From positions 25,923,501 through 25,987,500 of the forward strand of contig OW203725.1 of NCBI GenBank assembly GCA_934045075.1: a DNA stretch of 64,000 nucleotides, read 5' to 3'. Position 1 is the stretch's first letter, and each line of letters begins with the position of its first letter. Positions 1 to 64,000 of the stretch are shown here, piece after piece. This DNA is from Yponomeuta sedellus (lineage: Eukaryota; Arthropoda; Insecta; Lepidoptera; Yponomeutidae). A program made the position numbers and the translations under genes. Under the pieces are notes generated by a model. The model ran no database searches, was not told the origin of the DNA, and saw only the letters and a program-made list of their open reading frames with translations.

Positions 1-95
1 GAGAACGCGGCGCCGCGATCATCGCAGACATGGACTACTATAATGATAACTTACATAAATTCACTGCATGTATCAATGAATTTGTATTTTTCAAA

Positions 96-158
96 GTATG
101 TACGTAACATTTGCGAATTTGTGTCTGTTACACAAATTCGCAAATGTTACGTACATAC
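96..158. repeat. perfect inverted repeat, 28-bp arms, 7-nt loop
   Basis: Positions 96-123 are the exact reverse complement of 131-158, with a 7-nt spacer at 124-130. No coding content is linked to it. It may be the remnant of a small foldback/MITE element or a recent palindromic duplication. The arms are seen directly; the origin is inferred. Confidence 0.85.
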
Positions 159-3100
159 ATCATAGGTTAAGGAAAACATCGTGAGAAAACCTGATTGGTT
201 GGCTCCGCAGCGTATCGACTGGTCTTTCCTTTAAGCTATTCCGACGTAAGCTGTCAGAATGGTACAGGTGCTGAGCGAGCCTACAATGTCACCCATTTAT
301 TCAACAACATCATTATGCAGATGGAAAGACCAAAGTCTTCGTATATGTTGCATAATATTTACTCTTCTGTTTCTGCTTTTACTAGGGAAATATATTATTA
401 TTGGGCAGTATTAGTTCCTAGTGTATTTAGGAAGCCGCTAGCTATGGCAATCGGTCGTCCCGGCGCGGCGGCAGCGCTGCGCGTTAGCTAGTGAACAATA
501 TCCAGCTGGCGCTGGCTGTGGGGCGGCGGCGGCGTGTAATATGTTTGCGGAGCGCGGATCCGTTATTATCGAAGTGTCGCGCGCGTCGCTGCCGAGCCGG
601 CGAGCCGGCGAGAGAACGAGACGGCGAGACGGGCGGCTCGCGCGCGCGACTGAAACGGACGGCTAATGACTCTGAACCACCGAAGGCTCTGAATGCTAAT
701 ACAAATTGGGCTTCATATGTTAACGTAACTTTATTTACCCACACATCCGCTTTGACAGATTCTTGGAAGTAAATATTACGTAAAATATCTAATCATTCTG
801 AAGACAAATTAAAACCCGTATTCGGCAGCCCCGCATCTTTGAAATGCGATCAAAGTGTAATATAAATTGGGGAAAGCTCAGTGTATCGACGTGTACATAG
901 GTATAGTCACGGTGATTGCGAATGATCGCATTCGAAGCCAATATGCCTACTTCGATTGAAATGGTATCTAAAATGCACATACGAGTATATGTACAGTACT
1001 ACACATCATAAAAGTCCCTTTCGGGAATCTAGGTTGGCGCAGACTAGGAAGAAGTCTAACGAAAGTACCCGAGGCTATAAGTACATTCAACATGATCTTT
1101 AACCTATACGGTTAAGGTGCAGAATTGATTGCCGCAGTAGCGCTACCTATTTCGCTCACGCTAATATTGCCAAACTAATAGTCACCTGCATCGATGACGT
1201 TGAATCAACCAATAGCAACAAGGCGCGCGGCCTGTAATAAAACGAAACTATCTGATTGGTCGATCAACTTGCCGCACATCCAAAAATCTGCGCAGATACA
1301 TCCGCGAGACTTATTTCTTGTGTAGCACTGTACCTACATATCGTGTGTCATAAAGGTAAAAGTCAATAATTACCTAAATGTCTCGGAGTTTTCGGTAAAA
1401 TATTAAAAAGTAGGAAACAACAAATAGCGAAGAGAAAGATAAAACGATCCCGACTTAAGAGGAATCAGAAAAAGACTATTATGTGGTTGCTGCAAACGCT
1501 GAGGAGGTTTTTTTACTAAACAAACTGACAGACTTAATTACAGATTGCGCTGTTGTTACACAAATAATTTCAAAAGCGACTTTCTCTTAACAAAAAATAA
1601 ATATAGAACAAAAAATAAGTTGTGAATAACTTCGCTGACAGTGACGTTTGTTACCGGCTCTTACACCTATAATCCTTCATTAATAATCTTTCCACACGTT
1701 ATGGCACACTGGCAGAGCGGCGCGGTGAGGCCGGCGCCGTGCCACCGGGCGCCAGGTCCGGCGGCTCGGTTGCTAGTTCTTTGCTACGCGAGACTACGAC
1801 CAAGAGCAATCAGTGAGAGGTCACTGCATGCCAGTTGCATTATTTTATTATTAACCTGTATTATTTTAGACCGGTGCAGTCTCTTGCTTAATAGAATAGC
1901 TAAGTTACCAAAACATACATACCACCACATACTCGTATTTGTGGGATGATATCTTTGTATCCGATGATAAAATGTTGCAATGGAATTATCTGGTCCACTA
2001 GTCGATATTCTATTGCCAGATATGCAAAGAAGTTTATGTAATTATCTAGATGCGAGATAAAGTCCTAAAATCACAATGGACACGACCACGACTGAGAGGT
2101 TTTATTGCCTTTTTTTGCAAAAACGTCTCGTAAAACAATCTGTGATTTTTTTATTGGTGGTGCTAGTGAACCTCGTGGAGGGACTCCAGAAATGGATAAT
2201 GAAATATAGCTTGAGAGGCAAGTTGATTTATTCAGGCCGAGAGTAGGGGCTGGTCGTGAGGCTGCGGCGCGGCCGCGCTTTATGATACGGCGAGGCGAGA
2301 AATCAGCGCACGTCGTCGGCCACATCAACGTAAACACCTCGCTTTATATTCACGCCACTTACATTTCATAAATTTCAGAGTAGACCCGATACAAACTTGT
2401 GACCTCAATCATACTTTACACGAGGCGCCGCGCCGACACTAGCCTGCACCCCGAGACTGCCATTATTTAAATTAACTTCCTCTTGAGAATATTTACTGCC
2501 GTCAATAAGGTTACCCTTACGGGCGCTATAACACAGATTCAAACTAAATTGCTATCAAAATTCATTATTCGCAAATACCGCGGCCGCAATACCCGTGCCG
2601 CCGCCAAGAGCCGCTCCGTGGATTTAATGGATTAATATGCAAATTGCGACTCAGCCGGAGCCCTGCGCGCCGCGCCCGCTCAGACATCATGTGGCTCCGC
2701 GGCCGAGCCGGACTTCACAACACTACTGACTAGTCTCGGAGTATTGGGCGCCAGTGTCCTACACACAGAGTTTTGCAATATAATTACATGAATATAACAA
2801 TAGCTGTTATTTTGCTTGAATCTAAAAAAAAACTATTATAGAATAAGAAAATTTTATTGCAGAAAATTAAAGTGTTACAAATTGTATCCTGGCTCCCAAA
2901 CTAGAATTTCCTGTGAAATGAGAAAAGCCAAGTTTATGAACTACGAGTGCTTAAACTCTTCGTACTAACAACCACTAACATATGCTGTGTAGAGACTCGC
3001 CGCCAGCCCTTCAGTGGGTGCGACGGAGAGTCGACTTTGAGTTCGAAGCAAATAATACTGAAGAGTAATCTGTTGTTATGGTGGGTCGATGGCCACTACT

Positions 3101-3354
3101 GCAATGTGTTCTAATCACCCTTAACAAAACCCTCAGTTGTTCCTTTTCAGTTGGTGGCCTCAATGGTAATTTTTTTTTTATACTTGCAGCGTATTTGTAA
3201 AGACTGCCACACTGCATACAAATGAGCGAGTACCTACACCGTAAATTAAACTGTTATAGAGTCAATTGTGGTTGTCAACAACATTACATTTACTTACTAT
3301 TTTATAATGTTATACCATTAACAAAACAAATGAAGTCTAACCTTTTTTTTTATT
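159..3354. other. intergenic DNA, no supported gene
   Basis: AT-rich sequence with short CpG-rich patches (about 455-660, 1711-1790, 2410-2710). Short open frames here have no recognisable family, and their composition follows the local GC patches. The patches could be non-coding exons or regulatory islands of a gene I cannot see. I find no RNA gene. Confidence 0.5.
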
Positions 3355-3600
3355 GCACTTACCCTTTCTAAGGACATTTTTTTTTAAAACCTATTACAGG
3401 CTAAACATTTCAACGGGCGACTTACCGGCATCAGTGAAATTTCTGTTCGTAATACAGAGAGTATTGTAAAGAGGTTCGAAATTCGCTGATGCCGGTAAGT
3501 CGTCCATTAGCTCAGTTGGGAGAGCGCTGGCACGGTTAGCCATAGGTCGCGGGTTCGAGACCTGGCAAGGGTTAAATTTATAGCCTCTAAATAGGTTGTT
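3355..3600. repeat. tRNA-derived SINE, inverted pair
   Basis: The left half (minus orientation) is a copy lacking most of the tRNA body. The right half (plus) has a tRNA-like region at about 3503-3577 with a Pol III A-box-like stretch (TAGCTCAGTTGG) and B-box (GGTTCGAGACC). It is flanked by the family's signature tail, which mentions 'GCCTCTAAATAGG'. The two halves meet head to head around 3440-3470. The same family recurs at least nine more times in this window. Confidence 0.75.
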
Positions 3601-4011
3601 ATTATTGTTATTAAATTTATTTATTCATAAGAAAACAGGAAAAACCATAATTCCATCGTTTACCAAACTCCTAATGCAGTTAAAACAAGTAAAGATTTTC
3701 AAAGGCCCCTTAACCAGATTTACGTAAAAAATTCAAAAGAAACATTAAACCAAACATAGCTACCTCCTAGAACTTCTCTAGATCCCTTCTTAGCTGTAAA
3801 CGTTAAGAAAAAGTAAATAAAGAATTCATTAGTCAGCCTGCGTAAGCCCAGATAATCGCCGCGGTTAGACGACGGGGCTATTTTGCTGGTCCAGCTGAGG
3901 CGCCCTTTAAGGCGCTACGAGTACCCGGTACTAACTAGCGCCAACAATAGAAAAAAAAACATTCTTCCTTTATAACCCGTCTTTGGAAAAAGTGAGCATC
4001 ACACATCTTAA

Positions 4012-4330
4012 TGAATGAAGCGCTCGTGGCCTATAGTCGAACAAAGTGACTGGCATCATCACTTGAGTTAAGCAACAACAGGCGCGGTCAGGTGCAGGAT
4101 GGGTGACTGTCCCGTGACTGCCGCTACTGGCATTTTGACGAGCGCTTCTGTGCTTCGCAAGGCACGTTAAGCCGCTGGTGCCGGCTGTCATATGCTGGCA
4201 GCCGTTAAGGCATGCACCTTATGGGCGACTTGATAACTTCTGACCATAAGGCCCCAATGCCTAACCTTCCTGCGATGCAGGAAGAGACCCGTGCCTCAGT
4301 AGTGGGGACATACAAGGGTTGATATGAATA
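4012..4330 (+). repeat. 5S-rRNA-derived SINE (copy 1)
   Basis: Positions about 4066-4125 resemble the 3' half of 5S rRNA: GTTAAGCAAC, then GGCGCGGTCAG, then GGATGGGTGAC. These correspond to the internal Pol III control region of 5S genes. The head is fused to an unrelated tail ending near GGGTTGATATGAA. A second copy with the same architecture lies at 10906-11260, so this is a dispersed SINE and not a 5S gene. The 5' third of 5S rRNA is absent or very diverged. Confidence 0.7.
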
Positions 4331-5949
4331 TACATCTCAATAAATAATGTACAGTAGCTCTTTTTAAAATGTAAAACAAGGAGAACCTAGATAGAACCTA
4401 GGTCCAAGAATCTAGGACTTTAAACCATTTTTGCTAAAGACAGGCTTTTAGCGGAAATCAATTAAAGTACTAGGTCGTTGATCCTAAGTTCGAGACTGTA
4501 GACTAAAAATAGTTATCACAGTTGTTAAGATATATGGTGTTCAATTGTTGAACAAAACGTATTGTACAAGTTTAGAGTATTTTCCATTGGTAGCCCAGGT
4601 TAGCACTGGGTAGCGCTTTAAGCGCGTAATTTGAATCAAAAATGTATCGGCGCGCGGGCGGCGGCGGCGGCGGAGGCAGGGGCTGCGGGTCAAGTGCGCC
4701 TTCAACTAAGCACCGGCCGTTGCTGATGACGAATCACCGTTCGGATGATGGTCTTCGCTGTAAGCCACTCATCCACGACCTTGTTCCCCCGACATGACAC
4801 GAATTTGTTATTTCGCAACAGAACTCTGCCTACTCACGCGTTTATTTATTTTTACCCCAACGATACGTCGCCGTTATGACAAACAGTCATTCGTCAAACC
4901 AGTAATATTATATGCGGGCTTACACGAAACATTATGTCCTCGGCTGGATTCCTGACTAAAAATATTAGTTCTCGGTACCCGAGGGTGTATCCCGCGACGC
5001 GATATCATTGAAAATACGAGTAGAAGGATAAAGGAAGGGTCAAAGTGAAATAAGTTCTAGCAGCTGATGGAAAAACGAACCCTTCGAGCCAGGTAGTGGC
5101 GGGCGGGGCGGCGGGGGCGGGGGCAGTCATTACGTGACCGATGTCATGTCCTTTGTGATGCTTTTGAATACTTTTTCAATTTGGTCCGATGTCGAATGAA
5201 AGATTCCTTTAGGTTAGTTTGCGTTGCGGGTCGAGAAGTTTTGTCGGAGCGACGGACTAAACCGAAGGTAAACGGAAAGGATCGCGGACATTCCTGCGGC
5301 TCTAGGCAAGTTTTACACCGCTCGAGCTCGACGCTCCGGCTCCGCTCACAACTTCCCAGTGGATACTAATTCCTGTCGATACATGAAAGAAACGACGAAA
5401 AGCGTTAAATTATTATTCTCGTGAGTAACCGCTCACTGGTCAGAACTAACAAAATCTTACCAAATCATTAATGTGAATAAGGGGCTAACTTCAAAGTCGG
5501 TTGCTGTCGGTTCCACCAATAAAGCGATCTAAACAAATGCTACAACATTTCAAGATTATTTTAGTCACGACTGCAGGAACTAAATTTAATTAAATACTTA
5601 AATACAACATACATTTTCAAAAGTCCATTCCTACTATCAAATATAGGACGTGAGGTCCAGATGATAAGGACTCGAAACCATTGAGCTTGAATGCAGCGAC
5701 TAGTGCATGTGAAATAAATTATTCAGATAGGATCGGGTAAGTGCCAATCCTGATCTCTGCCTATCTCTTTGGTTTTTAGGCGTGAGTTTATGAATATTTA
5801 CAGCTGCGAGTAACGCCTCCACAGAACTAGGCATGCATTTTAAGCGGTGGTAGCGTAGCGATAGGCCTTCGTCCGAGGGCTTCCAATTCCGGCCACCAAT
5901 GAATGTACCAACGAATTTATTTTCTAAGTTTAATGCATTTGTGAATATA
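4331..5949. other. intergenic DNA, no supported gene
   Basis: Nothing with protein-family character is visible. A GC-rich G/C stretch lies near 4649-4690 and another near 5095-5125. The short open frame at 5181-5369 matches no family I recognise. Confidence 0.5.
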
Positions 5950-6130
5950 CTATTTTTATTTTTAATGCACTAACCCGTGCTAAGGACAATTTTAAAACCT
6001 ATTTAGAGGCTAAAAATTCCACCCATGCCGGGATTCGGACCCGCGACCTCTGGTTATCCGTGCCAGTGCTCTATCCAACTGAGCCAATGGGTGACTCACC
6101 AGCATCAGTGAAATTTCGAACCACTATATT
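5950..6130 (-). repeat. tRNA-derived SINE (minus)
   Basis: Same family as the 3.4-kb copy. It contains the conserved head-to-tail order in reverse orientation, with a tRNA-like cloverleaf region at about 6020-6095 and box B complement GGATTCGGACC. Confidence 0.75.
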
Positions 6131-7159
6131 TTTTTAATAGATATTTTTGCTACTATTATTTGAAGCTATTACTTTTTTTGTTCGGAGAGCTCGAAACGCT
6201 CCTTGTAATATGTTCTGCCGCTACGCTCTTGAATAATAAGAACAAAATAGTTCTTAGTTCTTTGTAAATTTTCGAATTACTTCAATTCGAAAATAGTTAT
6301 TAAATAATAAATTCATTTGCAAACTGTCAGTCAAAGTGACAGTTGGATGATAAAAAGTTGAGGACGCTCACTCGGTAATTGGTTAGCTACTGTATCTGTC
6401 GAGTTGTCTCTAACAGAAACGCTAATGAATTTTAATTGAAACTGAAATCACGCTTTGAAAATGTCGAGTAAAGTTGTGGCTCCCCAGGGCGCCGCCGGCC
6501 GGGTGACGGGGCGCCGGCGCCGGCCGCGTCGCATGCTCGCGGGCGGCGCCCCGCACGGCCACTCGACACGATACTGATCGCGTGAGAGCGAGCGGAGAGC
6601 ATTCGTTTTGCTGACCGACGATACAATTCATTGTTTCTGATTGTAAATGCTAATTAGCGGCGGCGGATGTTTATTCAGACCTCGTTATAGCGGCCCTCCC
6701 CCCCGTCCCGCACACCTCCCGCCCAGTGTCAGGTCAAAGCGATGTGTTAAACTAATAAATAATTATTTAACAAAGAAAATAATTCAAAATTCGTACATAA
6801 CCCTAAGTAAAAACGAAAACGTAAACGTTTCTAAGTAAGAAAGTAAAAACGTCACCACTAAAGATCTTACCTGTCTGGTGAGTTAAGTAACATCACTGTA
6901 TTTATTTATTTAAGGATACTTTCGCTACACGCAAATGAGGGATGATTTTTCTCTGGTATCTTCAACTCTGCAGGGTATCGTGGATTTGATGTTTTTTTAA
7001 GTTTTGTGAGTGTAGGAAAACCATTTAGGTATGTATTTACAGGTTAATATTTTGCAAACACGATATACACGATGCGACACACCATGGTGTAGACGAGAAA
7101 AAAAATTGCATCCCTAATTTAAGTGTTACCTTAGAGCGTTCTAAAATATACGTTTTTGG
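6131..7159. other. intergenic DNA, no supported gene
   Basis: Holds one GC-rich island at about 6478-6615. Small overlapping frames there are open because of composition and show no family motif. The remainder is AT-rich. Confidence 0.5.
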
Positions 7160-7330
7160 TTCTATTTCTATAGTTTTGCGGGCGTGATTGATATGTGTGC
7201 TATGCCAATTTCAGTTTTCCAGTACCTAATCGACATTAACTTAAGGCGCGGACATAAAGACAGACGGACAGATATGGATGGCGTAACTATGGGGTTCCTT
7301 GTCGACTATGGAACCCTAAAAACTATCCAT
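7160..7330. repeat. common lepidopteran interspersed repeat fragment
   Basis: The phrase around 7255-7320 (ACAGACGGACAGA, then GGTTCCTTGTCGACTATGG, then AACCCTAAAA) is of a type I recall as widely dispersed in moth and butterfly genomes. Assignment to a TE class is not possible from this piece. Confidence 0.45.
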
Positions 7331-7925
7331 GACATAAAAGAGAAACCAATTTTTATATGTGCTATGCACTAGCCTTTACTCGTAGGTGCTACTTATTACA
7401 CTGCTTCTGAGGGTGACAGTTTAACAGATCATCTAAGTCTTGCCCAAGCAAGACTTCTTATAATTCATTCGTTTTTTGCGCTCTGTGTAATGCATTGCTT
7501 AGTCATAATATTACACATCTACTCGTTTGTATAAAATAGTTTTGTTAGTGTTATCCTCGTGTGTAAAGTCCCGGTAGGTAAATATTGCAGCAGTCTCATA
7601 TGAGAAGAAAGTTTCCACTTGAATGGCCAAAATCAATTAATTGTGTAACTAACAGATTTGATGTTTATTAAGTAGACATTTTATTATCATAATAATAAAA
7701 TGGCAGCGGAAACGATTAACGTCCTAGATTGTTGATCCTAGGTTCTAGACTGTAGGTTCTAAAAGTAGTTGTCACAGTTGTTAATATTTCTCATGTTCAC
7801 TTTTAGATAAAAACGTATTATAAAACAAGTTATGATTTTTATTCCTAAAGGCCTTAAGAAGATCACTCAGGCAGCCGGGGCTAAGACCGATTCAAATTAA
7901 ATGTTAAATTATTGACAAATTAAAT

Positions 7926-8204
7926 GTTTAAAAACCTATTTAGAGGCTAAAAATTTCACCCATGCCGGGATTCGAACCCGCAACCTCTGGCTATCCGTAC
8001 CAGCGCTCTACCAATTGAGCCAATGGGCGACTCACGACATCAGTGAAATTTCGAACCTCTTTACACTATTCTCTGTATTACGTACAGGCAGCGACATCTG
8101 ACTTAAGCAAATTGCATTACTTACAGCCCCGACTACCTACTTTGCAGTTAGGTTTTAACATCGGAACGATATCACTGTACCCACATGATTACACTATTTT
8201 TATT
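7926..8204 (-). repeat. tRNA-derived SINE, longest copy
   Basis: Minus-oriented copy with a tRNA-like region at about 7960-8030. It is followed by an unusually long body to about 8200, including TACGTACAGGCAGCGACATC and ACATCGGAACGATATC. The same long body is found at 24700-24800, which defines the full length of the family. Confidence 0.75.
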
Positions 8205-8412
8205 TTTATTTTTAAATAGGTTTTTAAATTTGTTCCTTAGCACGGGTTAGTGCATTAAAAATAAATATTGTAAAGAGGTTCGAAATTTCACTGACGCACG
8301 GTTAGTCGCCTATTAGCTAAGTTGGGAGAGCGCAGGCACAGTTAACCAGAGAGCGCGGGTTCAACTCCCGGCTTGGGTGGAATTTTTAGCCTCTAAATAG
8401 GGTTTTAAAAAA
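8205..8412 (+). repeat. tRNA-derived SINE (plus), abutting the previous copy
   Basis: Plus-oriented copy immediately after the minus copy, again making an inverted pair. The tRNA-like part at about 8308-8380 is more diverged (GGTTCAACTCCC at box B). Confidence 0.7.
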
Positions 8413-8929
8413 GATATTAAGAAGTTCTACAAACTCCTAATTTTATACACCTGGAAGTGTTTCAAGGTTTAACCTTATGAACTGTTTGTGACCGTCGCAA
8501 GCAGCTCCTTTGCACCCCCGAAAAAGAACCTAAGAGTCCTTGTTTGTATTTTTATCTACGGCCGTGGGTGATGTCACTAATACTAGGTAATAGTTACAAC
8601 TGTTTCGTTCATTTGGTCAGCCGAGCGGCCGTGGGGCGGGGGGTGCAGGGAAGGCACGGCACTTCACCTGGCTTTATTAACTTTCTCGGTCCAATAATAT
8701 TGTGATGAGGAGGTAATTGGATCCGCAGCACGCGGTCGCGGGGGACCCTTCATTGAAAGCAATTCAACTTTTAACTAAGAAATATGAATCAAGAGCTTAT
8801 ATCGCATACTGTTCGGGCAACTGGCAACTTATTCAAGTTCGCGAAGTTTTGGTAGAGCTTGAAGCTCTAGTGGGACACTCTGAAAGTTTTGAGAAACTAA
8901 AAAACTAACTTCTATGAAAAAAATATTTT

Positions 8930-9963
8930 TGTTAAATCTTTTCAGAGAACTCTCCACCAGCCTCTATACAAAGTTTCATGCGTCTGAACCAATTTTCAAA
9001 ACATTTTTTCCAGTCCTCCGCAGACACCTCTTCCACGGCCTTCTCAAACGCTGCTAGCGCGTCTTCCGGCGATGAAAACTGTATCCCTTTTTTGAGCTGA
9101 TTTTGAATTTTAGGCAATAAAAAAACGTCATACGGAGCTAAATCAGAACTGTAAGGAGGGTGTCCCAAGACTCTGACCGGTGTGGAGTCCAGGAAGTCCC
9201 TCGTTTTTATCGCAGAGTGCGCGGGCGCGTTGACGTGGTGAAGAAGGACCCCGCGGAGCCGGTTTTCGGTCGTTTGTTGCTCAATTCAGAAAAAACTTCT
9301 GGCAGGCATTTTCTACTATACCATTCAGCGTTGATGCTGCTTTGGTCTCGAAGTGGAATTGAAATTAGGTACACCGTCAAAGTGAAGAAACTAGCGATCA
9401 AAATTTTTCCTGCGCTTCTCGATCGCTTCACTTTCGTAGGCGTTGGTTCATTTTGAAACAGCCAAACTGTCGACTGACGCTTTGTTTCTGAATCATATAT
9501 AAATCCAGGATTCGTCATCTGTCTCAATGTCGTAAACGCGCCGTGACGGGCCAGCATCAAATTTTTGTAACATATCATGGCACCAATCCACACGGGCCTG
9601 CTTCTGAGCTTCGGTGAGGTTGTGCGGCACCCAGCAGGAAACTATTCTCCTTACGCGAAGGTGCTCGTGCAAAATCTTGTGGACACTTCCTGAACCAATC
9701 TGCAGTGTATGCTGAATCTCTTCGTACGTAATTCGTCTGTTTTCTGGATTTTTTTTTTACTGCCAGCACACTTTCTTCGGTGACAGCCGTCGTAAGACGA
9801 CCACTCCTTTGTTCATCCCCCAAAGTAAGACAACCGCGTTTGAACTCGCTATACCAGCATCCATAAAAGCAATTCGAAGTCGATCAAATGACTCATCAGG
9901 TTTTAAACCAGATTTGAAATCGTAAAAAATCATAGCACGAAAATGTTCTCGATGCAGATCCAT
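8930..9963 (-). pseudogene. mariner transposase, frameshifted
   Basis: Read on the minus strand in several frames this gives the classic mariner order. The N-terminal helix-turn-helix begins MDLHREHFRAMIFYDFKSGL at about 9963-9757. A central part carries the 'WLFQNEPTPTKVKRSRSAGK' region at about 9480-9400. The C-terminal HPPYSSDLAPYD segment follows near 9160-9125, then the usual WKKCFENWFRRM tail. At least two frame changes separate these pieces (near 9760-9800 and 9580, and again near 9210-9170). The copy cannot make transposase. I did not find clean terminal inverted repeats. The family call is secure; the subfamily is not. Confidence 0.85.
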
Positions 9964-10905
9964 TTTTTAATGAGACAAGAAAATTTGAATTGACTCTCAA
10001 AAAAATGCGAAACAAAATTTGAAAATCGAAAAGTATTATTTTTACTTTTAAATATTTTAAATTAAAAAAACGTACATGGATATGATATGATAAATGAATA
10101 TTTGTAGAGTAATTGACTGTGTAATATGACTGCCAAACAAAAACTCGCTACTTTTATCTGAGTGAGAGATCCTTATTTCGTGGCTGGGTCAGCTTTTAAT
10201 GAGTGTTGCTTTAACTGGAATGATGTGTACATTTAGCTATTATTTTATATATTTTTACATCTACAGCGCCGCCCTGCCCACGTATCTAAGTAAATAAATG
10301 AAGTGCATAGAATATACTTTTGTAATACTCGTGGATTAGTCTGTTATTTTGCTGGAGCAAAGTGGACTCGCGCTTTGCCACGCCACACGACAGATAATAC
10401 ACGGATTAGTAGTCGTTAGTTTTTATCATATTACTGTCATATTTTTATAAAAGAAATTAAAGGACAAAAATAAATAATTGGGTCTTACGAATAAACTATT
10501 TTATAAAACAGCCAGTTACATTATAAGATAAAATAATTTAAAGCCGGGTACGGGAACATTCTTCACTTGACTTAGGTATATCGCCTAGTTTTTATTCAAA
10601 CACAGTAAAGAAAACTGTTGCGACCTGCTTGGTCTTGCACTGGTGAATTAGTCTTGAATGAAGTCTTTTTGTGAATAATATGCGCTAAATCACGAGTTAT
10701 TAAATCAAATAATGTTGATATATCTGGCAATGGCATCATCCACGGGGTGACTTTGAATTTGTTTTCCGTTTTTTATCGGACTCAATAAACGAAAAATCAA
10801 AATTAAGTTTCCAAATCCAAATCAATTGTTATTTTAATTACACAATCAAAATAAAAATTGATTTGGATTTGGAATATTTGAATACGTATATTAGACAAAG
10901 ATATT
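9964..10905. other. intergenic DNA, no supported gene
   Basis: AT-rich, with no open frame resembling a protein family and no recognisable RNA gene. Confidence 0.5.
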
Positions 10906-11262
10906 AGAAGCGCTCCTGGCCTAGCCGAACCGAGTGAATCAATCACTTCAGTTAAGCAACAACAGGCGCGGTCAGGTGCAGGATGGGTGACCGTCCCGTG
11001 ACTACCGCTAGTGGCATTTTCCTCCAGCGCTTCCGTGTTTCGCAAGGCACGTTAAGCCGTTAGTGCCAGCTGTCATGTAATGGCAGTCGTTAAGCCATGT
11101 CAGAGGCCTTATGGGCGGCTTTATAAGTAAGGCTCGCCACTGTCTTACAATCCTCCATCAACCCGGACTTGGCCCCGGTGGTGGAGTATGGCCTAACCTT
11201 CCTGCGATGCAGGAAGAGACCCGTGCCCCAGCAGTGGGGACGTTCATGGGTTGATATCGATC
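10906..11262 (+). repeat. 5S-rRNA-derived SINE (copy 2)
   Basis: Same structure as the copy at 4012-4330. The 5S-like block lies at about 10948-11000 (GTTAAGCAACAACAGGCGCG, then GGATGGGTGACCG). Here GTGACCG agrees with functional 5S box C better than in copy 1. The tail ends GGGTTGATATC. Confidence 0.72.
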
Positions 11263-11393
11263 GATATTAGATGACAGACTTTGATATTAGAAAATTATCA
11301 TTCTTAGTTCCCTCCACTACGCGTTTGGGTTTAGTTTAAGTTTTGAACCAAAGATCGGAAACCGCGAATGTTTACAGATATGTAATATACCAT

Positions 11394-12317
11394 TGCTCTT
11401 CTTCTTCTTTGGTCATTTAACTCCTAGCGGAGCATAGGGCCTCTACCACAGATTTCCACTTCTGACGGTGGTACGCGGCAGCCTCCAATTCAGGCCAGCT
11501 AGTGCCGTACGATTTGGCCTCTTGGTCTATTGATCTTTTCCTGGTGGTCCTTGGCCGCCCCCTCTTTCGGCTGCCCAATGGGGTATACGTAAGTGCTTGT
11601 CTGGTCAGGCACCTCCTGTCGCAGCGTAGTGTATGTCCTATCCAGCGCCATTTCCTATCCACGATTTCTAGGTGGACTGGTATCTGATTGGAACACTTCC
11701 AGAGGTCCTTGTTCCGTATTCTTTGTGGCCAGAATATCCCCATCCCAGTATCTGTCTGAAACATTTGTTAATAAATATCTGGAGCCTGTGTGATATATCT
11801 GAGCGCAGGAACCAGGACTCGCAACCGTACAAGAGAACTGATTTTACGTTGGAGTTGAAGACTCGTATCTTCGAACAACGCGAAAGCTGCCCTGATCCCC
11901 AAAAGTTTTTGAGTTGGGCAAATACACCTCTAGCCTTATTAATGCTTGCCTCTACATCAATCTCGGTTTCGCCGTGCTCGTCTACCAAGCTTCCTAAGTA
12001 GCAGAACTTATCAACTAGTTCCACATCTTTGCCGCTTAACCTGGTGGGCGTCGTGTCAGACGAGTTGATGCGCATTTCTTTGGTTTTCCGCACGTTAACG
12101 CGGAGACCATACATAGCAGATTGTGTTTCGAGGGCATTTGCTTTGAGCTGCATGTCATTCTGCTTTGTGGCGAGAAAACATAGATCGTCAGCGTAGTCAA
12201 TGTCCTTGATCCTTGTCCTTGGTCCAGCTCCTTGTCAATTGACCAGGGCAGACCTCTTCGCGTGCCATCAACGACCCCGTGCATCACGTCATCCATGGCA
12301 ACAAGAAAGATATTCAA
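11394..12317 (-). pseudogene. LINE reverse-transcriptase C-terminal fragment, RTE/BovB-like
   Basis: The minus strand encodes the post-catalytic RT region in three shifting frames. One begins near 12153 with GLRVNVRKTKEMRI, FCYLGSLVDEHGETEIDVEA and KSVLLYGCESW. The next (11764-11417) has RKWRWIGHTLRCDRRCLTRQ and GSRKRGRPRTT. This order (thumb, then RKWRWIGHTLR, then KRGRPR) is typical of RTE-type LINEs. The 3' end is a (GAA)n-like tail, seen as CTTCTTCTTC at about 11397-11410. It is 5'-truncated and disabled by frameshifts. Confidence 0.75.
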
Positions 12318-12428
12318 TTCTATTCAATGATATATATTTTATGCAATGATGTCTAGAATTAGAGCTAGTACGATGCATGAGTTCTATGTTTAGTAATTGT
12401 TATGTAAACCCTTTTAATTAACGACTTA

Positions 12429-12566
12429 CCCCCAGTTTCTCATACACTAACAATTTGTTAATCTATAGTTAACAGCTGTCAAATGTTCATTTTTGTATGG
12501 ACTTTGGCCAACTGACAGCTGTTAACAGTAGATTGACGGCTTGTTAGTGTACCAAAAACTGGGGCT
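12429..12566. mobile_element. short MITE with terminal inverted repeats
   Basis: About 50-bp imperfect terminal inverted repeats. The left end starts CCCCAGTTTCTC and the right end finishes CAAAAACTGGGG. Both arms share ACTAACA and TTAACAGCTGTCA. Flanking TTA on both sides may be the target duplication. No coding capacity. Confidence 0.75.
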
Positions 12567-12569
12567 TAG

Positions 12570-14240
12570 TCTTTCAAAGACTAAGTTTGGAGTTTTTTTG
12601 TCCATTTTTTCTCCAAAATTATCTAGTTTTGAAATGTACACCTGGTGTGAATTGCAACGTTCATTAAGCTGCAGTTTCTGCGCTACTTTGAATAAACCTT
12701 TTCATTTAATTTCATTATATTTTGTAAACTCACCATGATAATACAATATTGTAAAAAATATCTGCCAACATATGAAGGACGGATGGAGTGAGATTTAAAA
12801 CTCTTAAGGAGTGAGATTCGAAAATCTCATAAGCTGTTGATTTCCCAGATAAGAACCCTACAAAATTCTGTCCTTGATGATGCAGAGGAAACATGAGTAT
12901 TGAGAAGAGTGTTAGTAAATAAATTGGAGTGAGCTCTACAATAACATTGTAAATCCGGTAAGCTCCCATAAAGTACAAGTCTTGATTGATTGACTTGATT
13001 AAAATCGTTAATTAATGTATGACAATTCCCTTGATTACAAAAAGAACGTTAAATAATAGCAACTGAAGTGGACTAGGTCAAAGTGGGATTGAGTCGATTG
13101 GATTGATTTTATAACTCCTAAGTATCGTTTTACAATACTCGAATAGGCTCTATATTTCCCAGGACTAATTTGAAACCATTCAATAATTAAGTAGCCCAGC
13201 CACTTGAGTATCGTTTGATAGATTATTTTATCCTAAATCGGGACATGAAAAGCAACAGCTTGTGGTTTATCACTGCAACGTATCACTTGATATTTTTTTT
13301 TCCAAACTAAACAGTTTGGTACTACAATTCATTGACGTTTGTAGTTAATTACTAATTAACAGTTCAAATAAATCTGTTCACAAAATCCAAACACTATCGT
13401 GAGCGAGAAATGGCGTAGCAGGCTGCGGCCGCGTCAACACACTCTCAGGAAATCACAGTCGGAGATAATTACCGAATTTTTAATGAAACATGTAGCGCGG
13501 CGCGGCGCGGCGTGCGCGCGGCACGCGGCTTCACTGACACGGCTCGCGGCACGAGCGGAGCGGCGCACACACGACCTCGCCTACCACCGGCCGCCGCGCG
13601 ACTGCCGCCCCGCCCGCGCCGCGCCCGCCCGCCCGCACACAACTCACTGATTGTTGTGCTCTCTTCAGCCGGGGACCTAACTGAAGGTCGGGACCAAGAA
13701 GGTACTGAATTTGCCCCATTCGAATTCCTACACCACCGGGAGGTTATTTAAGATAACCTATACAAATTCCATAAAAAAATACTTTTATAAAGGGCACGTA
13801 GAGAACTCTCCTTCTACGAAACTCTGCAATGAACTTAACCCGACCCGCACTTGTCCGGTATTTTTAAAATTATGGAACTAGCCTACGATATTTTCATTAA
13901 GTCAGAGACAGTACTCGAGTCTACGCATTTATTAAACAATAACCCCATGTTATTATTTTAATTTCACCTATATATAATAGTTCATTTGTTAACTTTACTT
14001 TATTTATAAAACTAAATCCTCCAGTGCTTTAATACATCTTAAAGATTCGGACCGTGGCAGGTTTATTTGAGCGGTGGACGGTTATTTTTAAGGTCGCTTT
14101 GTGACAGCCGGCCCTAAATAATTTAGATAGAAGAAGGGAAGAAAAAACATTTATTATAACAATAAGACACATCACAGAAACAAAAAAATAGAGATAAATT
14201 CACATAAAATTGATAGATAAATCTATATATATATATATAT
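12570..14240. other. intergenic DNA with one CpG-rich island
   Basis: A strongly GC-rich segment lies at about 13495-13640. It is followed by a pyrimidine tract ending CTCTTCAG at 13668 that would make a plausible 3' splice site. This could be a promoter or non-coding exon. No protein family is visible, so I make no gene call. Confidence 0.4.
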
Positions 14241-15870
14241 AAAATTCAATGTCCTGAGTTCCTGACTGACTGACTCACTCATCAACGCCCAGCCCAAGCC
14301 GTTAGACCTAGGAAGCTGAAATTTTGCACAGAGGGTCTATATATAATGTAGGCAAGGAATGAGACCGGATTTTTTTTAATTCAACCCCTAAGGGGGCGAA
14401 AAGAGTTGCCAAAATTTGTATGGGAGGTGTAAAGAATGTTGTCAAATTTTCTTGAAACTTAAAATGCTCTTTAACATAATTGATTGAACACGTATTTTGC
14501 CGTTTTTTCTAAATTTAACCCTTAAGGGAGTGAACGGGCTTGCAAAAATGTCCACGCCTACAAAAGGTAATATTACCCAACAACATCCAAGAATACACGG
14601 TCAAGTAAAAACGAATTGCTAACGATATTACCTGACTGTATGGCTTCTATGACGACGACAAACAACTCTTTTTCCGTCAGTCTATATTTGGAGTGAACTT
14701 AAACATAACCATACCGTGATGTAGAATGCAGTGGCCGCCAATTTGTGCAAAATAAGAAAAAAGAAAATCAATTTTGGAAAAGATTCCAAGAACAAAATTG
14801 TACAACCTCTTACACTCCCTTAATGGTTAAATTAAGAAAAAACGGTGAAACACAGGTTCAATCAATTGTGTTGAAGAGTATTTATTTTAAGTTTCATGTA
14901 AATTAGACAACATTATTTATACCTCCCGCACAAATTTGGGCTACCCTTTTCGCCCCCTTAGGGGTTGAATTTAAAAAAACGGTCTCATTTCCTGTCTACA
15001 TTATACATAGATCCTCTGTGCAAAATTTCAGCTCCCTATAAATATAAAAAATGTTGTCTTATTTTCTTGAAACTTGAAATACATACTCTTCAACACGATT
15101 GATTGAACACGTGTTTCGCCGTTTTTTCTAAATTTAACCCTTAAGGGAGTAAACGGGGTTGCAAAATATAAAACTGACCGACTGACTCACTCATCAACGC
15201 CCAGCCCAAGCCGTTAGACCCAGGAAGCTGAAATTTTGCACAGAGGGTCTGTATACAATGTAGGCAAGGAATAAGATAGTTTTTTTTTTAATTCAACCCC
15301 TAAGAGGGCGACAAGGGTTGCCAAAATTTGTATGGGAAGTATAAAGAATGTTGTCTTATTTTCTTAAAACTTAAAATACATGGTCTTCAATACAATTGAT
15401 TGAACCTGTGTTTGGCCGTTTTTTCTAAATTTACCCCTTAAGGCAGTGAAAGAGGTTCCACAATTTTGTTCTTTAAATATTTTCCAAAATTGGACCTAGG
15501 AAGCTGAAATTTTGCACAAAGGGTCTATGTATAATGTAGACAAGAAAAGAGACCGGTTTTTTATTTTTTATTTAGCCCTTAAGGGGGCGAAAAGGGTAGC
15601 CAAAAGTTGTGTGGGAAGTATAACGAATGTTGACTAATTTTCTTGAAACTTAAAATAAATACTCTCCACCCACCCAGGCCATTTTGTTCCTTGAATCTTT
15701 TCCGAAATTGGACCTAGGAAGCTGAAATTTTGCACAGAGGGTCTATATATAATGTAGGCAAGGAATAAGACCGTTTTTTTATTCAACCCCTAAGGGGGCG
15801 AAAAGGGTAGCCAATAGTTGTGATGGAAGTATAAAGAATGTTGTCTAATTTTCATGAAACTTAAAATAAA

Positions 15871-16052
15871 TTTAAAAACCTATTTAGAGGCTAAAAATTT
15901 TCACCCATGCCGGGATTCGAACCCGCAACCTCTGGCTATCCGTACCAGAGGTTGCGGGTTCGAATCCCGGCATGGGTGAAATTTTTAGCCTCTAAATAGG
16001 TTTTTAAATTTGTTCCTTAGCACGGGTTAGTGCATTAAAAATAAAAATAGTG
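15871..16052. repeat. palindromic tRNA-SINE pair (copy 1)
   Basis: A minus-oriented SINE segment is followed after a 13-nt loop (15934-15946) by its own reverse complement. The arms are more than 60 bp and nearly perfect. They include the box B sequence in both orientations. The tRNA anticodon half is missing from the right arm, so neither half is a complete SINE. Confidence 0.85.
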
Positions 16053-16888
16053 TACTTAAAATAAATGCTCTTCAACACAATTGATTGAACACGTGTTTCG
16101 CCGTTTTTTTCCAAATGTAACCCTTAAGGCAGTGAAAGAGGTTGCAAAATTTTGTTCCTTGAATCTTTTCCAAAATTGTACCTAGGGAGCTGAAATTTTG
16201 CACAGAGGATCTATGTAGAATGTAGACAAGAAATGAGACCGTTTTTTTAATTCAACCCCTAAGAGGGCGACAAGGGTTGCCAAAATTTGTATGGGAAGTA
16301 TAAAGAATGTTGTCTTATTTTCTTAAAACTTAAAATACATGGTCTTCAATACAATTGATTGAACCTGTGTTTGGCCGTTTTTTCTAAATTTACCCCTTAA
16401 GGCAGTGAAAGAGGTTCCACAATTTTGTTCTTTAAATATTTTCCAAAATTGGACCTAGGAAGCTGAAATTTTGCACAAAGGGTCTATGTATAATGTAGAC
16501 AAGAAAAGAGACCGGTTTTTTATTTTTTATTTAGCCCTTAAGGGGGCGAAAAGGGTAGCCAAAAGTTGTGTGGGAAGTATAACGAATGTTGACTAATTTT
16601 CTTGAAACTTAAAATAAATACTCTTCAACACAATCGATTGAATACGTGTTTTGCCGTTTTTTCTAAATTTAACCCTCCAGGGAGTGAGAGGCTGCAAAAT
16701 TTTGTTCCTTGAATCTTTTCCGAAATTGGACCTAGGAAGCTGAAATTTTGCACAGAGGGTCTATATATAATGTAGGCAAGGAATAAGACCGTTTTTTTAT
16801 TCAACCCCTAAGGGGGCGAAAAGGGTAGCCAATAGTTGTGATGGAAGTATAAAGAATGTTGTCTAATTTTCATGAAACTTAAAATAAA

Positions 16889-17070
16889 TTTAAAAACCTA
16901 TTTAGAGGCTAAAAATTTTCACCCATGCCGGGATTCGAACCCGCAACCTCTGGCTATCCGTACCAGAGGTTGCGGGTTCGAATCCCGGCATGGGTGAAAT
17001 TTTTAGCCTCTAAATAGGTTTTTAAATTTGTTCCTTAGCACGGGTTAGTGCATTAAAAATAAAAATAGTG
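16889..17070. repeat. palindromic tRNA-SINE pair (copy 2)
   Basis: Second copy of the preceding palindrome, produced by the 1-kb tandem duplication. It has the same loop and the same arms. Confidence 0.85.
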
Positions 17071-17996
17071 TACTTAAAATAAATGCTCTTCAACACAATT
17101 GATTGAACACGTGTTTCGCCGTTTTTTTCCAAATGTAACCCTTAAGGCAGTGAAAGAGGTTGCAAAATTTTGTTCCTTGAATCTTTTCCAAAATTGTACC
17201 TAGGGAGCTGAAATTTTGCACAGAGGATCTATGTAGAATGTAGACAAGAAATGAGACCGTTTTTTTAAATTCAACCCCTAAGGGGGCGAAAAGGGTAGCC
17301 AAAATTTGTGCGGGAGGCATAAAGAATGTTGTCTAATTTACATGAAACTTAAAATAAATACTCTTCAACACAATTGATTGAACCTGTGTTTCACCGTTTT
17401 TTCTTAATTTAACCCTTAAGGGAGTGTAAGAGGTTGTACAATTTTGTTCTTTGAATCTTTTCCAAAATTGTTTTTTTTTTCTTATTTTGCACAAATTGGC
17501 GGCCACTGCATTCTACATCACAGTATGGTTGTGTTTAAGTTCACTCCAAATATAGACTGACGGAAAAAGAGTAGTTTGTCGTCGTCATAGAAGCCATACA
17601 GTCAGGTAATATCGTTAGCAATTCGTTTTTACTTGACCGTGTATTCTTGGATGTTGTTGGGTAATATTACCTTTTGTAGGCGTGGACATTTTTGCAAGCC
17701 CGTTCACTCCCTTAAGGGTTAAATTTAGAAAAAACGGCAAAATACGTGTTCAATCAATTATGTTAAAGAGCATTTTAAGTTTCAAGAAAATTTGACAACA
17801 TTCTTTACACCTCCCATACAAATTTGGGCAACCCTTTTCGCCCCCTTAGGGGTTGAATTAAAAAAAATCCGGTCTCATTCCTTGCCTACATTATATATAG
17901 ACCCTCTGTGCAAAATTTCAGCTTCCTAGGTCTAACGGCTTGGGCTGGGCGTTGATGAGTGAGTCAGTCAGTCAGGACTTTGAATTTTATATATTA

Positions 17997-19326
17997 GCAC
18001 AGGAGGGAAGAACATCTAATGTGGTATATAAAGAAGTATTATGAATTATTATAATCACAACTAACCCCCTGTCAATAACAACAAAGTAATCATACCCTCA
18101 GTTTCCGGATTTACAGCTCACCCTTGGCGCTTGAGACATTACGTCCTTTTTTAAAGAATTTTTAATCGACACAGTTCATTTTTTATAATTAAAAAATCTA
18201 TTGTTCTTCTACGATTTGTCGCAGATTCAGATAATTTATCAGAACAAAAATCGTCTGCACATTTTATTGAAGCATGCTGAATAACTAAAGTCCACGCGGA
18301 CGGAGTCGCGGGCAAAAAGCTAGTATGAAATATATACCTACATACCTACTCTGTGAAAGTGGGGTCACCTGTATTATTGTCATTATTGGTTACATCGTAG
18401 TTATTGTTATTTTTTTTTATTTTAAAACCCTTTAAATAATATTGACTTAATTCTGGATTCACTCGATATTTAATATTATGTTGAGAGAACATTCGTTTGA
18501 GTTAAAACGTTATACTACTCTATCTCTCTCTGTATCACTTTTGATTGGTATCGTATTATTTCGGATAAAACAATACACAGGTTGTTAGTTAAATTACACT
18601 TGATATTAAAGATAAGTAGTTAGCTGAGATCATTTTGAAATTTAAATTAAATTTACTTTAGTTCACATAAGTATTAACAAGAGCGACTTTGCAATCGTAT
18701 TATGTGAGTATCGTCCCGGTGTTTAAATTAGTCTGCCCATGTCCATCCTCTCGGCGGTTACTTGCGGGAGTGTCGGTGCTATCTGGCTCGGCGCGAGTGT
18801 GTGTACTGGCGATGGCGGCGCGCGGCCGCGGCGGGGGAGTGCGGCGACGCCGAGCCAGCCCGACACCATGCTGAAAGCATTACGGTACTGGATGCGCAAT
18901 CATCGCGGGAAATGAATTTAAGTAACTGATGACGGTGGCGTCAATGAAATGGTTTTAATTTAATATTTGTACGGTCTACGTACTACAGTAAGTTGTATGT
19001 AGTGCATCCACACCCAACGTCGCCGCAAGTAATTTTGAGTATTCATTATTGGTTTTGATCTGTATACCTACTCGTATTAATAGGTGAGCGTGAGCATGGG
19101 CGTACGCTCTAATAATAAACGCCTTGCGACGTTACACTGCGCGCGCGCGTCGCGCCAGTCTGTGTGTGCACTGCGTCGTGATGATAAAACTACTACAGTG
19201 TGTATTTATTATAAAATATAATTAATGTTATAGTTTTTACGTCTACGTCTATTGTTATTGCGCAGAAAATAGGAAACTTTTAATTTGCTTTCAGGAAAAT
19301 GAAATAATAAAATAACAAATTGTGAA
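17997..19326. other. upstream region of the F-box gene, no separate gene supported
   Basis: A CpG-rich patch at about 18760-18870 and an alternating GC stretch at 19139-19155 sit within 600 bp of the F-box gene start. They are candidates for its promoter or 5' untranslated exon. No TATA-like element is convincing. Confidence 0.4.
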
Positions 19327-22300
19327 ATGCTAGAGTCGGAGAATGTGTGGGCGCGTGACAGCGTGCCGCTGCGACTAGTGCTGCGGCGACTAGATGCGCG
19401 CGCGCTGGCGCGGGCCGCGCGCGTGTGCGCGGGCTGGCGCGCCGCCGCCGCCGACGCGGGCGTGTGGCGCGCTGCGCTGCGCGCGCGGCTCACGCGCGGC
19501 GGCGGCGGGGGCGGGGGGGCGGAGGCCGCGCTGCGGGCCATGCGCGCCCCCGGCTCGCCGCGGCGCGACTGGCGCGGGGAGTGCGTTCGCGCCGAGGCGC
19601 CGTGGCGGCTGGAGCGCACCCTGGACGGGCTCTCGGGGGAGGAGGTGTGCGGCGCGGCGTTGTGCGCGTGCGGCTCGCGGCTCGCGCTCGGCGGCGCGGG
19701 GGGCGCGGCGAGCGTGTGGGAGGCCGCCGCCGGGGAGTGGGCGGCGGCGCGCGCGGTCGCGCGGCTGCAGCTCGGCGCGCGCTGGGCGGCCGTGATGCGC
19801 GTGCGCTGGGCGGGCGACTGCGTTCGGCTGCTGGTGGCTGGGCGGCTGGCGCTGAGCGAGCGCTGGGAGCTGTGCGTGTGGCACAGCGCGGGCGGCGGCG
19901 TGCTGCTGCGCGCGGACGTGGGGCCGGGCGGCGCGGCGTGCTGGGCGGGCGGCGGGCGCGCGCTGCTGGCGCTGGGCGCGCCGCTGCGCGCGGCCCGCGG
20001 CGCGGCGCTCAGCACGCTGTGGCTGTACGCGGGCACGCAGCGCGCGCGCAGCGAGCACGCCGGCGTCGCGGCGACGCTGCTGCACGTGTGGAACGAGGAG
20101 GCCACGCATATCAGGTGCGTCCATCGCCGCAGCGCCCGGCGCTCCACCGGACGTGCTCGTCGGTCTTCTCAGTTTTCACAATAAGTATGTTTCGTTACAG
20201 TGAAGCGGTAGTTGTGGAAAATGAACAACAAACTCACCATAACAGCATCCAGAACGACGATGACTCAGAATTGGAATTAGAGGAGGTAAACAGATTTTAG
20301 GTATTCGGTTCTCCACAAAGAACCATTATAGATGTCCGTCCGTCTGTGTGTCTTTCTCTCTGTCTGTAAGTAGTCCGCGGCCAAACTTAGAGACGATTGG
20401 TACTAGAAAGCTGAAATTTGGCATAGGCGTTTGTTATAGGCGACAATTTGTTATTCAGCTTTTAGTTATTCATGTTTATTCTAGTGGCATTTTGTAAGTT
20501 GCTGATAGTTCAATCTGCCAATCTGAATAAATAAATATTAATTATGAAACACACAAATAAATATTAATTATGACAGTATTCTTAACTACCACGCATGCCC
20601 GCCGCGGATTGGCGATTTCAAACGTAGTTAAACACCTCAGGCACTAAGATTTCCTCACGGTGATTTCCTCTACTGTAGAAGGACCAGAACCTCTACTCTC
20701 GCCACCATACAATTAGTTTCGGAAATAGGCTGCAAACAGAAACCCAGCATGGCGAACTCTGAAAAACGGAAACGAAATGCAGACAAGCCAGAGAAGCTTT
20801 ACTAACAATGTCGAAGCGCCTCACACGCAGCTTGCTGCATCTGAGGAGTTGCGATCTGCGCAAAGCTTAGCACTTATGACGGGCCAATGCCCATTGAATC
20901 AAAACTTCCACACTTTGGGATTGACCGACAGCGTGTTATGCCGAGGATGCTTCAAGGAAGACGAAACACCCGCCCACGTGACCATTCACTGTGAGAGCGT
21001 GAAAGTGTAAAGGACATAGACCACGGGAAAGCTGGGATCCCTTCGGGAGGCCAGCGGTAACATTGCACTGCTTGCTTCTTCTTATGCTATCTTCGGTTAG
21101 AGCAGACGGTCCCGCTCCTCTCGGTTAATAACGAAATTAAAAGGGCTGAATGGTGAAATTTCGTACAAAATCTATTGAAACTAGATGATGAAGTAATTTG
21201 TTCTGGAAAGCAGGTAAGGGTTCTCCTTCTACGTGACCCTACGCTGCGCGTGAGCCGAGTCGTACTTGGTCTGTTTGGTCAAAAGTATGCAATAGCAATC
21301 GGCGTGTGTGTGTGTGTGTGCAGGTGTTGGTGCTGGGGCTGGGTCCGTGCGGCGTGGGCGCGTGGCGCGTGCGCGCGCGCGCGCTGCCGCGGCACGACGC
21401 GGCGGCGCGCGGCTCGCTGGCGGAGCGCGTGGCGCACGCGCGCCGGCGCCGGCTGCTGCCGCCGGAGCCGGCGCCCGAGCCGCCGGAGCCGGACGAGGCG
21501 GCGCTGCGCGCGCTCTGCACGCCGCCGGCCGCGCGGCTCGCGCTGCCGGCGCGCCTGCTCGGCCTCGAGCCCGCCGGCGACGGGTGCGTTACCGTTACCT
21601 GTTTGCTTACGATTCCCATAGTGTGAGATCACGTTCCAGTGCCATAGGTCATCACTGGTAATACACACTGGTTGTATAATTTTGTCTTGAGGGATTAGGT
21701 ACATTGGAAGAAAATACTTTTTAAGTTTCCCGAATGTTGCCCAGCCGAATTCGATTTGACGATTGATCTCTTTCGTGAAAATTTTATTATTACTTAGTAA
21801 ATATAAGTAAACATTCTAACATCATTGTGTGTTGTGAAGATTGTGTTTTCAGCCTTAGAATATATACTACTACGCTAGAGGACATCGCGACTAACCTTAT
21901 TGCGGTCACGTTTTGCGGTAGAACTAACAGCATTCCATTTTAGGTACATTAGTCCACGAAGAGCGCTTGCCGCGTAAACACAATTTTAGACATTACGAAA
22001 AATACCTTCATGTGTGATTAAATGTGGCAAGAAGAACTCAAAAAATAGAAAAAACGACGAAATCACTTTTAGTCAAAAAGTTCTGCAAAGCTCTTAACAA
22101 AACGGTGGTCACAATTTTTTTTTGTCCTGTCACAGCGGCGGTTAAAATGGCGGTCAGTTCATTGATTATTAAAAACCGAAGTGTCAAAGTCACTAACCTC
22201 CATCGTACCAGTGAAGATATTAAAATATTTAAAAACCTATTTAGAGGCTAAAAATTTCACCCATGCCGGGATTCGAACCCGCAACTTCTGGCTATCCGTA

Positions 22301-25300
22301 CCAGCGCTCTACCAATTTAAATTTGTTCCTTAGCACGGGTTAGTGCATTAAAAATAAAAAAATAGTGTAATATTAAAATATTGTTTAGCGTGTTCATAAT
22401 TAATTTTTTTATGGCTATTCACTGAGTTATAGATGGAATAAATTCAGAAAAAACTTTTCTTTTCATTATATCGGTGATATTATTTTGTAGTTTCGGTGTA
22501 GCTTCCGTAAAACTGGTTGATCTATGAACTGCTATCAGTGTTACCAGTATAGTCAGTGTTAAAAAAGGAGTTCGGTTAACAGCATACAAATATCAGTGAG
22601 AATAAAAAAACTGACGATTTCCGTCGAATCCAATTACTAATCTGAAAGACTAATTTGGCATGGAAACATTGATAAAGTGTACACATTTTTTAAATCCACC
22701 AAGATAATTTAAAATGAGTTGAAGAGTTTTATCGGGGTGCGCTTAAATATCACTGTTGGCAACATTGGTTATTGTATTGTGCGACACAAAGGTTGGGAGG
22801 CCCTCTCTATCTTCTTCTTCTTCTTCAGGCTACATTATGTAGTCCACTGCTGGACATAGCCCTCCCCTCTCTATACGTAGTATAGTATATACTCTAAGTT
22901 TTCAGCAATTGGATTTATGCGATGGTTCGCTTATTGTGCATTGTTTATTATGTTTGTAAAGTGTGCGTCTGTTGAAAAGCTTACTTTATAAGAAGTAATA
23001 AATATAAAATAGATACGTTCGTTCCACTATCAAAAAAATCTTCAATGTGAATAAAACCACACTTACAACCATAAACGTTCAGATAATGTGTGCCTTAATT
23101 TATCTCAATATAATGGCCGGTGAGTGGTAACGAGCCAAGATCCAGATCCTCAGTATTCGGGTTCGTTTGTTCTAATTATATGTGAAACTTAATAAAGCTT
23201 ACATATTCAATTCTTAGGGATCGAGCTGCTGTCTATTGTTTTGTACTATACCTATTAGGTATGTATTTTCTGTCCGTGGCTAATTTAATTTTGGTTACAA
23301 ATAAATTCATTTCGTTTCATAAGTAGTCCGCAATATCTATGCATAAAATTATAGAGCAAATCATTTATTTTAAAGATTATTTATTTTTAGTAGTCCGGGA
23401 ATCTGGTATCTGACATTGTTACGAAGATCGAATGTCGTTCGATCGAAAGAGGTAGGTACTAGGCTTCTATTCTACATAGAAGTATGGATTTTTCACTTAA
23501 GTACTTAATTTCACTGTCACTTTTTACAGCCGATGATTTGGAATTTTTATTTTTATTTAAAAAAAATTATTTCACAATGTTTTGTGAATGCAACCTTAAT
23601 AACTACGCGTGCCTTTAGAATATTTTTTTATAAGGGACTAGTAACCACGACAGTAAAATTGTGTATTATGACTTAAATTCTAGTTTTATAGGTGCAACGG
23701 TATATATATTGTGTGTATATGTATGTATTGAAGTATGCCCAGTGGTGGGGGGAGTGGTTGCAGGACGGCGGCGCAGCAGGGAAACAACAGGAACGGTTGA
23801 TCACATTTTAATTAATACATCGTTAAGACTCCAGTCTCTTAACTCCCTTCTTCTAGTCTTACACTAGCTTATATAATAATCCTACGTGCCTTGGGAGGAG
23901 TTGTCTATATTTCAGATACGTGAAGGCATGTGGCGTGATGATGTTATTTGCCTATCACAGTATATATATAGCGTCCAGTAGATACGCTTTTGGGCGCAAG
24001 CTCAGAGCGTATTTGCTGGAGCTTCAGAAACCGTTGCTCCACTCCCTTCCAACCTCTCGCCGCAAAAACAGACACGAGTCTGTAATCGCATAGTAGGGTT
24101 GTGCCACATTGTATATGTCTATATATCTTGTATTCTTTTTATATTTAAGTACAGGGTGGCCAAATAACAGGTATACACTTTCGTTTTGTAATTTTATTCT
24201 ATGAAATATAAAATATATTAGGTATTTCTTGTTAAATATAGCATTTGGGGCCGGCAGTTAAACATGGAAAATAATGTCAGACAAATGTCCACCTCTAGCA
24301 GCATCGCAGATGCGAACCCTTTTCACCGCGTTTTTCATCACATTTTCACACATTTATTTCCGTGACTGTGTCTCGAATATTTTGTTTTAATTGCTGAAGA
24401 TTCATTGGCCTGTTAGCATAGACACGTCCCTTTAGATAGCCCCACAGAAAAAAGTCAGGAGCTGTTAAATCAGGCGATCTTGGGGGCCAATCAATGACAC
24501 CCTTTCTCGAAATTAATCGACCGGGAAACATTCTTTTTAATTTAAAAACCTATTTAGAGGCTAAAAATTTCACCCATGCCGGGATTCGAACCCGCAACCT
24601 CTGGCTATCCGTACCAGCGCTCTACCAATTGAGCCAATGGGCGACTCACGGCATCAGTGAAATTTCGAACCTCTTTACAATATTCTCTGTATTACGTACA
24701 GGCAGCGACATCTGACTTAAGCAAATTGCATTACTTACAGCCCCGACCACCTACTTTGCAGTTAGGTTTTAACATCGGAACGATATCACTGTACCCACAT
24801 GATTACACTATTTTTATTTTTTAATGCACTAACCCGTGCTAAGGAACAAATTTAAAAACCTATTTAGACGCTAAAAATTTCACCCATGCCGGGATTCGAA
24901 CCCGCAACCTCTGGCTATCCGTACCAGCGCTCTACCAATTGAGCCAATGGGCGACTCGCTGCCTGTACGTAATACAGAGAATATTGTAAAGAGGTTCGAA
25001 ATTTCACTGATGCCGTGAGTCGCCCATTGGCTCAATTGGTAGAGCGCTGGTACGGATAGCCAGAGGTTGCAGGTTCGAATCCCGGCATGGGTAAAAAATT
25101 TTTAGCCTCTAAATAGGTTTTTAAATTTGTTCCTTAGCACGGGTTAGTGCATTAAAAAATAAAAATAGTGTATTCTTTTTAATGTTTTTACTGTGGCTCG
25201 TGCCGTGTGACATGTGGCCCCGTCTTGTTTAACCACATGTTTCCTAAGCCCAATTGATTCACTTGATTCGAGAAAAAATTGATAATCATCTCATGGTACC

Positions 25301-28300
25301 GATCTCCATTCACTGTAACAGCATCACCCATAGCATTTTCAAAGAAATAACTACCCCTCCTGACCAAATTCTACACCAAACTGTTACTCGACGAGGATGC
25401 AGTGGTCGTTCGTGAATCAAAGAAGGTAGTTCTTCTCCTCAATAGCGAGAATTTTGTTTATTAACAAATCCGCTGAGATCGAAATGAGCTTCGTCACTCA
25501 TAGGCTGCAATTTTCTCAGATTTTCCGCAATACATGATTGGGTTGAGTAAAACGTTTTATTAATTAAAACACGTTGTTCTGTCGTACAACGCTCCATAAT
25601 AAATTTGTTGTATCTACACAAAGTAATTTTCATGCAACAACTGTTCTATTTACCGCCAAAACAAAATGGCGGCAAAAAAAAGTTGTATACCTCCAAGTTG
25701 GCCACCTTGTATATACATGTGTGCGAATTTATTATATCTAATTACATTTATCTTTAACTCAATATAATTATTAGAGCTAGTTATTTATTTGTGTATAATT
25801 TTATTTGTATATTATTGTAGCTTATTATATCACGTAGTCTATGAAGTATTTAAGTATCTTTTTCATCCTGTACTTATACTTAATACGTTTTCTATTCATA
25901 TGGGTATTATTCTATATAACATAATAAGTACTCTACTCTATACGGTATTATTAATTCTTTAGTATTGTTATTGCCCATGATTATTATTATCGCACCGCAG
26001 TCTGTGACGCTCGTGGGGTAGCACATGGCACTGACTGAAAATCAGCGCTGAAGGCTTGTCCATCAGCATATTGCTGAGTCAGCTGCCATTTATAGCAGCA
26101 GTGACACGCCGTGACCTTTCGTTTTTCTTCGTTCTTTTTGTTTTTTGTGAATGTTATGTTTAGGAATGTTTTAAATTTGTTACTGTGGCGTGTGAACTGT
26201 TTCTTTAATAAATGTTTTTCTTCTTCTTCATATTATATATCTAGGTATTATTGGGCTATTCTAGGAAGGGATGTACGAAAGGAGTAATATGCGCGTGAGT
26301 CGCGTGACCACCTATTATAGGTCAAGGACTACTCATACCATAATAATTAAAACATGTTTATTTATCACATAACAGATTAATATCATGACAGTGTTGGTTT
26401 TTAGTGCCTCCCCCATTGTTCAGGCGGGTGGCAGCGGCGTGCGCGGGTGCGGGCGCGGGGGGGGTGTGCGTGTGCGTGCTGGGCGCGCGCGGCGCCGCGC
26501 TGCAGCTGCTGCGCGTGCTGCGCGCCCCCGCCGCCCCGCCCCCCGCGCCGCACTACCGCCTCGCCCCCGCCGCCCCCGCCGCCGCACACTTCCTCGGCAC
26601 GTGAGTCCCGCTCCCGCTCACCAGCATGATGACACGGTATTGTGTTGCTGAAATTGCAATCCAAGTGTTGAACCTGGTCGGACTCTCCCGACAAAAAGCC
26701 TAGTAAGTTTGTTCGGATACAATCCAATGAACTGTTGGACGTTGAAAAAATTTTTTTTAATACAGTTGCTCAAAAAGTGGCGTATTACAGGGACGTATAG
26801 CGTGCGGGATGTGGGCTATTACACACTCGTGCTTTTTTTTTACCTTTACCGCACTCGTGCCTTTTCTTTCCTAACTGTCAAAATAATGTCTATTAAAAAA
26901 TAAAACTAACCATGAAGTTTTTACTAAAAAAGTTCATAGAAGTTTTTATGGGCTACTAATTTGTTTCAATATCAGATTTAATGATTTGATTGAATGAGTT
27001 AAGTTAGGTTTAATTTCATTTCATCTCATTAAATTTCATTTTCATTTCATATAATAAAAAAATCTACTGAAGACTTGGCTGTATGGGCATAGTTCCCTTT
27101 GCCTTCTAGAATGGGTGAAGAAAAAAAATCTCTGCTTATATTTTTTTACGGTTGGCGCCATTTTCCAAATAATTTTTCTTTACTATATTGCAAATTTTTT
27201 TCGCAACTGTATTAAAAACAGTCGTTCAGTACAGTACACGTGCGGAACCGTTATTGCCTTCGGCTGCGCCTCGGCTCGGGTAGACATTTGTCGAAACTCT
27301 TTGCAATGACAGCCTTTCCGCAGTTGTAATGAAATACACTATAATCTGCGTTTTCGCAGGCCTGCAGGTGATGGCCGCGGCGGGGTGCAGCTGTGGGGGG
27401 CGGGCGCGGGAGCGGTGTTGACGCCCCTGCCGCATCCCTCACCCGCCGTGGCCCTGCTGCTGCCCCGCGCCCGCCCCCGCGCGCCTCGACCGCACACCGC
27501 ACTCGTCTGTGCCGGCACGCACCTCTACGTAAGTAACGGTACTAAGTACCCACACACCCAGTAAAAGTACAAGTTCATCTGTGGAAACAACACGACTTTT
27601 AACCCGACTAAAGTTAGATTAGTGTCATCGTTATAAATGTGGGGCCCTCTTAAGGATTAAAATCAATTGCTTTGGCCCTCAGGTTTGGACATGCGCAGCG
27701 CCAGCCGAGTAAATCATTCGTAAGTCACTTGGTGTCCCGTGTGAGGCCTACGAGTTTTAACATGAAACAAACACTTTAAAATTTTTCAAAATGTGTCAGC
27801 AATCTATAGTGCCACGGGGCATGGCCCACAGGAGTGGTGCGCTGGCAGTAGGCTGCTCCTTCACGACCCGCACACACACATGGCGCTGCTACTGCGCCGC
27901 CTGCGCCCTCCGCGCCCCGTGCCGCGCTTGGTACGCCTTCGCACCGTTCCACCCGCGTGCGACGCGCCCCCGCCGCCCCCCTGCGCGCCCTGTCCCGCCC
28001 CCGCGCCGCCGCCGCCGTGCCGCGCGCAGCCCGCCGACCAGGTGCCCGCGCTGCGCGTCACCTGCTGCCCGCCCCCCGTCGCACACCGCCCGCCCTGCGC
28101 GCCTCCACCGCCCGCCTGCTCGGTCTCCTGCTCCTCGCCTGCGCTCCCGCAGGTGACTCCCGCGCCGTACGTCCCGCCGCCCTCCGGTTCGCACTCGTTA
28201 ACTGGCTTCTTATTTTCTTCCGCAGCCGGCCGAGGCCGCCGCCGGCGAGCGCAGCGCCTGTGGCTCGCAGCAACACGCAGTGGCGCGGCGCCTGCACGCG

Positions 28301-29815
28301 GCGCGGCTCGCCCGCCGGCTAGACTACGAGCGCGAGGCGGGCGAGCGCGCGCGCCGGGCCAGCGCGGAGTGCGCGCCCGCCGACTACAGGCTCGGCGACG
28401 CGCGGGAGCAGGCGCTGGCCGACGACGGCCGCCACTACTGGCTGCGCTGCCCCACACCGCCGCCGCAGCGCTGCGGGCCCGCCCCCGCCCGCAGCCCGCC
28501 GCCCCCGCAGCACCTAACGCTCCTTCCTGACAGTGCCTGCCGTCCTCGCGCAGCTAGTCCCGCGCTCGACCCCTGCGCACACCGACCCCGCATCATAGTG
28601 CACATCGACCGCTCTACACCCTCTGAAGCTGTCCCGCGGGCCGCTCCCCCCGTGCCCGTACCCAGATGCGGGGCGCAGTCATCGAACGGTGACAGGAGCT
28701 GGTGCGCGAGCCTGCCCACCCCCGTGCCGGCGCCCACCCCGTGCCGTAAGTCCACACTGCTGGAGGGATTGAGGCGGCGCGGGTCCGGCGCCGGGTGCGG
28801 GGAGCGGGGAGGGCCGAGTCGCCAGCTGCACGCGGCGGCCGCGCTGCACGCGTCAGATCGCACGCCGGACGCTCGTGATGAGGCGTCCACGCTCCAGCAA
28901 GCACTGAAGCAGCGGGCGACGCTGAAGGAGGCAGGGCGCGGCCGACAGACGCTGCAAATGAGCGAGAGTGGAGGGCGGCTAACTGCGCGGCTGCAGCTGG
29001 AACTGTCACTGGATGATGAGCTACTGCGCAACCGCGGTTCCACGGCACACTCCCCCGCCCCCGCGCCTCCGGCTGATCGGCGCTCCCGCACTTCCTGGTT
29101 GTCTTTGTCGGGGTTGCGGCAGAAACTAGCCGGCATGTGCCGGGGTACCGGAGGCGGCGCGGGGTGTGGGTGCGGTTTGCAGTCGTCCGACGCTAGACAA
29201 GAGCGCGAACGAACATACGGAGCTAGCCCATGCGCGTGCTCCCCCGCGCGCCCTCTAAGACGTCCACCTCCCGCGTGCCACACCTCGCCGCAAGGAGCCC
29301 ACCCTGAGTCACGTGCTGTCGTTGCCACTGATGTTGCAGCCGCCCTGCGGCCGCGCAAGCCGGACTGCCCTCCACGTCAGCATAACGATGTACGATCCAC
29401 GGCAGCTTCCCCACAATCCCACAGTCGTGGTGATTCTCGGACTTCCCAAATGCGCGACTCCACCGTTTCCGACGCCCGTGACATCGCAGCAACCTCGTCG
29501 CCAGCAGCGAACCCGTGCGAACCATACAGTCAAACCTCACGACCCGGCAGTCCCGCAGGTGCCTCGTCGCACAAAAACCTCGGCCCTGGCGCAGCCAAGC
29601 CCCGCGACTACTCCGCCACACTAGCGGACCGGCAGCCGCAGATGCCGAAGTGCCCACCAGCGCGGGGCAGCAGTGTGCTGAGCACGGCGCCCCCCCCGCT
29701 GCTGGGCTGCCCCCGCGGCGACCCCTCCGCCCCCCTGCCTTGCCCACCACCGGCGCCACCCTCCTGTAAGCCTCCACGACCAGCTCCGCGGGCGCCCCAT
29801 AAAAAAATCGAATAA
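19327..29815 (+). CDS. Fbxw5: F-box/WD40 protein, FBXW5-like, 8 inferred exons
   Basis: Inferred exons: 19327-20114, 20201-20285, 21324-21583, 26424-26600, 27360-27528, 27683-27708, 27810-28152 and 28226-29815. Each has GT/AG borders and the phases add to one frame (3438 nt, 1145 aa). Residues about 13-51 form an F-box (VPLRLVLRRLDARALARAAR, then VCAGW, then VWR), the Skp1-binding module of SCF ubiquitin ligases. Later exons read as degenerate WD strands, for example LSTLWLYAGTQ, GGVQLWGAGAGAVL and ALVCAGTHLYVW. Their order and spacing match my recollection of FBXW5, where the F-box is followed by a split WD domain. The coding DNA is extremely GC-rich, so Ala, Arg and Gly replace many family residues. 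Exon 6 (26 nt) and everything after it are the weak part. Reading straight through exon 6 instead gives a TAA at 27710-27712, just after the last WD strand, which is where FBXW5 would be expected to end. Confidence 0.6.
20201..20285 (+). other. Fbxw5: F-box gene exon 2
   Basis: Acceptor TTCGTTACAG at 20191-20200, donor GAG|GTAAAC at 20286. The phase-2 junction joins AG from exon 1 to T, giving an acidic linker (EAVVVENEQQ, then DDDSELELEE). The 86-bp intron 1 (20115-20200) is a normal size for a short insect intron. Confidence 0.65.
20318..20430 (+). repeat. interspersed repeat fragment in intron 2
   Basis: Contains GTCCGTCCGTCTGTGTGTC and TACTAGAAAGCTGAAATTTG. The latter is the same 'AGCTGAAATTT' theme as the foldback element at 14.2-18.0 kb, so it is probably a related repeat. 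Class unknown. Confidence 0.4.
20777..21010 (+). pseudogene. LINE ORF2 C-terminal zinc-finger fragment
   Basis: Encodes LMTGQCPLNQNFHTLGL followed by CRGCFKEDETPAHVTIHC. This is the C-terminal Cys/His motif that follows the RT/RNase H region in Jockey- and R1-type LINEs. It lies in intron 2 of the F-box gene. Only this tail is present, so it is a dead fragment. Confidence 0.65.
22230..22376 (-). repeat. tRNA-derived SINE, internally deleted
   Basis: The family head is present to the anticodon region, then jumps directly from GCTCTACCAATT to the tail motif TTTGTTCCTTAGCACGGG in the opposite sense. This is a rearranged copy. Confidence 0.65.
22377..24149. other. F-box gene intron 3, no internal gene supported
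   Basis: AT-rich. A (TTC)n tract followed by GGCTACATTATGTAGTCCAC at 22811-22850 resembles the 3' end of RTE/CR1-type repeats. Nothing else is recognised. Confidence 0.45.
24541..24825 (-). repeat. tRNA-derived SINE inserted in transposase
   Basis: Full-length minus copy with an intact tRNA-like region (about 24575-24650) and the long body. It lies within the Tc1-type element. Confidence 0.8.
24826..24956 (-). repeat. tRNA-derived SINE, second minus copy
   Basis: Second copy in the cluster, with the tail motif AACCCGTGCTAAGGAACAAA and the tRNA-like part at about 24880-24955. It ends at GCGACTCGCTGCC, where it meets the plus copy. Confidence 0.75.
24957..25172 (+). repeat. tRNA-derived SINE, plus copy
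   Basis: Plus copy forming an inverted pair with the previous one. The tRNA-like region lies at about 25021-25091. The D-arm GCTC/GAGC, a CTGGT/GCCAG anticodon stem and the T-arm GGTTCGAATCC are visible. The acceptor stem pairs CGCCCAT with ATGGGT. Position 33 of the anticodon loop is C instead of U and the CCA-adjacent end continues into SINE tail, so it is not a functional tRNA gene. Confidence 0.75.
25978..26225 (+). repeat. unclassified interspersed repeat in intron 3
   Basis: The segment from CGCACCGCAGTCTGTGACGC to the (TTC)n tract near 26219 has the look of a retroposon 3' end: a structured GC-balanced body, a TTTAATAAA-like signal and a short microsatellite tail. Family unknown. Confidence 0.35.
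27810..29815 (+). other. Pro/Ala/Arg-rich 3' coding region: tail of the F-box gene or a separate gene
   Basis: Two exons, 27810-28152 and 28226-29815, flank a convincing 73-bp intron with donor CAG|GTGACT, a branch-like TTAAC and a pyrimidine-rich TTCTTATTTTCTTCCGCAG end. The frame is open for about 640 codons. The early part reads GPQEWCAGSRLLLHDP, then a charged stretch RRLDYEREAGERARRASAE, then a long low-complexity Pro/Ser/Ala tail ending at the TAA at 29813. If it is an independent gene, its first Met is at 27880. I recognise no domain. Two overlapping AATAAA signals follow at 29896-29906. Confidence 0.5.
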
Positions 29816-29895
29816 ACATGCAAAGCGGATACAACTTTTGTAAAGGACTGATTTAAGTGGCTGATGTTCATGTATGTGTGCGTGTCAAAATATGA

Positions 29896-29906
29896 AATAA
29901 AATAAA
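29896..29906 (+). terminator. polyadenylation signals
   Basis: Two overlapping AATAAA hexamers, 80 nt after the last stop codon of the F-box locus. No AATAAA follows the alternative stop at 27712 before 27800. This favours one transcription unit reaching 29.9 kb. Confidence 0.65.
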
Positions 29907-30036
29907 TCTGTGCCTAACCTAACTCGATCATATTTTATTATTGTCACACACTAGCGCGGACGATCACCCACATAGCCTTGGTGGGTGAATTTCAACAAAA
30001 GATTTTTGTTTTTGTCTCATTTCGGTGAGATTATTT

Positions 30037-30195
30037 TAAAAAACCTATTTAGAGGCTAAAAATTTCACCCATGCCGGGATTCGAACCCGCAACTTCTGGC
30101 TATCCGTGCCAGCGCTCTACCAATTGAGCCAATGGGCGACTCACCGGAATCAGTGAAATTTCGAACCTCTTTACACTATTCTCTGTATTAATACG
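30037..30195 (-). repeat. tRNA-derived SINE (minus)
   Basis: Same family as above, with the tRNA-like region at about 30070-30140 and the ATTCTCTGTATTA body start at its end. Confidence 0.75.
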
Positions 30196-30387
30196 AGATT
30201 ATTTTATTTCAGTCCCTTTCTAAAGTTTTTGTTAACAAATAAAACTTTCACCTTTTTTTTTGTAATTAGTTTAATTGGTGAGTGGAGTCAATTATCAACA
30301 AAACTTATTTAAATATTTAAGGACTACATTTTATGAGACCACTGAAATGAAAAATATCCACTGAAATGAAAATAACGCCACTGACGA

Positions 30388-30475
30388 CCTCTGTGGCGTA
30401 GCGGTAGCGCGTCTGCCTACCATGCAAGATGTCCCGGGTTCGAATCCCGGCTGGAAACAAAAAAAAAAAACCCAG
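30388..30475 (+). repeat. second tRNA-derived SINE family head
   Basis: Contains TGGCGTAGCGGTAGCGCG (A box region), a loop with CTACCAT, and GGTTCGAATCCCGG (B box), followed by A-rich sequence. The would-be acceptor ends do not pair, so it is a SINE head or tRNA pseudogene and not a tRNA gene. Confidence 0.6.
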
Positions 30476-30891
30476 GTCTTTAATGTTTACATGTTTGTGA
30501 TGTCGTTGTTTCTGGTTCCCACGACACAGGATGGGGCCAGAAGCGATGTATGTGCTTGTATGTTAATGTTATGTAATAATATGTCTGTAATATGCTCTGG
30601 TTTTTCTTACGGTTTCTCGGCAATGGTAACATTTAGATGAAGACGATGTATGAGAAAATTTTGTTACTAAATACAAATTCTTCAGCCAGATGTCGCCGCC
30701 AGTAAATAATACACAGATAATATTTTATTTAAATGAGATGCCAACACTGTTACAAAATGGGTAGGGCACCGCAGCTCTCGTGGTGACGACGATTGGCCCA
30801 CTCTTCATGATTTCGACAATTTTTTTTTTTATTTTTTTTTTTTTTCGCTTATAATAAATATTATTAATATTTTAATAAATATTTTTTATTT

Positions 30892-30920
30892 AGGCTTATC
30901 AGGCTTGGCCTGATAAGCCT
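30892..30920. repeat. perfect 13-bp hairpin
   Basis: AGGCTTATCAGGC, then a 3-nt loop, then its exact complement. It lies in AT-rich DNA beside the poly(T) tract. Confidence 0.8.
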
Positions 30921-30976
30921 GCGCTTGATAGTACGACTACTCCCGTGTGCACTAATTGCAACGGTTGTCACCGAGT

Positions 30977-30977
<1 letters not shown>

Positions 30978-31051
<74 letters not shown>
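30978..31051. repeat. 74-nt poly(T) tract
   Basis: Uninterrupted T run. It may be the reverse of a poly(A) tail of a minus-strand retroposon, but I see no recognisable retroposon body on its right. The length may be affected by sequencing or assembly. Confidence 0.8.
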
Positions 31052-31112
31052 CGTCTGTGTCGCTACAGCTCATCCAATGTTTACTGTAAGTTACATAATC
31101 AAGAACAAAATG

Positions 31113-31335
31113 TACAGTGCGTTCACATTAACTTGACGCGTGAGAGAATTGGTAGCACTGATATGTTTAGTTTTACCATGTTAAATAAGAAATCATTCCC
31201 ATTACTTGGGGAAAATAAAAGGTTTGAGGGCTTGTTTTACCATCTTCCGATTAGGTCCAAAAGCTAATTCACATGTTATGTCCTATATATCCGTTACCAA
31301 TTCTCTCACGCGTCAAGTTAATGTGAACGCACTAT
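31113..31335. mobile_element. MITE with about 40-bp TIRs
   Basis: The left end AGTGCGTTCACATTAACTTG and its reverse complement ending near 31333 frame a 220-bp non-coding interior. TA flanks both ends, as for Tc1/mariner MITEs. It lies only 118 bp from the first telomeric repeat. Confidence 0.8.
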
Positions 31336-31453
31336 ACACTGATGTTTGCGCTATGTGACACTAGGTGGCGTTCGGTGTATTCTGTGTGGCGGTATGGTTG
31401 TGTCTACACGAAGAATATAAATTTCTTCAGTAAACAAATTACGACTTCGTCGA

Positions 31454-31752
31454 GGTTAGGTTAGGTTAGGTTAGGTTAGGTTAGGTTAGGTTAGGTTAGG
31501 TTAGGTTAGGTTAGGTTAGGTTAGGTTAGGTTAGGTTAGGTTAGGTTAGGTTAGGTTAGGTTAGGTTAGGTTAGGTTAGGTTAGGTTAGGTTAGGTTAGG
31601 TTAGGTTAGGTTAGGTTAGGTTAGGTTAGGTTAGGTTAGGTTAGGTTAGGTTAGGTTAGGTTAGGTTAGGTTAGGTTAGGTTAGGTTAGGTTAGGTTAGG
31701 TTAGGTTAGGTTAGGTTAGGTTAGGTTAGGTTAGGTTAGGTTAGGTTAGGTT
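31454..31752 (+). repeat. telomeric (GGTTA)n array 1
   Basis: About 60 exact pentamers, with no variant seen. The G-rich strand reads 5' to 3' to the right, the orientation expected if the chromosome end lay to the right. It ends GGTT at the junction with the first retroelement. Confidence 0.97.
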
Positions 31753-31925
31753 AGTCTGCGTCGGTACGCCATTGCGAGTAGATGTGTGCGCTGTTCGCTA
31801 CTTTGCAAATAAGTACCCGCAGCAATTGCTTTTGTTTATTTATTAGTAAATAAAAGTGTGAAGTGCCTGCATACGTGTGCATCTGTGTTTGGCGTGTGCG
31901 TGCGTAGTGCACGTTATAAGATACG

Positions 31926-34454
31926 ATGGATGCGGCCGCGGCGCCTGGCGCCGATCTGTCGGCTGCCGGCGCCGCTATGGCGGGAGACGGCGAGGCGTCT
32001 GGCGGCGGCGCTCGAACTACCCACGAGGGAAAAAAACCAACTCGCGGTAAGTTGTGGGTGGTGGCAGCGAGGAAGCGAGGCCGCTCCACTGAGTCGGATG
32101 GGTCGTGGGACTCTGAGCCAGATGGCGAGGAGGAGACGGCTTTGCTCCCAAAGGTGTCCCGCGTAGGGACGCGCGGCGGTGTCGCCGCAAGGGCCCGTGG
32201 CAGAACGGCGAAGCGCGGCGGCGCCCGTAGAACGGCTGGTGAGGCGAAGGAGGCCGCCCGCGAAGAGCAGAAGCTCTGCGCGCAGGCAGAGGTGGCGAGC
32301 CTTACGGCTCAGTACTATCGTCGGTCGACATCGCCGCGTGCCTCGACGTCAGCGGCGTTCGCGGGGGGCGTCGTACCGGTGGGGGAACTTGTGGCTCAGA
32401 TAAACTCGGCTATTCTTTACATAGCTGAAGTGGGCCGCAAGTCCAAAAATATAAAGGGCGAGCTGCTTGGTGGCCTGAAGAAGGCTACGGCGGCGATCGG
32501 GGACGCTGTTGCGGAACTGAGTGTCCGCACGGCTACCGCCGAGACCCGCCGTGTCTCCGAGGAGAACGCCCGCCTCCGCGCTAGGGTCGACGAGCTGGAG
32601 AAGGCGAGCCGTGCCCCTGTTGTGGCACCCGTGCAGGCTGCCGCCGCCACTGTTCGCGCTTTGCCTGCTGCTGCTGCCGCTGTTCGTGCCTCGCCGGCTG
32701 CCGCCGCGGCGCGTGTGCCGCCGGCGGCTGACTCCGGGCGTGTACGGCTGCCGGCCGTTGCCGGATCGGCGCGAGCACCGGCGACTGCTGCGGCACGTGT
32801 GACCCACGGGTCGCCGGCCGCGACGGCGCGTGGGCCGCCGGCCGCCACGGCGCGTGGGCCGCCGGCCGTCGCGGTGCGTGTGCCGCCGGCGGTCGCGATG
32901 CGTGGGCCGCCGGCCGCTATGGTGCGTGGGCCGCCGGCCGCTACGGTGCGTGGGCCGCCGGCCGTCACGGTGCGTGTGCCGCCGGCCGTAACGGTGCGTG
33001 GGCCGCCGGTCGTCTCTGTGCGAGGTCCGCCGGCGGCCGCGGTACGCGGGCCGCCGCTCGCCGCCGTGCGCGGGTCAACGCCCGCCGCGGTGCGCGGGTC
33101 GCCAGCCGCCGTGGTGCGTGCCGCGCCGGCCCCCGGCGCCGGCGTGCGCGCTACGGTGTCGGCGGCTGCTGCTCGGGTGGCGGCGGCACGTGTTGCTACA
33201 CGCGGCACATATGCGGGTGCGGTGGCTGGCGGACGTGTTAGCTGCTCGCCCGCTTCTGCCAGCGGGCGTGCGGTAGGCGCGCACGGCGACTTGCCCGCGA
33301 CGGCGACGAGTGTGAGGGAGGACGCGGCGACCGCCCGCTCGCCACCCGCCGCTTGTGTGGATGATGAGACGAACGACGTCGACGTCGAGGTGATCGACGA
33401 CACGCCGACTGCTGCCTCGCCCGCGGACTGGGTGGTGCACGAGACACCCGCCCGCCGTCGCCGGCGTCGTAGGACGATGGCGGCGCGTCGGGTACCCGAC
33501 GGCGAGCTGTCGGGGCCCGCCTCTGCGTCCGTCCCGCTCGCGGGACCGGTGACGGCGGTGGCTCGTGGGACCGCGGGGACGCCACCCACGCCGGGCCAGC
33601 TGGCCGCGCGCAAGCTGCGTCTGCCGCGTTCTGCTGCAGTTGTTATTACGCTGCAGCCGGAGGCGATGGAAGCGGGCATGACGTATGCGCAGGTGATTTC
33701 GGAAGCGAGGTCAAAAATTGACATCGCTTCGCTTGAAATCACCTCGCTGCGGTTCAAGCGATCGGTCACCGGGGCGCGGGTGCTGGAGGTGGCGGGGGCG
33801 GGTGCCGCGAGTGCTACCAAGGCGGACGCGCTGGCCCGAAAACTGGAGGAGGTTCTCGGCTCGCAGACTGCGAGAGTTTCGAGGCCGATCAAGTCCGCAG
33901 AACTGCGGGTGTTCGGCCTCGACGATTCCGTCACAGCGGACGAGGTGACCGCTGCGGTGGCTCGCTCGGGTGAATGTGAACGGGGGGCGGTAAAGTGCGG
34001 TGAGGTGCGCCCTGGCGCGACCGGCGCTTGCGCAGCTTGGGTGCGCTGCCCCGTGTCTGCGGCGAAGAAGGTCCTCGCGGCGGGCCGCCTCTCAGTCGGA
34101 TGGGGCATGGCCCGAGTAGAGCTGCTGACGGCGCGCCCACTGCGCTGCTACAGGTGCTTGGAGCCTGGCCACACGCGTGCGCTATGCCCGTCGACGGAGG
34201 ACCGCAGTGATCTGTGTTATCGCTGCGGTGAGCCCGGCCACAAGGCCGGCGCCTGCCACGCCACGCCGCGCTGCACCCTGTGCGCGGCGGCGGGTAGGCC
34301 TTCTGAGCACACGTGCGGCAGCAAAGCCTGCCCTGCACCGAGGAGAGCGCCGGCGGTGAGTCTGGGCCCACAGGCCCCTCCCCAGCCACAGCGCCAGCCG
34401 ACCCCCGGTGCAGGGGCGGCTACTGCGGAGGCTGACATGGACACTGCCGCGTAA
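31926..34454 (+). CDS. TRAS-A ORF1, gag-like RNA-binding protein
   Basis: 842 aa. It is the structural protein that packages the element RNA and, in this group, directs it to telomeres. An Ala/Gly-rich N-terminus is followed by a short charged region with heptad-like pattern (about residues 195-220). Next is a low-complexity run of 8-residue repeats of the type GPPAAxVR (about 297-400). A conserved gag domain follows, with three Cys/His knuckles near the end: CYRCLEPGHTRALC from residue 741, CYRCGEPGHKAGAC, and CTLC...H...C. The ATG at 31926 is the first in frame after the 173-nt leader. The stop codon TAA touches the ATG of ORF2. Confidence 0.9.
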   Translation: MDAAAAPGADLSAAGAAMAGDGEASGGGARTTHEGKKPTRGKLWVVAARKRGRSTESDGSWDSEPDGEEETALLPKVSRVGTRGGVAARARGRTAKRGGARRTAGEAKEAAREEQKLCAQAEVASLTAQYYRRSTSPRASTSAAFAGGVVPVGELVAQINSAILYIAEVGRKSKNIKGELLGGLKKATAAIGDAVAELSVRTATAETRRVSEENARLRARVDELEKASRAPVVAPVQAAAATVRALPAAAAAVRASPAAAAARVPPAADSGRVRLPAVAGSARAPATAAARVTHGSPAATARGPPAATARGPPAVAVRVPPAVAMRGPPAAMVRGPPAATVRGPPAVTVRVPPAVTVRGPPVVSVRGPPAAAVRGPPLAAVRGSTPAAVRGSPAAVVRAAPAPGAGVRATVSAAAARVAAARVATRGTYAGAVAGGRVSCSPASASGRAVGAHGDLPATATSVREDAATARSPPAACVDDETNDVDVEVIDDTPTAASPADWVVHETPARRRRRRRTMAARRVPDGELSGPASASVPLAGPVTAVARGTAGTPPTPGQLAARKLRLPRSAAVVITLQPEAMEAGMTYAQVISEARSKIDIASLEITSLRFKRSVTGARVLEVAGAGAASATKADALARKLEEVLGSQTARVSRPIKSAELRVFGLDDSVTADEVTAAVARSGECERGAVKCGEVRPGATGACAAWVRCPVSAAKKVLAAGRLSVGWGMARVELLTARPLRCYRCLEPGHTRALCPSTEDRSDLCYRCGEPGHKAGACHATPRCTLCAAAGRPSEHTCGSKACPAPRRAPAVSLGPQAPPQPQRQPTPGAGAATAEADMDTAA
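32814..33135 (+). repeat. 24-bp coding minisatellite in TRAS-A ORF1
   Basis: About 13 degenerate copies of a 24-bp unit built on GCGTGGGCCGCCGGCC. Each encodes 8 residues such as GPPAATVR. The copy in element B at 42901-43222 is collinear, so the array was already present in the shared source element. Confidence 0.85.
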
Positions 34455-37400
34455 ATGGCCACGTGCAGATTCCTGCAGGCCAATCTGAACCATTGCGCGA
34501 GAGCACAGGACTTGCTGATCCAGAGCCTTGCGCAGTGGCAGATACACGTGGCGGTTGTCGCTGAGCCTTACCGGGTTCCGGCGCACGCCGGCTGGGCGGG
34601 TGACGACGACGGCACTGTCGCATTGGTCGTGAGGACGGGCGCTGGGGCACCACCGTTGGAGCGGCTGTCGAAGGGGCGCGGGTGGGTCGCGGGGGAGGTT
34701 GATGGCACGATGATCGTCGCCGTGTACTTCTCTCCGAACGGCTCACTTGCGCAGTTCGAGCGATACCTCCGCCAGCTCGAAGTGTTGGTGGCCGGGCGCC
34801 GTCCTCGCCACGTACTCGTCGCTGGGGACCTCAACGCCAAGTCACCGATGTGGGAGTCCACGGTGACAAACGCGCGAGGCAGGGAGGCGGAGGACTGGGC
34901 CGTTGCGGGAGGATACACGGCACTGAACAGGGGAGGGGTGCACACTTGTGTACGACACGAGGGAGGATCGGTCGTGGACGTCACGTTTGCGACACACTCC
35001 CTTGCGCGCCGCGTCACGGGTTGGGAAGTCTTGGAGGAGGTAGAAACTCTGTCGGACCACCGATACATTCGGTTCGATGTGACGGCCCTCTCTACGGCTC
35101 CGACCGACCTGTGGCACCCTCTGCCGGGAGAGCCCCCGCGCTGGGCTGTCAAACAGCTGGACAGGGAGCTGCTGCACGAGGCTGCCGAGGTTGAGGCCTG
35201 GGTCAAGGGCTCCGCCGCCAGCCCCGAGGATATAGACGTTTCGGCCGAGGTTGAGTGGCTTCGTGGGGCGCTAACGCGAGCCTGTGACGTCGCGATGCCC
35301 CGTCTTCGGCCTGGTGCCCCCTTTCGCCGCGTGCACTGGTGGTCATCGGAGATCGCGGAACTGCGGCTCGCCTGCGTGCGCGCTAGGCGTGCACACGCCC
35401 GCAGCCGCCGGCGGCGACTCCGCGATCCCGAGGAGGAGGACCGCCTGCTTGCGGCATACAGGGAGAGCAAGACTGCTCTGTCGACAGCCATTGCGGCGGC
35501 AAAGGACGCCGGATTTGCAGAAATGCTGGCCTCCCTTGACGCAGACCCGTGGGGCCGTCCGTACCGAATGGTGCGAGACAAGCTCCGCCCGTTTGCGCCG
35601 CCGCTCACCCGGAGCATGAGGCCGGAGACGGTGGACACTGTGGTCGCCGGCCTATTTCCACCCGCGAATGGACTTTCGCCTCCCCCGATGGGACTACCGG
35701 ATGGGACGGCCGAAACCGAAGCGCCGGAAGTGACGGCGGCAGAGCTCGGTGCCGCTATGCAGCGCCTTCGCGGCCGCAGAAAGGCCCCGGGCTTGGACGG
35801 GATCCCGGGGCGCGCGTTGATCATCGCCCTGGACCCTCTGGAGGAGAGGTTCAGGGCCTTGCTCACCGCGTGCCTCGTGCGGGGCCAGTTTCCCCAGCCG
35901 TGGAAGGTGGGTAAACTTGTCCTGCTGAGGAAGGAGGGCCGACCGGCGGACTTGCCATCAGGCTACCGCCCGCTCGTTCTCTTGGATGAGGTGGGGAAGC
36001 TGTTCGAGCGCATCCTGGTGGCCCGACTCGTGCGGCACATGGAGACGGTGGGGCCGGACCTTTCCGAGGCCCAATTTGGATTCCGGCACTTCCGGTCCAC
36101 CGTCGACGCGATCCGCAGAGTGAAGGGGATGGCGGAGGAGGCGCTGGCGGGACGCGATATGTTACTCGCTGTTTCGCTCGACATAGCGAACGCGTTTAAC
36201 ACCCTCCCCTGGGCCTGCATTGAGGAGGCGCTCCGGTACCACGGCTTCCCGGAGCACATGCGCCGCATCATCGGAGCTTACCTCTCCGAGAGGGAGATCC
36301 GGTATCCGGCGCGGGACGAGTGGGCGGCGAAACCCATGTCACGCGGCGTTCCGCAGGGCTCGGCCCTTGGCCCTACGCTGTGGAACATCGGCTTCGACTG
36401 GGTGCTGCGGGGTGCGCTACCGGAGGGGGCCGGCGTGACCTGCTATGCGGATGATACGCTGGTCACCTCCCGCGGCGCTAACTTTAGCGAAGCGGCCGCG
36501 CTCGCTACCGCGAGTGTAGAGGAGGTGCTTCAGCGCATCCGAGGACTGGGGCTGGAGGTGGCGCTCCACAAATGCGAGGCCCTGTGCATTCATAGGCCGC
36601 GGAGGGGGCCGCCGAATGGGGCTCGAGTGACGGTGGATGGGGTGGGGATCGATGTCGGGTCGGCCATGCGCTACCTCGGCATCGTTCTGGACTCGCGTCT
36701 GACGTTTTGCGAGCACTTCCGACGGCTCGCGCCGCGACTCATGGCCGCGTGCAGTGCCCTCGGCCGCCTGCTGCCGAACGTCGGTGGGCCGAATGCGGCT
36801 TGCCGGCGGCTTTACGCGCTGGTGGTGCGGTCGATGGCGCTGTACGGAGCACCCGTGTGGGAGGACTCCCTGGGGCGGGCGAACAGGGCCCTGCTGCACC
36901 GTCCGCAGAGGGCTATTTGCCTGCGAATGGTGCACGGCTACCGCACCGTCTCTTACGAGGCGGCGTGTGTGCTGGCCGCTTGCCTGCCCTGGGAGATGGA
37001 TGCACGTGTGCTCACGCTGGTGTACGACCGCGTCGCCGAGTGCCGGGCCGCGGGGGAGCCCCCGTCGAGGGAGGAGATGCTGCGTTGGCGCATGCGAGCT
37101 CGCAGACGTCTGCTCATCAGATGGCTGCGCGCACTCGAGGAGCCTACGGCGGGCCACGACACTATCGCCGCGGTGAGGCCGGTTCTCGAGCGTTGGCTGA
37201 CGAGGAGGCACGGAGTCCTCTCCTTCCACCTTACGCAGCTCCTCTCGGGGCACGGTTGCTTCGGGAGATATCTGTGGAGGGTGGCGGGAGCGGAACCCAC
37301 ACCCGAGTGCCACCACTGCGGTCACGACGAGGACACGGCACATCACACGTTGGTGGAGTGCCCGGCGTGGGCGGACGAGAGGGCGGCGCTGACTGTCGTG

Positions 37401-37613
37401 ATAGGGGTGGACCTGTCGCTGCCGGCCGTCGTGCGCTCGATGGTCGACAGCGAGGTAGCTTGGCGGGCCGTCCAGGCCTTCGCTGAGGCAGTCATGACTG
37501 CTAAAGAGGAGGCTGAGAGGCAGCGCGAGCGTGACCCCGAGGCACGGCGCGGAAGGCGGGAGCGCAGAAGGCGCAGAGCGGGTGTCGGTCAGAGGGTGCA
37601 AGACCCGGGGTAG
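34455..37613 (+). CDS. TRAS-A ORF2, endonuclease/reverse transcriptase
   Basis: 1052 aa. It should nick the telomeric repeat and copy the element RNA into the nick. The AP-type endonuclease covers about residues 1-210 with expected residues N10, E37, D125/N127 (GDLNAKSPMW) and SDHRYI near 202. The RT domain covers about 430-760 with a GVPQGSALGP motif and the YADD catalytic box at 664-667. The C-terminus carries the CHHCGHDEDTAHHTLVEC motif. It is in the same frame as ORF1 and begins directly after its stop (TAAATG). Translation is therefore likely by termination-reinitiation, as shown for the related SART1, though stop readthrough would also keep the frame. Confidence 0.92.
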   Translation: MATCRFLQANLNHCARAQDLLIQSLAQWQIHVAVVAEPYRVPAHAGWAGDDDGTVALVVRTGAGAPPLERLSKGRGWVAGEVDGTMIVAVYFSPNGSLAQFERYLRQLEVLVAGRRPRHVLVAGDLNAKSPMWESTVTNARGREAEDWAVAGGYTALNRGGVHTCVRHEGGSVVDVTFATHSLARRVTGWEVLEEVETLSDHRYIRFDVTALSTAPTDLWHPLPGEPPRWAVKQLDRELLHEAAEVEAWVKGSAASPEDIDVSAEVEWLRGALTRACDVAMPRLRPGAPFRRVHWWSSEIAELRLACVRARRAHARSRRRRLRDPEEEDRLLAAYRESKTALSTAIAAAKDAGFAEMLASLDADPWGRPYRMVRDKLRPFAPPLTRSMRPETVDTVVAGLFPPANGLSPPPMGLPDGTAETEAPEVTAAELGAAMQRLRGRRKAPGLDGIPGRALIIALDPLEERFRALLTACLVRGQFPQPWKVGKLVLLRKEGRPADLPSGYRPLVLLDEVGKLFERILVARLVRHMETVGPDLSEAQFGFRHFRSTVDAIRRVKGMAEEALAGRDMLLAVSLDIANAFNTLPWACIEEALRYHGFPEHMRRIIGAYLSEREIRYPARDEWAAKPMSRGVPQGSALGPTLWNIGFDWVLRGALPEGAGVTCYADDTLVTSRGANFSEAAALATASVEEVLQRIRGLGLEVALHKCEALCIHRPRRGPPNGARVTVDGVGIDVGSAMRYLGIVLDSRLTFCEHFRRLAPRLMAACSALGRLLPNVGGPNAACRRLYALVVRSMALYGAPVWEDSLGRANRALLHRPQRAICLRMVHGYRTVSYEAACVLAACLPWEMDARVLTLVYDRVAECRAAGEPPSREEMLRWRMRARRRLLIRWLRALEEPTAGHDTIAAVRPVLERWLTRRHGVLSFHLTQLLSGHGCFGRYLWRVAGAEPTPECHHCGHDEDTAHHTLVECPAWADERAALTVVIGVDLSLPAVVRSMVDSEVAWRAVQAFAEAVMTAKEEAERQRERDPEARRGRRERRRRRAGVGQRVQDPG

Positions 37614-37845
37614 GTCTTGCGCCTGAATGACGAAGTGTCGGTCGGCGCCGTGTCTAGTGTCCCTGACACGGCGGTCGGCAAGATAGAGGGATGAAAGTGA
37701 TTTCATGAATGAGGATTAATTTATGGGGCGGCGGGCACCAGCCGCGCCGCCCGCGCACGCGAGGAGTGCGTGAGTAAATGTGATGGATGAACGGTGCAGA
37801 GGTCGTGCTGAATCTGGAGTTGTGATCTGGGTAGCATGACCGGCA

Positions 37846-38440
37846 CATAAGACGAGGAGAGGGATGGCGCTCAGGTCGTGCCTGCTGGCTGGCGCGGAGC
37901 GCTCGTCACTGACCTGCGACCCGCGTCTAGTACGGTACGATCAGCGACAGAAGAAGAATGAATGGCTCGTTATACATGCCGGACCGCGGGCCGGGCGTTA
38001 CCACGCGCTTGCCCCGCGATCCGAATGGTGTGCCGAGCAGATATACCAGGTGATGGATGAGTGGTGCTCGGATCGTGCTAGATCGACGTGGAGCGGGCGC
38101 CACCACACGTGCGACCCACGATCGTAACTGGTGCGACCGTCACATAAGACGAGGAGAGGGATGGCGCTCAGATCGTGCCTTCCGGCTGGCGCGGAGCGCT
38201 CGTCACTGACCTGCGACCCGCGTCTAGTACGGTACGATCAGTGACAGAAGATGAATGAATGGCTCGTTATACATGCCAGACCGCGGGCCGGGCGTCACCA
38301 CGCGCTTGCCCCGCGATCGGAATGGTGTGCCGAGCAGAAATACAAGGTGATGGAAGAGTGGTGCTAGGTACGTGCTAGATCGACGTGGAGCGGGCGCCAC
38401 CACACGTGCGACCCACGATCGTAACTGGTGCGACCAGCAC
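37846..38440 (+). repeat. 298-bp tandem duplication in TRAS-A 3' UTR
   Basis: The unit beginning CATAAGACGAGGAGAGGGAT at 37846 restarts at 38144 with about 95% identity. A third unit is cut short after ACTGGTGCGACC near 38440. All three TRAS-A copies share it. Confidence 0.85.
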
Positions 38441-38613
38441 AACAAACAAGATATGATGGATGCTATGATGAAGAGAATGGGGGTAGCGGAGCGCCTATGG
38501 CTCCTCCACCGCTACCCTATGCGGAAACGCAAAAGGTGGGGACGGGGTCGCCAGCCGAGTTGCGGAGGTGTCTTTGCGAATCACGTAGCTCAGTGTGAAT
38601 GGCGAGAGACGGA

Positions 38614-38701
38614 ACACCGGAGGGGTTTTAGTGGGTGCAAGCCCTACATAACCCGGCGTTTTCCCCGAGACGCCGGGTATCTGTCAGAGATTTCCCCTCC
38701 G
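38614..38701 (+). promoter_or_regulatory. TRAS-A 3'-terminal hairpin module
   Basis: After GGGGTTTTAG come three hairpins: GTGGG with CCTAC (one G-U pair; CCCAC in copies B and C), CCCGGCG with CGCCGGG, and ATCT with AGAT. The end TTTCCCCTCCG leads into poly(A). The same order with different stem sequences is found in the E, D, G and TelNA families. It is the likely RT start signal. Confidence 0.7.
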
Positions 38702-38724
38702 AAAAAAAAAAAAAAAAAAAAAAA

Positions 38725-39103
38725 GGTTAGGTTAGGTTAGGTTAGGTTAGGTTAGGTTAGGTTAGGTTAGGTTAGGTTAGGTTAGGTTAGGTTAGGTTAG
38801 GTTAGGTTAGGTTAGGTTAGGTTAGGTTAGGTTAGGTTAGGTTAGGTTAGGTTAGGTTAGGTTAGGTTAGGTTAGGTTAGGTTAGGTTAGGTTAGGTTAG
38901 GTTAGGTTAGGTTAGGTTAGGTTAGGTTAGGTTAGGTTAGGTTAGGTTAGGTTAGGTTAGGTTAGGTTAGGTTAGGTTAGGTTAGGTTAGGTTAGGTTAG
39001 GTTAGGTTAGGTTAGGTTAGGTTAGGTTAGGTTAGGTTAGGTTAGGTTAGGTTAGGTTAGGTTAGGTTAGGTTAGGTTAGGTTAGGTTAGGTTAGGTTAG
39101 GTT
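38725..39103 (+). repeat. telomeric (GGTTA)n array 2
   Basis: About 380 bp of exact repeats in the same orientation as array 1. Confidence 0.97.
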
Positions 39104-39497
39104 AGGCGGCGGAGAGGCGGAGAGAAGACGACCCTTCGTCTCAGCCGATCCGTCGCAGGAGGACAGGACGGAGAAGGAGAGCGTATGCTCACCTTCTTCC
39201 GGCCCCGTGAGGAATAGCGGATTGGGGAATCCGGCCTCACGAAGCGGAGCGGAGTGCTACGTGTTCTGAGCATTCCGCTCACACCTGGAGGATAATGGGC
39301 AATGGCGGGGTCCACCAGGACTGACGCTGGCGGAGTTGCGGAAGATTGCGAGGGCGTTCCCGCGACTCCGTCGTACGGCGTGAGAAGGAACACCATGGGG
39401 TTTTAGCCGGTAAGAGTCCGGCATAACCTTGTCGCCGTCCCCAGCGACAGGGTATCCATGAGGATTTCCCCATGAAAAAAAAAAAAAAAAAAAAAAA
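39104..39497 (+). mobile_element. 5'-truncated 3' stub of a third TRAS-like family (E)
   Basis: Only about 370 bp plus a 23-nt poly(A). It is unlike A, D or G except in the terminal module: GGGGTTTTAG, GCCGG/CCGGC, a 10-bp stem ACCTTGTCGC/GCGACAGGGT (one wobble), ATCC/GGAT, and TTTCCCC before poly(A). The left junction is GGTT|AGGCGG or GGTTAGG|CGG. Confidence 0.75.
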
Positions 39498-39621
39498 GGT
39501 TAGGTTAGGTTAGGTTAGGTTAGGTTAGGTTAGGTTAGGTTAGGTTAGGTTAGGTTAGGTTAGGTTAGGTTAGGTTAGGTTAGGTTAGGTTAGGTTAGGT
39601 TAGGTTAGGTTAGGTTAGGTT
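39498..39621 (+). repeat. telomeric (GGTTA)n array 3
   Basis: 124 bp of exact repeats, ending GGTT. Confidence 0.97.
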
Positions 39622-39784
39622 GGGGTGCGATGCCAGATTACCTTCCCGTGTGCCCTTCCGCTTCCGTTCCTACTGATTCATCTTGAACCAGTAGGAAGGG
39701 TAAGTGGCAAGGGCCGGTGCACCCTGGGCGCTGGTCAGTAACTTCTCTTTATGGGATCTTGCTGGCCAGCGGCGAAAAATCTGG
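39622..39784 (+). ncRNA. HDV-like self-cleaving ribozyme, TelNA copy 1
   Basis: The element's first nucleotides form P1: GGGGTGC (39622-39628) with GCACCCT (39719-39725), opening with a G-U pair as in HDV. P2 is CCAGAT (39633-39638) with ATCTGG (39779-39784). P3 is ACC (39640-39642) with GGT (39716-39718). P4 is CGCTGGTCAG (39729-39738) with CTGGCCAGCG (39762-39771), with one wobble. GGG at 39726-39728 can make P1.1 with CCC in the loop strand at 39645. The joining strand GCGAAAA (39772-39778) places the candidate catalytic C at 39773. The L3 strand is enlarged by an extra hairpin (TTCCTACTG/CAGTAGGAA). Cleavage would occur exactly at the element/telomere boundary. Activity is inferred. Confidence 0.8.
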
Positions 39785-39794
39785 AATCCGGTGG

Positions 39795-40184
39795 CGTCGC
39801 CTGGTCCCTGCTTCACACTGTGGAGTGGGGCCCAGGCGACTAAGAGGAGGAGGTCCGGCTGGGGGGGGCGCCTTCGGGTGCCTCGTACCAGTCGGACCGG
39901 AGTTACCGCTCTTTTGAGCGGTCGGAGGTGTCGTCGCCTGGTCCCTGCTTCACACTGTGGAGTGGGGCCCAGGCGACTAAGAGGAGGAGGTCCGGCTGGG
40001 GGGGGTGCCTTCGGGCGCCTCGTACCAGTCGGACCGGAGGTACCGCTCTTCGGAGCGGTATGAGGTGTCGTCGCCTGGTCCCTGCTTCACACTGTGGAGT
40101 GGGGCCCAGGCGACCAAGAGGAGGAGGTCCGGCTGGGGGGGGCGCTTTCGGGCGTCTCGTACCAGTCGGACCGGATGGCCGGAG
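39795..40184 (+). repeat. 137-bp tandem monomers, 3 units, TelNA copy 1
   Basis: Each unit folds into three hairpins: GTCGCCTGG/CCAGGCGAC; GGTCCGGCTGG/CCAGTCGGACC enclosing GGCGCC-UUCG-GGCGCC; and TACCGCTC-UUCG-GAGCGGTA. In unit 1 the last loop is TTTT. Differences between units preserve pairing through G-U wobbles. The third unit stops after GGACCGG. Confidence 0.85.
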
Positions 40185-40644
40185 GCGGAGGGTCCCCCGG
40201 TCCTCCGCCTCTGACACGGAGAGGGCCCACGCGGTCGCTCTCCACCTTCTCTGCCTCGGCAGAGAAGCGCTGGTGAGCGACGTGATGGGCCTCGCATCGA
40301 TGCGCCGCCCTCTTCTTGTCCCATTGCAGGGGCAGTGGGGCGGGGGGGGAGGGCGGCGCATTGGTGCGTATGGTGGACTGCGGGGGTGGAGCGGAGGGAG
40401 GAGGAGCCTCCAGCCGCTCCACTCCGGCGCAGATGTGAGGGCGGGAGAGGGCTGGTAGTTTCTGCTGGACCTCTTCCGCCCTTAACTTCGTTTGCACGTG
40501 CCACTTCTGGCGCGTGCAATCATCCAGATGTCAAGGGGATTGCCTTATCTTCCGAGGCAGTCCCCTATTGGTGCCAGCCCAGCTCGCAAGCTGGGCAGCC
40601 CGGGGGTGGACTGGTGAATTATATAGGTCCCAGGCCACCCCCAA

Positions 40645-40772
40645 GCAAGGGCATGAATGGAAGACGGGGAGTTTTAGTGGGTATTCCCAGCGCCCTAGTG
40701 GTGCTGGGCGAGTCCCACACGCGCCCGCCGCTTGCTAGCGGCGGGTAGTCCGTAAATGGATTTCTCCTCGAT
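40645..40772 (+). promoter_or_regulatory. TelNA 3' module shared with TRAS-D/G
   Basis: GGAGTTTTAGTGGG begins an outer stem that closes with CCCAC and encloses CCCAGC(GCC)/(GGT)GCTGGG. It is followed by CCCGCCGC/GCGGCGGG, then TCC/GGA, then TTTCTCCTCGAT and poly(A). This matches the TRAS-D end at 54405-54510 in order and in terminal sequence. Confidence 0.75.
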
Positions 40773-40793
40773 AAAAAAAAAAAAAAAAAAAAA

Positions 40794-40967
40794 GGTTAGG
40801 TTAGGTTAGGTTAGGTTAGGTTAGGTTAGGTTAGGTTAGGTTAGGTTAGGTTAGGTTAGGTTAGGTTAGGTTAGGTTAGGTTAGGTTAGGTTAGGTTAGG
40901 TTAGGTTAGGTTAGGTTAGGTTAGGTTAGGTTAGGTTAGGTTAGGTTAGGTTAGGTTAGGTTAGGTT
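40794..40967 (+). repeat. telomeric (GGTTA)n array 4
   Basis: 174 bp of exact repeats, ending GGTT. Confidence 0.97.
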
Positions 40968-40969
40968 TT

Positions 40970-41132
40970 GGGGTGCGATGCCAGATTACCTTCCCGTGTG
41001 CCCTTCCGCTTCCGTTCCTACTGATTCATCTTGAACCAGTAGGAAGGGTAAGTGACAAGGGCCGGTGCACCCTGGGCGTTGGTCAGTAACTTCTCTTTAT
41101 GGGATCTTGCTGGCCAGCGGCGAAAAATCTGG
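40970..41132 (+). ncRNA. HDV-like ribozyme, TelNA copy 2
   Basis: 163 nt, all helices as in copy 1. One change in P4 (CGTTGGTCAG) turns a C-G pair into U-G and keeps the helix. Confidence 0.78.
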
Positions 41133-41143
41133 TAACCTGGTGG

Positions 41144-41396
41144 CGTCGCCTGGTCCCTGCTTCACACTGTGGAGTGGGGCCCAGGCGACTAAGAGGAGGA
41201 GGTCCGGCTGGGGGGGGTGCCTTCGGGCGCCTCGTACCAGTCGGACCGGAGGTACCGCTCTTCGGAGCGGTATGAGGTGTCGTCGCCTGGTCCCTGCTTC
41301 ACACTGTGGAGTGGGGCCCAGGCGACCAAGAGGAGGAGGTCCGGCTGGGGGGGGCGCTTTCGGGCGCCTCGTACCAGTCGGACCGGATGGCCGGAG
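41144..41396 (+). repeat. 137-bp monomers, 2 units, TelNA copy 2
   Basis: Units start at 41144 and 41281, exactly 137 bp apart. Same hairpins with UUCG loops. Confidence 0.85.
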
Positions 41397-41980
41397 GCGG
41401 AGGGTACTCCCGTTCCTCCGCCTCTGACACGGAGAGGGCCCACGCGCTCGCTCTCCGCCTTCTCTGCCCCGGCAGAGAAGCGCTGGTGAGCGACGTGATG
41501 GGCCTCGCATCGATGCGCCGCCCTCTTCTTGTCCCATTGCAGGGGCAGTGGGGTGGGGGGGGGGCGGCGCGTTGGTGCGTATGGTGGACTGCGGGGGTGG
41601 AGCGGAGGGAGGAGGAGCCTCCAGCCGCTCCACTCCGGCGCAGATGTGAGGGCGGGAGAGGGCTGGTAGTTTCTGCTGGCCCTCTTTCGCCCTTATGTTC
41701 GTTTGCACGCGCCACTTTGGCGCGTGCATTCATCCTGGAGTAAAGGGGATTGCCTTGTCTTCCGAGGCAGTCCCCTATTGGTGCCAGCCCGGCTCGCAAG
41801 CTGGGCAGCCCGGGGGTGGACTGGTGAATTATATAGGTCCCAGGCCACCCCCCAGCAAGGGCATGAATGGAAGACGGGGAGTTTTAGTGGGTATTCCCAG
41901 CGCTCTTGTAGTGCTGGGCGAGTCCCACACGCGCCCGCCGCTTGCTAGCGGCGGGTAGTCCGTAAATGGATTTCTCCTCG

Positions 41981-42013
<33 letters not shown>

Positions 42014-42015
<2 letters not shown>

Positions 42016-42177
42016 TTAGGTTAGGTTAGGTTAGGTTAGGTTAGGTTAGGTTAGGTTAGGTTAGGTTAGGTTAGGTTAGGTTAGGTTAGGTTAGGTTAGG
42101 TTAGGTTAGGTTAGGTTAGGTTAGGTTAGGTTAGGTTAGGTTAGGTTAGGTTAGGTTAGGTTAGGTTAGGTTAGGTT
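42014..42177 (+). repeat. telomeric (GGTTA)n array 5
   Basis: 164 bp of exact repeats, ending GGTT. Confidence 0.97.
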
Positions 42178-44541
42178 GAGTCGGATGGGTCGTGGGACTC
42201 TGAGCCAGATGGCGAGGAGGAGACGGCTTTGCTCCCAAAGGTGTCCCGCGTAGGGACGCGCGGCGGTGTCGCCGCAAGGGCCCGTGGCAGAACGGCGAAG
42301 CGCGGCGGCGCCCGTAGAACGGCTGGTGAGGCGAAGGAGGCCGCCCGCGAAGAGCAGAAGCTCTGCGCGCAGGCAGAGGTGGCGAGCCTTACGGCTCAGT
42401 ACTATCGTCGGTCGACATCGCCGCGTGCCTCGACGTCAGCGGCGTTCGCGGGGGGCGTCGTACCGGTGGGGGAACTTGTGGCTCAGATAAACTCGGCTAT
42501 TCTATACATAGCTGAAGTGGGCCGCAAGTCCAAAAATATAAAGGGCGAGCTGCTTGGTGGCCTGAAGAAGGCTACGGCGGCGATCGGGGACGCTGTTGCG
42601 GAACTGAGTGTCCGCACGGCTACCGCCGAGACCCGCCGTGTCTCCGAGGAGAACGCCCGCCTCCGCGCTAGGGTCGACGAGCTGGAGAAGGCGAGCCGTG
42701 CCCCTGTTGTGGCACCCGTGCAGGCTGCCGCCGCCACTGTTCGCGCTTTGCCTGCTGCTGCTGCCGCTGTTCGTGCCTCGCCGGCTGCCGCCGCCGCGCG
42801 TGTGCCGCCGGCGGCTGACTCCGGGCGTGTACGGCTGCCGGCCGTTGCCGGATCGGCGCGAGCACCGGCGACTGCTGTGGCACGTGTGACCCACGGGTCG
42901 CCGGCCGCGACGGCGCGTGGGCCGCCGGCCGCCACGGCGCGTGGGCCGCCGGCCGTCGCGGTGCGTGTGCCGCCGGCGGTCGCGATGCGTGGGCCGCCGG
43001 CCGCTATGGTGCGTGGGCCGCCGGCCGCTACGGTGCGTGGGCCGCCGGCCGTCACGGTGCGTGTGCCGCCGGCCGTAACGGTGCGTGGGCCGCCGGTCGT
43101 CTCTGTGCGAGGTCCGCCGGCGGCCGCGGTACGCGGGCCGCCGCTCGCCGCCGTGCGCGGGTCAACGCCCGCCGCGGTGCGCGGTTCGCCAGCCGCCGTG
43201 GTGCGTGCCGCGCCGGCCCCCGGCGCCGGCGTGCGCGCTACGGTGTCGGCGGCTGCTGCTCGGGTGGCGGCGGCACGTGTTGCTACACGCGGCACATATG
43301 CGGGTGCGGTGGCTGGCGGACGTGTTAGCTGCTCGCCCGCTTCTGCCAGCGGGCGTGCGGTAGGCGCGCACGGCGACTTGCCCGCGACGGCGACGAGTGT
43401 GAGGGAGGACGCGGCGACCGCCCGCTCGCCACCCGCCGCTTGTGTGGATGATGAGACGAACGACGTCGACGTCGAGGTGATCGACGACACGCCGACTGCT
43501 GCCTCGCCCGCGGACTGGGTGGTGCACGAGACACCCGCCCGCCGTCGCCGGCGTCGTAGGACGATGGCGGCGCGTCGGGTACCCGACGGCGAGCTGTCGG
43601 GGCCCGCCTCTGCGTCCGTCCCGCTCGCGGGACCAGTGACGGCGGTGGCTCGTGGGACCGCGGGGACGCCACCCACGCCGGGCCAGCTGGCCGCGCGCAA
43701 GCTGCGTCTGCCGCGTTCTGCTGCAGTTGTTATTACGCTGCAGCCGGAGGCGATGGAAGCGGGCATGACGTATGCGCAGGTGATTTCGGAAGCGAGGTCA
43801 AAAATTGACATCGCTTCGCTTGAAATCACCTCGCTGCGGTTCAAGCGATCGGTCACCGGGGCGCGGGTGCTGGAGGTGGCGGGGGCGGGTGCCGCGAGTG
43901 CTACCAAGGCGGACGCGCTGGCCCGAAAACTGGAGGAGGTTCTCGGCTCGCAGACTGCGAGAGTTTCGAGGCCGATCAAGTCCGCAGAACTGCGGGTGTT
44001 CGGCCTCGACGATTCCGTCACAGCGGACGAGGTGACCGCTGCGGTGGCTCGCTCGGGTGAATGTGAACGGGGGGCGGTAAAGTGCGGTGAGGTGCGCCCT
44101 GGCGCGACCGGCGCTTGCGCAGCTTGGGTGCGCTGCCCCGTGTCTGCGGCGAAGAAGGTCCTCGCGGCGGGCCGCCTCTCAGTCGGATGGGGCATGGCCC
44201 GAGTAGAGCTGCTGACGGCGCGCCCACTGCGCTGCTACAGGTGCTTGGAGCCTGGCCACACGCGTGCGCTATGCCCGTCGACGGAGGACCGCAGTGATCT
44301 GTGTTATCGCTGCGGTGAGCCCGGCCACAAGGCCGGCGCCTGCCACGCCACGCCGCGCTGCACCCTGTGCGCGGCGGCGGGTAGGCCTTCTGAGCACACG
44401 TGCGGCAGCAAAGCCTGCCCTGCACCGAGGAGAGCGCCGGCGGCGAGTCTGGGCCCACAGGCCCCTCCCCAGCCACAGCGCCAGCCGACCCCCGGTGCAG
44501 GGGCGGCTACTGCGGAGGCTGACATGGACACTGCCGCGTAA
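42178..44541 (+). CDS. TRAS-A ORF1, N-terminally truncated copy
   Basis: Codons 56-842 of ORF1 in an open frame, but the original start and 5' UTR are gone. No ATG lies close to the truncation in frame, so production of this protein is doubtful. I noticed two residue differences from copy 1 (A to V before RVTHG; V to A before SLGP). All three Cys/His knuckles are kept. Confidence 0.8.
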   Translation, partial: ESDGSWDSEPDGEEETALLPKVSRVGTRGGVAARARGRTAKRGGARRTAGEAKEAAREEQKLCAQAEVASLTAQYYRRSTSPRASTSAAFAGGVVPVGELVAQINSAILYIAEVGRKSKNIKGELLGGLKKATAAIGDAVAELSVRTATAETRRVSEENARLRARVDELEKASRAPVVAPVQAAAATVRALPAAAAAVRASPAAAAARVPPAADSGRVRLPAVAGSARAPATAVARVTHGSPAATARGPPAATARGPPAVAVRVPPAVAMRGPPAAMVRGPPAATVRGPPAVTVRVPPAVTVRGPPVVSVRGPPAAAVRGPPLAAVRGSTPAAVRGSPAAVVRAAPAPGAGVRATVSAAAARVAAARVATRGTYAGAVAGGRVSCSPASASGRAVGAHGDLPATATSVREDAATARSPPAACVDDETNDVDVEVIDDTPTAASPADWVVHETPARRRRRRRTMAARRVPDGELSGPASASVPLAGPVTAVARGTAGTPPTPGQLAARKLRLPRSAAVVITLQPEAMEAGMTYAQVISEARSKIDIASLEITSLRFKRSVTGARVLEVAGAGAASATKADALARKLEEVLGSQTARVSRPIKSAELRVFGLDDSVTADEVTAAVARSGECERGAVKCGEVRPGATGACAAWVRCPVSAAKKVLAAGRLSVGWGMARVELLTARPLRCYRCLEPGHTRALCPSTEDRSDLCYRCGEPGHKAGACHATPRCTLCAAAGRPSEHTCGSKACPAPRRAPAASLGPQAPPQPQRQPTPGAGAATAEADMDTAA

Positions 44542-47500
44542 ATGGCCACGTGCAGATTCCTGCAGGCCAATCTGAACCATTGCGCGAGAGCACAGGACTT
44601 GCTGATCCAGAGCCTTGCGCAGTGGCAGATACACGTGGCGGTTGTCGCTGAGCCTTACCGGGTTCCGGCGCACGCCGGCTGGGCGGGTGACGACGACGGC
44701 ACTGTCGCATTGGTCGTGAGGACGGGCGCTGGGGCACCACCGTTGGAGCGGCTGTCGAAGGGGCGCGGGTGGGTCGCGGGGGAGGTCGATGGCACGATGA
44801 TCGTCGCCGTGTACTTCTCTCCGAACGGCTCACTTGCGCAGTTCGAGCGATACCTCCGCCAGCTCGAAGTGTTGGTGGCCGGGCGCCGTCCTCGCCACGT
44901 ACTCGTCGCTGGGGACCTCAACGCCAAGTCACCGATGTGGGAGTCCACGGTGACAAACGCGCGAGGCAGGGAGGCGGAGGACTGGGCCGTTGCGGGAGGA
45001 TACACGGCACTGAACAGGGGAGGGGTGCACACTTGTGTACGACACGAGGGAGGATCGGTCGTGGACGTCACGTTTGCGACACACTCCCTTGCGCGCCGCG
45101 TCACGGGTTGGGAAGTCTTGGAGGAGGTAGAAACTCTGTCGGACCACCGATACATTCGGTTCGATGTGACGGCCCTCTCTACGGCTCCGACCGACCTGTG
45201 GCACCCTCTGCCGGGAGAGCCCCCGCGCTGGGCTGTCAAACAGCTGGACAGGGAGCTGCTGCACGAGGCTGCCGAGGTTGAGGCCTGGGTCAAGGGCTCC
45301 GCCGCCAGCCCCGAGGATATAGACGTTTCGGCCGAGGTTGAGTGGCTTCGTGGGGCGCTGACGCGAGCCTGTGACGTCGCGATGCCCCGTCTTCGGCCTG
45401 GTGCCCCCTTTCGCCGCGTGCACTGGTGGTCATCGGAGATCGCGGAACTGCGGCTCGCCTGCGTGCGCGCTAGGCGTGCACACGCCCGCAGCCGCCGGCG
45501 GCGACTCCGCGATCCCGAGGAGGAGGACCGCCTGCTTGCGGCATACAGGGAGAGCAAGACTGCTCTGTCGACAGCCATTGCGGCGGCAAAGGACGCCGGA
45601 TTTGCAGAAATGCTGGCCTCCCTTGACGCAGACCCGTGGGGCCGTCCGTACCGAATGGTGCGAGACAAGCTCCGCCCGTTTGCGCCGCCGCTCACCCGGA
45701 GCATGAGGCCGGAGACGGTGGACACTGTGGTCGCCGGCCTATTTCCACCCGCGAATGGACTTACGCCTCCCCCGATGGGACTACCGGATGGGACAGCCGA
45801 AACCGAAGCGCCGGAAGTGACGGCGGCAGAGCTCGGTGCCGCTATGCAGCGCCTTCGCGGCCGCAGAAAGGCCCCGGGCTTGGACGGGATCCCGGGGCGC
45901 GCGTTGATCATCGCCCTGGACCCTCTGGAGGAGAGGTTCAGGGCCTTGCTCACCGCGTGCCTCGTGCGGGGCCAGTTTCCCCGGCCGTGGAAGGTGGGTA
46001 AACTTGTCCTGCTGAGGAAGGAGGGCCGACCGGCGGACTTGCCATCAGGCTACCGCCCGCTCGTTCTCTTGGATGAGGTGGGGAAGCTGTTCGAGCGCAT
46101 CCTGGTGGCCCGACTCGTGCGGCACATGGAGACGGTGGGGCCGGACCTTTCCGAGGCCCAATTTGGATTCCGGCACTTCCGGTCCACCGTCGACGCGATC
46201 CGCAGAGTGAAAGGGATGGCGGAGGAGGCGCTGGCGGGACGCGATATGTTACTCGCTGTTTCGCTCGACATAGCGAACGCGTTTAACACCCTCCCCTGGG
46301 CCTGCATTGAGGAGGCGCTCCGGTACCACGGCTTCCCGGAGCACATGCGCCGCATCATCGGAGCTTACCTCTCCGAGAGGGAGATCCGGTATCCGGCGCG
46401 GGACGAGTGGGCGGCGAAACCCATGTCACGCGGCGTTCCGCAGGGCTCGGCCCTTGGCCCTACGCTGTGGAACATCGGCTTCGACTGGGTGCTGCGGGGT
46501 GCGCTACCGGAGGGGGCCGGCGTGACCTGCTATGCGGATGACACGCTGGTCACCTCCCGCGGCGCTAACTTTAGCGAAGCGGCCGCGCTCGCTACCGCGA
46601 GTGTAGAGGAGGTGCTTCAGCGCATCCGAGGACTGGGGCTGGAGGTGGCGCTCCACAAATGCGAGGCCCTGTGCATTCATGGGCCGCGGAGGGGGCCGCC
46701 GAATGGGGCTCGAGTGACGGTGGATGGGGTGGGGATCGATGTCGGGTCGGCCATGCGCTACCTCGGCATCGTTCTGGACTCTCGTCTGACGTTTTGCGAG
46801 CACTTCCGACGGCTCGCGCCGCGACTCATGGCCGCGTGCAGTGCCCTCGGCCGCCTGCTGCCGAACGTCGGTGGGCCGAATGCGGCTTGCCGGCGGCTTT
46901 ACGCGCTGGTGGTGCGGTCGATGGCGCTGTACGGAGCACCCGTGTGGGAGGACTCCCTGGGGCGGGCGAACAGGGCCCTGCTGCACCGTCCGCAGAGGGC
47001 TATTTGCCTGCGAATGGTGCACGGCTACCGCACCGTCTCTTACGAGGCGGCGTGTGTGCTGGCCGCTTGCCTGCCCTGGGAGATGGATGCACGTGTGCTC
47101 ACGCTGGTGTACGACCGCGTCGCCGAGTGCCGGGCCGCGGGGGAGCCCCCGTCGAGGGAGGAGATGCTGCGTTGGCGCATGCGAGCTCGCAGACGTCTGC
47201 TCATCAGATGGCTGCGCGCACTCGAGGAGCCTACGGCGGGCCACGACACTATCGCCGCGGTGAGGCCGGTTCTCGAGCGTTGGCTGACGAGGAGGCACGG
47301 AGTCCTCTCCTTCCACCTTACGCAGCTCCTCTCGGGGCACGGTTGCTTCGGGAGATATCTGTGGAGGGTGGCGGGAGCGGAACCCACACCCGAGTGCCAC
47401 CACTGCGGTCACGACGAGGACACGGCACATCACACGTTGGTGGAGTGCCCGGCGTGGGCGGACGAGAGGGCGGCGTTGACTGTCGTGATAGGGGTGGACC

Positions 47501-47700
47501 TGTCGCTGCCGGCCGTCGTGCGCTCGATGGTCGACAGCGAGGTAGCCTGGCGGGCCGTCCAGGCCTTCGCTGAGGCAGTCATGACTGCTAAAGAGGAGGC
47601 TGAGAGGCAGCGCGAGCGTGACCCCGAGGCACGGCGCGGAAGGCGGGAGCGCAGAAGGCGCAGAGCGGGTGTCGGTCAGAGGGTGCAAGACCCGGGGTAG
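44542..47700 (+). CDS. TRAS-A ORF2, intact copy
   Basis: 1052 aa, the same domains as the copy at 34455, with YADD and all endonuclease residues present. I noticed three substitutions relative to copy 1 (S to T in NGLTPP, Q to R in QFPRPW, R to G in IHGPRR). It keeps TAAATG coupling to the truncated ORF1. Without the element's own 5' UTR, expression would depend on telomeric or upstream transcription. Confidence 0.9.
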   Translation: MATCRFLQANLNHCARAQDLLIQSLAQWQIHVAVVAEPYRVPAHAGWAGDDDGTVALVVRTGAGAPPLERLSKGRGWVAGEVDGTMIVAVYFSPNGSLAQFERYLRQLEVLVAGRRPRHVLVAGDLNAKSPMWESTVTNARGREAEDWAVAGGYTALNRGGVHTCVRHEGGSVVDVTFATHSLARRVTGWEVLEEVETLSDHRYIRFDVTALSTAPTDLWHPLPGEPPRWAVKQLDRELLHEAAEVEAWVKGSAASPEDIDVSAEVEWLRGALTRACDVAMPRLRPGAPFRRVHWWSSEIAELRLACVRARRAHARSRRRRLRDPEEEDRLLAAYRESKTALSTAIAAAKDAGFAEMLASLDADPWGRPYRMVRDKLRPFAPPLTRSMRPETVDTVVAGLFPPANGLTPPPMGLPDGTAETEAPEVTAAELGAAMQRLRGRRKAPGLDGIPGRALIIALDPLEERFRALLTACLVRGQFPRPWKVGKLVLLRKEGRPADLPSGYRPLVLLDEVGKLFERILVARLVRHMETVGPDLSEAQFGFRHFRSTVDAIRRVKGMAEEALAGRDMLLAVSLDIANAFNTLPWACIEEALRYHGFPEHMRRIIGAYLSEREIRYPARDEWAAKPMSRGVPQGSALGPTLWNIGFDWVLRGALPEGAGVTCYADDTLVTSRGANFSEAAALATASVEEVLQRIRGLGLEVALHKCEALCIHGPRRGPPNGARVTVDGVGIDVGSAMRYLGIVLDSRLTFCEHFRRLAPRLMAACSALGRLLPNVGGPNAACRRLYALVVRSMALYGAPVWEDSLGRANRALLHRPQRAICLRMVHGYRTVSYEAACVLAACLPWEMDARVLTLVYDRVAECRAAGEPPSREEMLRWRMRARRRLLIRWLRALEEPTAGHDTIAAVRPVLERWLTRRHGVLSFHLTQLLSGHGCFGRYLWRVAGAEPTPECHHCGHDEDTAHHTLVECPAWADERAALTVVIGVDLSLPAVVRSMVDSEVAWRAVQAFAEAVMTAKEEAERQRERDPEARRGRRERRRRRAGVGQRVQDPG

Positions 47701-48788
47701 GTTTTGCGCCTGAATGACGAAGTGTCGGTCGGCGCCGTGTCTAGTGTCCCTGACACGGCGGTCGGCAAGATAGAGGGATGAAAGTGATTTCATGAATGAG
47801 GATTAATTTATGGGGCGGCGGGCACCAGCCGCGCCGCCCGCGCACGCGAGGAGTGCGTGAGTAAATGTGATGGATGAACGGTGCAGAGGTCGTGCTGAAT
47901 CTGGAATTGTGATCTGGGTAGCATGACCGGCACATAAGACGAGGAGAGGGATGGCGCTCAGGTCGTGCCTGCTGGCTGGCGCGGAGCGCTCGTCACTGAC
48001 CTGCGACCCGCGTCTAGTACGGTACGATCAGCGACAGAAGAAGAATGAATGGCTCGTTATACATGCCGGACCGCGGGCCGGGCGTTACCACGCGCTTGCC
48101 CCGCGATCCGAATGGTGTGCCGAGCAGATATACCAGGTGATGGATGAGTGGTGCTCGGATCGTGCTAGATCGACGTGGAGCGGGCGCCACCACACGTGCG
48201 ACCCACGATCGTAACTGGTGCGACCGTCACATAAGACGAGGAGAGGGATGGCGCTCAGATCGTGCCTTCCGGCTGGCGCGGAGCGCTCGTCACTGACCTG
48301 CGACCCGCGTCTAGTACGGTACGATCAGTGACAGAAGATGAATGAATGGCTCGTTATACATGCCAGACCGCGGGCCGGGCGTCACCACGCGCTTGCCCCG
48401 CGATCGGAATGGTGTGCCGAGCAGAAATACAAGGTGATGGAAGAGTGGTGCTAGGTACGTGCTAGATCGACGTGGAGCGGGCGCCACCACACGTGCGACC
48501 CACGATCGTAACTGGTGCGACCAGCACAACAAACAAGATATGATGGATGCTATGATGAAGAGAATGGGGGTAGCGGAGCGCCTATGGCTCCTCCACCGCT
48601 ACCCTATGCGGAAACGCAAAAGGTGGGGACGGGGTCGCCAGCCGAGTTGCGGAGGTGTCTTTGCGAATCACGTAGCTCGGTGTGAATGGCGAGAGACGGA
48701 ACACCGGAGGGGTTTTAGTGGGTGCAAGCCCCACATAACCCGGCGTTTTCCCCGAGACGCCGGGTATCTGTCAGAGATTTCCCCTCCG

Positions 48789-48857
<69 letters not shown>

Positions 48858-48859
<2 letters not shown>

Positions 48860-48931
48860 TTAGGTTAGGTTAGGTTAGGTTAGGTTAGGTTAGGTTAGGT
48901 TAGGTTAGGTTAGGTTAGGTTAGGTTAGGTT
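48858..48931 (+). repeat. telomeric (GGTTA)n array 6
   Basis: 74 bp of exact repeats ending GGTT. Confidence 0.97.
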
Positions 48932-49056
48932 AAGTTGGTATTTTCGTGTTGTTTGTCTATTTTCGTTTTGTTTCGTGTTATATGTGTTGTTTTTAACTTC
49001 GGTTAAAGATTTTCTCTCCCACCGAGTCAGTCGTGGGCAGGGCCCTCGACTGGTCG

Positions 49057-51048
49057 ATGGAGTCGGAGGAGTTTTCGGACCGGAGTAATCGGGAGACTGT
49101 TCAGAGACGCTGTTCAGTCTCTCCGATCTTGGCGAATGCGGGGCCTGTATCCAGGGATAGTGATACCAGCCGGGCTGGTCTATCGGATGGAGGAAAGACG
49201 AGGAAGAGACCCCTGCAAAGCAAGTTCATGGTAGGGAAATCGGACTCTGAGTCGGATGTTGAATTAGGGCTCTCCAAAACCATTCCTCCGAAGGTGTCAC
49301 GAGCGCGAGGCGGTCGCGGCTATAATCATAGCGTCGGATCGTCTCAAGCTCGACGTGAGCTGAGAGCTGCTGAGGTCTCCGACACGGAAGGGGATTCCAC
49401 CCTTACGGACGGAGATCGTGATCAAGAGCGGGCCGCAAAAACCGGCAAAGGAAGGAAGAGCCCTGAGCTTTCAACTGAGGCTCTAATCCAGATGGCGGAG
49501 GAGGACGCGGATTGTCTGGTTCAGATTTCGTCGAAATCTAAAAACCTAAAAGGCACCTTCGTCCGTGATATAAGAGTGGCCTCACAATCGATGCTGAACA
49601 CAGTTCGTGCTCTGGCCTCTAGGTCCGCGAGCGAAGAAGTAAAGAGGCTACAGGCTGACAACAAAAGGCTGAAAGGTCAACTGTCGGCGCTGCAGCAGGA
49701 GGTGGTAGCGTTGAGACGGGCGTTCTCCGAGGAGAACACCCGTCGAAACAGTCCTACTGTAGCTGTGAGGGAGATGGAGACTCCGCGAGAACCGGAGGGG
49801 CTCTCTAGGACGGAACTGTCCGAGATGCTCGACTGCTTCCAACGGGAGGTTACCGAGCGGTTCGGGCGCATCCTGGGAGCCAGACTGGAGGGGCTCGAGG
49901 TGGATGGCCGTCTTCTGCCGGCTCAGTCTCATCGGCCGCCTCTGTCCGGAGATGCTCGAAAGGAGAAGAGGGCAGCTCCTCCTTCGAAACCGGTTGCTCC
50001 GACGACCCTCGCCCCGCCGGCAAATATGCCGAAGGAGGCGAGGCCTAAAAAGGTGGCTAAGGCTCCGGTTCCCGAAGCGGCACGTGCCTCGGCACAGATC
50101 GCAGGTCCGTCGTGGGAGGAGCAGCCGGTCGTGCTGGACCAGTGGGTAACCGTGGCTAAAAAGAAGCCCAAGAAGAAGGCGGCACCTGCGCCGGAGACTG
50201 CTAAAGCTAAGGCCGCCCAGCCCAGGATACCCAAGGCGCCGAAATCCTTGGCGGTAGTGTTGGCCCTGAAGCCGGAGGCTGTGGCGGAGGGTGCCACTTA
50301 CAAGGATGCAATTGCTAAGGCGAAGGCGTCGGTAAACCTGGGGGCACTGGGCATTGGACCGGCGAAATTCCGAACTGGAATCACGGGGTCTCGGATTATA
50401 GAGCTTCCCAAAGAGACCACCGCCGCCCAGGCAGACACTTTGGCGGCGAAAATTGGTGAGGCGCTAGGCGACGCTGCGAGAGTCACCAGGCCAACTAAGA
50501 CGGCCAACGTCCGGCTGTCGGGGTTGGACGACTCGGTGACGGAGGACGAAATCCGAATAGCCGTGGCGGAAAAGGCGGACTGCTCCGCAGAGGCCGTCAG
50601 GGTGGGGAAAATAAGCGCGGGTTACAACGGGGTGGGGTCAACGGTAGTGACCTGCCCCGTGGAGGCCATCAAAAAGCTGGCTGATGCGGGCCGAATTTGT
50701 GTCGGCTGGAGCGTTGCCACTCTGAGGGTCCTGGAGCAGCGCCCAATGCGATGCTACCGGTGCATGGGTGTCGGTCATCCGCAAGCCTTGTGTCCCTCTG
50801 CAAAAGATCGCAGTGGACTATGTTATAACTGTGGTCAGGAGGGACACATTGCGGCGGGCTGCACTGCGCAACCTAAATGCGCAGTGTGTGCGGACCGGGG
50901 CCTACCCTCGGAGCACCGCATGCGTGGAATGCGCTGCAATCCCTCCCCGGTCAAGGGCCGCCCCATGCAGTGGGGTGCTGCCTCCCGCCCGTCGGCCACA
51001 CCGGCCTCCCCTGTAGTGGTGCCTATGGAAACTGTTGATGTCGAATAG
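49057..51048 (+). CDS. TRAS-D ORF1, gag-like
   Basis: 663 aa from the first ATG (49057). An upstream in-frame extension begins at GTG and is not needed. An N-terminal Ser/Asp-rich acidic region is followed by a coiled-coil-like stretch (about 185-225, EEVKRLQADNKRLKGQLSAL), then a Lys/Pro/Ala linker and a conserved domain. Cys/His knuckles are CYRCMGVGHPQALC from residue 566, CYNCGQEGHIAAGC, and CAVC...H...C. It lacks the 8-residue repeats of TRAS-A. Confidence 0.88.
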   Translation: MESEEFSDRSNRETVQRRCSVSPILANAGPVSRDSDTSRAGLSDGGKTRKRPLQSKFMVGKSDSESDVELGLSKTIPPKVSRARGGRGYNHSVGSSQARRELRAAEVSDTEGDSTLTDGDRDQERAAKTGKGRKSPELSTEALIQMAEEDADCLVQISSKSKNLKGTFVRDIRVASQSMLNTVRALASRSASEEVKRLQADNKRLKGQLSALQQEVVALRRAFSEENTRRNSPTVAVREMETPREPEGLSRTELSEMLDCFQREVTERFGRILGARLEGLEVDGRLLPAQSHRPPLSGDARKEKRAAPPSKPVAPTTLAPPANMPKEARPKKVAKAPVPEAARASAQIAGPSWEEQPVVLDQWVTVAKKKPKKKAAPAPETAKAKAAQPRIPKAPKSLAVVLALKPEAVAEGATYKDAIAKAKASVNLGALGIGPAKFRTGITGSRIIELPKETTAAQADTLAAKIGEALGDAARVTRPTKTANVRLSGLDDSVTEDEIRIAVAEKADCSAEAVRVGKISAGYNGVGSTVVTCPVEAIKKLADAGRICVGWSVATLRVLEQRPMRCYRCMGVGHPQALCPSAKDRSGLCYNCGQEGHIAAGCTAQPKCAVCADRGLPSEHRMRGMRCNPSPVKGRPMQWGAASRPSATPASPVVVPMETVDVE

Positions 51049-54000
51049 ACCCATAGGTAAAATACTGCAGGGGAATCTGAACCGCTCGGCTCGGGCTCAG
51101 GACTTGGTGTGCCAGTCCGCAGCCGAGTGGAACATTGATCTAGCCGTGATCGCGGAGCCAAACGTTGTCCCATCATCTACGAAGTGGGTGGGGGCAGCTG
51201 ATGGCCTGGCCGCGATCATGGTGACCGGTGTGGCCCCCCCTCTTGTAATGGTCGAGAGGGGTGCTGGATACGTGGCGGCACGATGGGGAGGGATGATGGT
51301 GGTATCCACATACTTCTCCCCGAACGGCAGCCGGGTAGATTTTGAGAGTCTCCTGGCTGCTGTTGAGGGAGTGGTCCGTCGCGCGGCCCCTAGTTCGGTA
51401 CTGGTGGCGGGAGACCTAAACGCGAAATCTGCCGCGTGGGGGTCTCCCAGCCCGAACGTCCGAGGAGGTATTCTGGAGTCCTGGGTTCTGTCCCTGGGAC
51501 TCCAGATTCTCAACAGGGGCGCCGCTCCTACCTGCACCCGTTGGCAGGGCACGTCCATTGTGGACGTGTCCTTCGCCACCCCGTCACTCGCAGCCCGCAT
51601 CAGGGATTGGCGAGTGATGGAGGAAGTGGAGACTCTATCGGACCACTTATACATCCGATATGAGGTCTCCACGGCGTCCCCGGGGACCCCTCTGCGACTT
51701 GGCCGGGCGGCGGGCGCCTCACCTTTTCCGAGGTGGGGACTTGCCCGTCTCCAGCCTGATGTCGCGGAGGAGGCGGCGTTGGTGCGAGCCTGGGCTGAGG
51801 TACCGGAGGCCATCGCAGGGGACGCCGACGGCATGGCGGAGTTGTTTGCGGATGACATGAAGGTTGTCTGCGACGCCGCCATGCCAAGGGTGCAGGCCTG
51901 CCCTCCGAACAGAGGGCAGGTATACTGGTGGACGCCCGAGCTCTCGGGTTTGCGTGCCACCAGTATGGGGGCCAGGCGCGCCTACCAGCGGTGCCGCAGG
52001 CGCGCCACGAAAGTGCCCGGTGAAGAGGAAACTCTTCACCGGGCCTATACCGAAGCTAATATGGCCCTGCGAATCGCCATCTGCAGGGCCAAGAATGATG
52101 CCTGGGAGCAATTCCTGGGCATCCTAAATAGTGACCCCTGGGGACGGCCTTACAGGGTAATTAGGGGGAAGCTATCTGCTGCAGCTCCCCCTACATCTTG
52201 TATGGAGCCAGGGCTGCTGCGGAGGGTCTTAGGGACTCTGTTTCCGAGTCCCGGACCCTTTACACCCCCACGCATGATGGCCCCCGGATCTACGCTGGAG
52301 GAGCGGACCGACGGTCCTCCTGTGACCCAGGCGGAATTTGACATGGCGAGGATTCGTCTTCGGCGAAAAAAGAAGACGCCGGGGCCGGACGGAGTCCCGG
52401 CCAGAGTCCTGGCCATTGCCCTGGGTCCTTTGGAGGACCGTTTTCGCGCGGCGCTGGATGCTTGCATCGCGACGGTTCGCTTCCCCAAGCGCTGGAGGGT
52501 TGGGCGGCTGTGCCTCCTCCGAAAGGAGAGCCGTCCTGCGGACTCCCCGGCGGGCTACAGGCCGATTGTATTGCTCGATGAGGCGGCGAAGGTTTTCGAG
52601 AAGATTCTCGCCTCCCGCATCATCGAGCACCTGGAGGGCACGGGGCCGGACTTGGCGGAATGTCAGTACGGCTTCCGCACAGGCCGGTCCACCATGGATG
52701 CGCTGGGACATCTCAGGAGGTGGTCGGTGCTTGCCACGGCTAAGGGGGAGGTGGCGATCGTGGTGTCCTTGGACATCGCGAATGCGTTCAACTCCATCCC
52801 CCACGAATGCATTGAGGAGGCACTCAAGTTCCATCGGGTGCCTTCGTACCTCTGCGCTCTCGTCGGGGACTACCTGCGGGACCGGGTGGTCCTATACGAG
52901 AATGCGGAGGGCCGCGTCGAGCCGTGGCGGGTCGAGGCGGGAGTGCCCCAGGGTTCCGTACTGGGCCCCCTATTATGGAACCTGGGGTACAACTGGGTCC
53001 TCCGTGGACAGTCTCTGCCGCGGATGGAGGTCGTCTGCTTCGCGGACGACACTCTAGTCGCGGCGGCAGCAGGAGACTGGGAGGATGCGGTCCGCCGTGC
53101 GTCGGTCGGCACCTCCATGGTCGTCCGGCGCATTCGCCTCCTGGGGCTGGAAGTGGCCCTCGGTAAAACGAGGGCCATGGCGTTTCACGCCCCTCGGCGC
53201 AGAACCCCACCGGGGCTCCATGTCCGAGTGGATGGGGTCCGGATTCCGGTCGAGGTGCACATGAAGTACCTCGGCCTCATTCTGGACCCTCGCTGGAGTT
53301 TCGAGGAGCACTTTAGGCTCCTCGCTCCCCGGCTGTGCTCTGCCGCAGCCGCACTCGGACGGCTTCTCCCAAATGTGGGAGGACCAGGAGCAGCGTGCCG
53401 TCGGCTGTACCACGGGGTGATACGGTCGATGGCACTATATGGGGCCCCGGTGTGGGCAGAGAGCCTCACGCCCCGCATCCGAGCCCTCTTGCGCCGGCCG
53501 CAGAGGGTCATTGCTACCCGCGCTGTGCGGGCCTACCGCACGGTGAGTCACGGGGCGGCATGCGTTCTCGCAGGAACGCCGCCCTGGGACATCGAGGCCT
53601 CTGTGCTGGCGCGGGTGTATCAGCACAGACTGGAGGCGCGGATGCGGGGCGAACGGCCCGTTCCAGCGGAAGTGGAGCGGGTCAGGACCGTGGCGCGGGA
53701 AGAGGCCTTGCACTGGTGGATGGAGGCGCTCGCCAGCCCGACTGCTGGCCACCGGACGATCGAGGCAATTCGTCCGGTGCTGGAGGAGTGGCTGGGGCGC
53801 CAGGACGGCAGCCTCACCTTCCGCCTGGTGCAGGTTTTGACCGGACATGGATGTTTCGGTCACTACCTGCACCGTGTTGCCCGTCGGGAGGAGACACCGC
53901 GGTGTCACCACTGCGACTCCTTAGACGACACTGCTGAGCACACACTCTCCGTGTGCCCAGCCTGGCAGGACGAGCGCCGCGAACTCATGGCGGCGCTCGG

Positions 54001-54211
54001 CGGAAGCATCCCCGGGTTGCCGAGTATGGTTGTAGCCATGCTTGGCAGCTCGGAGGTCTGGGAGGCTGCCGTTTCCTTCGCCGAGGCAGTTGTCTCGGCG
54101 AAGGAGGCTGCGGAGAGGGAGCGGGAGGAGGATGCTCAAGCCGCTCCCATCCGGCGCAGACGTAGGGGCAGGAGAAGGCGGGTAGCCTCTACTAGCCTTC
54201 TTCAGCCCTGA
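51038..54211 (+). CDS. TRAS-D ORF2, endonuclease/reverse transcriptase
   Basis: 1057 aa. The ATG at 51038 overlaps the last 11 nt of ORF1 in the +1 frame, unlike the stop-then-start arrangement of TRAS-A. Endonuclease residues: N13, E40, D126/N128 (GDLNAKSAAW), SDHLYI. The RT has GVPQGSVLGP and an FADD catalytic box (668-671). The C-terminal motif is CHHCDSLDDTAEHTLSVC. A TTG just upstream (51035) is not a likely start. Confidence 0.9.
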   Translation: MSNRPIGKILQGNLNRSARAQDLVCQSAAEWNIDLAVIAEPNVVPSSTKWVGAADGLAAIMVTGVAPPLVMVERGAGYVAARWGGMMVVSTYFSPNGSRVDFESLLAAVEGVVRRAAPSSVLVAGDLNAKSAAWGSPSPNVRGGILESWVLSLGLQILNRGAAPTCTRWQGTSIVDVSFATPSLAARIRDWRVMEEVETLSDHLYIRYEVSTASPGTPLRLGRAAGASPFPRWGLARLQPDVAEEAALVRAWAEVPEAIAGDADGMAELFADDMKVVCDAAMPRVQACPPNRGQVYWWTPELSGLRATSMGARRAYQRCRRRATKVPGEEETLHRAYTEANMALRIAICRAKNDAWEQFLGILNSDPWGRPYRVIRGKLSAAAPPTSCMEPGLLRRVLGTLFPSPGPFTPPRMMAPGSTLEERTDGPPVTQAEFDMARIRLRRKKKTPGPDGVPARVLAIALGPLEDRFRAALDACIATVRFPKRWRVGRLCLLRKESRPADSPAGYRPIVLLDEAAKVFEKILASRIIEHLEGTGPDLAECQYGFRTGRSTMDALGHLRRWSVLATAKGEVAIVVSLDIANAFNSIPHECIEEALKFHRVPSYLCALVGDYLRDRVVLYENAEGRVEPWRVEAGVPQGSVLGPLLWNLGYNWVLRGQSLPRMEVVCFADDTLVAAAAGDWEDAVRRASVGTSMVVRRIRLLGLEVALGKTRAMAFHAPRRRTPPGLHVRVDGVRIPVEVHMKYLGLILDPRWSFEEHFRLLAPRLCSAAAALGRLLPNVGGPGAACRRLYHGVIRSMALYGAPVWAESLTPRIRALLRRPQRVIATRAVRAYRTVSHGAACVLAGTPPWDIEASVLARVYQHRLEARMRGERPVPAEVERVRTVAREEALHWWMEALASPTAGHRTIEAIRPVLEEWLGRQDGSLTFRLVQVLTGHGCFGHYLHRVARREETPRCHHCDSLDDTAEHTLSVCPAWQDERRELMAALGGSIPGLPSMVVAMLGSSEVWEAAVSFAEAVVSAKEAAEREREEDAQAAPIRRRRRGRRRRVASTSLLQP

Positions 54212-54396
54212 AGTAGGACTGCACACGCCAGTGGCACTGGCGTGTGCATTGCACAAGTCCTGACGTCTGGGGATTGCCTCATCTTCCTGAGGTAATCCTC
54301 CGTTGGCGCCAGCCCGGCCAAAAAGCCGGGCAGCCCGGGGGTGGTTTGGTGTATTACACTTAGGTCCCAAACCGCCCCCCCCAACAAGGGCATGAA

Positions 54397-54510
54397 AGGA
54401 AGACGGGGAGTTTTAGTGGGTATTCCCAGTGCCAAATTGGTACTGGGCGAGTCCCACACAAGCCCACTGCCTCGCCAGCAGTGGGTAGTCCGTAAATGGA
54501 TTTCTCCTCG
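54397..54510 (+). promoter_or_regulatory. TRAS-D 3'-terminal hairpin module
   Basis: GGAGTTTTAGTGGG...CCCAC encloses CCCAGTGCC/GGTACTGGG. Then come CCCACTGC/GCAGTGGG and TCC/GGA, followed by TTTCTCCTCG and poly(A). The terminal 25 nt are essentially identical to TelNA and TRAS-G. Confidence 0.72.
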
Positions 54511-54539
<29 letters not shown>

Positions 54540-54541
<2 letters not shown>

Positions 54542-54703
54542 TTAGGTTAGGTTAGGTTAGGTTAGGTTAGGTTAGGTTAGGTTAGGTTAGGTTAGGTTAG
54601 GTTAGGTTAGGTTAGGTTAGGTTAGGTTAGGTTAGGTTAGGTTAGGTTAGGTTAGGTTAGGTTAGGTTAGGTTAGGTTAGGTTAGGTTAGGTTAGGTTAG
54701 GTT
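54540..54703 (+). repeat. telomeric (GGTTA)n array 7
   Basis: 164 bp of exact repeats ending GGTT. Confidence 0.97.
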
Positions 54704-54866
54704 GGGGTGCGATGCCAGATTACCTTCCCGTGTGCCCTTCCGCTTCCGTTCCTGCTGATTCATCTTGAACCAGTAGGAAGGGTAAGTGGCAAGGGCCGGT
54801 GCACCCTGGGCGCTGGTCAGTAACTTCTCTTTATGGGATCTTGCTGGCCAGCGGCGAAAAATCTGG
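54704..54866 (+). ncRNA. HDV-like ribozyme, TelNA copy 3
   Basis: 163 nt with unchanged P1, P2, P3 and P4. The extra L3 hairpin has TTCCTGCTG, which still pairs with CAGTAGGAA through a G-U pair. Confidence 0.78.
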
Positions 54867-54876
54867 AATCCGGTGG

Positions 54877-55258
54877 CGTCGCCTGGTCCCTGCTTCACAC
54901 TGTGGAGTGGGGCCCAGGTGACTAAGAGGAGGAGGTCCGGCTGGGGGGGGCGCTTTCGGGCGCCTCGTACCAGTCGGACCGGAGGTACCGCTCTTCGGAG
55001 TGGTACGTGGTGTCGTCGCCTGGTCCCTGCTTCACACTGTGGAGTGGGGCCCAGGCGACCAAGAGGAGGAGGTCCGGCTGGGGGGGGCGCTTTCGGGCGC
55101 CTCGTACCAGTCGGACCGGAGGTACCGCTCTTCGGAGTGGTACGTGGTGTCGTCGCCTGGTCCCTGCTTCACACTGTGGAGTGGGGCCCAGGCGACCAAG
55201 AGAAGGAAGTCCGGCTGGGGGGGGCGCTTTCGGGCGCCTCGTACCAGTCGGACCGGAT
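54877..55258 (+). repeat. 137-bp monomers, 3 units, TelNA copy 3
   Basis: Spacing is exactly 137 bp twice. Variants such as CCAGGTGAC and GAGTGGTA keep their helices through wobble pairs. Confidence 0.85.
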
Positions 55259-55875
55259 GGCCGGGGCGGAGGGTATCCCGCTCCTCCGCCTCTGACACGG
55301 AGAGGGCCCACGCGGTCGCTCTCCACCTTCTCTGCCTCGGCAGAGAAGCGCTGGTGAGCGACGTGATGGGCCTCGCATCGATGCGCCGCCCTCTTCTTGT
55401 CCCATTGCAGGGGCAGTGGGGCGGGGGGGGAGGGCGGCGCGTTGGTGCGTATGGTGGACTGCGGGGGTGGAGCGGAGGGAGGAGGAGCCTCCAGCCGCTC
55501 CACTCCGGCGCAGATGTGAGGGCGGGAGAGGGCTGGTAGTTTCTGCTGGACCTCTTCCGCCCTTAAGTTCGTTTGCACGTGCCACTTCTGGCGCGTGCAT
55601 TCATCCAGATGTCAAGGGGATTGCCTTATCTTCCGAGGCAGTCCCCTATTGGTGCCAGCCCAGCTCGCAAGCTGGGCAGCCCGGGGGTGGACTGGTGAAT
55701 TATATAGGTCCCAGGCCACCCCCAAGCAAGGGCATGAATGGAAGACGGGGAGTTTTAGTGGGTATTCCCAGCGCCCTAGTGGTGCTGGGCGAGTCCCACA
55801 CGCGCCCGCCGCTTGCTAGCGGCGGGTAGTCCGTAAATGGATTTCTCCTCGATAAAAAAAAAAAAAAAAAAAAAA

Positions 55876-56289
55876 GGTTAGGTTAGGTTAGGTTAGGTTA
55901 GGTTAGGTTAGGTTAGGTTAGGTTAGGTTAGGTTAGGTTAGGTTAGGTTAGGTTAGGTTAGGTTAGGTTAGGTTAGGTTAGGTTAGGTTAGGTTAGGTTA
56001 GGTTAGGTTAGGTTAGGTTAGGTTAGGTTAGGTTAGGTTAGGTTAGGTTAGGTTAGGTTAGGTTAGGTTAGGTTAGGTTAGGTTAGGTTAGGTTAGGTTA
56101 GGTTAGGTTAGGTTAGGTTAGGTTAGGTTAGGTTAGGTTAGGTTAGGTTAGGTTAGGTTAGGTTAGGTTAGGTTAGGTTAGGTTAGGTTAGGTTAGGTTA
56201 GGTTAGGTTAGGTTAGGTTAGGTTAGGTTAGGTTAGGTTAGGTTAGGTTAGGTTAGGTTAGGTTAGGTTAGGTTAGGTTAGGTTAGGTT
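55876..56289 (+). repeat. telomeric (GGTTA)n array 8
   Basis: 414 bp of exact repeats, the longest array in the block. Confidence 0.97.
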
Positions 56290-56452
56290 GGGGTGCGATG
56301 CCAGATTACCTTCCCGTGTGCCCTTCCGCTTCCGTTCCTACTGATTCATCTTGAACCAGTAGGAAGGGTAAGTGACAAGGGCCGGTGCACCCTGGGCGCT
56401 GGTCAGTAACTTCTCTTTATGGGATCTTGCTGGCCAGCGGCGAAAAATCTGG
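56290..56452 (+). ncRNA. HDV-like ribozyme, TelNA copy 4
   Basis: 163 nt with all helices as in copy 1, including CGCTGGTCAG in P4 and the GCGAAAA joining strand. Confidence 0.78.
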
Positions 56453-56463
56453 AAACCTGGTGG

Positions 56464-56716
56464 CGTCGCCTGGTCCCTGCTTCACACTGTGGAGTGGGGC
56501 CCGGGCGACTAAGAGGAGGAGGTCCGGCTGGGGGGGGTGCCTTCGGGCGCCTCGTACCAGTCGGACCGGAGGTACCGCTCTTCGGAGCGGTATGAGGAGT
56601 CGTCGCCTGGTCCCTGCTTCACACTGTGGAGTGGGGCCCAGGCGACCAAGAGGAGGAGGTCCGGCTGGGGGGGGCGCTTTCGGGCGCCTCGTACCAGTCG
56701 GACCGGATGGCCGGAG
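56464..56716 (+). repeat. 137-bp monomers, 2 units, TelNA copy 4
   Basis: Two units at 137-bp spacing with the same hairpin set. Confidence 0.85.
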
Positions 56717-57302
56717 GCGGAGGGTCCCCCGGTCCTCCGCCTCTGACACGGAGAGGGCCCACGCGGTCGCTCTCCACCTTCTCTGCCTCGGCAGAGAAGC
56801 GCTGGTGAGCGTCGTGATGGGCCTCGCATCGATGCGCCGCCCTCTTCTTGTCCCATTGCAGGGGCAGTGGGGCGGGGGGGGAGGGCGGCGCATTGGTGCG
56901 TATGGTGGACTGCGGGGGTGGAGCGGAGGGAGGAGGAGCCTCCAGCCGCTCCACTCCGGCGCAGATGTGAGGGCGGGAGAGGGCTGGTAGTTTCTGCTGG
57001 ACCTCTTCCGCCCTTAAGTTCGTTTGCACGTGCCACTTCTGGCGCGTGCATTCATCCAGATGTCAAGGGGATTGCCTTATCTTCCGAGGCAGTCCCCTAT
57101 TGGTGCCAGCCCAGCTCGCAAGCTGGGCAGCCCGGGGGTGGACTGGTGAATTATATAGGTCCCAGGCCACCCCCAAGCAAGGGCATGAATGGAAGACGGG
57201 GAGTTTTAGTGGGTATTCCCAGCGCCCTAGTGGTGCTGGGCGAGTCCCACACGCGCCCGCCGCTTGCTAGCGGCGGGTAGTCCGTAAATGGATTTCTCCT
57301 CG

Positions 57303-57335
<33 letters not shown>

Positions 57336-57337
<2 letters not shown>

Positions 57338-57369
57338 TTAGGTTAGGTTAGGTTAGGTTAGGTTAGGTT
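57336..57369 (+). repeat. telomeric (GGTTA)n array 9
   Basis: Only 34 bp. It is the shortest array, so two insertions lie almost back to back. Confidence 0.95.
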
Positions 57370-59024
57370 GCCGCGGGGGAGCCCCCGTCGAGGGAGGAGA
57401 TGCTGCGTTGGCGCATGCGAGCTCGCAGACGTCTGCTCATCAGATGGCTGCGCGCACTCGAGGAGCCTACGGCGGGCCACGACACTATCGCCGCGGTGAG
57501 GCCGGTTCTCGAGCGTTGGCTGACGAGGAGGCACGGAGTCCTCTCCTTCCACCTTACGCAGCTCCTCTCGGGGCACGGTTGCTTCGGGAGATATCTGTGG
57601 AGGGTGGCGGGAGCGGAACCCACACCCGAGTGCCACCACTGCGGTCACGACGAGGACACGGCACATCACACGTTGGTGGAGTGCCCGGCGTGGGCGGACG
57701 AGAGGGCGGCGCTGACTGTCGTGATAGGGGTGGACCTGTCGCTGCCGGCCGTCGTGCGCTCGATGGTCGACAGCGAGGTAGCTTGGCGGGCCGTCCAGGC
57801 CTTCGCTGAGGCAGTCATGACTGCTAAAGAGGAGGCTGAGAGGCAGCGCGAGCGTGACCCCGAGGCACGGCGCGGAAGGCGGGAGCGCAGAAGGCGCAGA
57901 GCGGGTGTCGGTCAGAGGGTGCAAGACCCGGGGTAGGTCTTGCGCCTGAATGACGAAGTGTCGGTCGGCGCCGTGTCTAGTGTCCCTGACACGGCGGTCG
58001 GCAAGATAGAGGGATGAAAGTGATTTCATGAATGAGGATTAATTTATGGGGCGGCGGGCACCAGCCGCGCCGCCCGCGCACGCGAGGAGTGCGTGAGTAA
58101 ATGTGATGGATGAACGGTGCAGAGGTCGTGCTGAATCTGGAGTTGTGATCTGGGTAGCATGACCGGCACATAAGACGAGGAGAGGGATGGCGCTCAGGTC
58201 GTGCCTGCTGGCTGGCGCGGAGCGCTCGTCACTGACCTGCGACCCGCGTCTAGTACGGTACGATCAGCGACAGAAGAAGAATGAATGGCTCGTTATACAT
58301 GCCGGACCGCGGGCCGGGCGTTACCACGCGCTTGCCCCGCGATCCGAATGGTGTGCCGAGCAGATATACCAGGTGATGGATGAGTGGTGCTCGGATCGTG
58401 CTAGATCGACGTGGAGCGGGCGCCACCACACGTGCGACCCACGATCGTAACTGGTGCGACCGTCACATAAGACGAGGAGAGGGATGGCGCTCAGATCGTG
58501 CCTTCCGGCTGGCGCGGAGCGCTCGTCACTGACCTGCGACCCGCGTCTAGTACGGTACGATCAGTGACAGAAGATGAATGAATGGCTCGTTATACATGCC
58601 AGACCGCGGGCCGGGCGTCACCACGCGCTTGCCCCGCGATCGGAATGGTGTGCCGAGCAGAAATACAAGGTGATGGAAGAGTGGTGCTAGGTACGTGCTA
58701 GATCGACGTGGAGCGGGCGCCACCACACGTGCGACCCACGATCGTAACTGGTGCGACCAGCACAACAAACAAGATATGATGGATGCTATGATGAAGAGAA
58801 TGGGGGTAGCGGAGCGCCTATGGCTCCTCCACCGCTACCCTATGCGGAAACGCAAAAGGTGGGGACGGGGTCGCCAGCCGAGTTGCGGAGGTGTCTTTGC
58901 GAATCACGTAGCTCGGTGTGAATGGCGAGAGACGGAACACCGGAGGGGTTTTAGTGGGTGCAAGCCCCACATAACCCGGCGTTTTCCCCGAGACGCCGGG
59001 TATCTGTCAGAGATTTCCCCTCCG

Positions 59025-59073
<49 letters not shown>
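57370..59073 (+). mobile_element. TRAS-A copy 3, 5'-truncated in ORF2
   Basis: Collinear with copy 1 at offset 20323 from about base 37048. It contains the last part of ORF2, the whole 3' UTR with the 298-bp duplication, and a 49-nt poly(A). Confidence 0.92.
57373..57936 (+). pseudogene. TRAS-A ORF2 C-terminal remnant
   Basis: Codons 866-1052 of ORF2, including CHHCGHDEDTAHHTLVEC, but no endonuclease or RT. It is the result of incomplete reverse transcription, so no function is expected. Confidence 0.88.
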
Positions 59074-59075
<2 letters not shown>

Positions 59076-59182
59076 TTAGGTTAGGTTAGGTTAGGTTAGG
59101 TTAGGTTAGGTTAGGTTAGGTTAGGTTAGGTTAGGTTAGGTTAGGTTAGGTTAGGTTAGGTTAGGTTAGGTTAGGTTAGGTT
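59074..59182 (+). repeat. telomeric (GGTTA)n array 10
   Basis: 109 bp of exact repeats ending GGTT. Confidence 0.97.
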
Positions 59183-59448
59183 GAGGTTGAAAAGTTCTGT
59201 TTGTTGGTGATTATTTGCGATTGGATGGTGAAATATATATTGACTTGGCTGTTCTTACCGGATTCTTGTGTTTGCTTGCGACTTGGTTGCCAAAAATTTC
59301 ACTTTTAGTGGAATTTTTGGCTCCAACTTTGTTCTTCGTTTTGTTTGTACAGTTTTGTTCTGTCTTTCGTGTTGTTTGTGTTGTTTGACTCGGGTCAAAA
59401 ATTTACTCGCCCACCGAGTCAGTCGTGGGCAGGGCCCTCGACTGGTCG

Positions 59449-61476
59449 ATGGAAACGGAGGGGTTTTCCGACTGGAGTGGACGGTCGAATCGGAGGGGAA
59501 ATGTTCGGAGATCCGGTCTACCCTCTCCAATACTGGCGCGCATGGGTCCTGTGTCTAGGGACTGTTTAGCCAGTCAGGATGGCAAGCCTAAAGGGGGGAA
59601 AACGAAGAAGAGACCCTTGCAATGTGAAAACATGGCAGGGGGATCGGACTCGGAGGTGGATGTCGAACTTGACCTGACCAAATCTGTAGCACCGAAGGTC
59701 TCACGGACGAAGAGTGGACGCGGCTACACTCATAGTGTTGGGCTGGCCCAAGCACGTCGCGAGCTGAGAGAATACGGGATCAACGATTCCCTCTCGGAGA
59801 GCGAGGCCACCATTACGGATGGAGAACGCGAGGGGAATGGCAAAGGCAGGTCAAGCCCTGGAAAGTCGACGGAGGCACTTATTCAGTTAGCGGTAGAGGA
59901 CGCGGGTCGCCTTATTCATGTCTCGACGAAGTCGAAGAATCTAAAGGGGACCTTCGTCAAAGAAATACGAGAGGCGGCTCTGTCGATGATGAAGACGGTT
60001 CGTACGTTGGCCGCTAGGACAGCGGATGATGAAGTCAGGCGGTTGGAGGGCGATAATAAACGCCTGAAAAACCAATTATCGGAGATACAAAAGGAGGTGG
60101 CTGAGTTGAGACGGGAGCTCACGGAGGTGAGTGCCCGCCGAAACAGTCCGGTCGCCTCTTTGAGGGAGATGGAAGCCCCACGAGAACCTGATGGGCTCTC
60201 CAGGGGAGAGCTAACCGAAATGCTAGACCGCCTACAGCGGGATGTGACGGAGAAGTTTGGACGTATCTTGGGGGCCCGGTTGGAGGGGCTTGAGGTGGAC
60301 GGCCGGCTGTTGCCGGCTCAGTCGCATCGACCTCCCCTAGCTGGAGATTTACGGATGGAGAAGAGGGCTGCTCAATCGGTGAAGAGGGCAGCTCTTTCGC
60401 AAACTGCAGCACCAACGACCCTCGCCCCGCCGGCAAATATGCCGAAGGAAGCGAGGCCGAAGAAGATGGCCAAGGCTGTTGAATCGATGCCGAGGGCCCC
60501 GACTCATGAGGCTGCACGCGCCTCGGAGCAGTTCGCGGGTCCGTCGCGAGACGAACAGCCGGTAGTACTGGAGGAATGGGTAACCGTGGCGAAGAAGAAG
60601 CCTAAGAAGAAGGCAACAACTGCGCCCGAAGCGGCTAAGGCTGTCAAGCCTAAACTGCCAAGGGCGCCCAAAACACTGGCGGTGGTGTTAGCCCTAAAGC
60701 CGGAGGCAGTGGCGGAGGGCGTCACCTATAAGGACGCCATCGCTAAGGCGAAGGCGTCCGTTAATATGGGAGCACTGGGTATAGGACCGGCCAAATTCCG
60801 TACCGGAATTACGGGATCTCGAATTATCGAGCTTCCTAAGGAGACCACCGCTGCCCAGGCGGATACTCTGGCGGCTCAAATTGGCGAGGCGCTGGGCGAC
60901 GCCGTCAAAGTAACAAGACCTACGAAGACGGCCAATGTCCGGCTGTCAGGGCTTGACGACTCCGTAACGGAGGAAGATGTCCGCATGGCTGTGGCGCAGA
61001 AAGCAGACTGCTCCCCAGAGGCCATAAAAGTCGGTAAAATAACAGCGGGCTACACCGGGGTGGGGTCCACTCTTGTGTCCTGCCCCGTAGAAGCCATCAA
61101 AAGGTTGGCTGACGACGGTCGTTTGTGTGTTGGCTGGAGCGTTGTCTCTATAAAGGTTCTGGAGCAGCGCCCAATGCGGTGCTACCGATGCATGGGTGTC
61201 GGTCATCCTCAGGTCCTATGTCCCTCGGCAAAAGATCGTAGTGGACTCTGCTACCATTGCGGTCAAGAGGGACATATTGCGGCGGCCTGCACTGCGCAAC
61301 TCAAATGCGCAGTGTGTGCGGATCGAGGACTTCCCTCGGAGCACCGCATGGGTGGCATGCAATGCAACCCCTCGCCGGTCAAGGGCCGTCCCATTCAGTG
61401 GAATAGTGCCCTTCGTTCGTCGGCCTTACCGGCCTCTCCTGCGGAGACATCCATGGATGCTGCCGATGGCAGTTAA
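59449..61476 (+). CDS. TRAS-G ORF1, gag-like
   Basis: 675 aa from the ATG at 59449. It is closely related to TRAS-D ORF1 along its length: same acidic N-terminus, coiled-coil-like DDEVRRLEGDNKRLKNQLSE, same linker, and knuckles CYRCMGVGHPQVLC (from residue 578), CYHCGQEGHIAAAC, CAVC...H...C. It is intact despite loss of its ORF2. This suggests that the protein is still made or that the deletion is recent. Confidence 0.88.
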   Translation: METEGFSDWSGRSNRRGNVRRSGLPSPILARMGPVSRDCLASQDGKPKGGKTKKRPLQCENMAGGSDSEVDVELDLTKSVAPKVSRTKSGRGYTHSVGLAQARRELREYGINDSLSESEATITDGEREGNGKGRSSPGKSTEALIQLAVEDAGRLIHVSTKSKNLKGTFVKEIREAALSMMKTVRTLAARTADDEVRRLEGDNKRLKNQLSEIQKEVAELRRELTEVSARRNSPVASLREMEAPREPDGLSRGELTEMLDRLQRDVTEKFGRILGARLEGLEVDGRLLPAQSHRPPLAGDLRMEKRAAQSVKRAALSQTAAPTTLAPPANMPKEARPKKMAKAVESMPRAPTHEAARASEQFAGPSRDEQPVVLEEWVTVAKKKPKKKATTAPEAAKAVKPKLPRAPKTLAVVLALKPEAVAEGVTYKDAIAKAKASVNMGALGIGPAKFRTGITGSRIIELPKETTAAQADTLAAQIGEALGDAVKVTRPTKTANVRLSGLDDSVTEEDVRMAVAQKADCSPEAIKVGKITAGYTGVGSTLVSCPVEAIKRLADDGRLCVGWSVVSIKVLEQRPMRCYRCMGVGHPQVLCPSAKDRSGLCYHCGQEGHIAAACTAQLKCAVCADRGLPSEHRMGGMQCNPSPVKGRPIQWNSALRSSALPASPAETSMDAADGS

Positions 61477-61676
61477 GTCCATGGGTGGAATTTTTGCGGG
61501 AGAGCTCGAAACGTCCGGCTGAATCAGCCGGCGTCTCGGGGAGGGGTGCTGCGGAGACGGTGCGGGAGGAGGAGGAGCCTCCAGCCGCTCCTATCCGGCG
61601 CAGATGTAGGGGCGGGAGAGGGCTGGTAGATCCTACTGGCCTTCTTCTGCCCTTAAGTGGGACTGCACGCGTCTAA
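61464..61676 (+). pseudogene. TRAS-G ORF2 remnant
   Basis: The ORF2 start is still recognisable. ATG at 61464 overlaps the ORF1 end and reads MAVKSMGGIFAGELE, comparable to MSNRPIGKILQGNLN of TRAS-D, then stops. From about 61550 the sequence matches the last roughly 30 codons of TRAS-D ORF2 (CGCTCC(T)ATCCGGCGCAGA region). About 3 kb is missing between. Confidence 0.75.
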
Positions 61677-61931
61677 CTTTGGCGTGTGCATATATTCTGC
61701 AGTTTGGGGATTGCCTTATCTTCCGAGGTAGTCCCCCATCGGTGCCAGCCTGGCCTATAAGCTGGGCAGCCCGGGGGTGGACTGGTGAATTACTCAGGTC
61801 CCAGTTCACCCCCAACAAGGGCATGAAAGGAAGACGGGGAGTTTTAGTGGGTATTCCCAGCACTCTGCTGGGCGAGTCCCACACGCGCCCACCTAGTAAT
61901 GGTGGGTAGTCCGTAAATGGATTTCTCCTCG

Positions 61932-61978
<47 letters not shown>

Positions 61979-61980
<2 letters not shown>

Positions 61981-62287
61981 TTAGGTTAGGTTAGGTTAGG
62001 TTAGGTTAGGTTAGGTTAGGTTAGGTTAGGTTAGGTTAGGTTAGGTTAGGTTAGGTTAGGTTAGGTTAGGTTAGGTTAGGTTAGGTTAGGTTAGGTTAGG
62101 TTAGGTTAGGTTAGGTTAGGTTAGGTTAGGTTAGGTTAGGTTAGGTTAGGTTAGGTTAGGTTAGGTTAGGTTAGGTTAGGTTAGGTTAGGTTAGGTTAGG
62201 TTAGGTTAGGTTAGGTTAGGTTAGGTTAGGTTAGGTTAGGTTAGGTTAGGTTAGGTTAGGTTAGGTTAGGTTAGGTTAGGTTAGGTT
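61979..62287 (+). repeat. telomeric (GGTTA)n array 11
   Basis: 309 bp of exact repeats. It ends GGTT followed by TTTTCTTCAATATTTC, where non-telomeric sequence begins. Confidence 0.97.
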
Positions 62288-62757
62288 TTTTCTTCAATAT
62301 TTCTTTATTTCCTCCGACATGGGGATCGGAGACTTTCCATACCAAGGAGTTATGGTTACAACTTCTTTTTTTTTTTTTTTTTGCATGTGCACCGTTCGTG
62401 GGACGCATGCACTTGGAGACTGAGATTGGACGACTCATCCTGATGATACTTATTTGTCCTGTACAGCGAGAAGAACATATGTTGGCTAAATCAAATCAAA
62501 TTAATATATACACACCATTCGGTTCATAACAATGTTTTTTTTTTTTTTTTTTTAATATATGTACATTTTTTTTTTTTTTTTACTATATCAAATTAAATCA
62601 AATTAATATATACACACAATTCGGTTCATAACTATGATTTTTTTTTTTTTTTATTTTTTATTTTAATGTTTTTTTTTTATTTTTTATTTTAATGTTTTTT
62701 TTTTTTTATTATTATTATATTGAACTACGTATTTACATTCCTACTTATATACACAAT
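62288..62757 (-). other. 3' UTR and poly(A) region of a minus-strand LINE, low complexity
   Basis: Repeated T-rich tracts (62367-62381, 62537-62552, 62569-62580, 62638-62651, 62670-62708) alternate with two copies of an AAATCAAATTAATATATACA phrase (about 62492 and 62594). This looks like the duplicated A-rich 3' trailer of the LINE that follows. The region nearest the telomeric array (62288-62360) is not recognised. Confidence 0.5.
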
Positions 62758-64000
62758 CTACTTATTTCTAGTTATTGCTATATTAGCTATATACAAGCAA
62801 TATTTTACAAAAGCATTTCTGCTTTCCTCATGACTTATTAATGCCGGTATATTATCCAGATTGACGCTGTAGCCTAATTCTTGTTCCAGGTTAAATTTAA
62901 TTCTATTGTGTTGGGGGCATTCTGTTATCAGGTGAATTATTGATTCATCGATTTCCGGGTCACAGACGCATGCTGGGTTATCCTTACACTTAAACCTATG
63001 CAGGTATTGCGCGAAACCACCATGTCCCGTGAGTACCTGCACAAGTGTTGGGCACATGTCCATGAGTTTTATTTGGCGAAAGGCTTGTTCGACGTCTGGG
63101 AAAAATATTTTCGTGGTGCTGGCTGTGTTTCCCGCTTTGTATCGCTCGTTCCATTTGTGTACTGTTTGTTGACGGATTTCGCGCTTAACAAACGACAGCG
63201 GGCACTTGTCGTAGTTTGCCGACGTCTTCATGTGTTGCGCTGCACTTTTGGCTAGTTGGTCTGCTCTCTCGTTGCCCTCTGTTCCAGCATGCGCGCGTAT
63301 CCAGAACAAGCGCACATTTATTCCGTCTTCTTTTAGATTCCGTAGGTTCCTCTTTATTTCATATCCGATTGGGTGGACTATCTCTTGATTCCTTAGCAGC
63401 TCCAGTGCTGACCTCGAGTCACTAAGTATGTTCACTTCAGCCGCAGCAAGCGTGGGTATCATGTTAGTCGCCTGGTATAGAGCATACGCCTCAGCCTGGA
63501 AAACGGTGCAGAATGGCTCTAGTCTGAATTTTTTGGCTCTAATCTCTATTCCGTCCGACCAACATGTCACCGCCGCTCCGACCCCACCGTCGACTTTGCT
63601 GCCGTCTGTGAACACTCTGACTCCCGTTATCGCATGCTCATCGAGGGTTTCCTGTTGCATGTCTTCAAGACAAGTGAAGTCAACACTGAAGTCTGCGGCG
63701 GGATGGGCATTTTCATGGAAAGGCACTCTCCTTTCGACTTCTCTACCCTTTAATTCCATCTGTGGTCTTCCCCGTTTCGCTTCATATAGCCGGGCAGCCT
63801 CCTGCGTCCGCAGATCTAATGGGAGGAGTCCAGCCAGTGCAAGTGCTGCGTTTAACGAGACTGTACGATACGATTTACAGATTTTTTGTGCAAATCCTCG
63901 TTGTACGGTGTTCAGCTGTTTTTGGACACTAAGTTTTTCTGTGGCCGGCGCCCATACACTGGCAGCGTATAGCATTATGGGTTCAATCACTGCAGTGTAT
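62758..64000 (-). CDS. LINE ORF2, RT end plus RNase H (partial at window edge)
   Basis: The 410 visible residues (with 10 nt more to the edge) start after the RT catalytic box, which lies beyond the window. YAASVWAPAT and YRTVSLNAALALAG belong to the thumb region. An RNase H domain follows with the catalytic set FTDGS (D129), FQAEAYAL (E167), SDSRSAL (D191) and HAGTEGNERAD (H234, D244), numbered from the first visible Met. The end carries VLTGHGGFAQYLHRF and CVCDPEIDESIIHLITEC. This is an I/Jockey-group LINE with RNase H, unlike the TRAS elements, which lack RNase H. The visible part is intact. Confidence 0.8.
   Translation of the reverse strand, partial: YTAVIEPIMLYAASVWAPATEKLSVQKQLNTVQRGFAQKICKSYRTVSLNAALALAGLLPLDLRTQEAARLYEAKRGRPQMELKGREVERRVPFHENAHPAADFSVDFTCLEDMQQETLDEHAITGVRVFTDGSKVDGGVGAAVTCWSDGIEIRAKKFRLEPFCTVFQAEAYALYQATNMIPTLAAAEVNILSDSRSALELLRNQEIVHPIGYEIKRNLRNLKEDGINVRLFWIRAHAGTEGNERADQLAKSAAQHMKTSANYDKCPLSFVKREIRQQTVHKWNERYKAGNTASTTKIFFPDVEQAFRQIKLMDMCPTLVQVLTGHGGFAQYLHRFKCKDNPACVCDPEIDESIIHLITECPQHNRIKFNLEQELGYSVNLDNIPALISHEESRNAFVKYCLYIANIAITRNK

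Follow-up and report, generated by a model that had tools for sequence, protein, structure and literature searches.

The 5' ends of LINEs are a known place for HDV-like self-cleaving ribozymes, and the telomere-specific SART elements are named among the LINEs that carry one (PMC11620745, citing Ruminski 2011), so that a ribozyme of this kind on a telomeric LINE is already known. Three element families of the Yponomeuta sedellus genome are compared with such systems below: two short ones, A and B, and a coding LINE family, C. Family C looks like the SART case, a likeness drawn from the description in the citing paper; compared with that same description, the present case differs in that the ribozyme module is also found on two short elements, and its extra L3 hairpin may be a further difference. 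Element A is matched most closely by the Drosophila R2/R1 hybrid SIDEs, which are described in PMC3414825 as short, non-autonomous elements whose 5' ribozyme is fused to an R1 3' end, as in A, and with an R1-type 14-bp target duplication that is also similar. Compared with the SIDEs described there, the elements studied here are telomeric instead of lying at the 28S site, occur in many near-identical copies, have the extra L3 hairpin and share their ribozyme with an R1-type LINE; an origin of this ribozyme in R2 is not known. In the Drosophila R2 and SIDE ribozymes of that paper the large loop is J1/2, whereas here the extra length is found in L3.

The sharing of a 5' HDV-like ribozyme by long and short elements has a described precedent in L1Tc and NARTc of trypanosomatids (Pr77-L1TcRz; PMC4748587), which differs in its length of 77 nt, in belonging to another LINE clade and in its known promoter function, and whose description mentions no telomeric target. 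R2 ribozymes are described as likewise trimming the element RNA from a co-transcript with the target repeat, the variation at the junction being erased at each round, but many R2s cut upstream, in 28S (PMC3774820). Retrozymes and Penelope-like/Terminon elements are ribozyme-bearing retroelements too, some of them non-autonomous, yet they are reported to use hammerhead ribozymes and circular RNA intermediates (PMC7761336). No non-autonomous telomeric element with an HDV-like ribozyme is named in the titles and abstract openings listed by searches of open-licence papers.

The window, i.e. the whole stretch of DNA analysed, is formed by the terminal 64,000 bases of its 25,987,500-base contig (C4), in an assembly of 657.5 Mb and 57 contigs. 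Between 31,456 and 62,287 it contains eleven (TTAGG)n arrays with elements in between. TTAGG on the + strand runs toward the contig end, so the elements face the chromosome end, and transcripts reading through would consist of (UUAGG)n. Past the last array, non-telomeric sequence (62288-64000) closes the contig. Two LINE copies of the window, 31753-38724 and 42178-48857, are 99.7% identical and display a 297-bp tandem duplication 3' of ORF2 as well as 24-bp repeats within ORF1. At two other loci (L018 and L026), TTAGGTT is followed by T runs and then by GGTAACGCGG; these are oppositely oriented elements, which we take to be TRAS-like. The candidate ribozyme module and its parts are as follows (strand after the coordinates):

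39500..39621, +: (TTAGG)n array immediately upstream of module copy 1
39622..39784, +: HDV-like ribozyme module copy 1 (version 1 sequence), 163 nt
39622..39628, +: P1 5' strand, GGGGTGC, invariant in 24/24 distinct copies; predicted cut 5' of 39622
39633..39639, +: P2 5' strand, CCAGATT; pair 39639-39778 lost in 4 version 2 rows
39640..39642, +: P3 5' strand, ACC
39643..39651, +: single-stranded L3, TTCCCGTGT, with U 39643 and G 39648 at the trans G-U signature spacing and the P1.1 bases 39644-39645
39652..39714, +: extra hairpin of the enlarged L3, 63 nt; 4 pairs with both-sides changes
39716..39718, +: P3 3' strand, GGT, directly 5' of P1'
39719..39725, +: P1 3' strand, GCACCCT, with a terminal G-U pair
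39726..39728, +: GGG after P1'; 39726-39727 pair with 39644-39645 as P1.1
39729..39771, +: P4 hairpin with L4, folding into 13 bp topped by an apical stem; both-sides changes at 2 pairs
39772..39777, +: J4/2, GCGAAA, with the candidate catalytic C at 39773 (module position 152)
39778..39784, +: P2 3' strand, AATCTGG, closing the module on its 3' side; the element families cease to be identical here
40970..41132, +: module copy 2, preceded by two extra T
54704..54866, +: module copy 3
56290..56452, +: module copy 4

P1, P3, the GGG, P4 and the C of the joining strand had all been proposed by a first-pass annotation of the sequence and were located where it had drawn them, as were three further copies at 40970, 54704 and 56290; P2 was also correctly placed, although it comprises 7 bp and not the six that had been given (CCAGAT/ATCTGG). 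Both as complementarity and in the descriptor used below, we found the nested double pseudoknot of HDV, with a 7-bp P1 at the cut site, P2 crossing P1, P3 adjoining P1' and P4 between P1' and P2'. The fold of 39643-39715 reaches -40.6 kcal/mol compared to a shuffled mean of -19.1 (z -6.9). To score the whole fold we used a loose descriptor complemented by five strict criteria, written after the candidate had been seen. The four window copies satisfy 5/5 of these criteria and none of 6.75 million shuffled positions does, a zero that is not a clean P value since the criteria were set with the candidate in view. The loose descriptor alone matched 37 of 3,584,000 window-shuffled and 67 of 3,166,520 element-shuffled positions, with at best 3/5 of the strict criteria. 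Applied to the real sequence (first 29 sources, 289,304 bases, both strands), it recovered all 31 modules plus 10 other places, close to the shuffled rate of 1-2 per 100,000 positions. Comparison of the descriptor with the shuffles thus rules out a chance fold. The start of the module coincides with the end base of the element, which was fixed independently.

The covariance-model search proposed in the first-pass annotation was run with Rfam and gave zero HDV model matches, neither across the window with gathering thresholds nor, with E allowed up to 10, in 39500-42100, in 39610-39800 or in one version 2 copy. The L3 insertion and the pseudoknot may explain this miss; note that an Rfam match is a detector and not a defining feature of HDV ribozymes. 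A tRNA-derived element was considered and rejected, the Rfam runs giving no tRNA match within the module. Searching for relatives in IMG/VR and GTDB contigs returned 1 and 9 exact pattern matches, respectively, none of module length, and a best HMM E of 0.0019 across 39 bases; by our own estimate the number of matches is about that expected by chance.

The module also resembles HDV-like ribozymes around the active site. Their signature, a trans Watson-Crick G-U pair, is described as an L3 U and G five positions apart (PMC3386971), and U22 and G27 of the module have this same spacing and are invariant in 24/24 distinct rows. The J4/2 C (position 152), a candidate for the catalytic role, is likewise kept in 24/24. 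P1.1 pairs in all 24 rows, with 24-105 being CG throughout and 23-106 being CG in 12, UG in 8 and UA in 4; its register, set by analogy with the HDV numbering, was fixed after the variation had been inspected. Placing P1.1 at positions 25-106 instead was rejected, as this pair breaks in version 2 where 23-106 fits; position 25, unpaired in the adopted register, is C or A. The HDV-like reading of the first-pass annotation is thus supported by the fold, the position and the pattern of conservation, cleavage being a prediction, and the module is very probably an HDV-like self-cleaving ribozyme cutting at the first base of the element, to judge from the sequence.

We then considered how the copies vary. 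The window and the first 28 loci contain 31 full modules with 12 distinct sequences, and the sequence of copy 1 is found unchanged in 16 of these 31 (first 29 sources). Further rows came from four additional chromosome ends (2) and from family C 5' ends (20 of the 40 listed places, chosen for divergence, with ~255 bases read at each), giving a total of 53 module rows from 51 distinct places (L005 lies inside L020). Two versions of the module, 82% alike, are present. The scored matches were exact in 40/40 cases for version 1 (922 first-look candidates) and, among full-length ones, in 39/40 for version 2 (505 first-look candidates); with nearly all scored matches exact, the true copy numbers of both versions are probably higher than those counted.

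Among the 24 distinct copies, standard pairs fill 99.1% of the 1501 cells of the named pairs, and pairing falls to 30-51% when the partner columns are slid by 1-3. Both-sides changes occur at seven pairs, one in P1.1, four in the L3 hairpin and two in P4, amounting to 28 cells versus 5.9 in shuffles, with 0/500 shuffles as high. Of the five shuffle measures, two separate less clearly: both-sides pairs number 7 versus 4.0 (13/500 shuffles as high), and further pair types 22 versus 20.8 (150/500 as high). The both-sides cells, four at each of the seven pairs, are all in version 2 rows and thus largely reflect one divergence; a few cells of the L3 hairpin and P4 tip are unpaired. The helices supported by covariation are therefore P1.1, P4 and the L3 hairpin. 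P1 and P3 are invariant, and P2 varies only by pair 18-157, unpaired in version 2, and by one deleted C (L003), so that no covariation is available there and P1, P2 and P3, which build the first pseudoknot, rest on complementarity and invariance. A genome pattern search for P1 with position 4 changed, at telomere junctions, gave 0 matches. Between the two versions, 4/57 core columns differ versus 25-31/107 peripheral ones (P about 0.001-0.01), and the family C 5' ends, in 20/20 cases, depart from copy 1 solely at L3 positions 23 and 25, in the L3 hairpin and at the P4 tip (126, 127, 129). The first-pass annotation had stated that changes between the window copies keep pairing; this applies to position 110 (C to T) and position 51 (A to G), but not to position 86, where the copies at 40970 and 56290 have A in place of G, which turns a C-G pair of the L3 hairpin into C-A.

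The first-pass annotation had described the module on a single element. Families B and C carry it as well, which excludes that it is private to this element, and the module is found at the head of three element families in this genome, A, B and C. Element A and its relatives within the window are:

39622..40793, +: element A copy 1, with poly(A); longest frame 180 aa
40970..42013, +: element A copy 2
54704..55875, +: element A copy 3
56290..57335, +: element A copy 4
48932..54539, +: coding R1/SART-like LINE, ORF1 49033-51048, ORF2 51035-54211; 3' end common with element A
59183..61978, +: related element with ORF1, same 3' end as element A

Element A is about 1,046-1,172 nt long (1.0-1.2 kb) and ends in poly(A). 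The three frames of at least 200 aa in its copies gave zero Pfam matches, leaving no recognisable genes, and its last ~415 nt are 80% like 48932-54539 and 84% like 59183-61978. With a 5' ribozyme module, the 3' end of an R1-type LINE and no recognisable coding capacity, A is of the SIDE type. It contains internal 137-bp repeats in 2.8 copies (39790-40175 and 54872-55257), and the copies at 40970 and 56290 are approximately one repeat unit shorter.

Element B, of ~0.9 kb, has frames of 220 and 191 aa without a Pfam match; we rejected B as a coding element, given that the 220-aa frame (L003) lacks such a match and that its length in 10 B copies ranges from 105 to 269 residues. In a full-length survey the module was present in 9/9 readable A rows and 14/14 readable B rows (4 rows were unreadable), figures that say little on 5' truncation because rows were selected through the module: 9 B rows are from loci found via the ribozyme, 2 of them repeating L020 rows, and L015, L020, L027 and L028 were fetched because a module match lay there.

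The family C copy at the start of contig C3 (L011) extends over 6,163 nt from ribozyme module to poly(A) and is flanked on either side by TTAGG arrays. Its ORF1 has 705 aa, and its ORF2 frame of 1,016 aa contains the domains Exo_endo_phos_2 and RVT_1. The ORF2 frame opens at TTG and is 45-47% identical to the ORF2 of the window LINEs, aligned from their residue 32-36; its start may not be intact. Among relatives of solved structure the TRAS1 endonuclease is the best, and the best named protein matches of the family are lepidopteran, with some bee matches bearing R1 names. As in SART-like LINEs, family C combines two ORFs, an AP-type endonuclease and a reverse transcriptase with insertion between T and A of TTAGG and a poly(A), the described SART1 site (PMC7265360) being used for comparison. 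In L011 and L017, element positions 300-400 form a second conserved stretch (94-98%) of the family C 5' UTR, 3' of the ribozyme. The ribozyme was not seen on every telomeric LINE: the descriptor and the model found none at the 5' ends of the window LINEs at 31753, 48932 and 59183. These 5' ends may be incomplete; the element at 48932 begins about 140 bases inside the 59183 element.

Insertion sites define the 5' ends of the elements to the base. Six B copies off long telomeric arrays (L001, L002, L003, L006, L007 and L008; at L001, two TTAGG units adjoin) have target duplications of 14-15 bp, which start with GG after an A and stop at the base preceding GGGG. The junction TTAGGTT|GGGG is found in 34/53 module rows and in 19/20 family C 5' ends. 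The predicted cut had been equated with the junction of telomere and element in all four window copies, which does not hold for the copy at 40970, where two extra T separate TTAGGTT from GGGG; L022 also has extra junction bases, and extra bases are likewise described for R2 junctions (PMC3774820). The base before GGGG is T in 52/53 rows, including the six sites off long arrays, a hint that second-strand cutting or the junction itself may favour T.

Overall, the explanation that we favour, with high confidence, is an HDV-like self-cleaving ribozyme with an L3 hairpin that heads family C and the short elements A and B, the latter two being mobilised in trans. Its observed basis is shown by the complementarity of the fold, the covariation outside P1-P3, the exact 5' ends with target duplications and the sharing among three families. 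The ribozyme would stand at nucleotide 1 of a telomere-targeting R1-type LINE (C) and of A and B. RNA polymerase would enter the element from the upstream side, by way of (TTAGG)n at chromosome ends, and the ribozyme would fold in the resulting RNA and cut just 5' of GGGG, so that every RNA would start at the exact element end, whatever lies upstream. Target-primed reverse transcription would then place a copy of this RNA at another A^GG site, with the LINE-like 3' end and the poly(A) serving as guides. A and B would use the LINE machinery in trans; for A, this is suggested by the 3' end that it has in common with its partner LINE, and the SART1 3' UTR is reported to work in trans (PMC7265360). 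The sharing of the module suggests a common tool for freeing element RNA from longer transcripts.

A module that is both DNA promoter and RNA ribozyme, as in Pr77/L1TcRz, overlaps with this explanation and survives best among the alternatives, at a probability that we consider low but appreciable. Both activities are described for the 77-nt module common to the long L1Tc and the short NARTc (PMC4748587), and B copies lie at non-telomeric sites, where telomeric read-through is unavailable and another transcript is needed; against this, a ribozyme alone would explain the exact ends. That the module is solely an internal RNA polymerase II promoter, i.e. an initiator and a downstream element whose RNA fold is incidental, appears very improbable. 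The position and strong conservation of the module would fit a promoter, and DPE promoter motifs are attributed to SART1 and TRAS1 (PMC4748587), but the common stretch reaches base 163, the end of the P2 3' strand and well beyond a core promoter, the both-sides changes preserve RNA pairs, and the invariant positions include those of the HDV core. R1 lineages at telomeres have been taken to suggest a promoter of their own, as reported in PMC3414825, an argument in favour of the promoter that the present case qualifies. An RNA structure with another job, such as 5' recognition by the reverse transcriptase, 5'-end protection or internal translation start, is equally hard to sustain: it would fit the lack of an Rfam match, and a role in aiding translation has also been proposed for HDV-like ribozymes (PMC8256844), but a generic structure does not need the match to the HDV core (J4/2 C, L3 U/G, P1.1), and translation is unlikely as the only job because the module is kept in A and B, which have no recognisable genes.

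If the module cuts, as the self-cleaving ribozyme reading predicts, it shows how short passengers of telomeric LINEs obtain exact 5' ends out of read-through transcripts, and it links the supply of retroelements at the chromosome ends of insects with telomere transcription. The L3 hairpin would then be a case of a 63-nt insertion tolerated beside the active site of an HDV-type fold. With one 163-nt catalytic module so sharply exchanged among three families, the swapping of 5' modules in LINE-type elements is open to direct testing.

This exchange is apparent from the limits of identity. A (39622) and B (L003) are identical at 163/163 positions in the module and then at 37/50 and 33/51. Two B copies with versions 1 and 2 (L003 and L005) agree at 134/164 in the module and at 149/150 just outside, with 76-99% per stretch farther on, and two C copies (L011 and L017) agree at 161/163 in the module and at 64-98% in later stretches, the last stretch being left out as L017 ends there. 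A-B and A-C diverge from position 164 and the versions last differ at position 156, which places the breaks in or just after the P2 3' strand, AATCTGG. On these comparisons, the module is an exchangeable part among families. As version 2 shows that the periphery can change, the near-identity of version 1 across families could be due to recent exchange and not to selection. Template jumps, which are reported for R2 (PMC3414825), would produce such an exchange. Tentatively, and with rather little confidence, we propose a ribozyme that moves freely: reverse transcriptase would stall in AATCTGG and jump to the ribozyme of a different element, 5' ends would thereby be swapped among families, and in head-to-tail telomeric arrays the ribozyme of the next copy would also set the 3' end of the previous one, giving A(n)(UUAGG)n unit RNAs that could prime on telomeric DNA.

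Elements have also inserted into one another. At five positions (L004:1501, L015:9186, L005:579, and L020:1487 and 2589), new copies lie within the first 5-10 bases of an older copy, with a target duplication of GGTTGGGGTGCGAT or GGTTAGGTTGGGGT, the latter used more than once; insertion into the starts of older copies results in head-to-tail arrays. At L047, the first 16 bases of the element are repeated just upstream of the full element, which is perhaps a template jump or a long target duplication.
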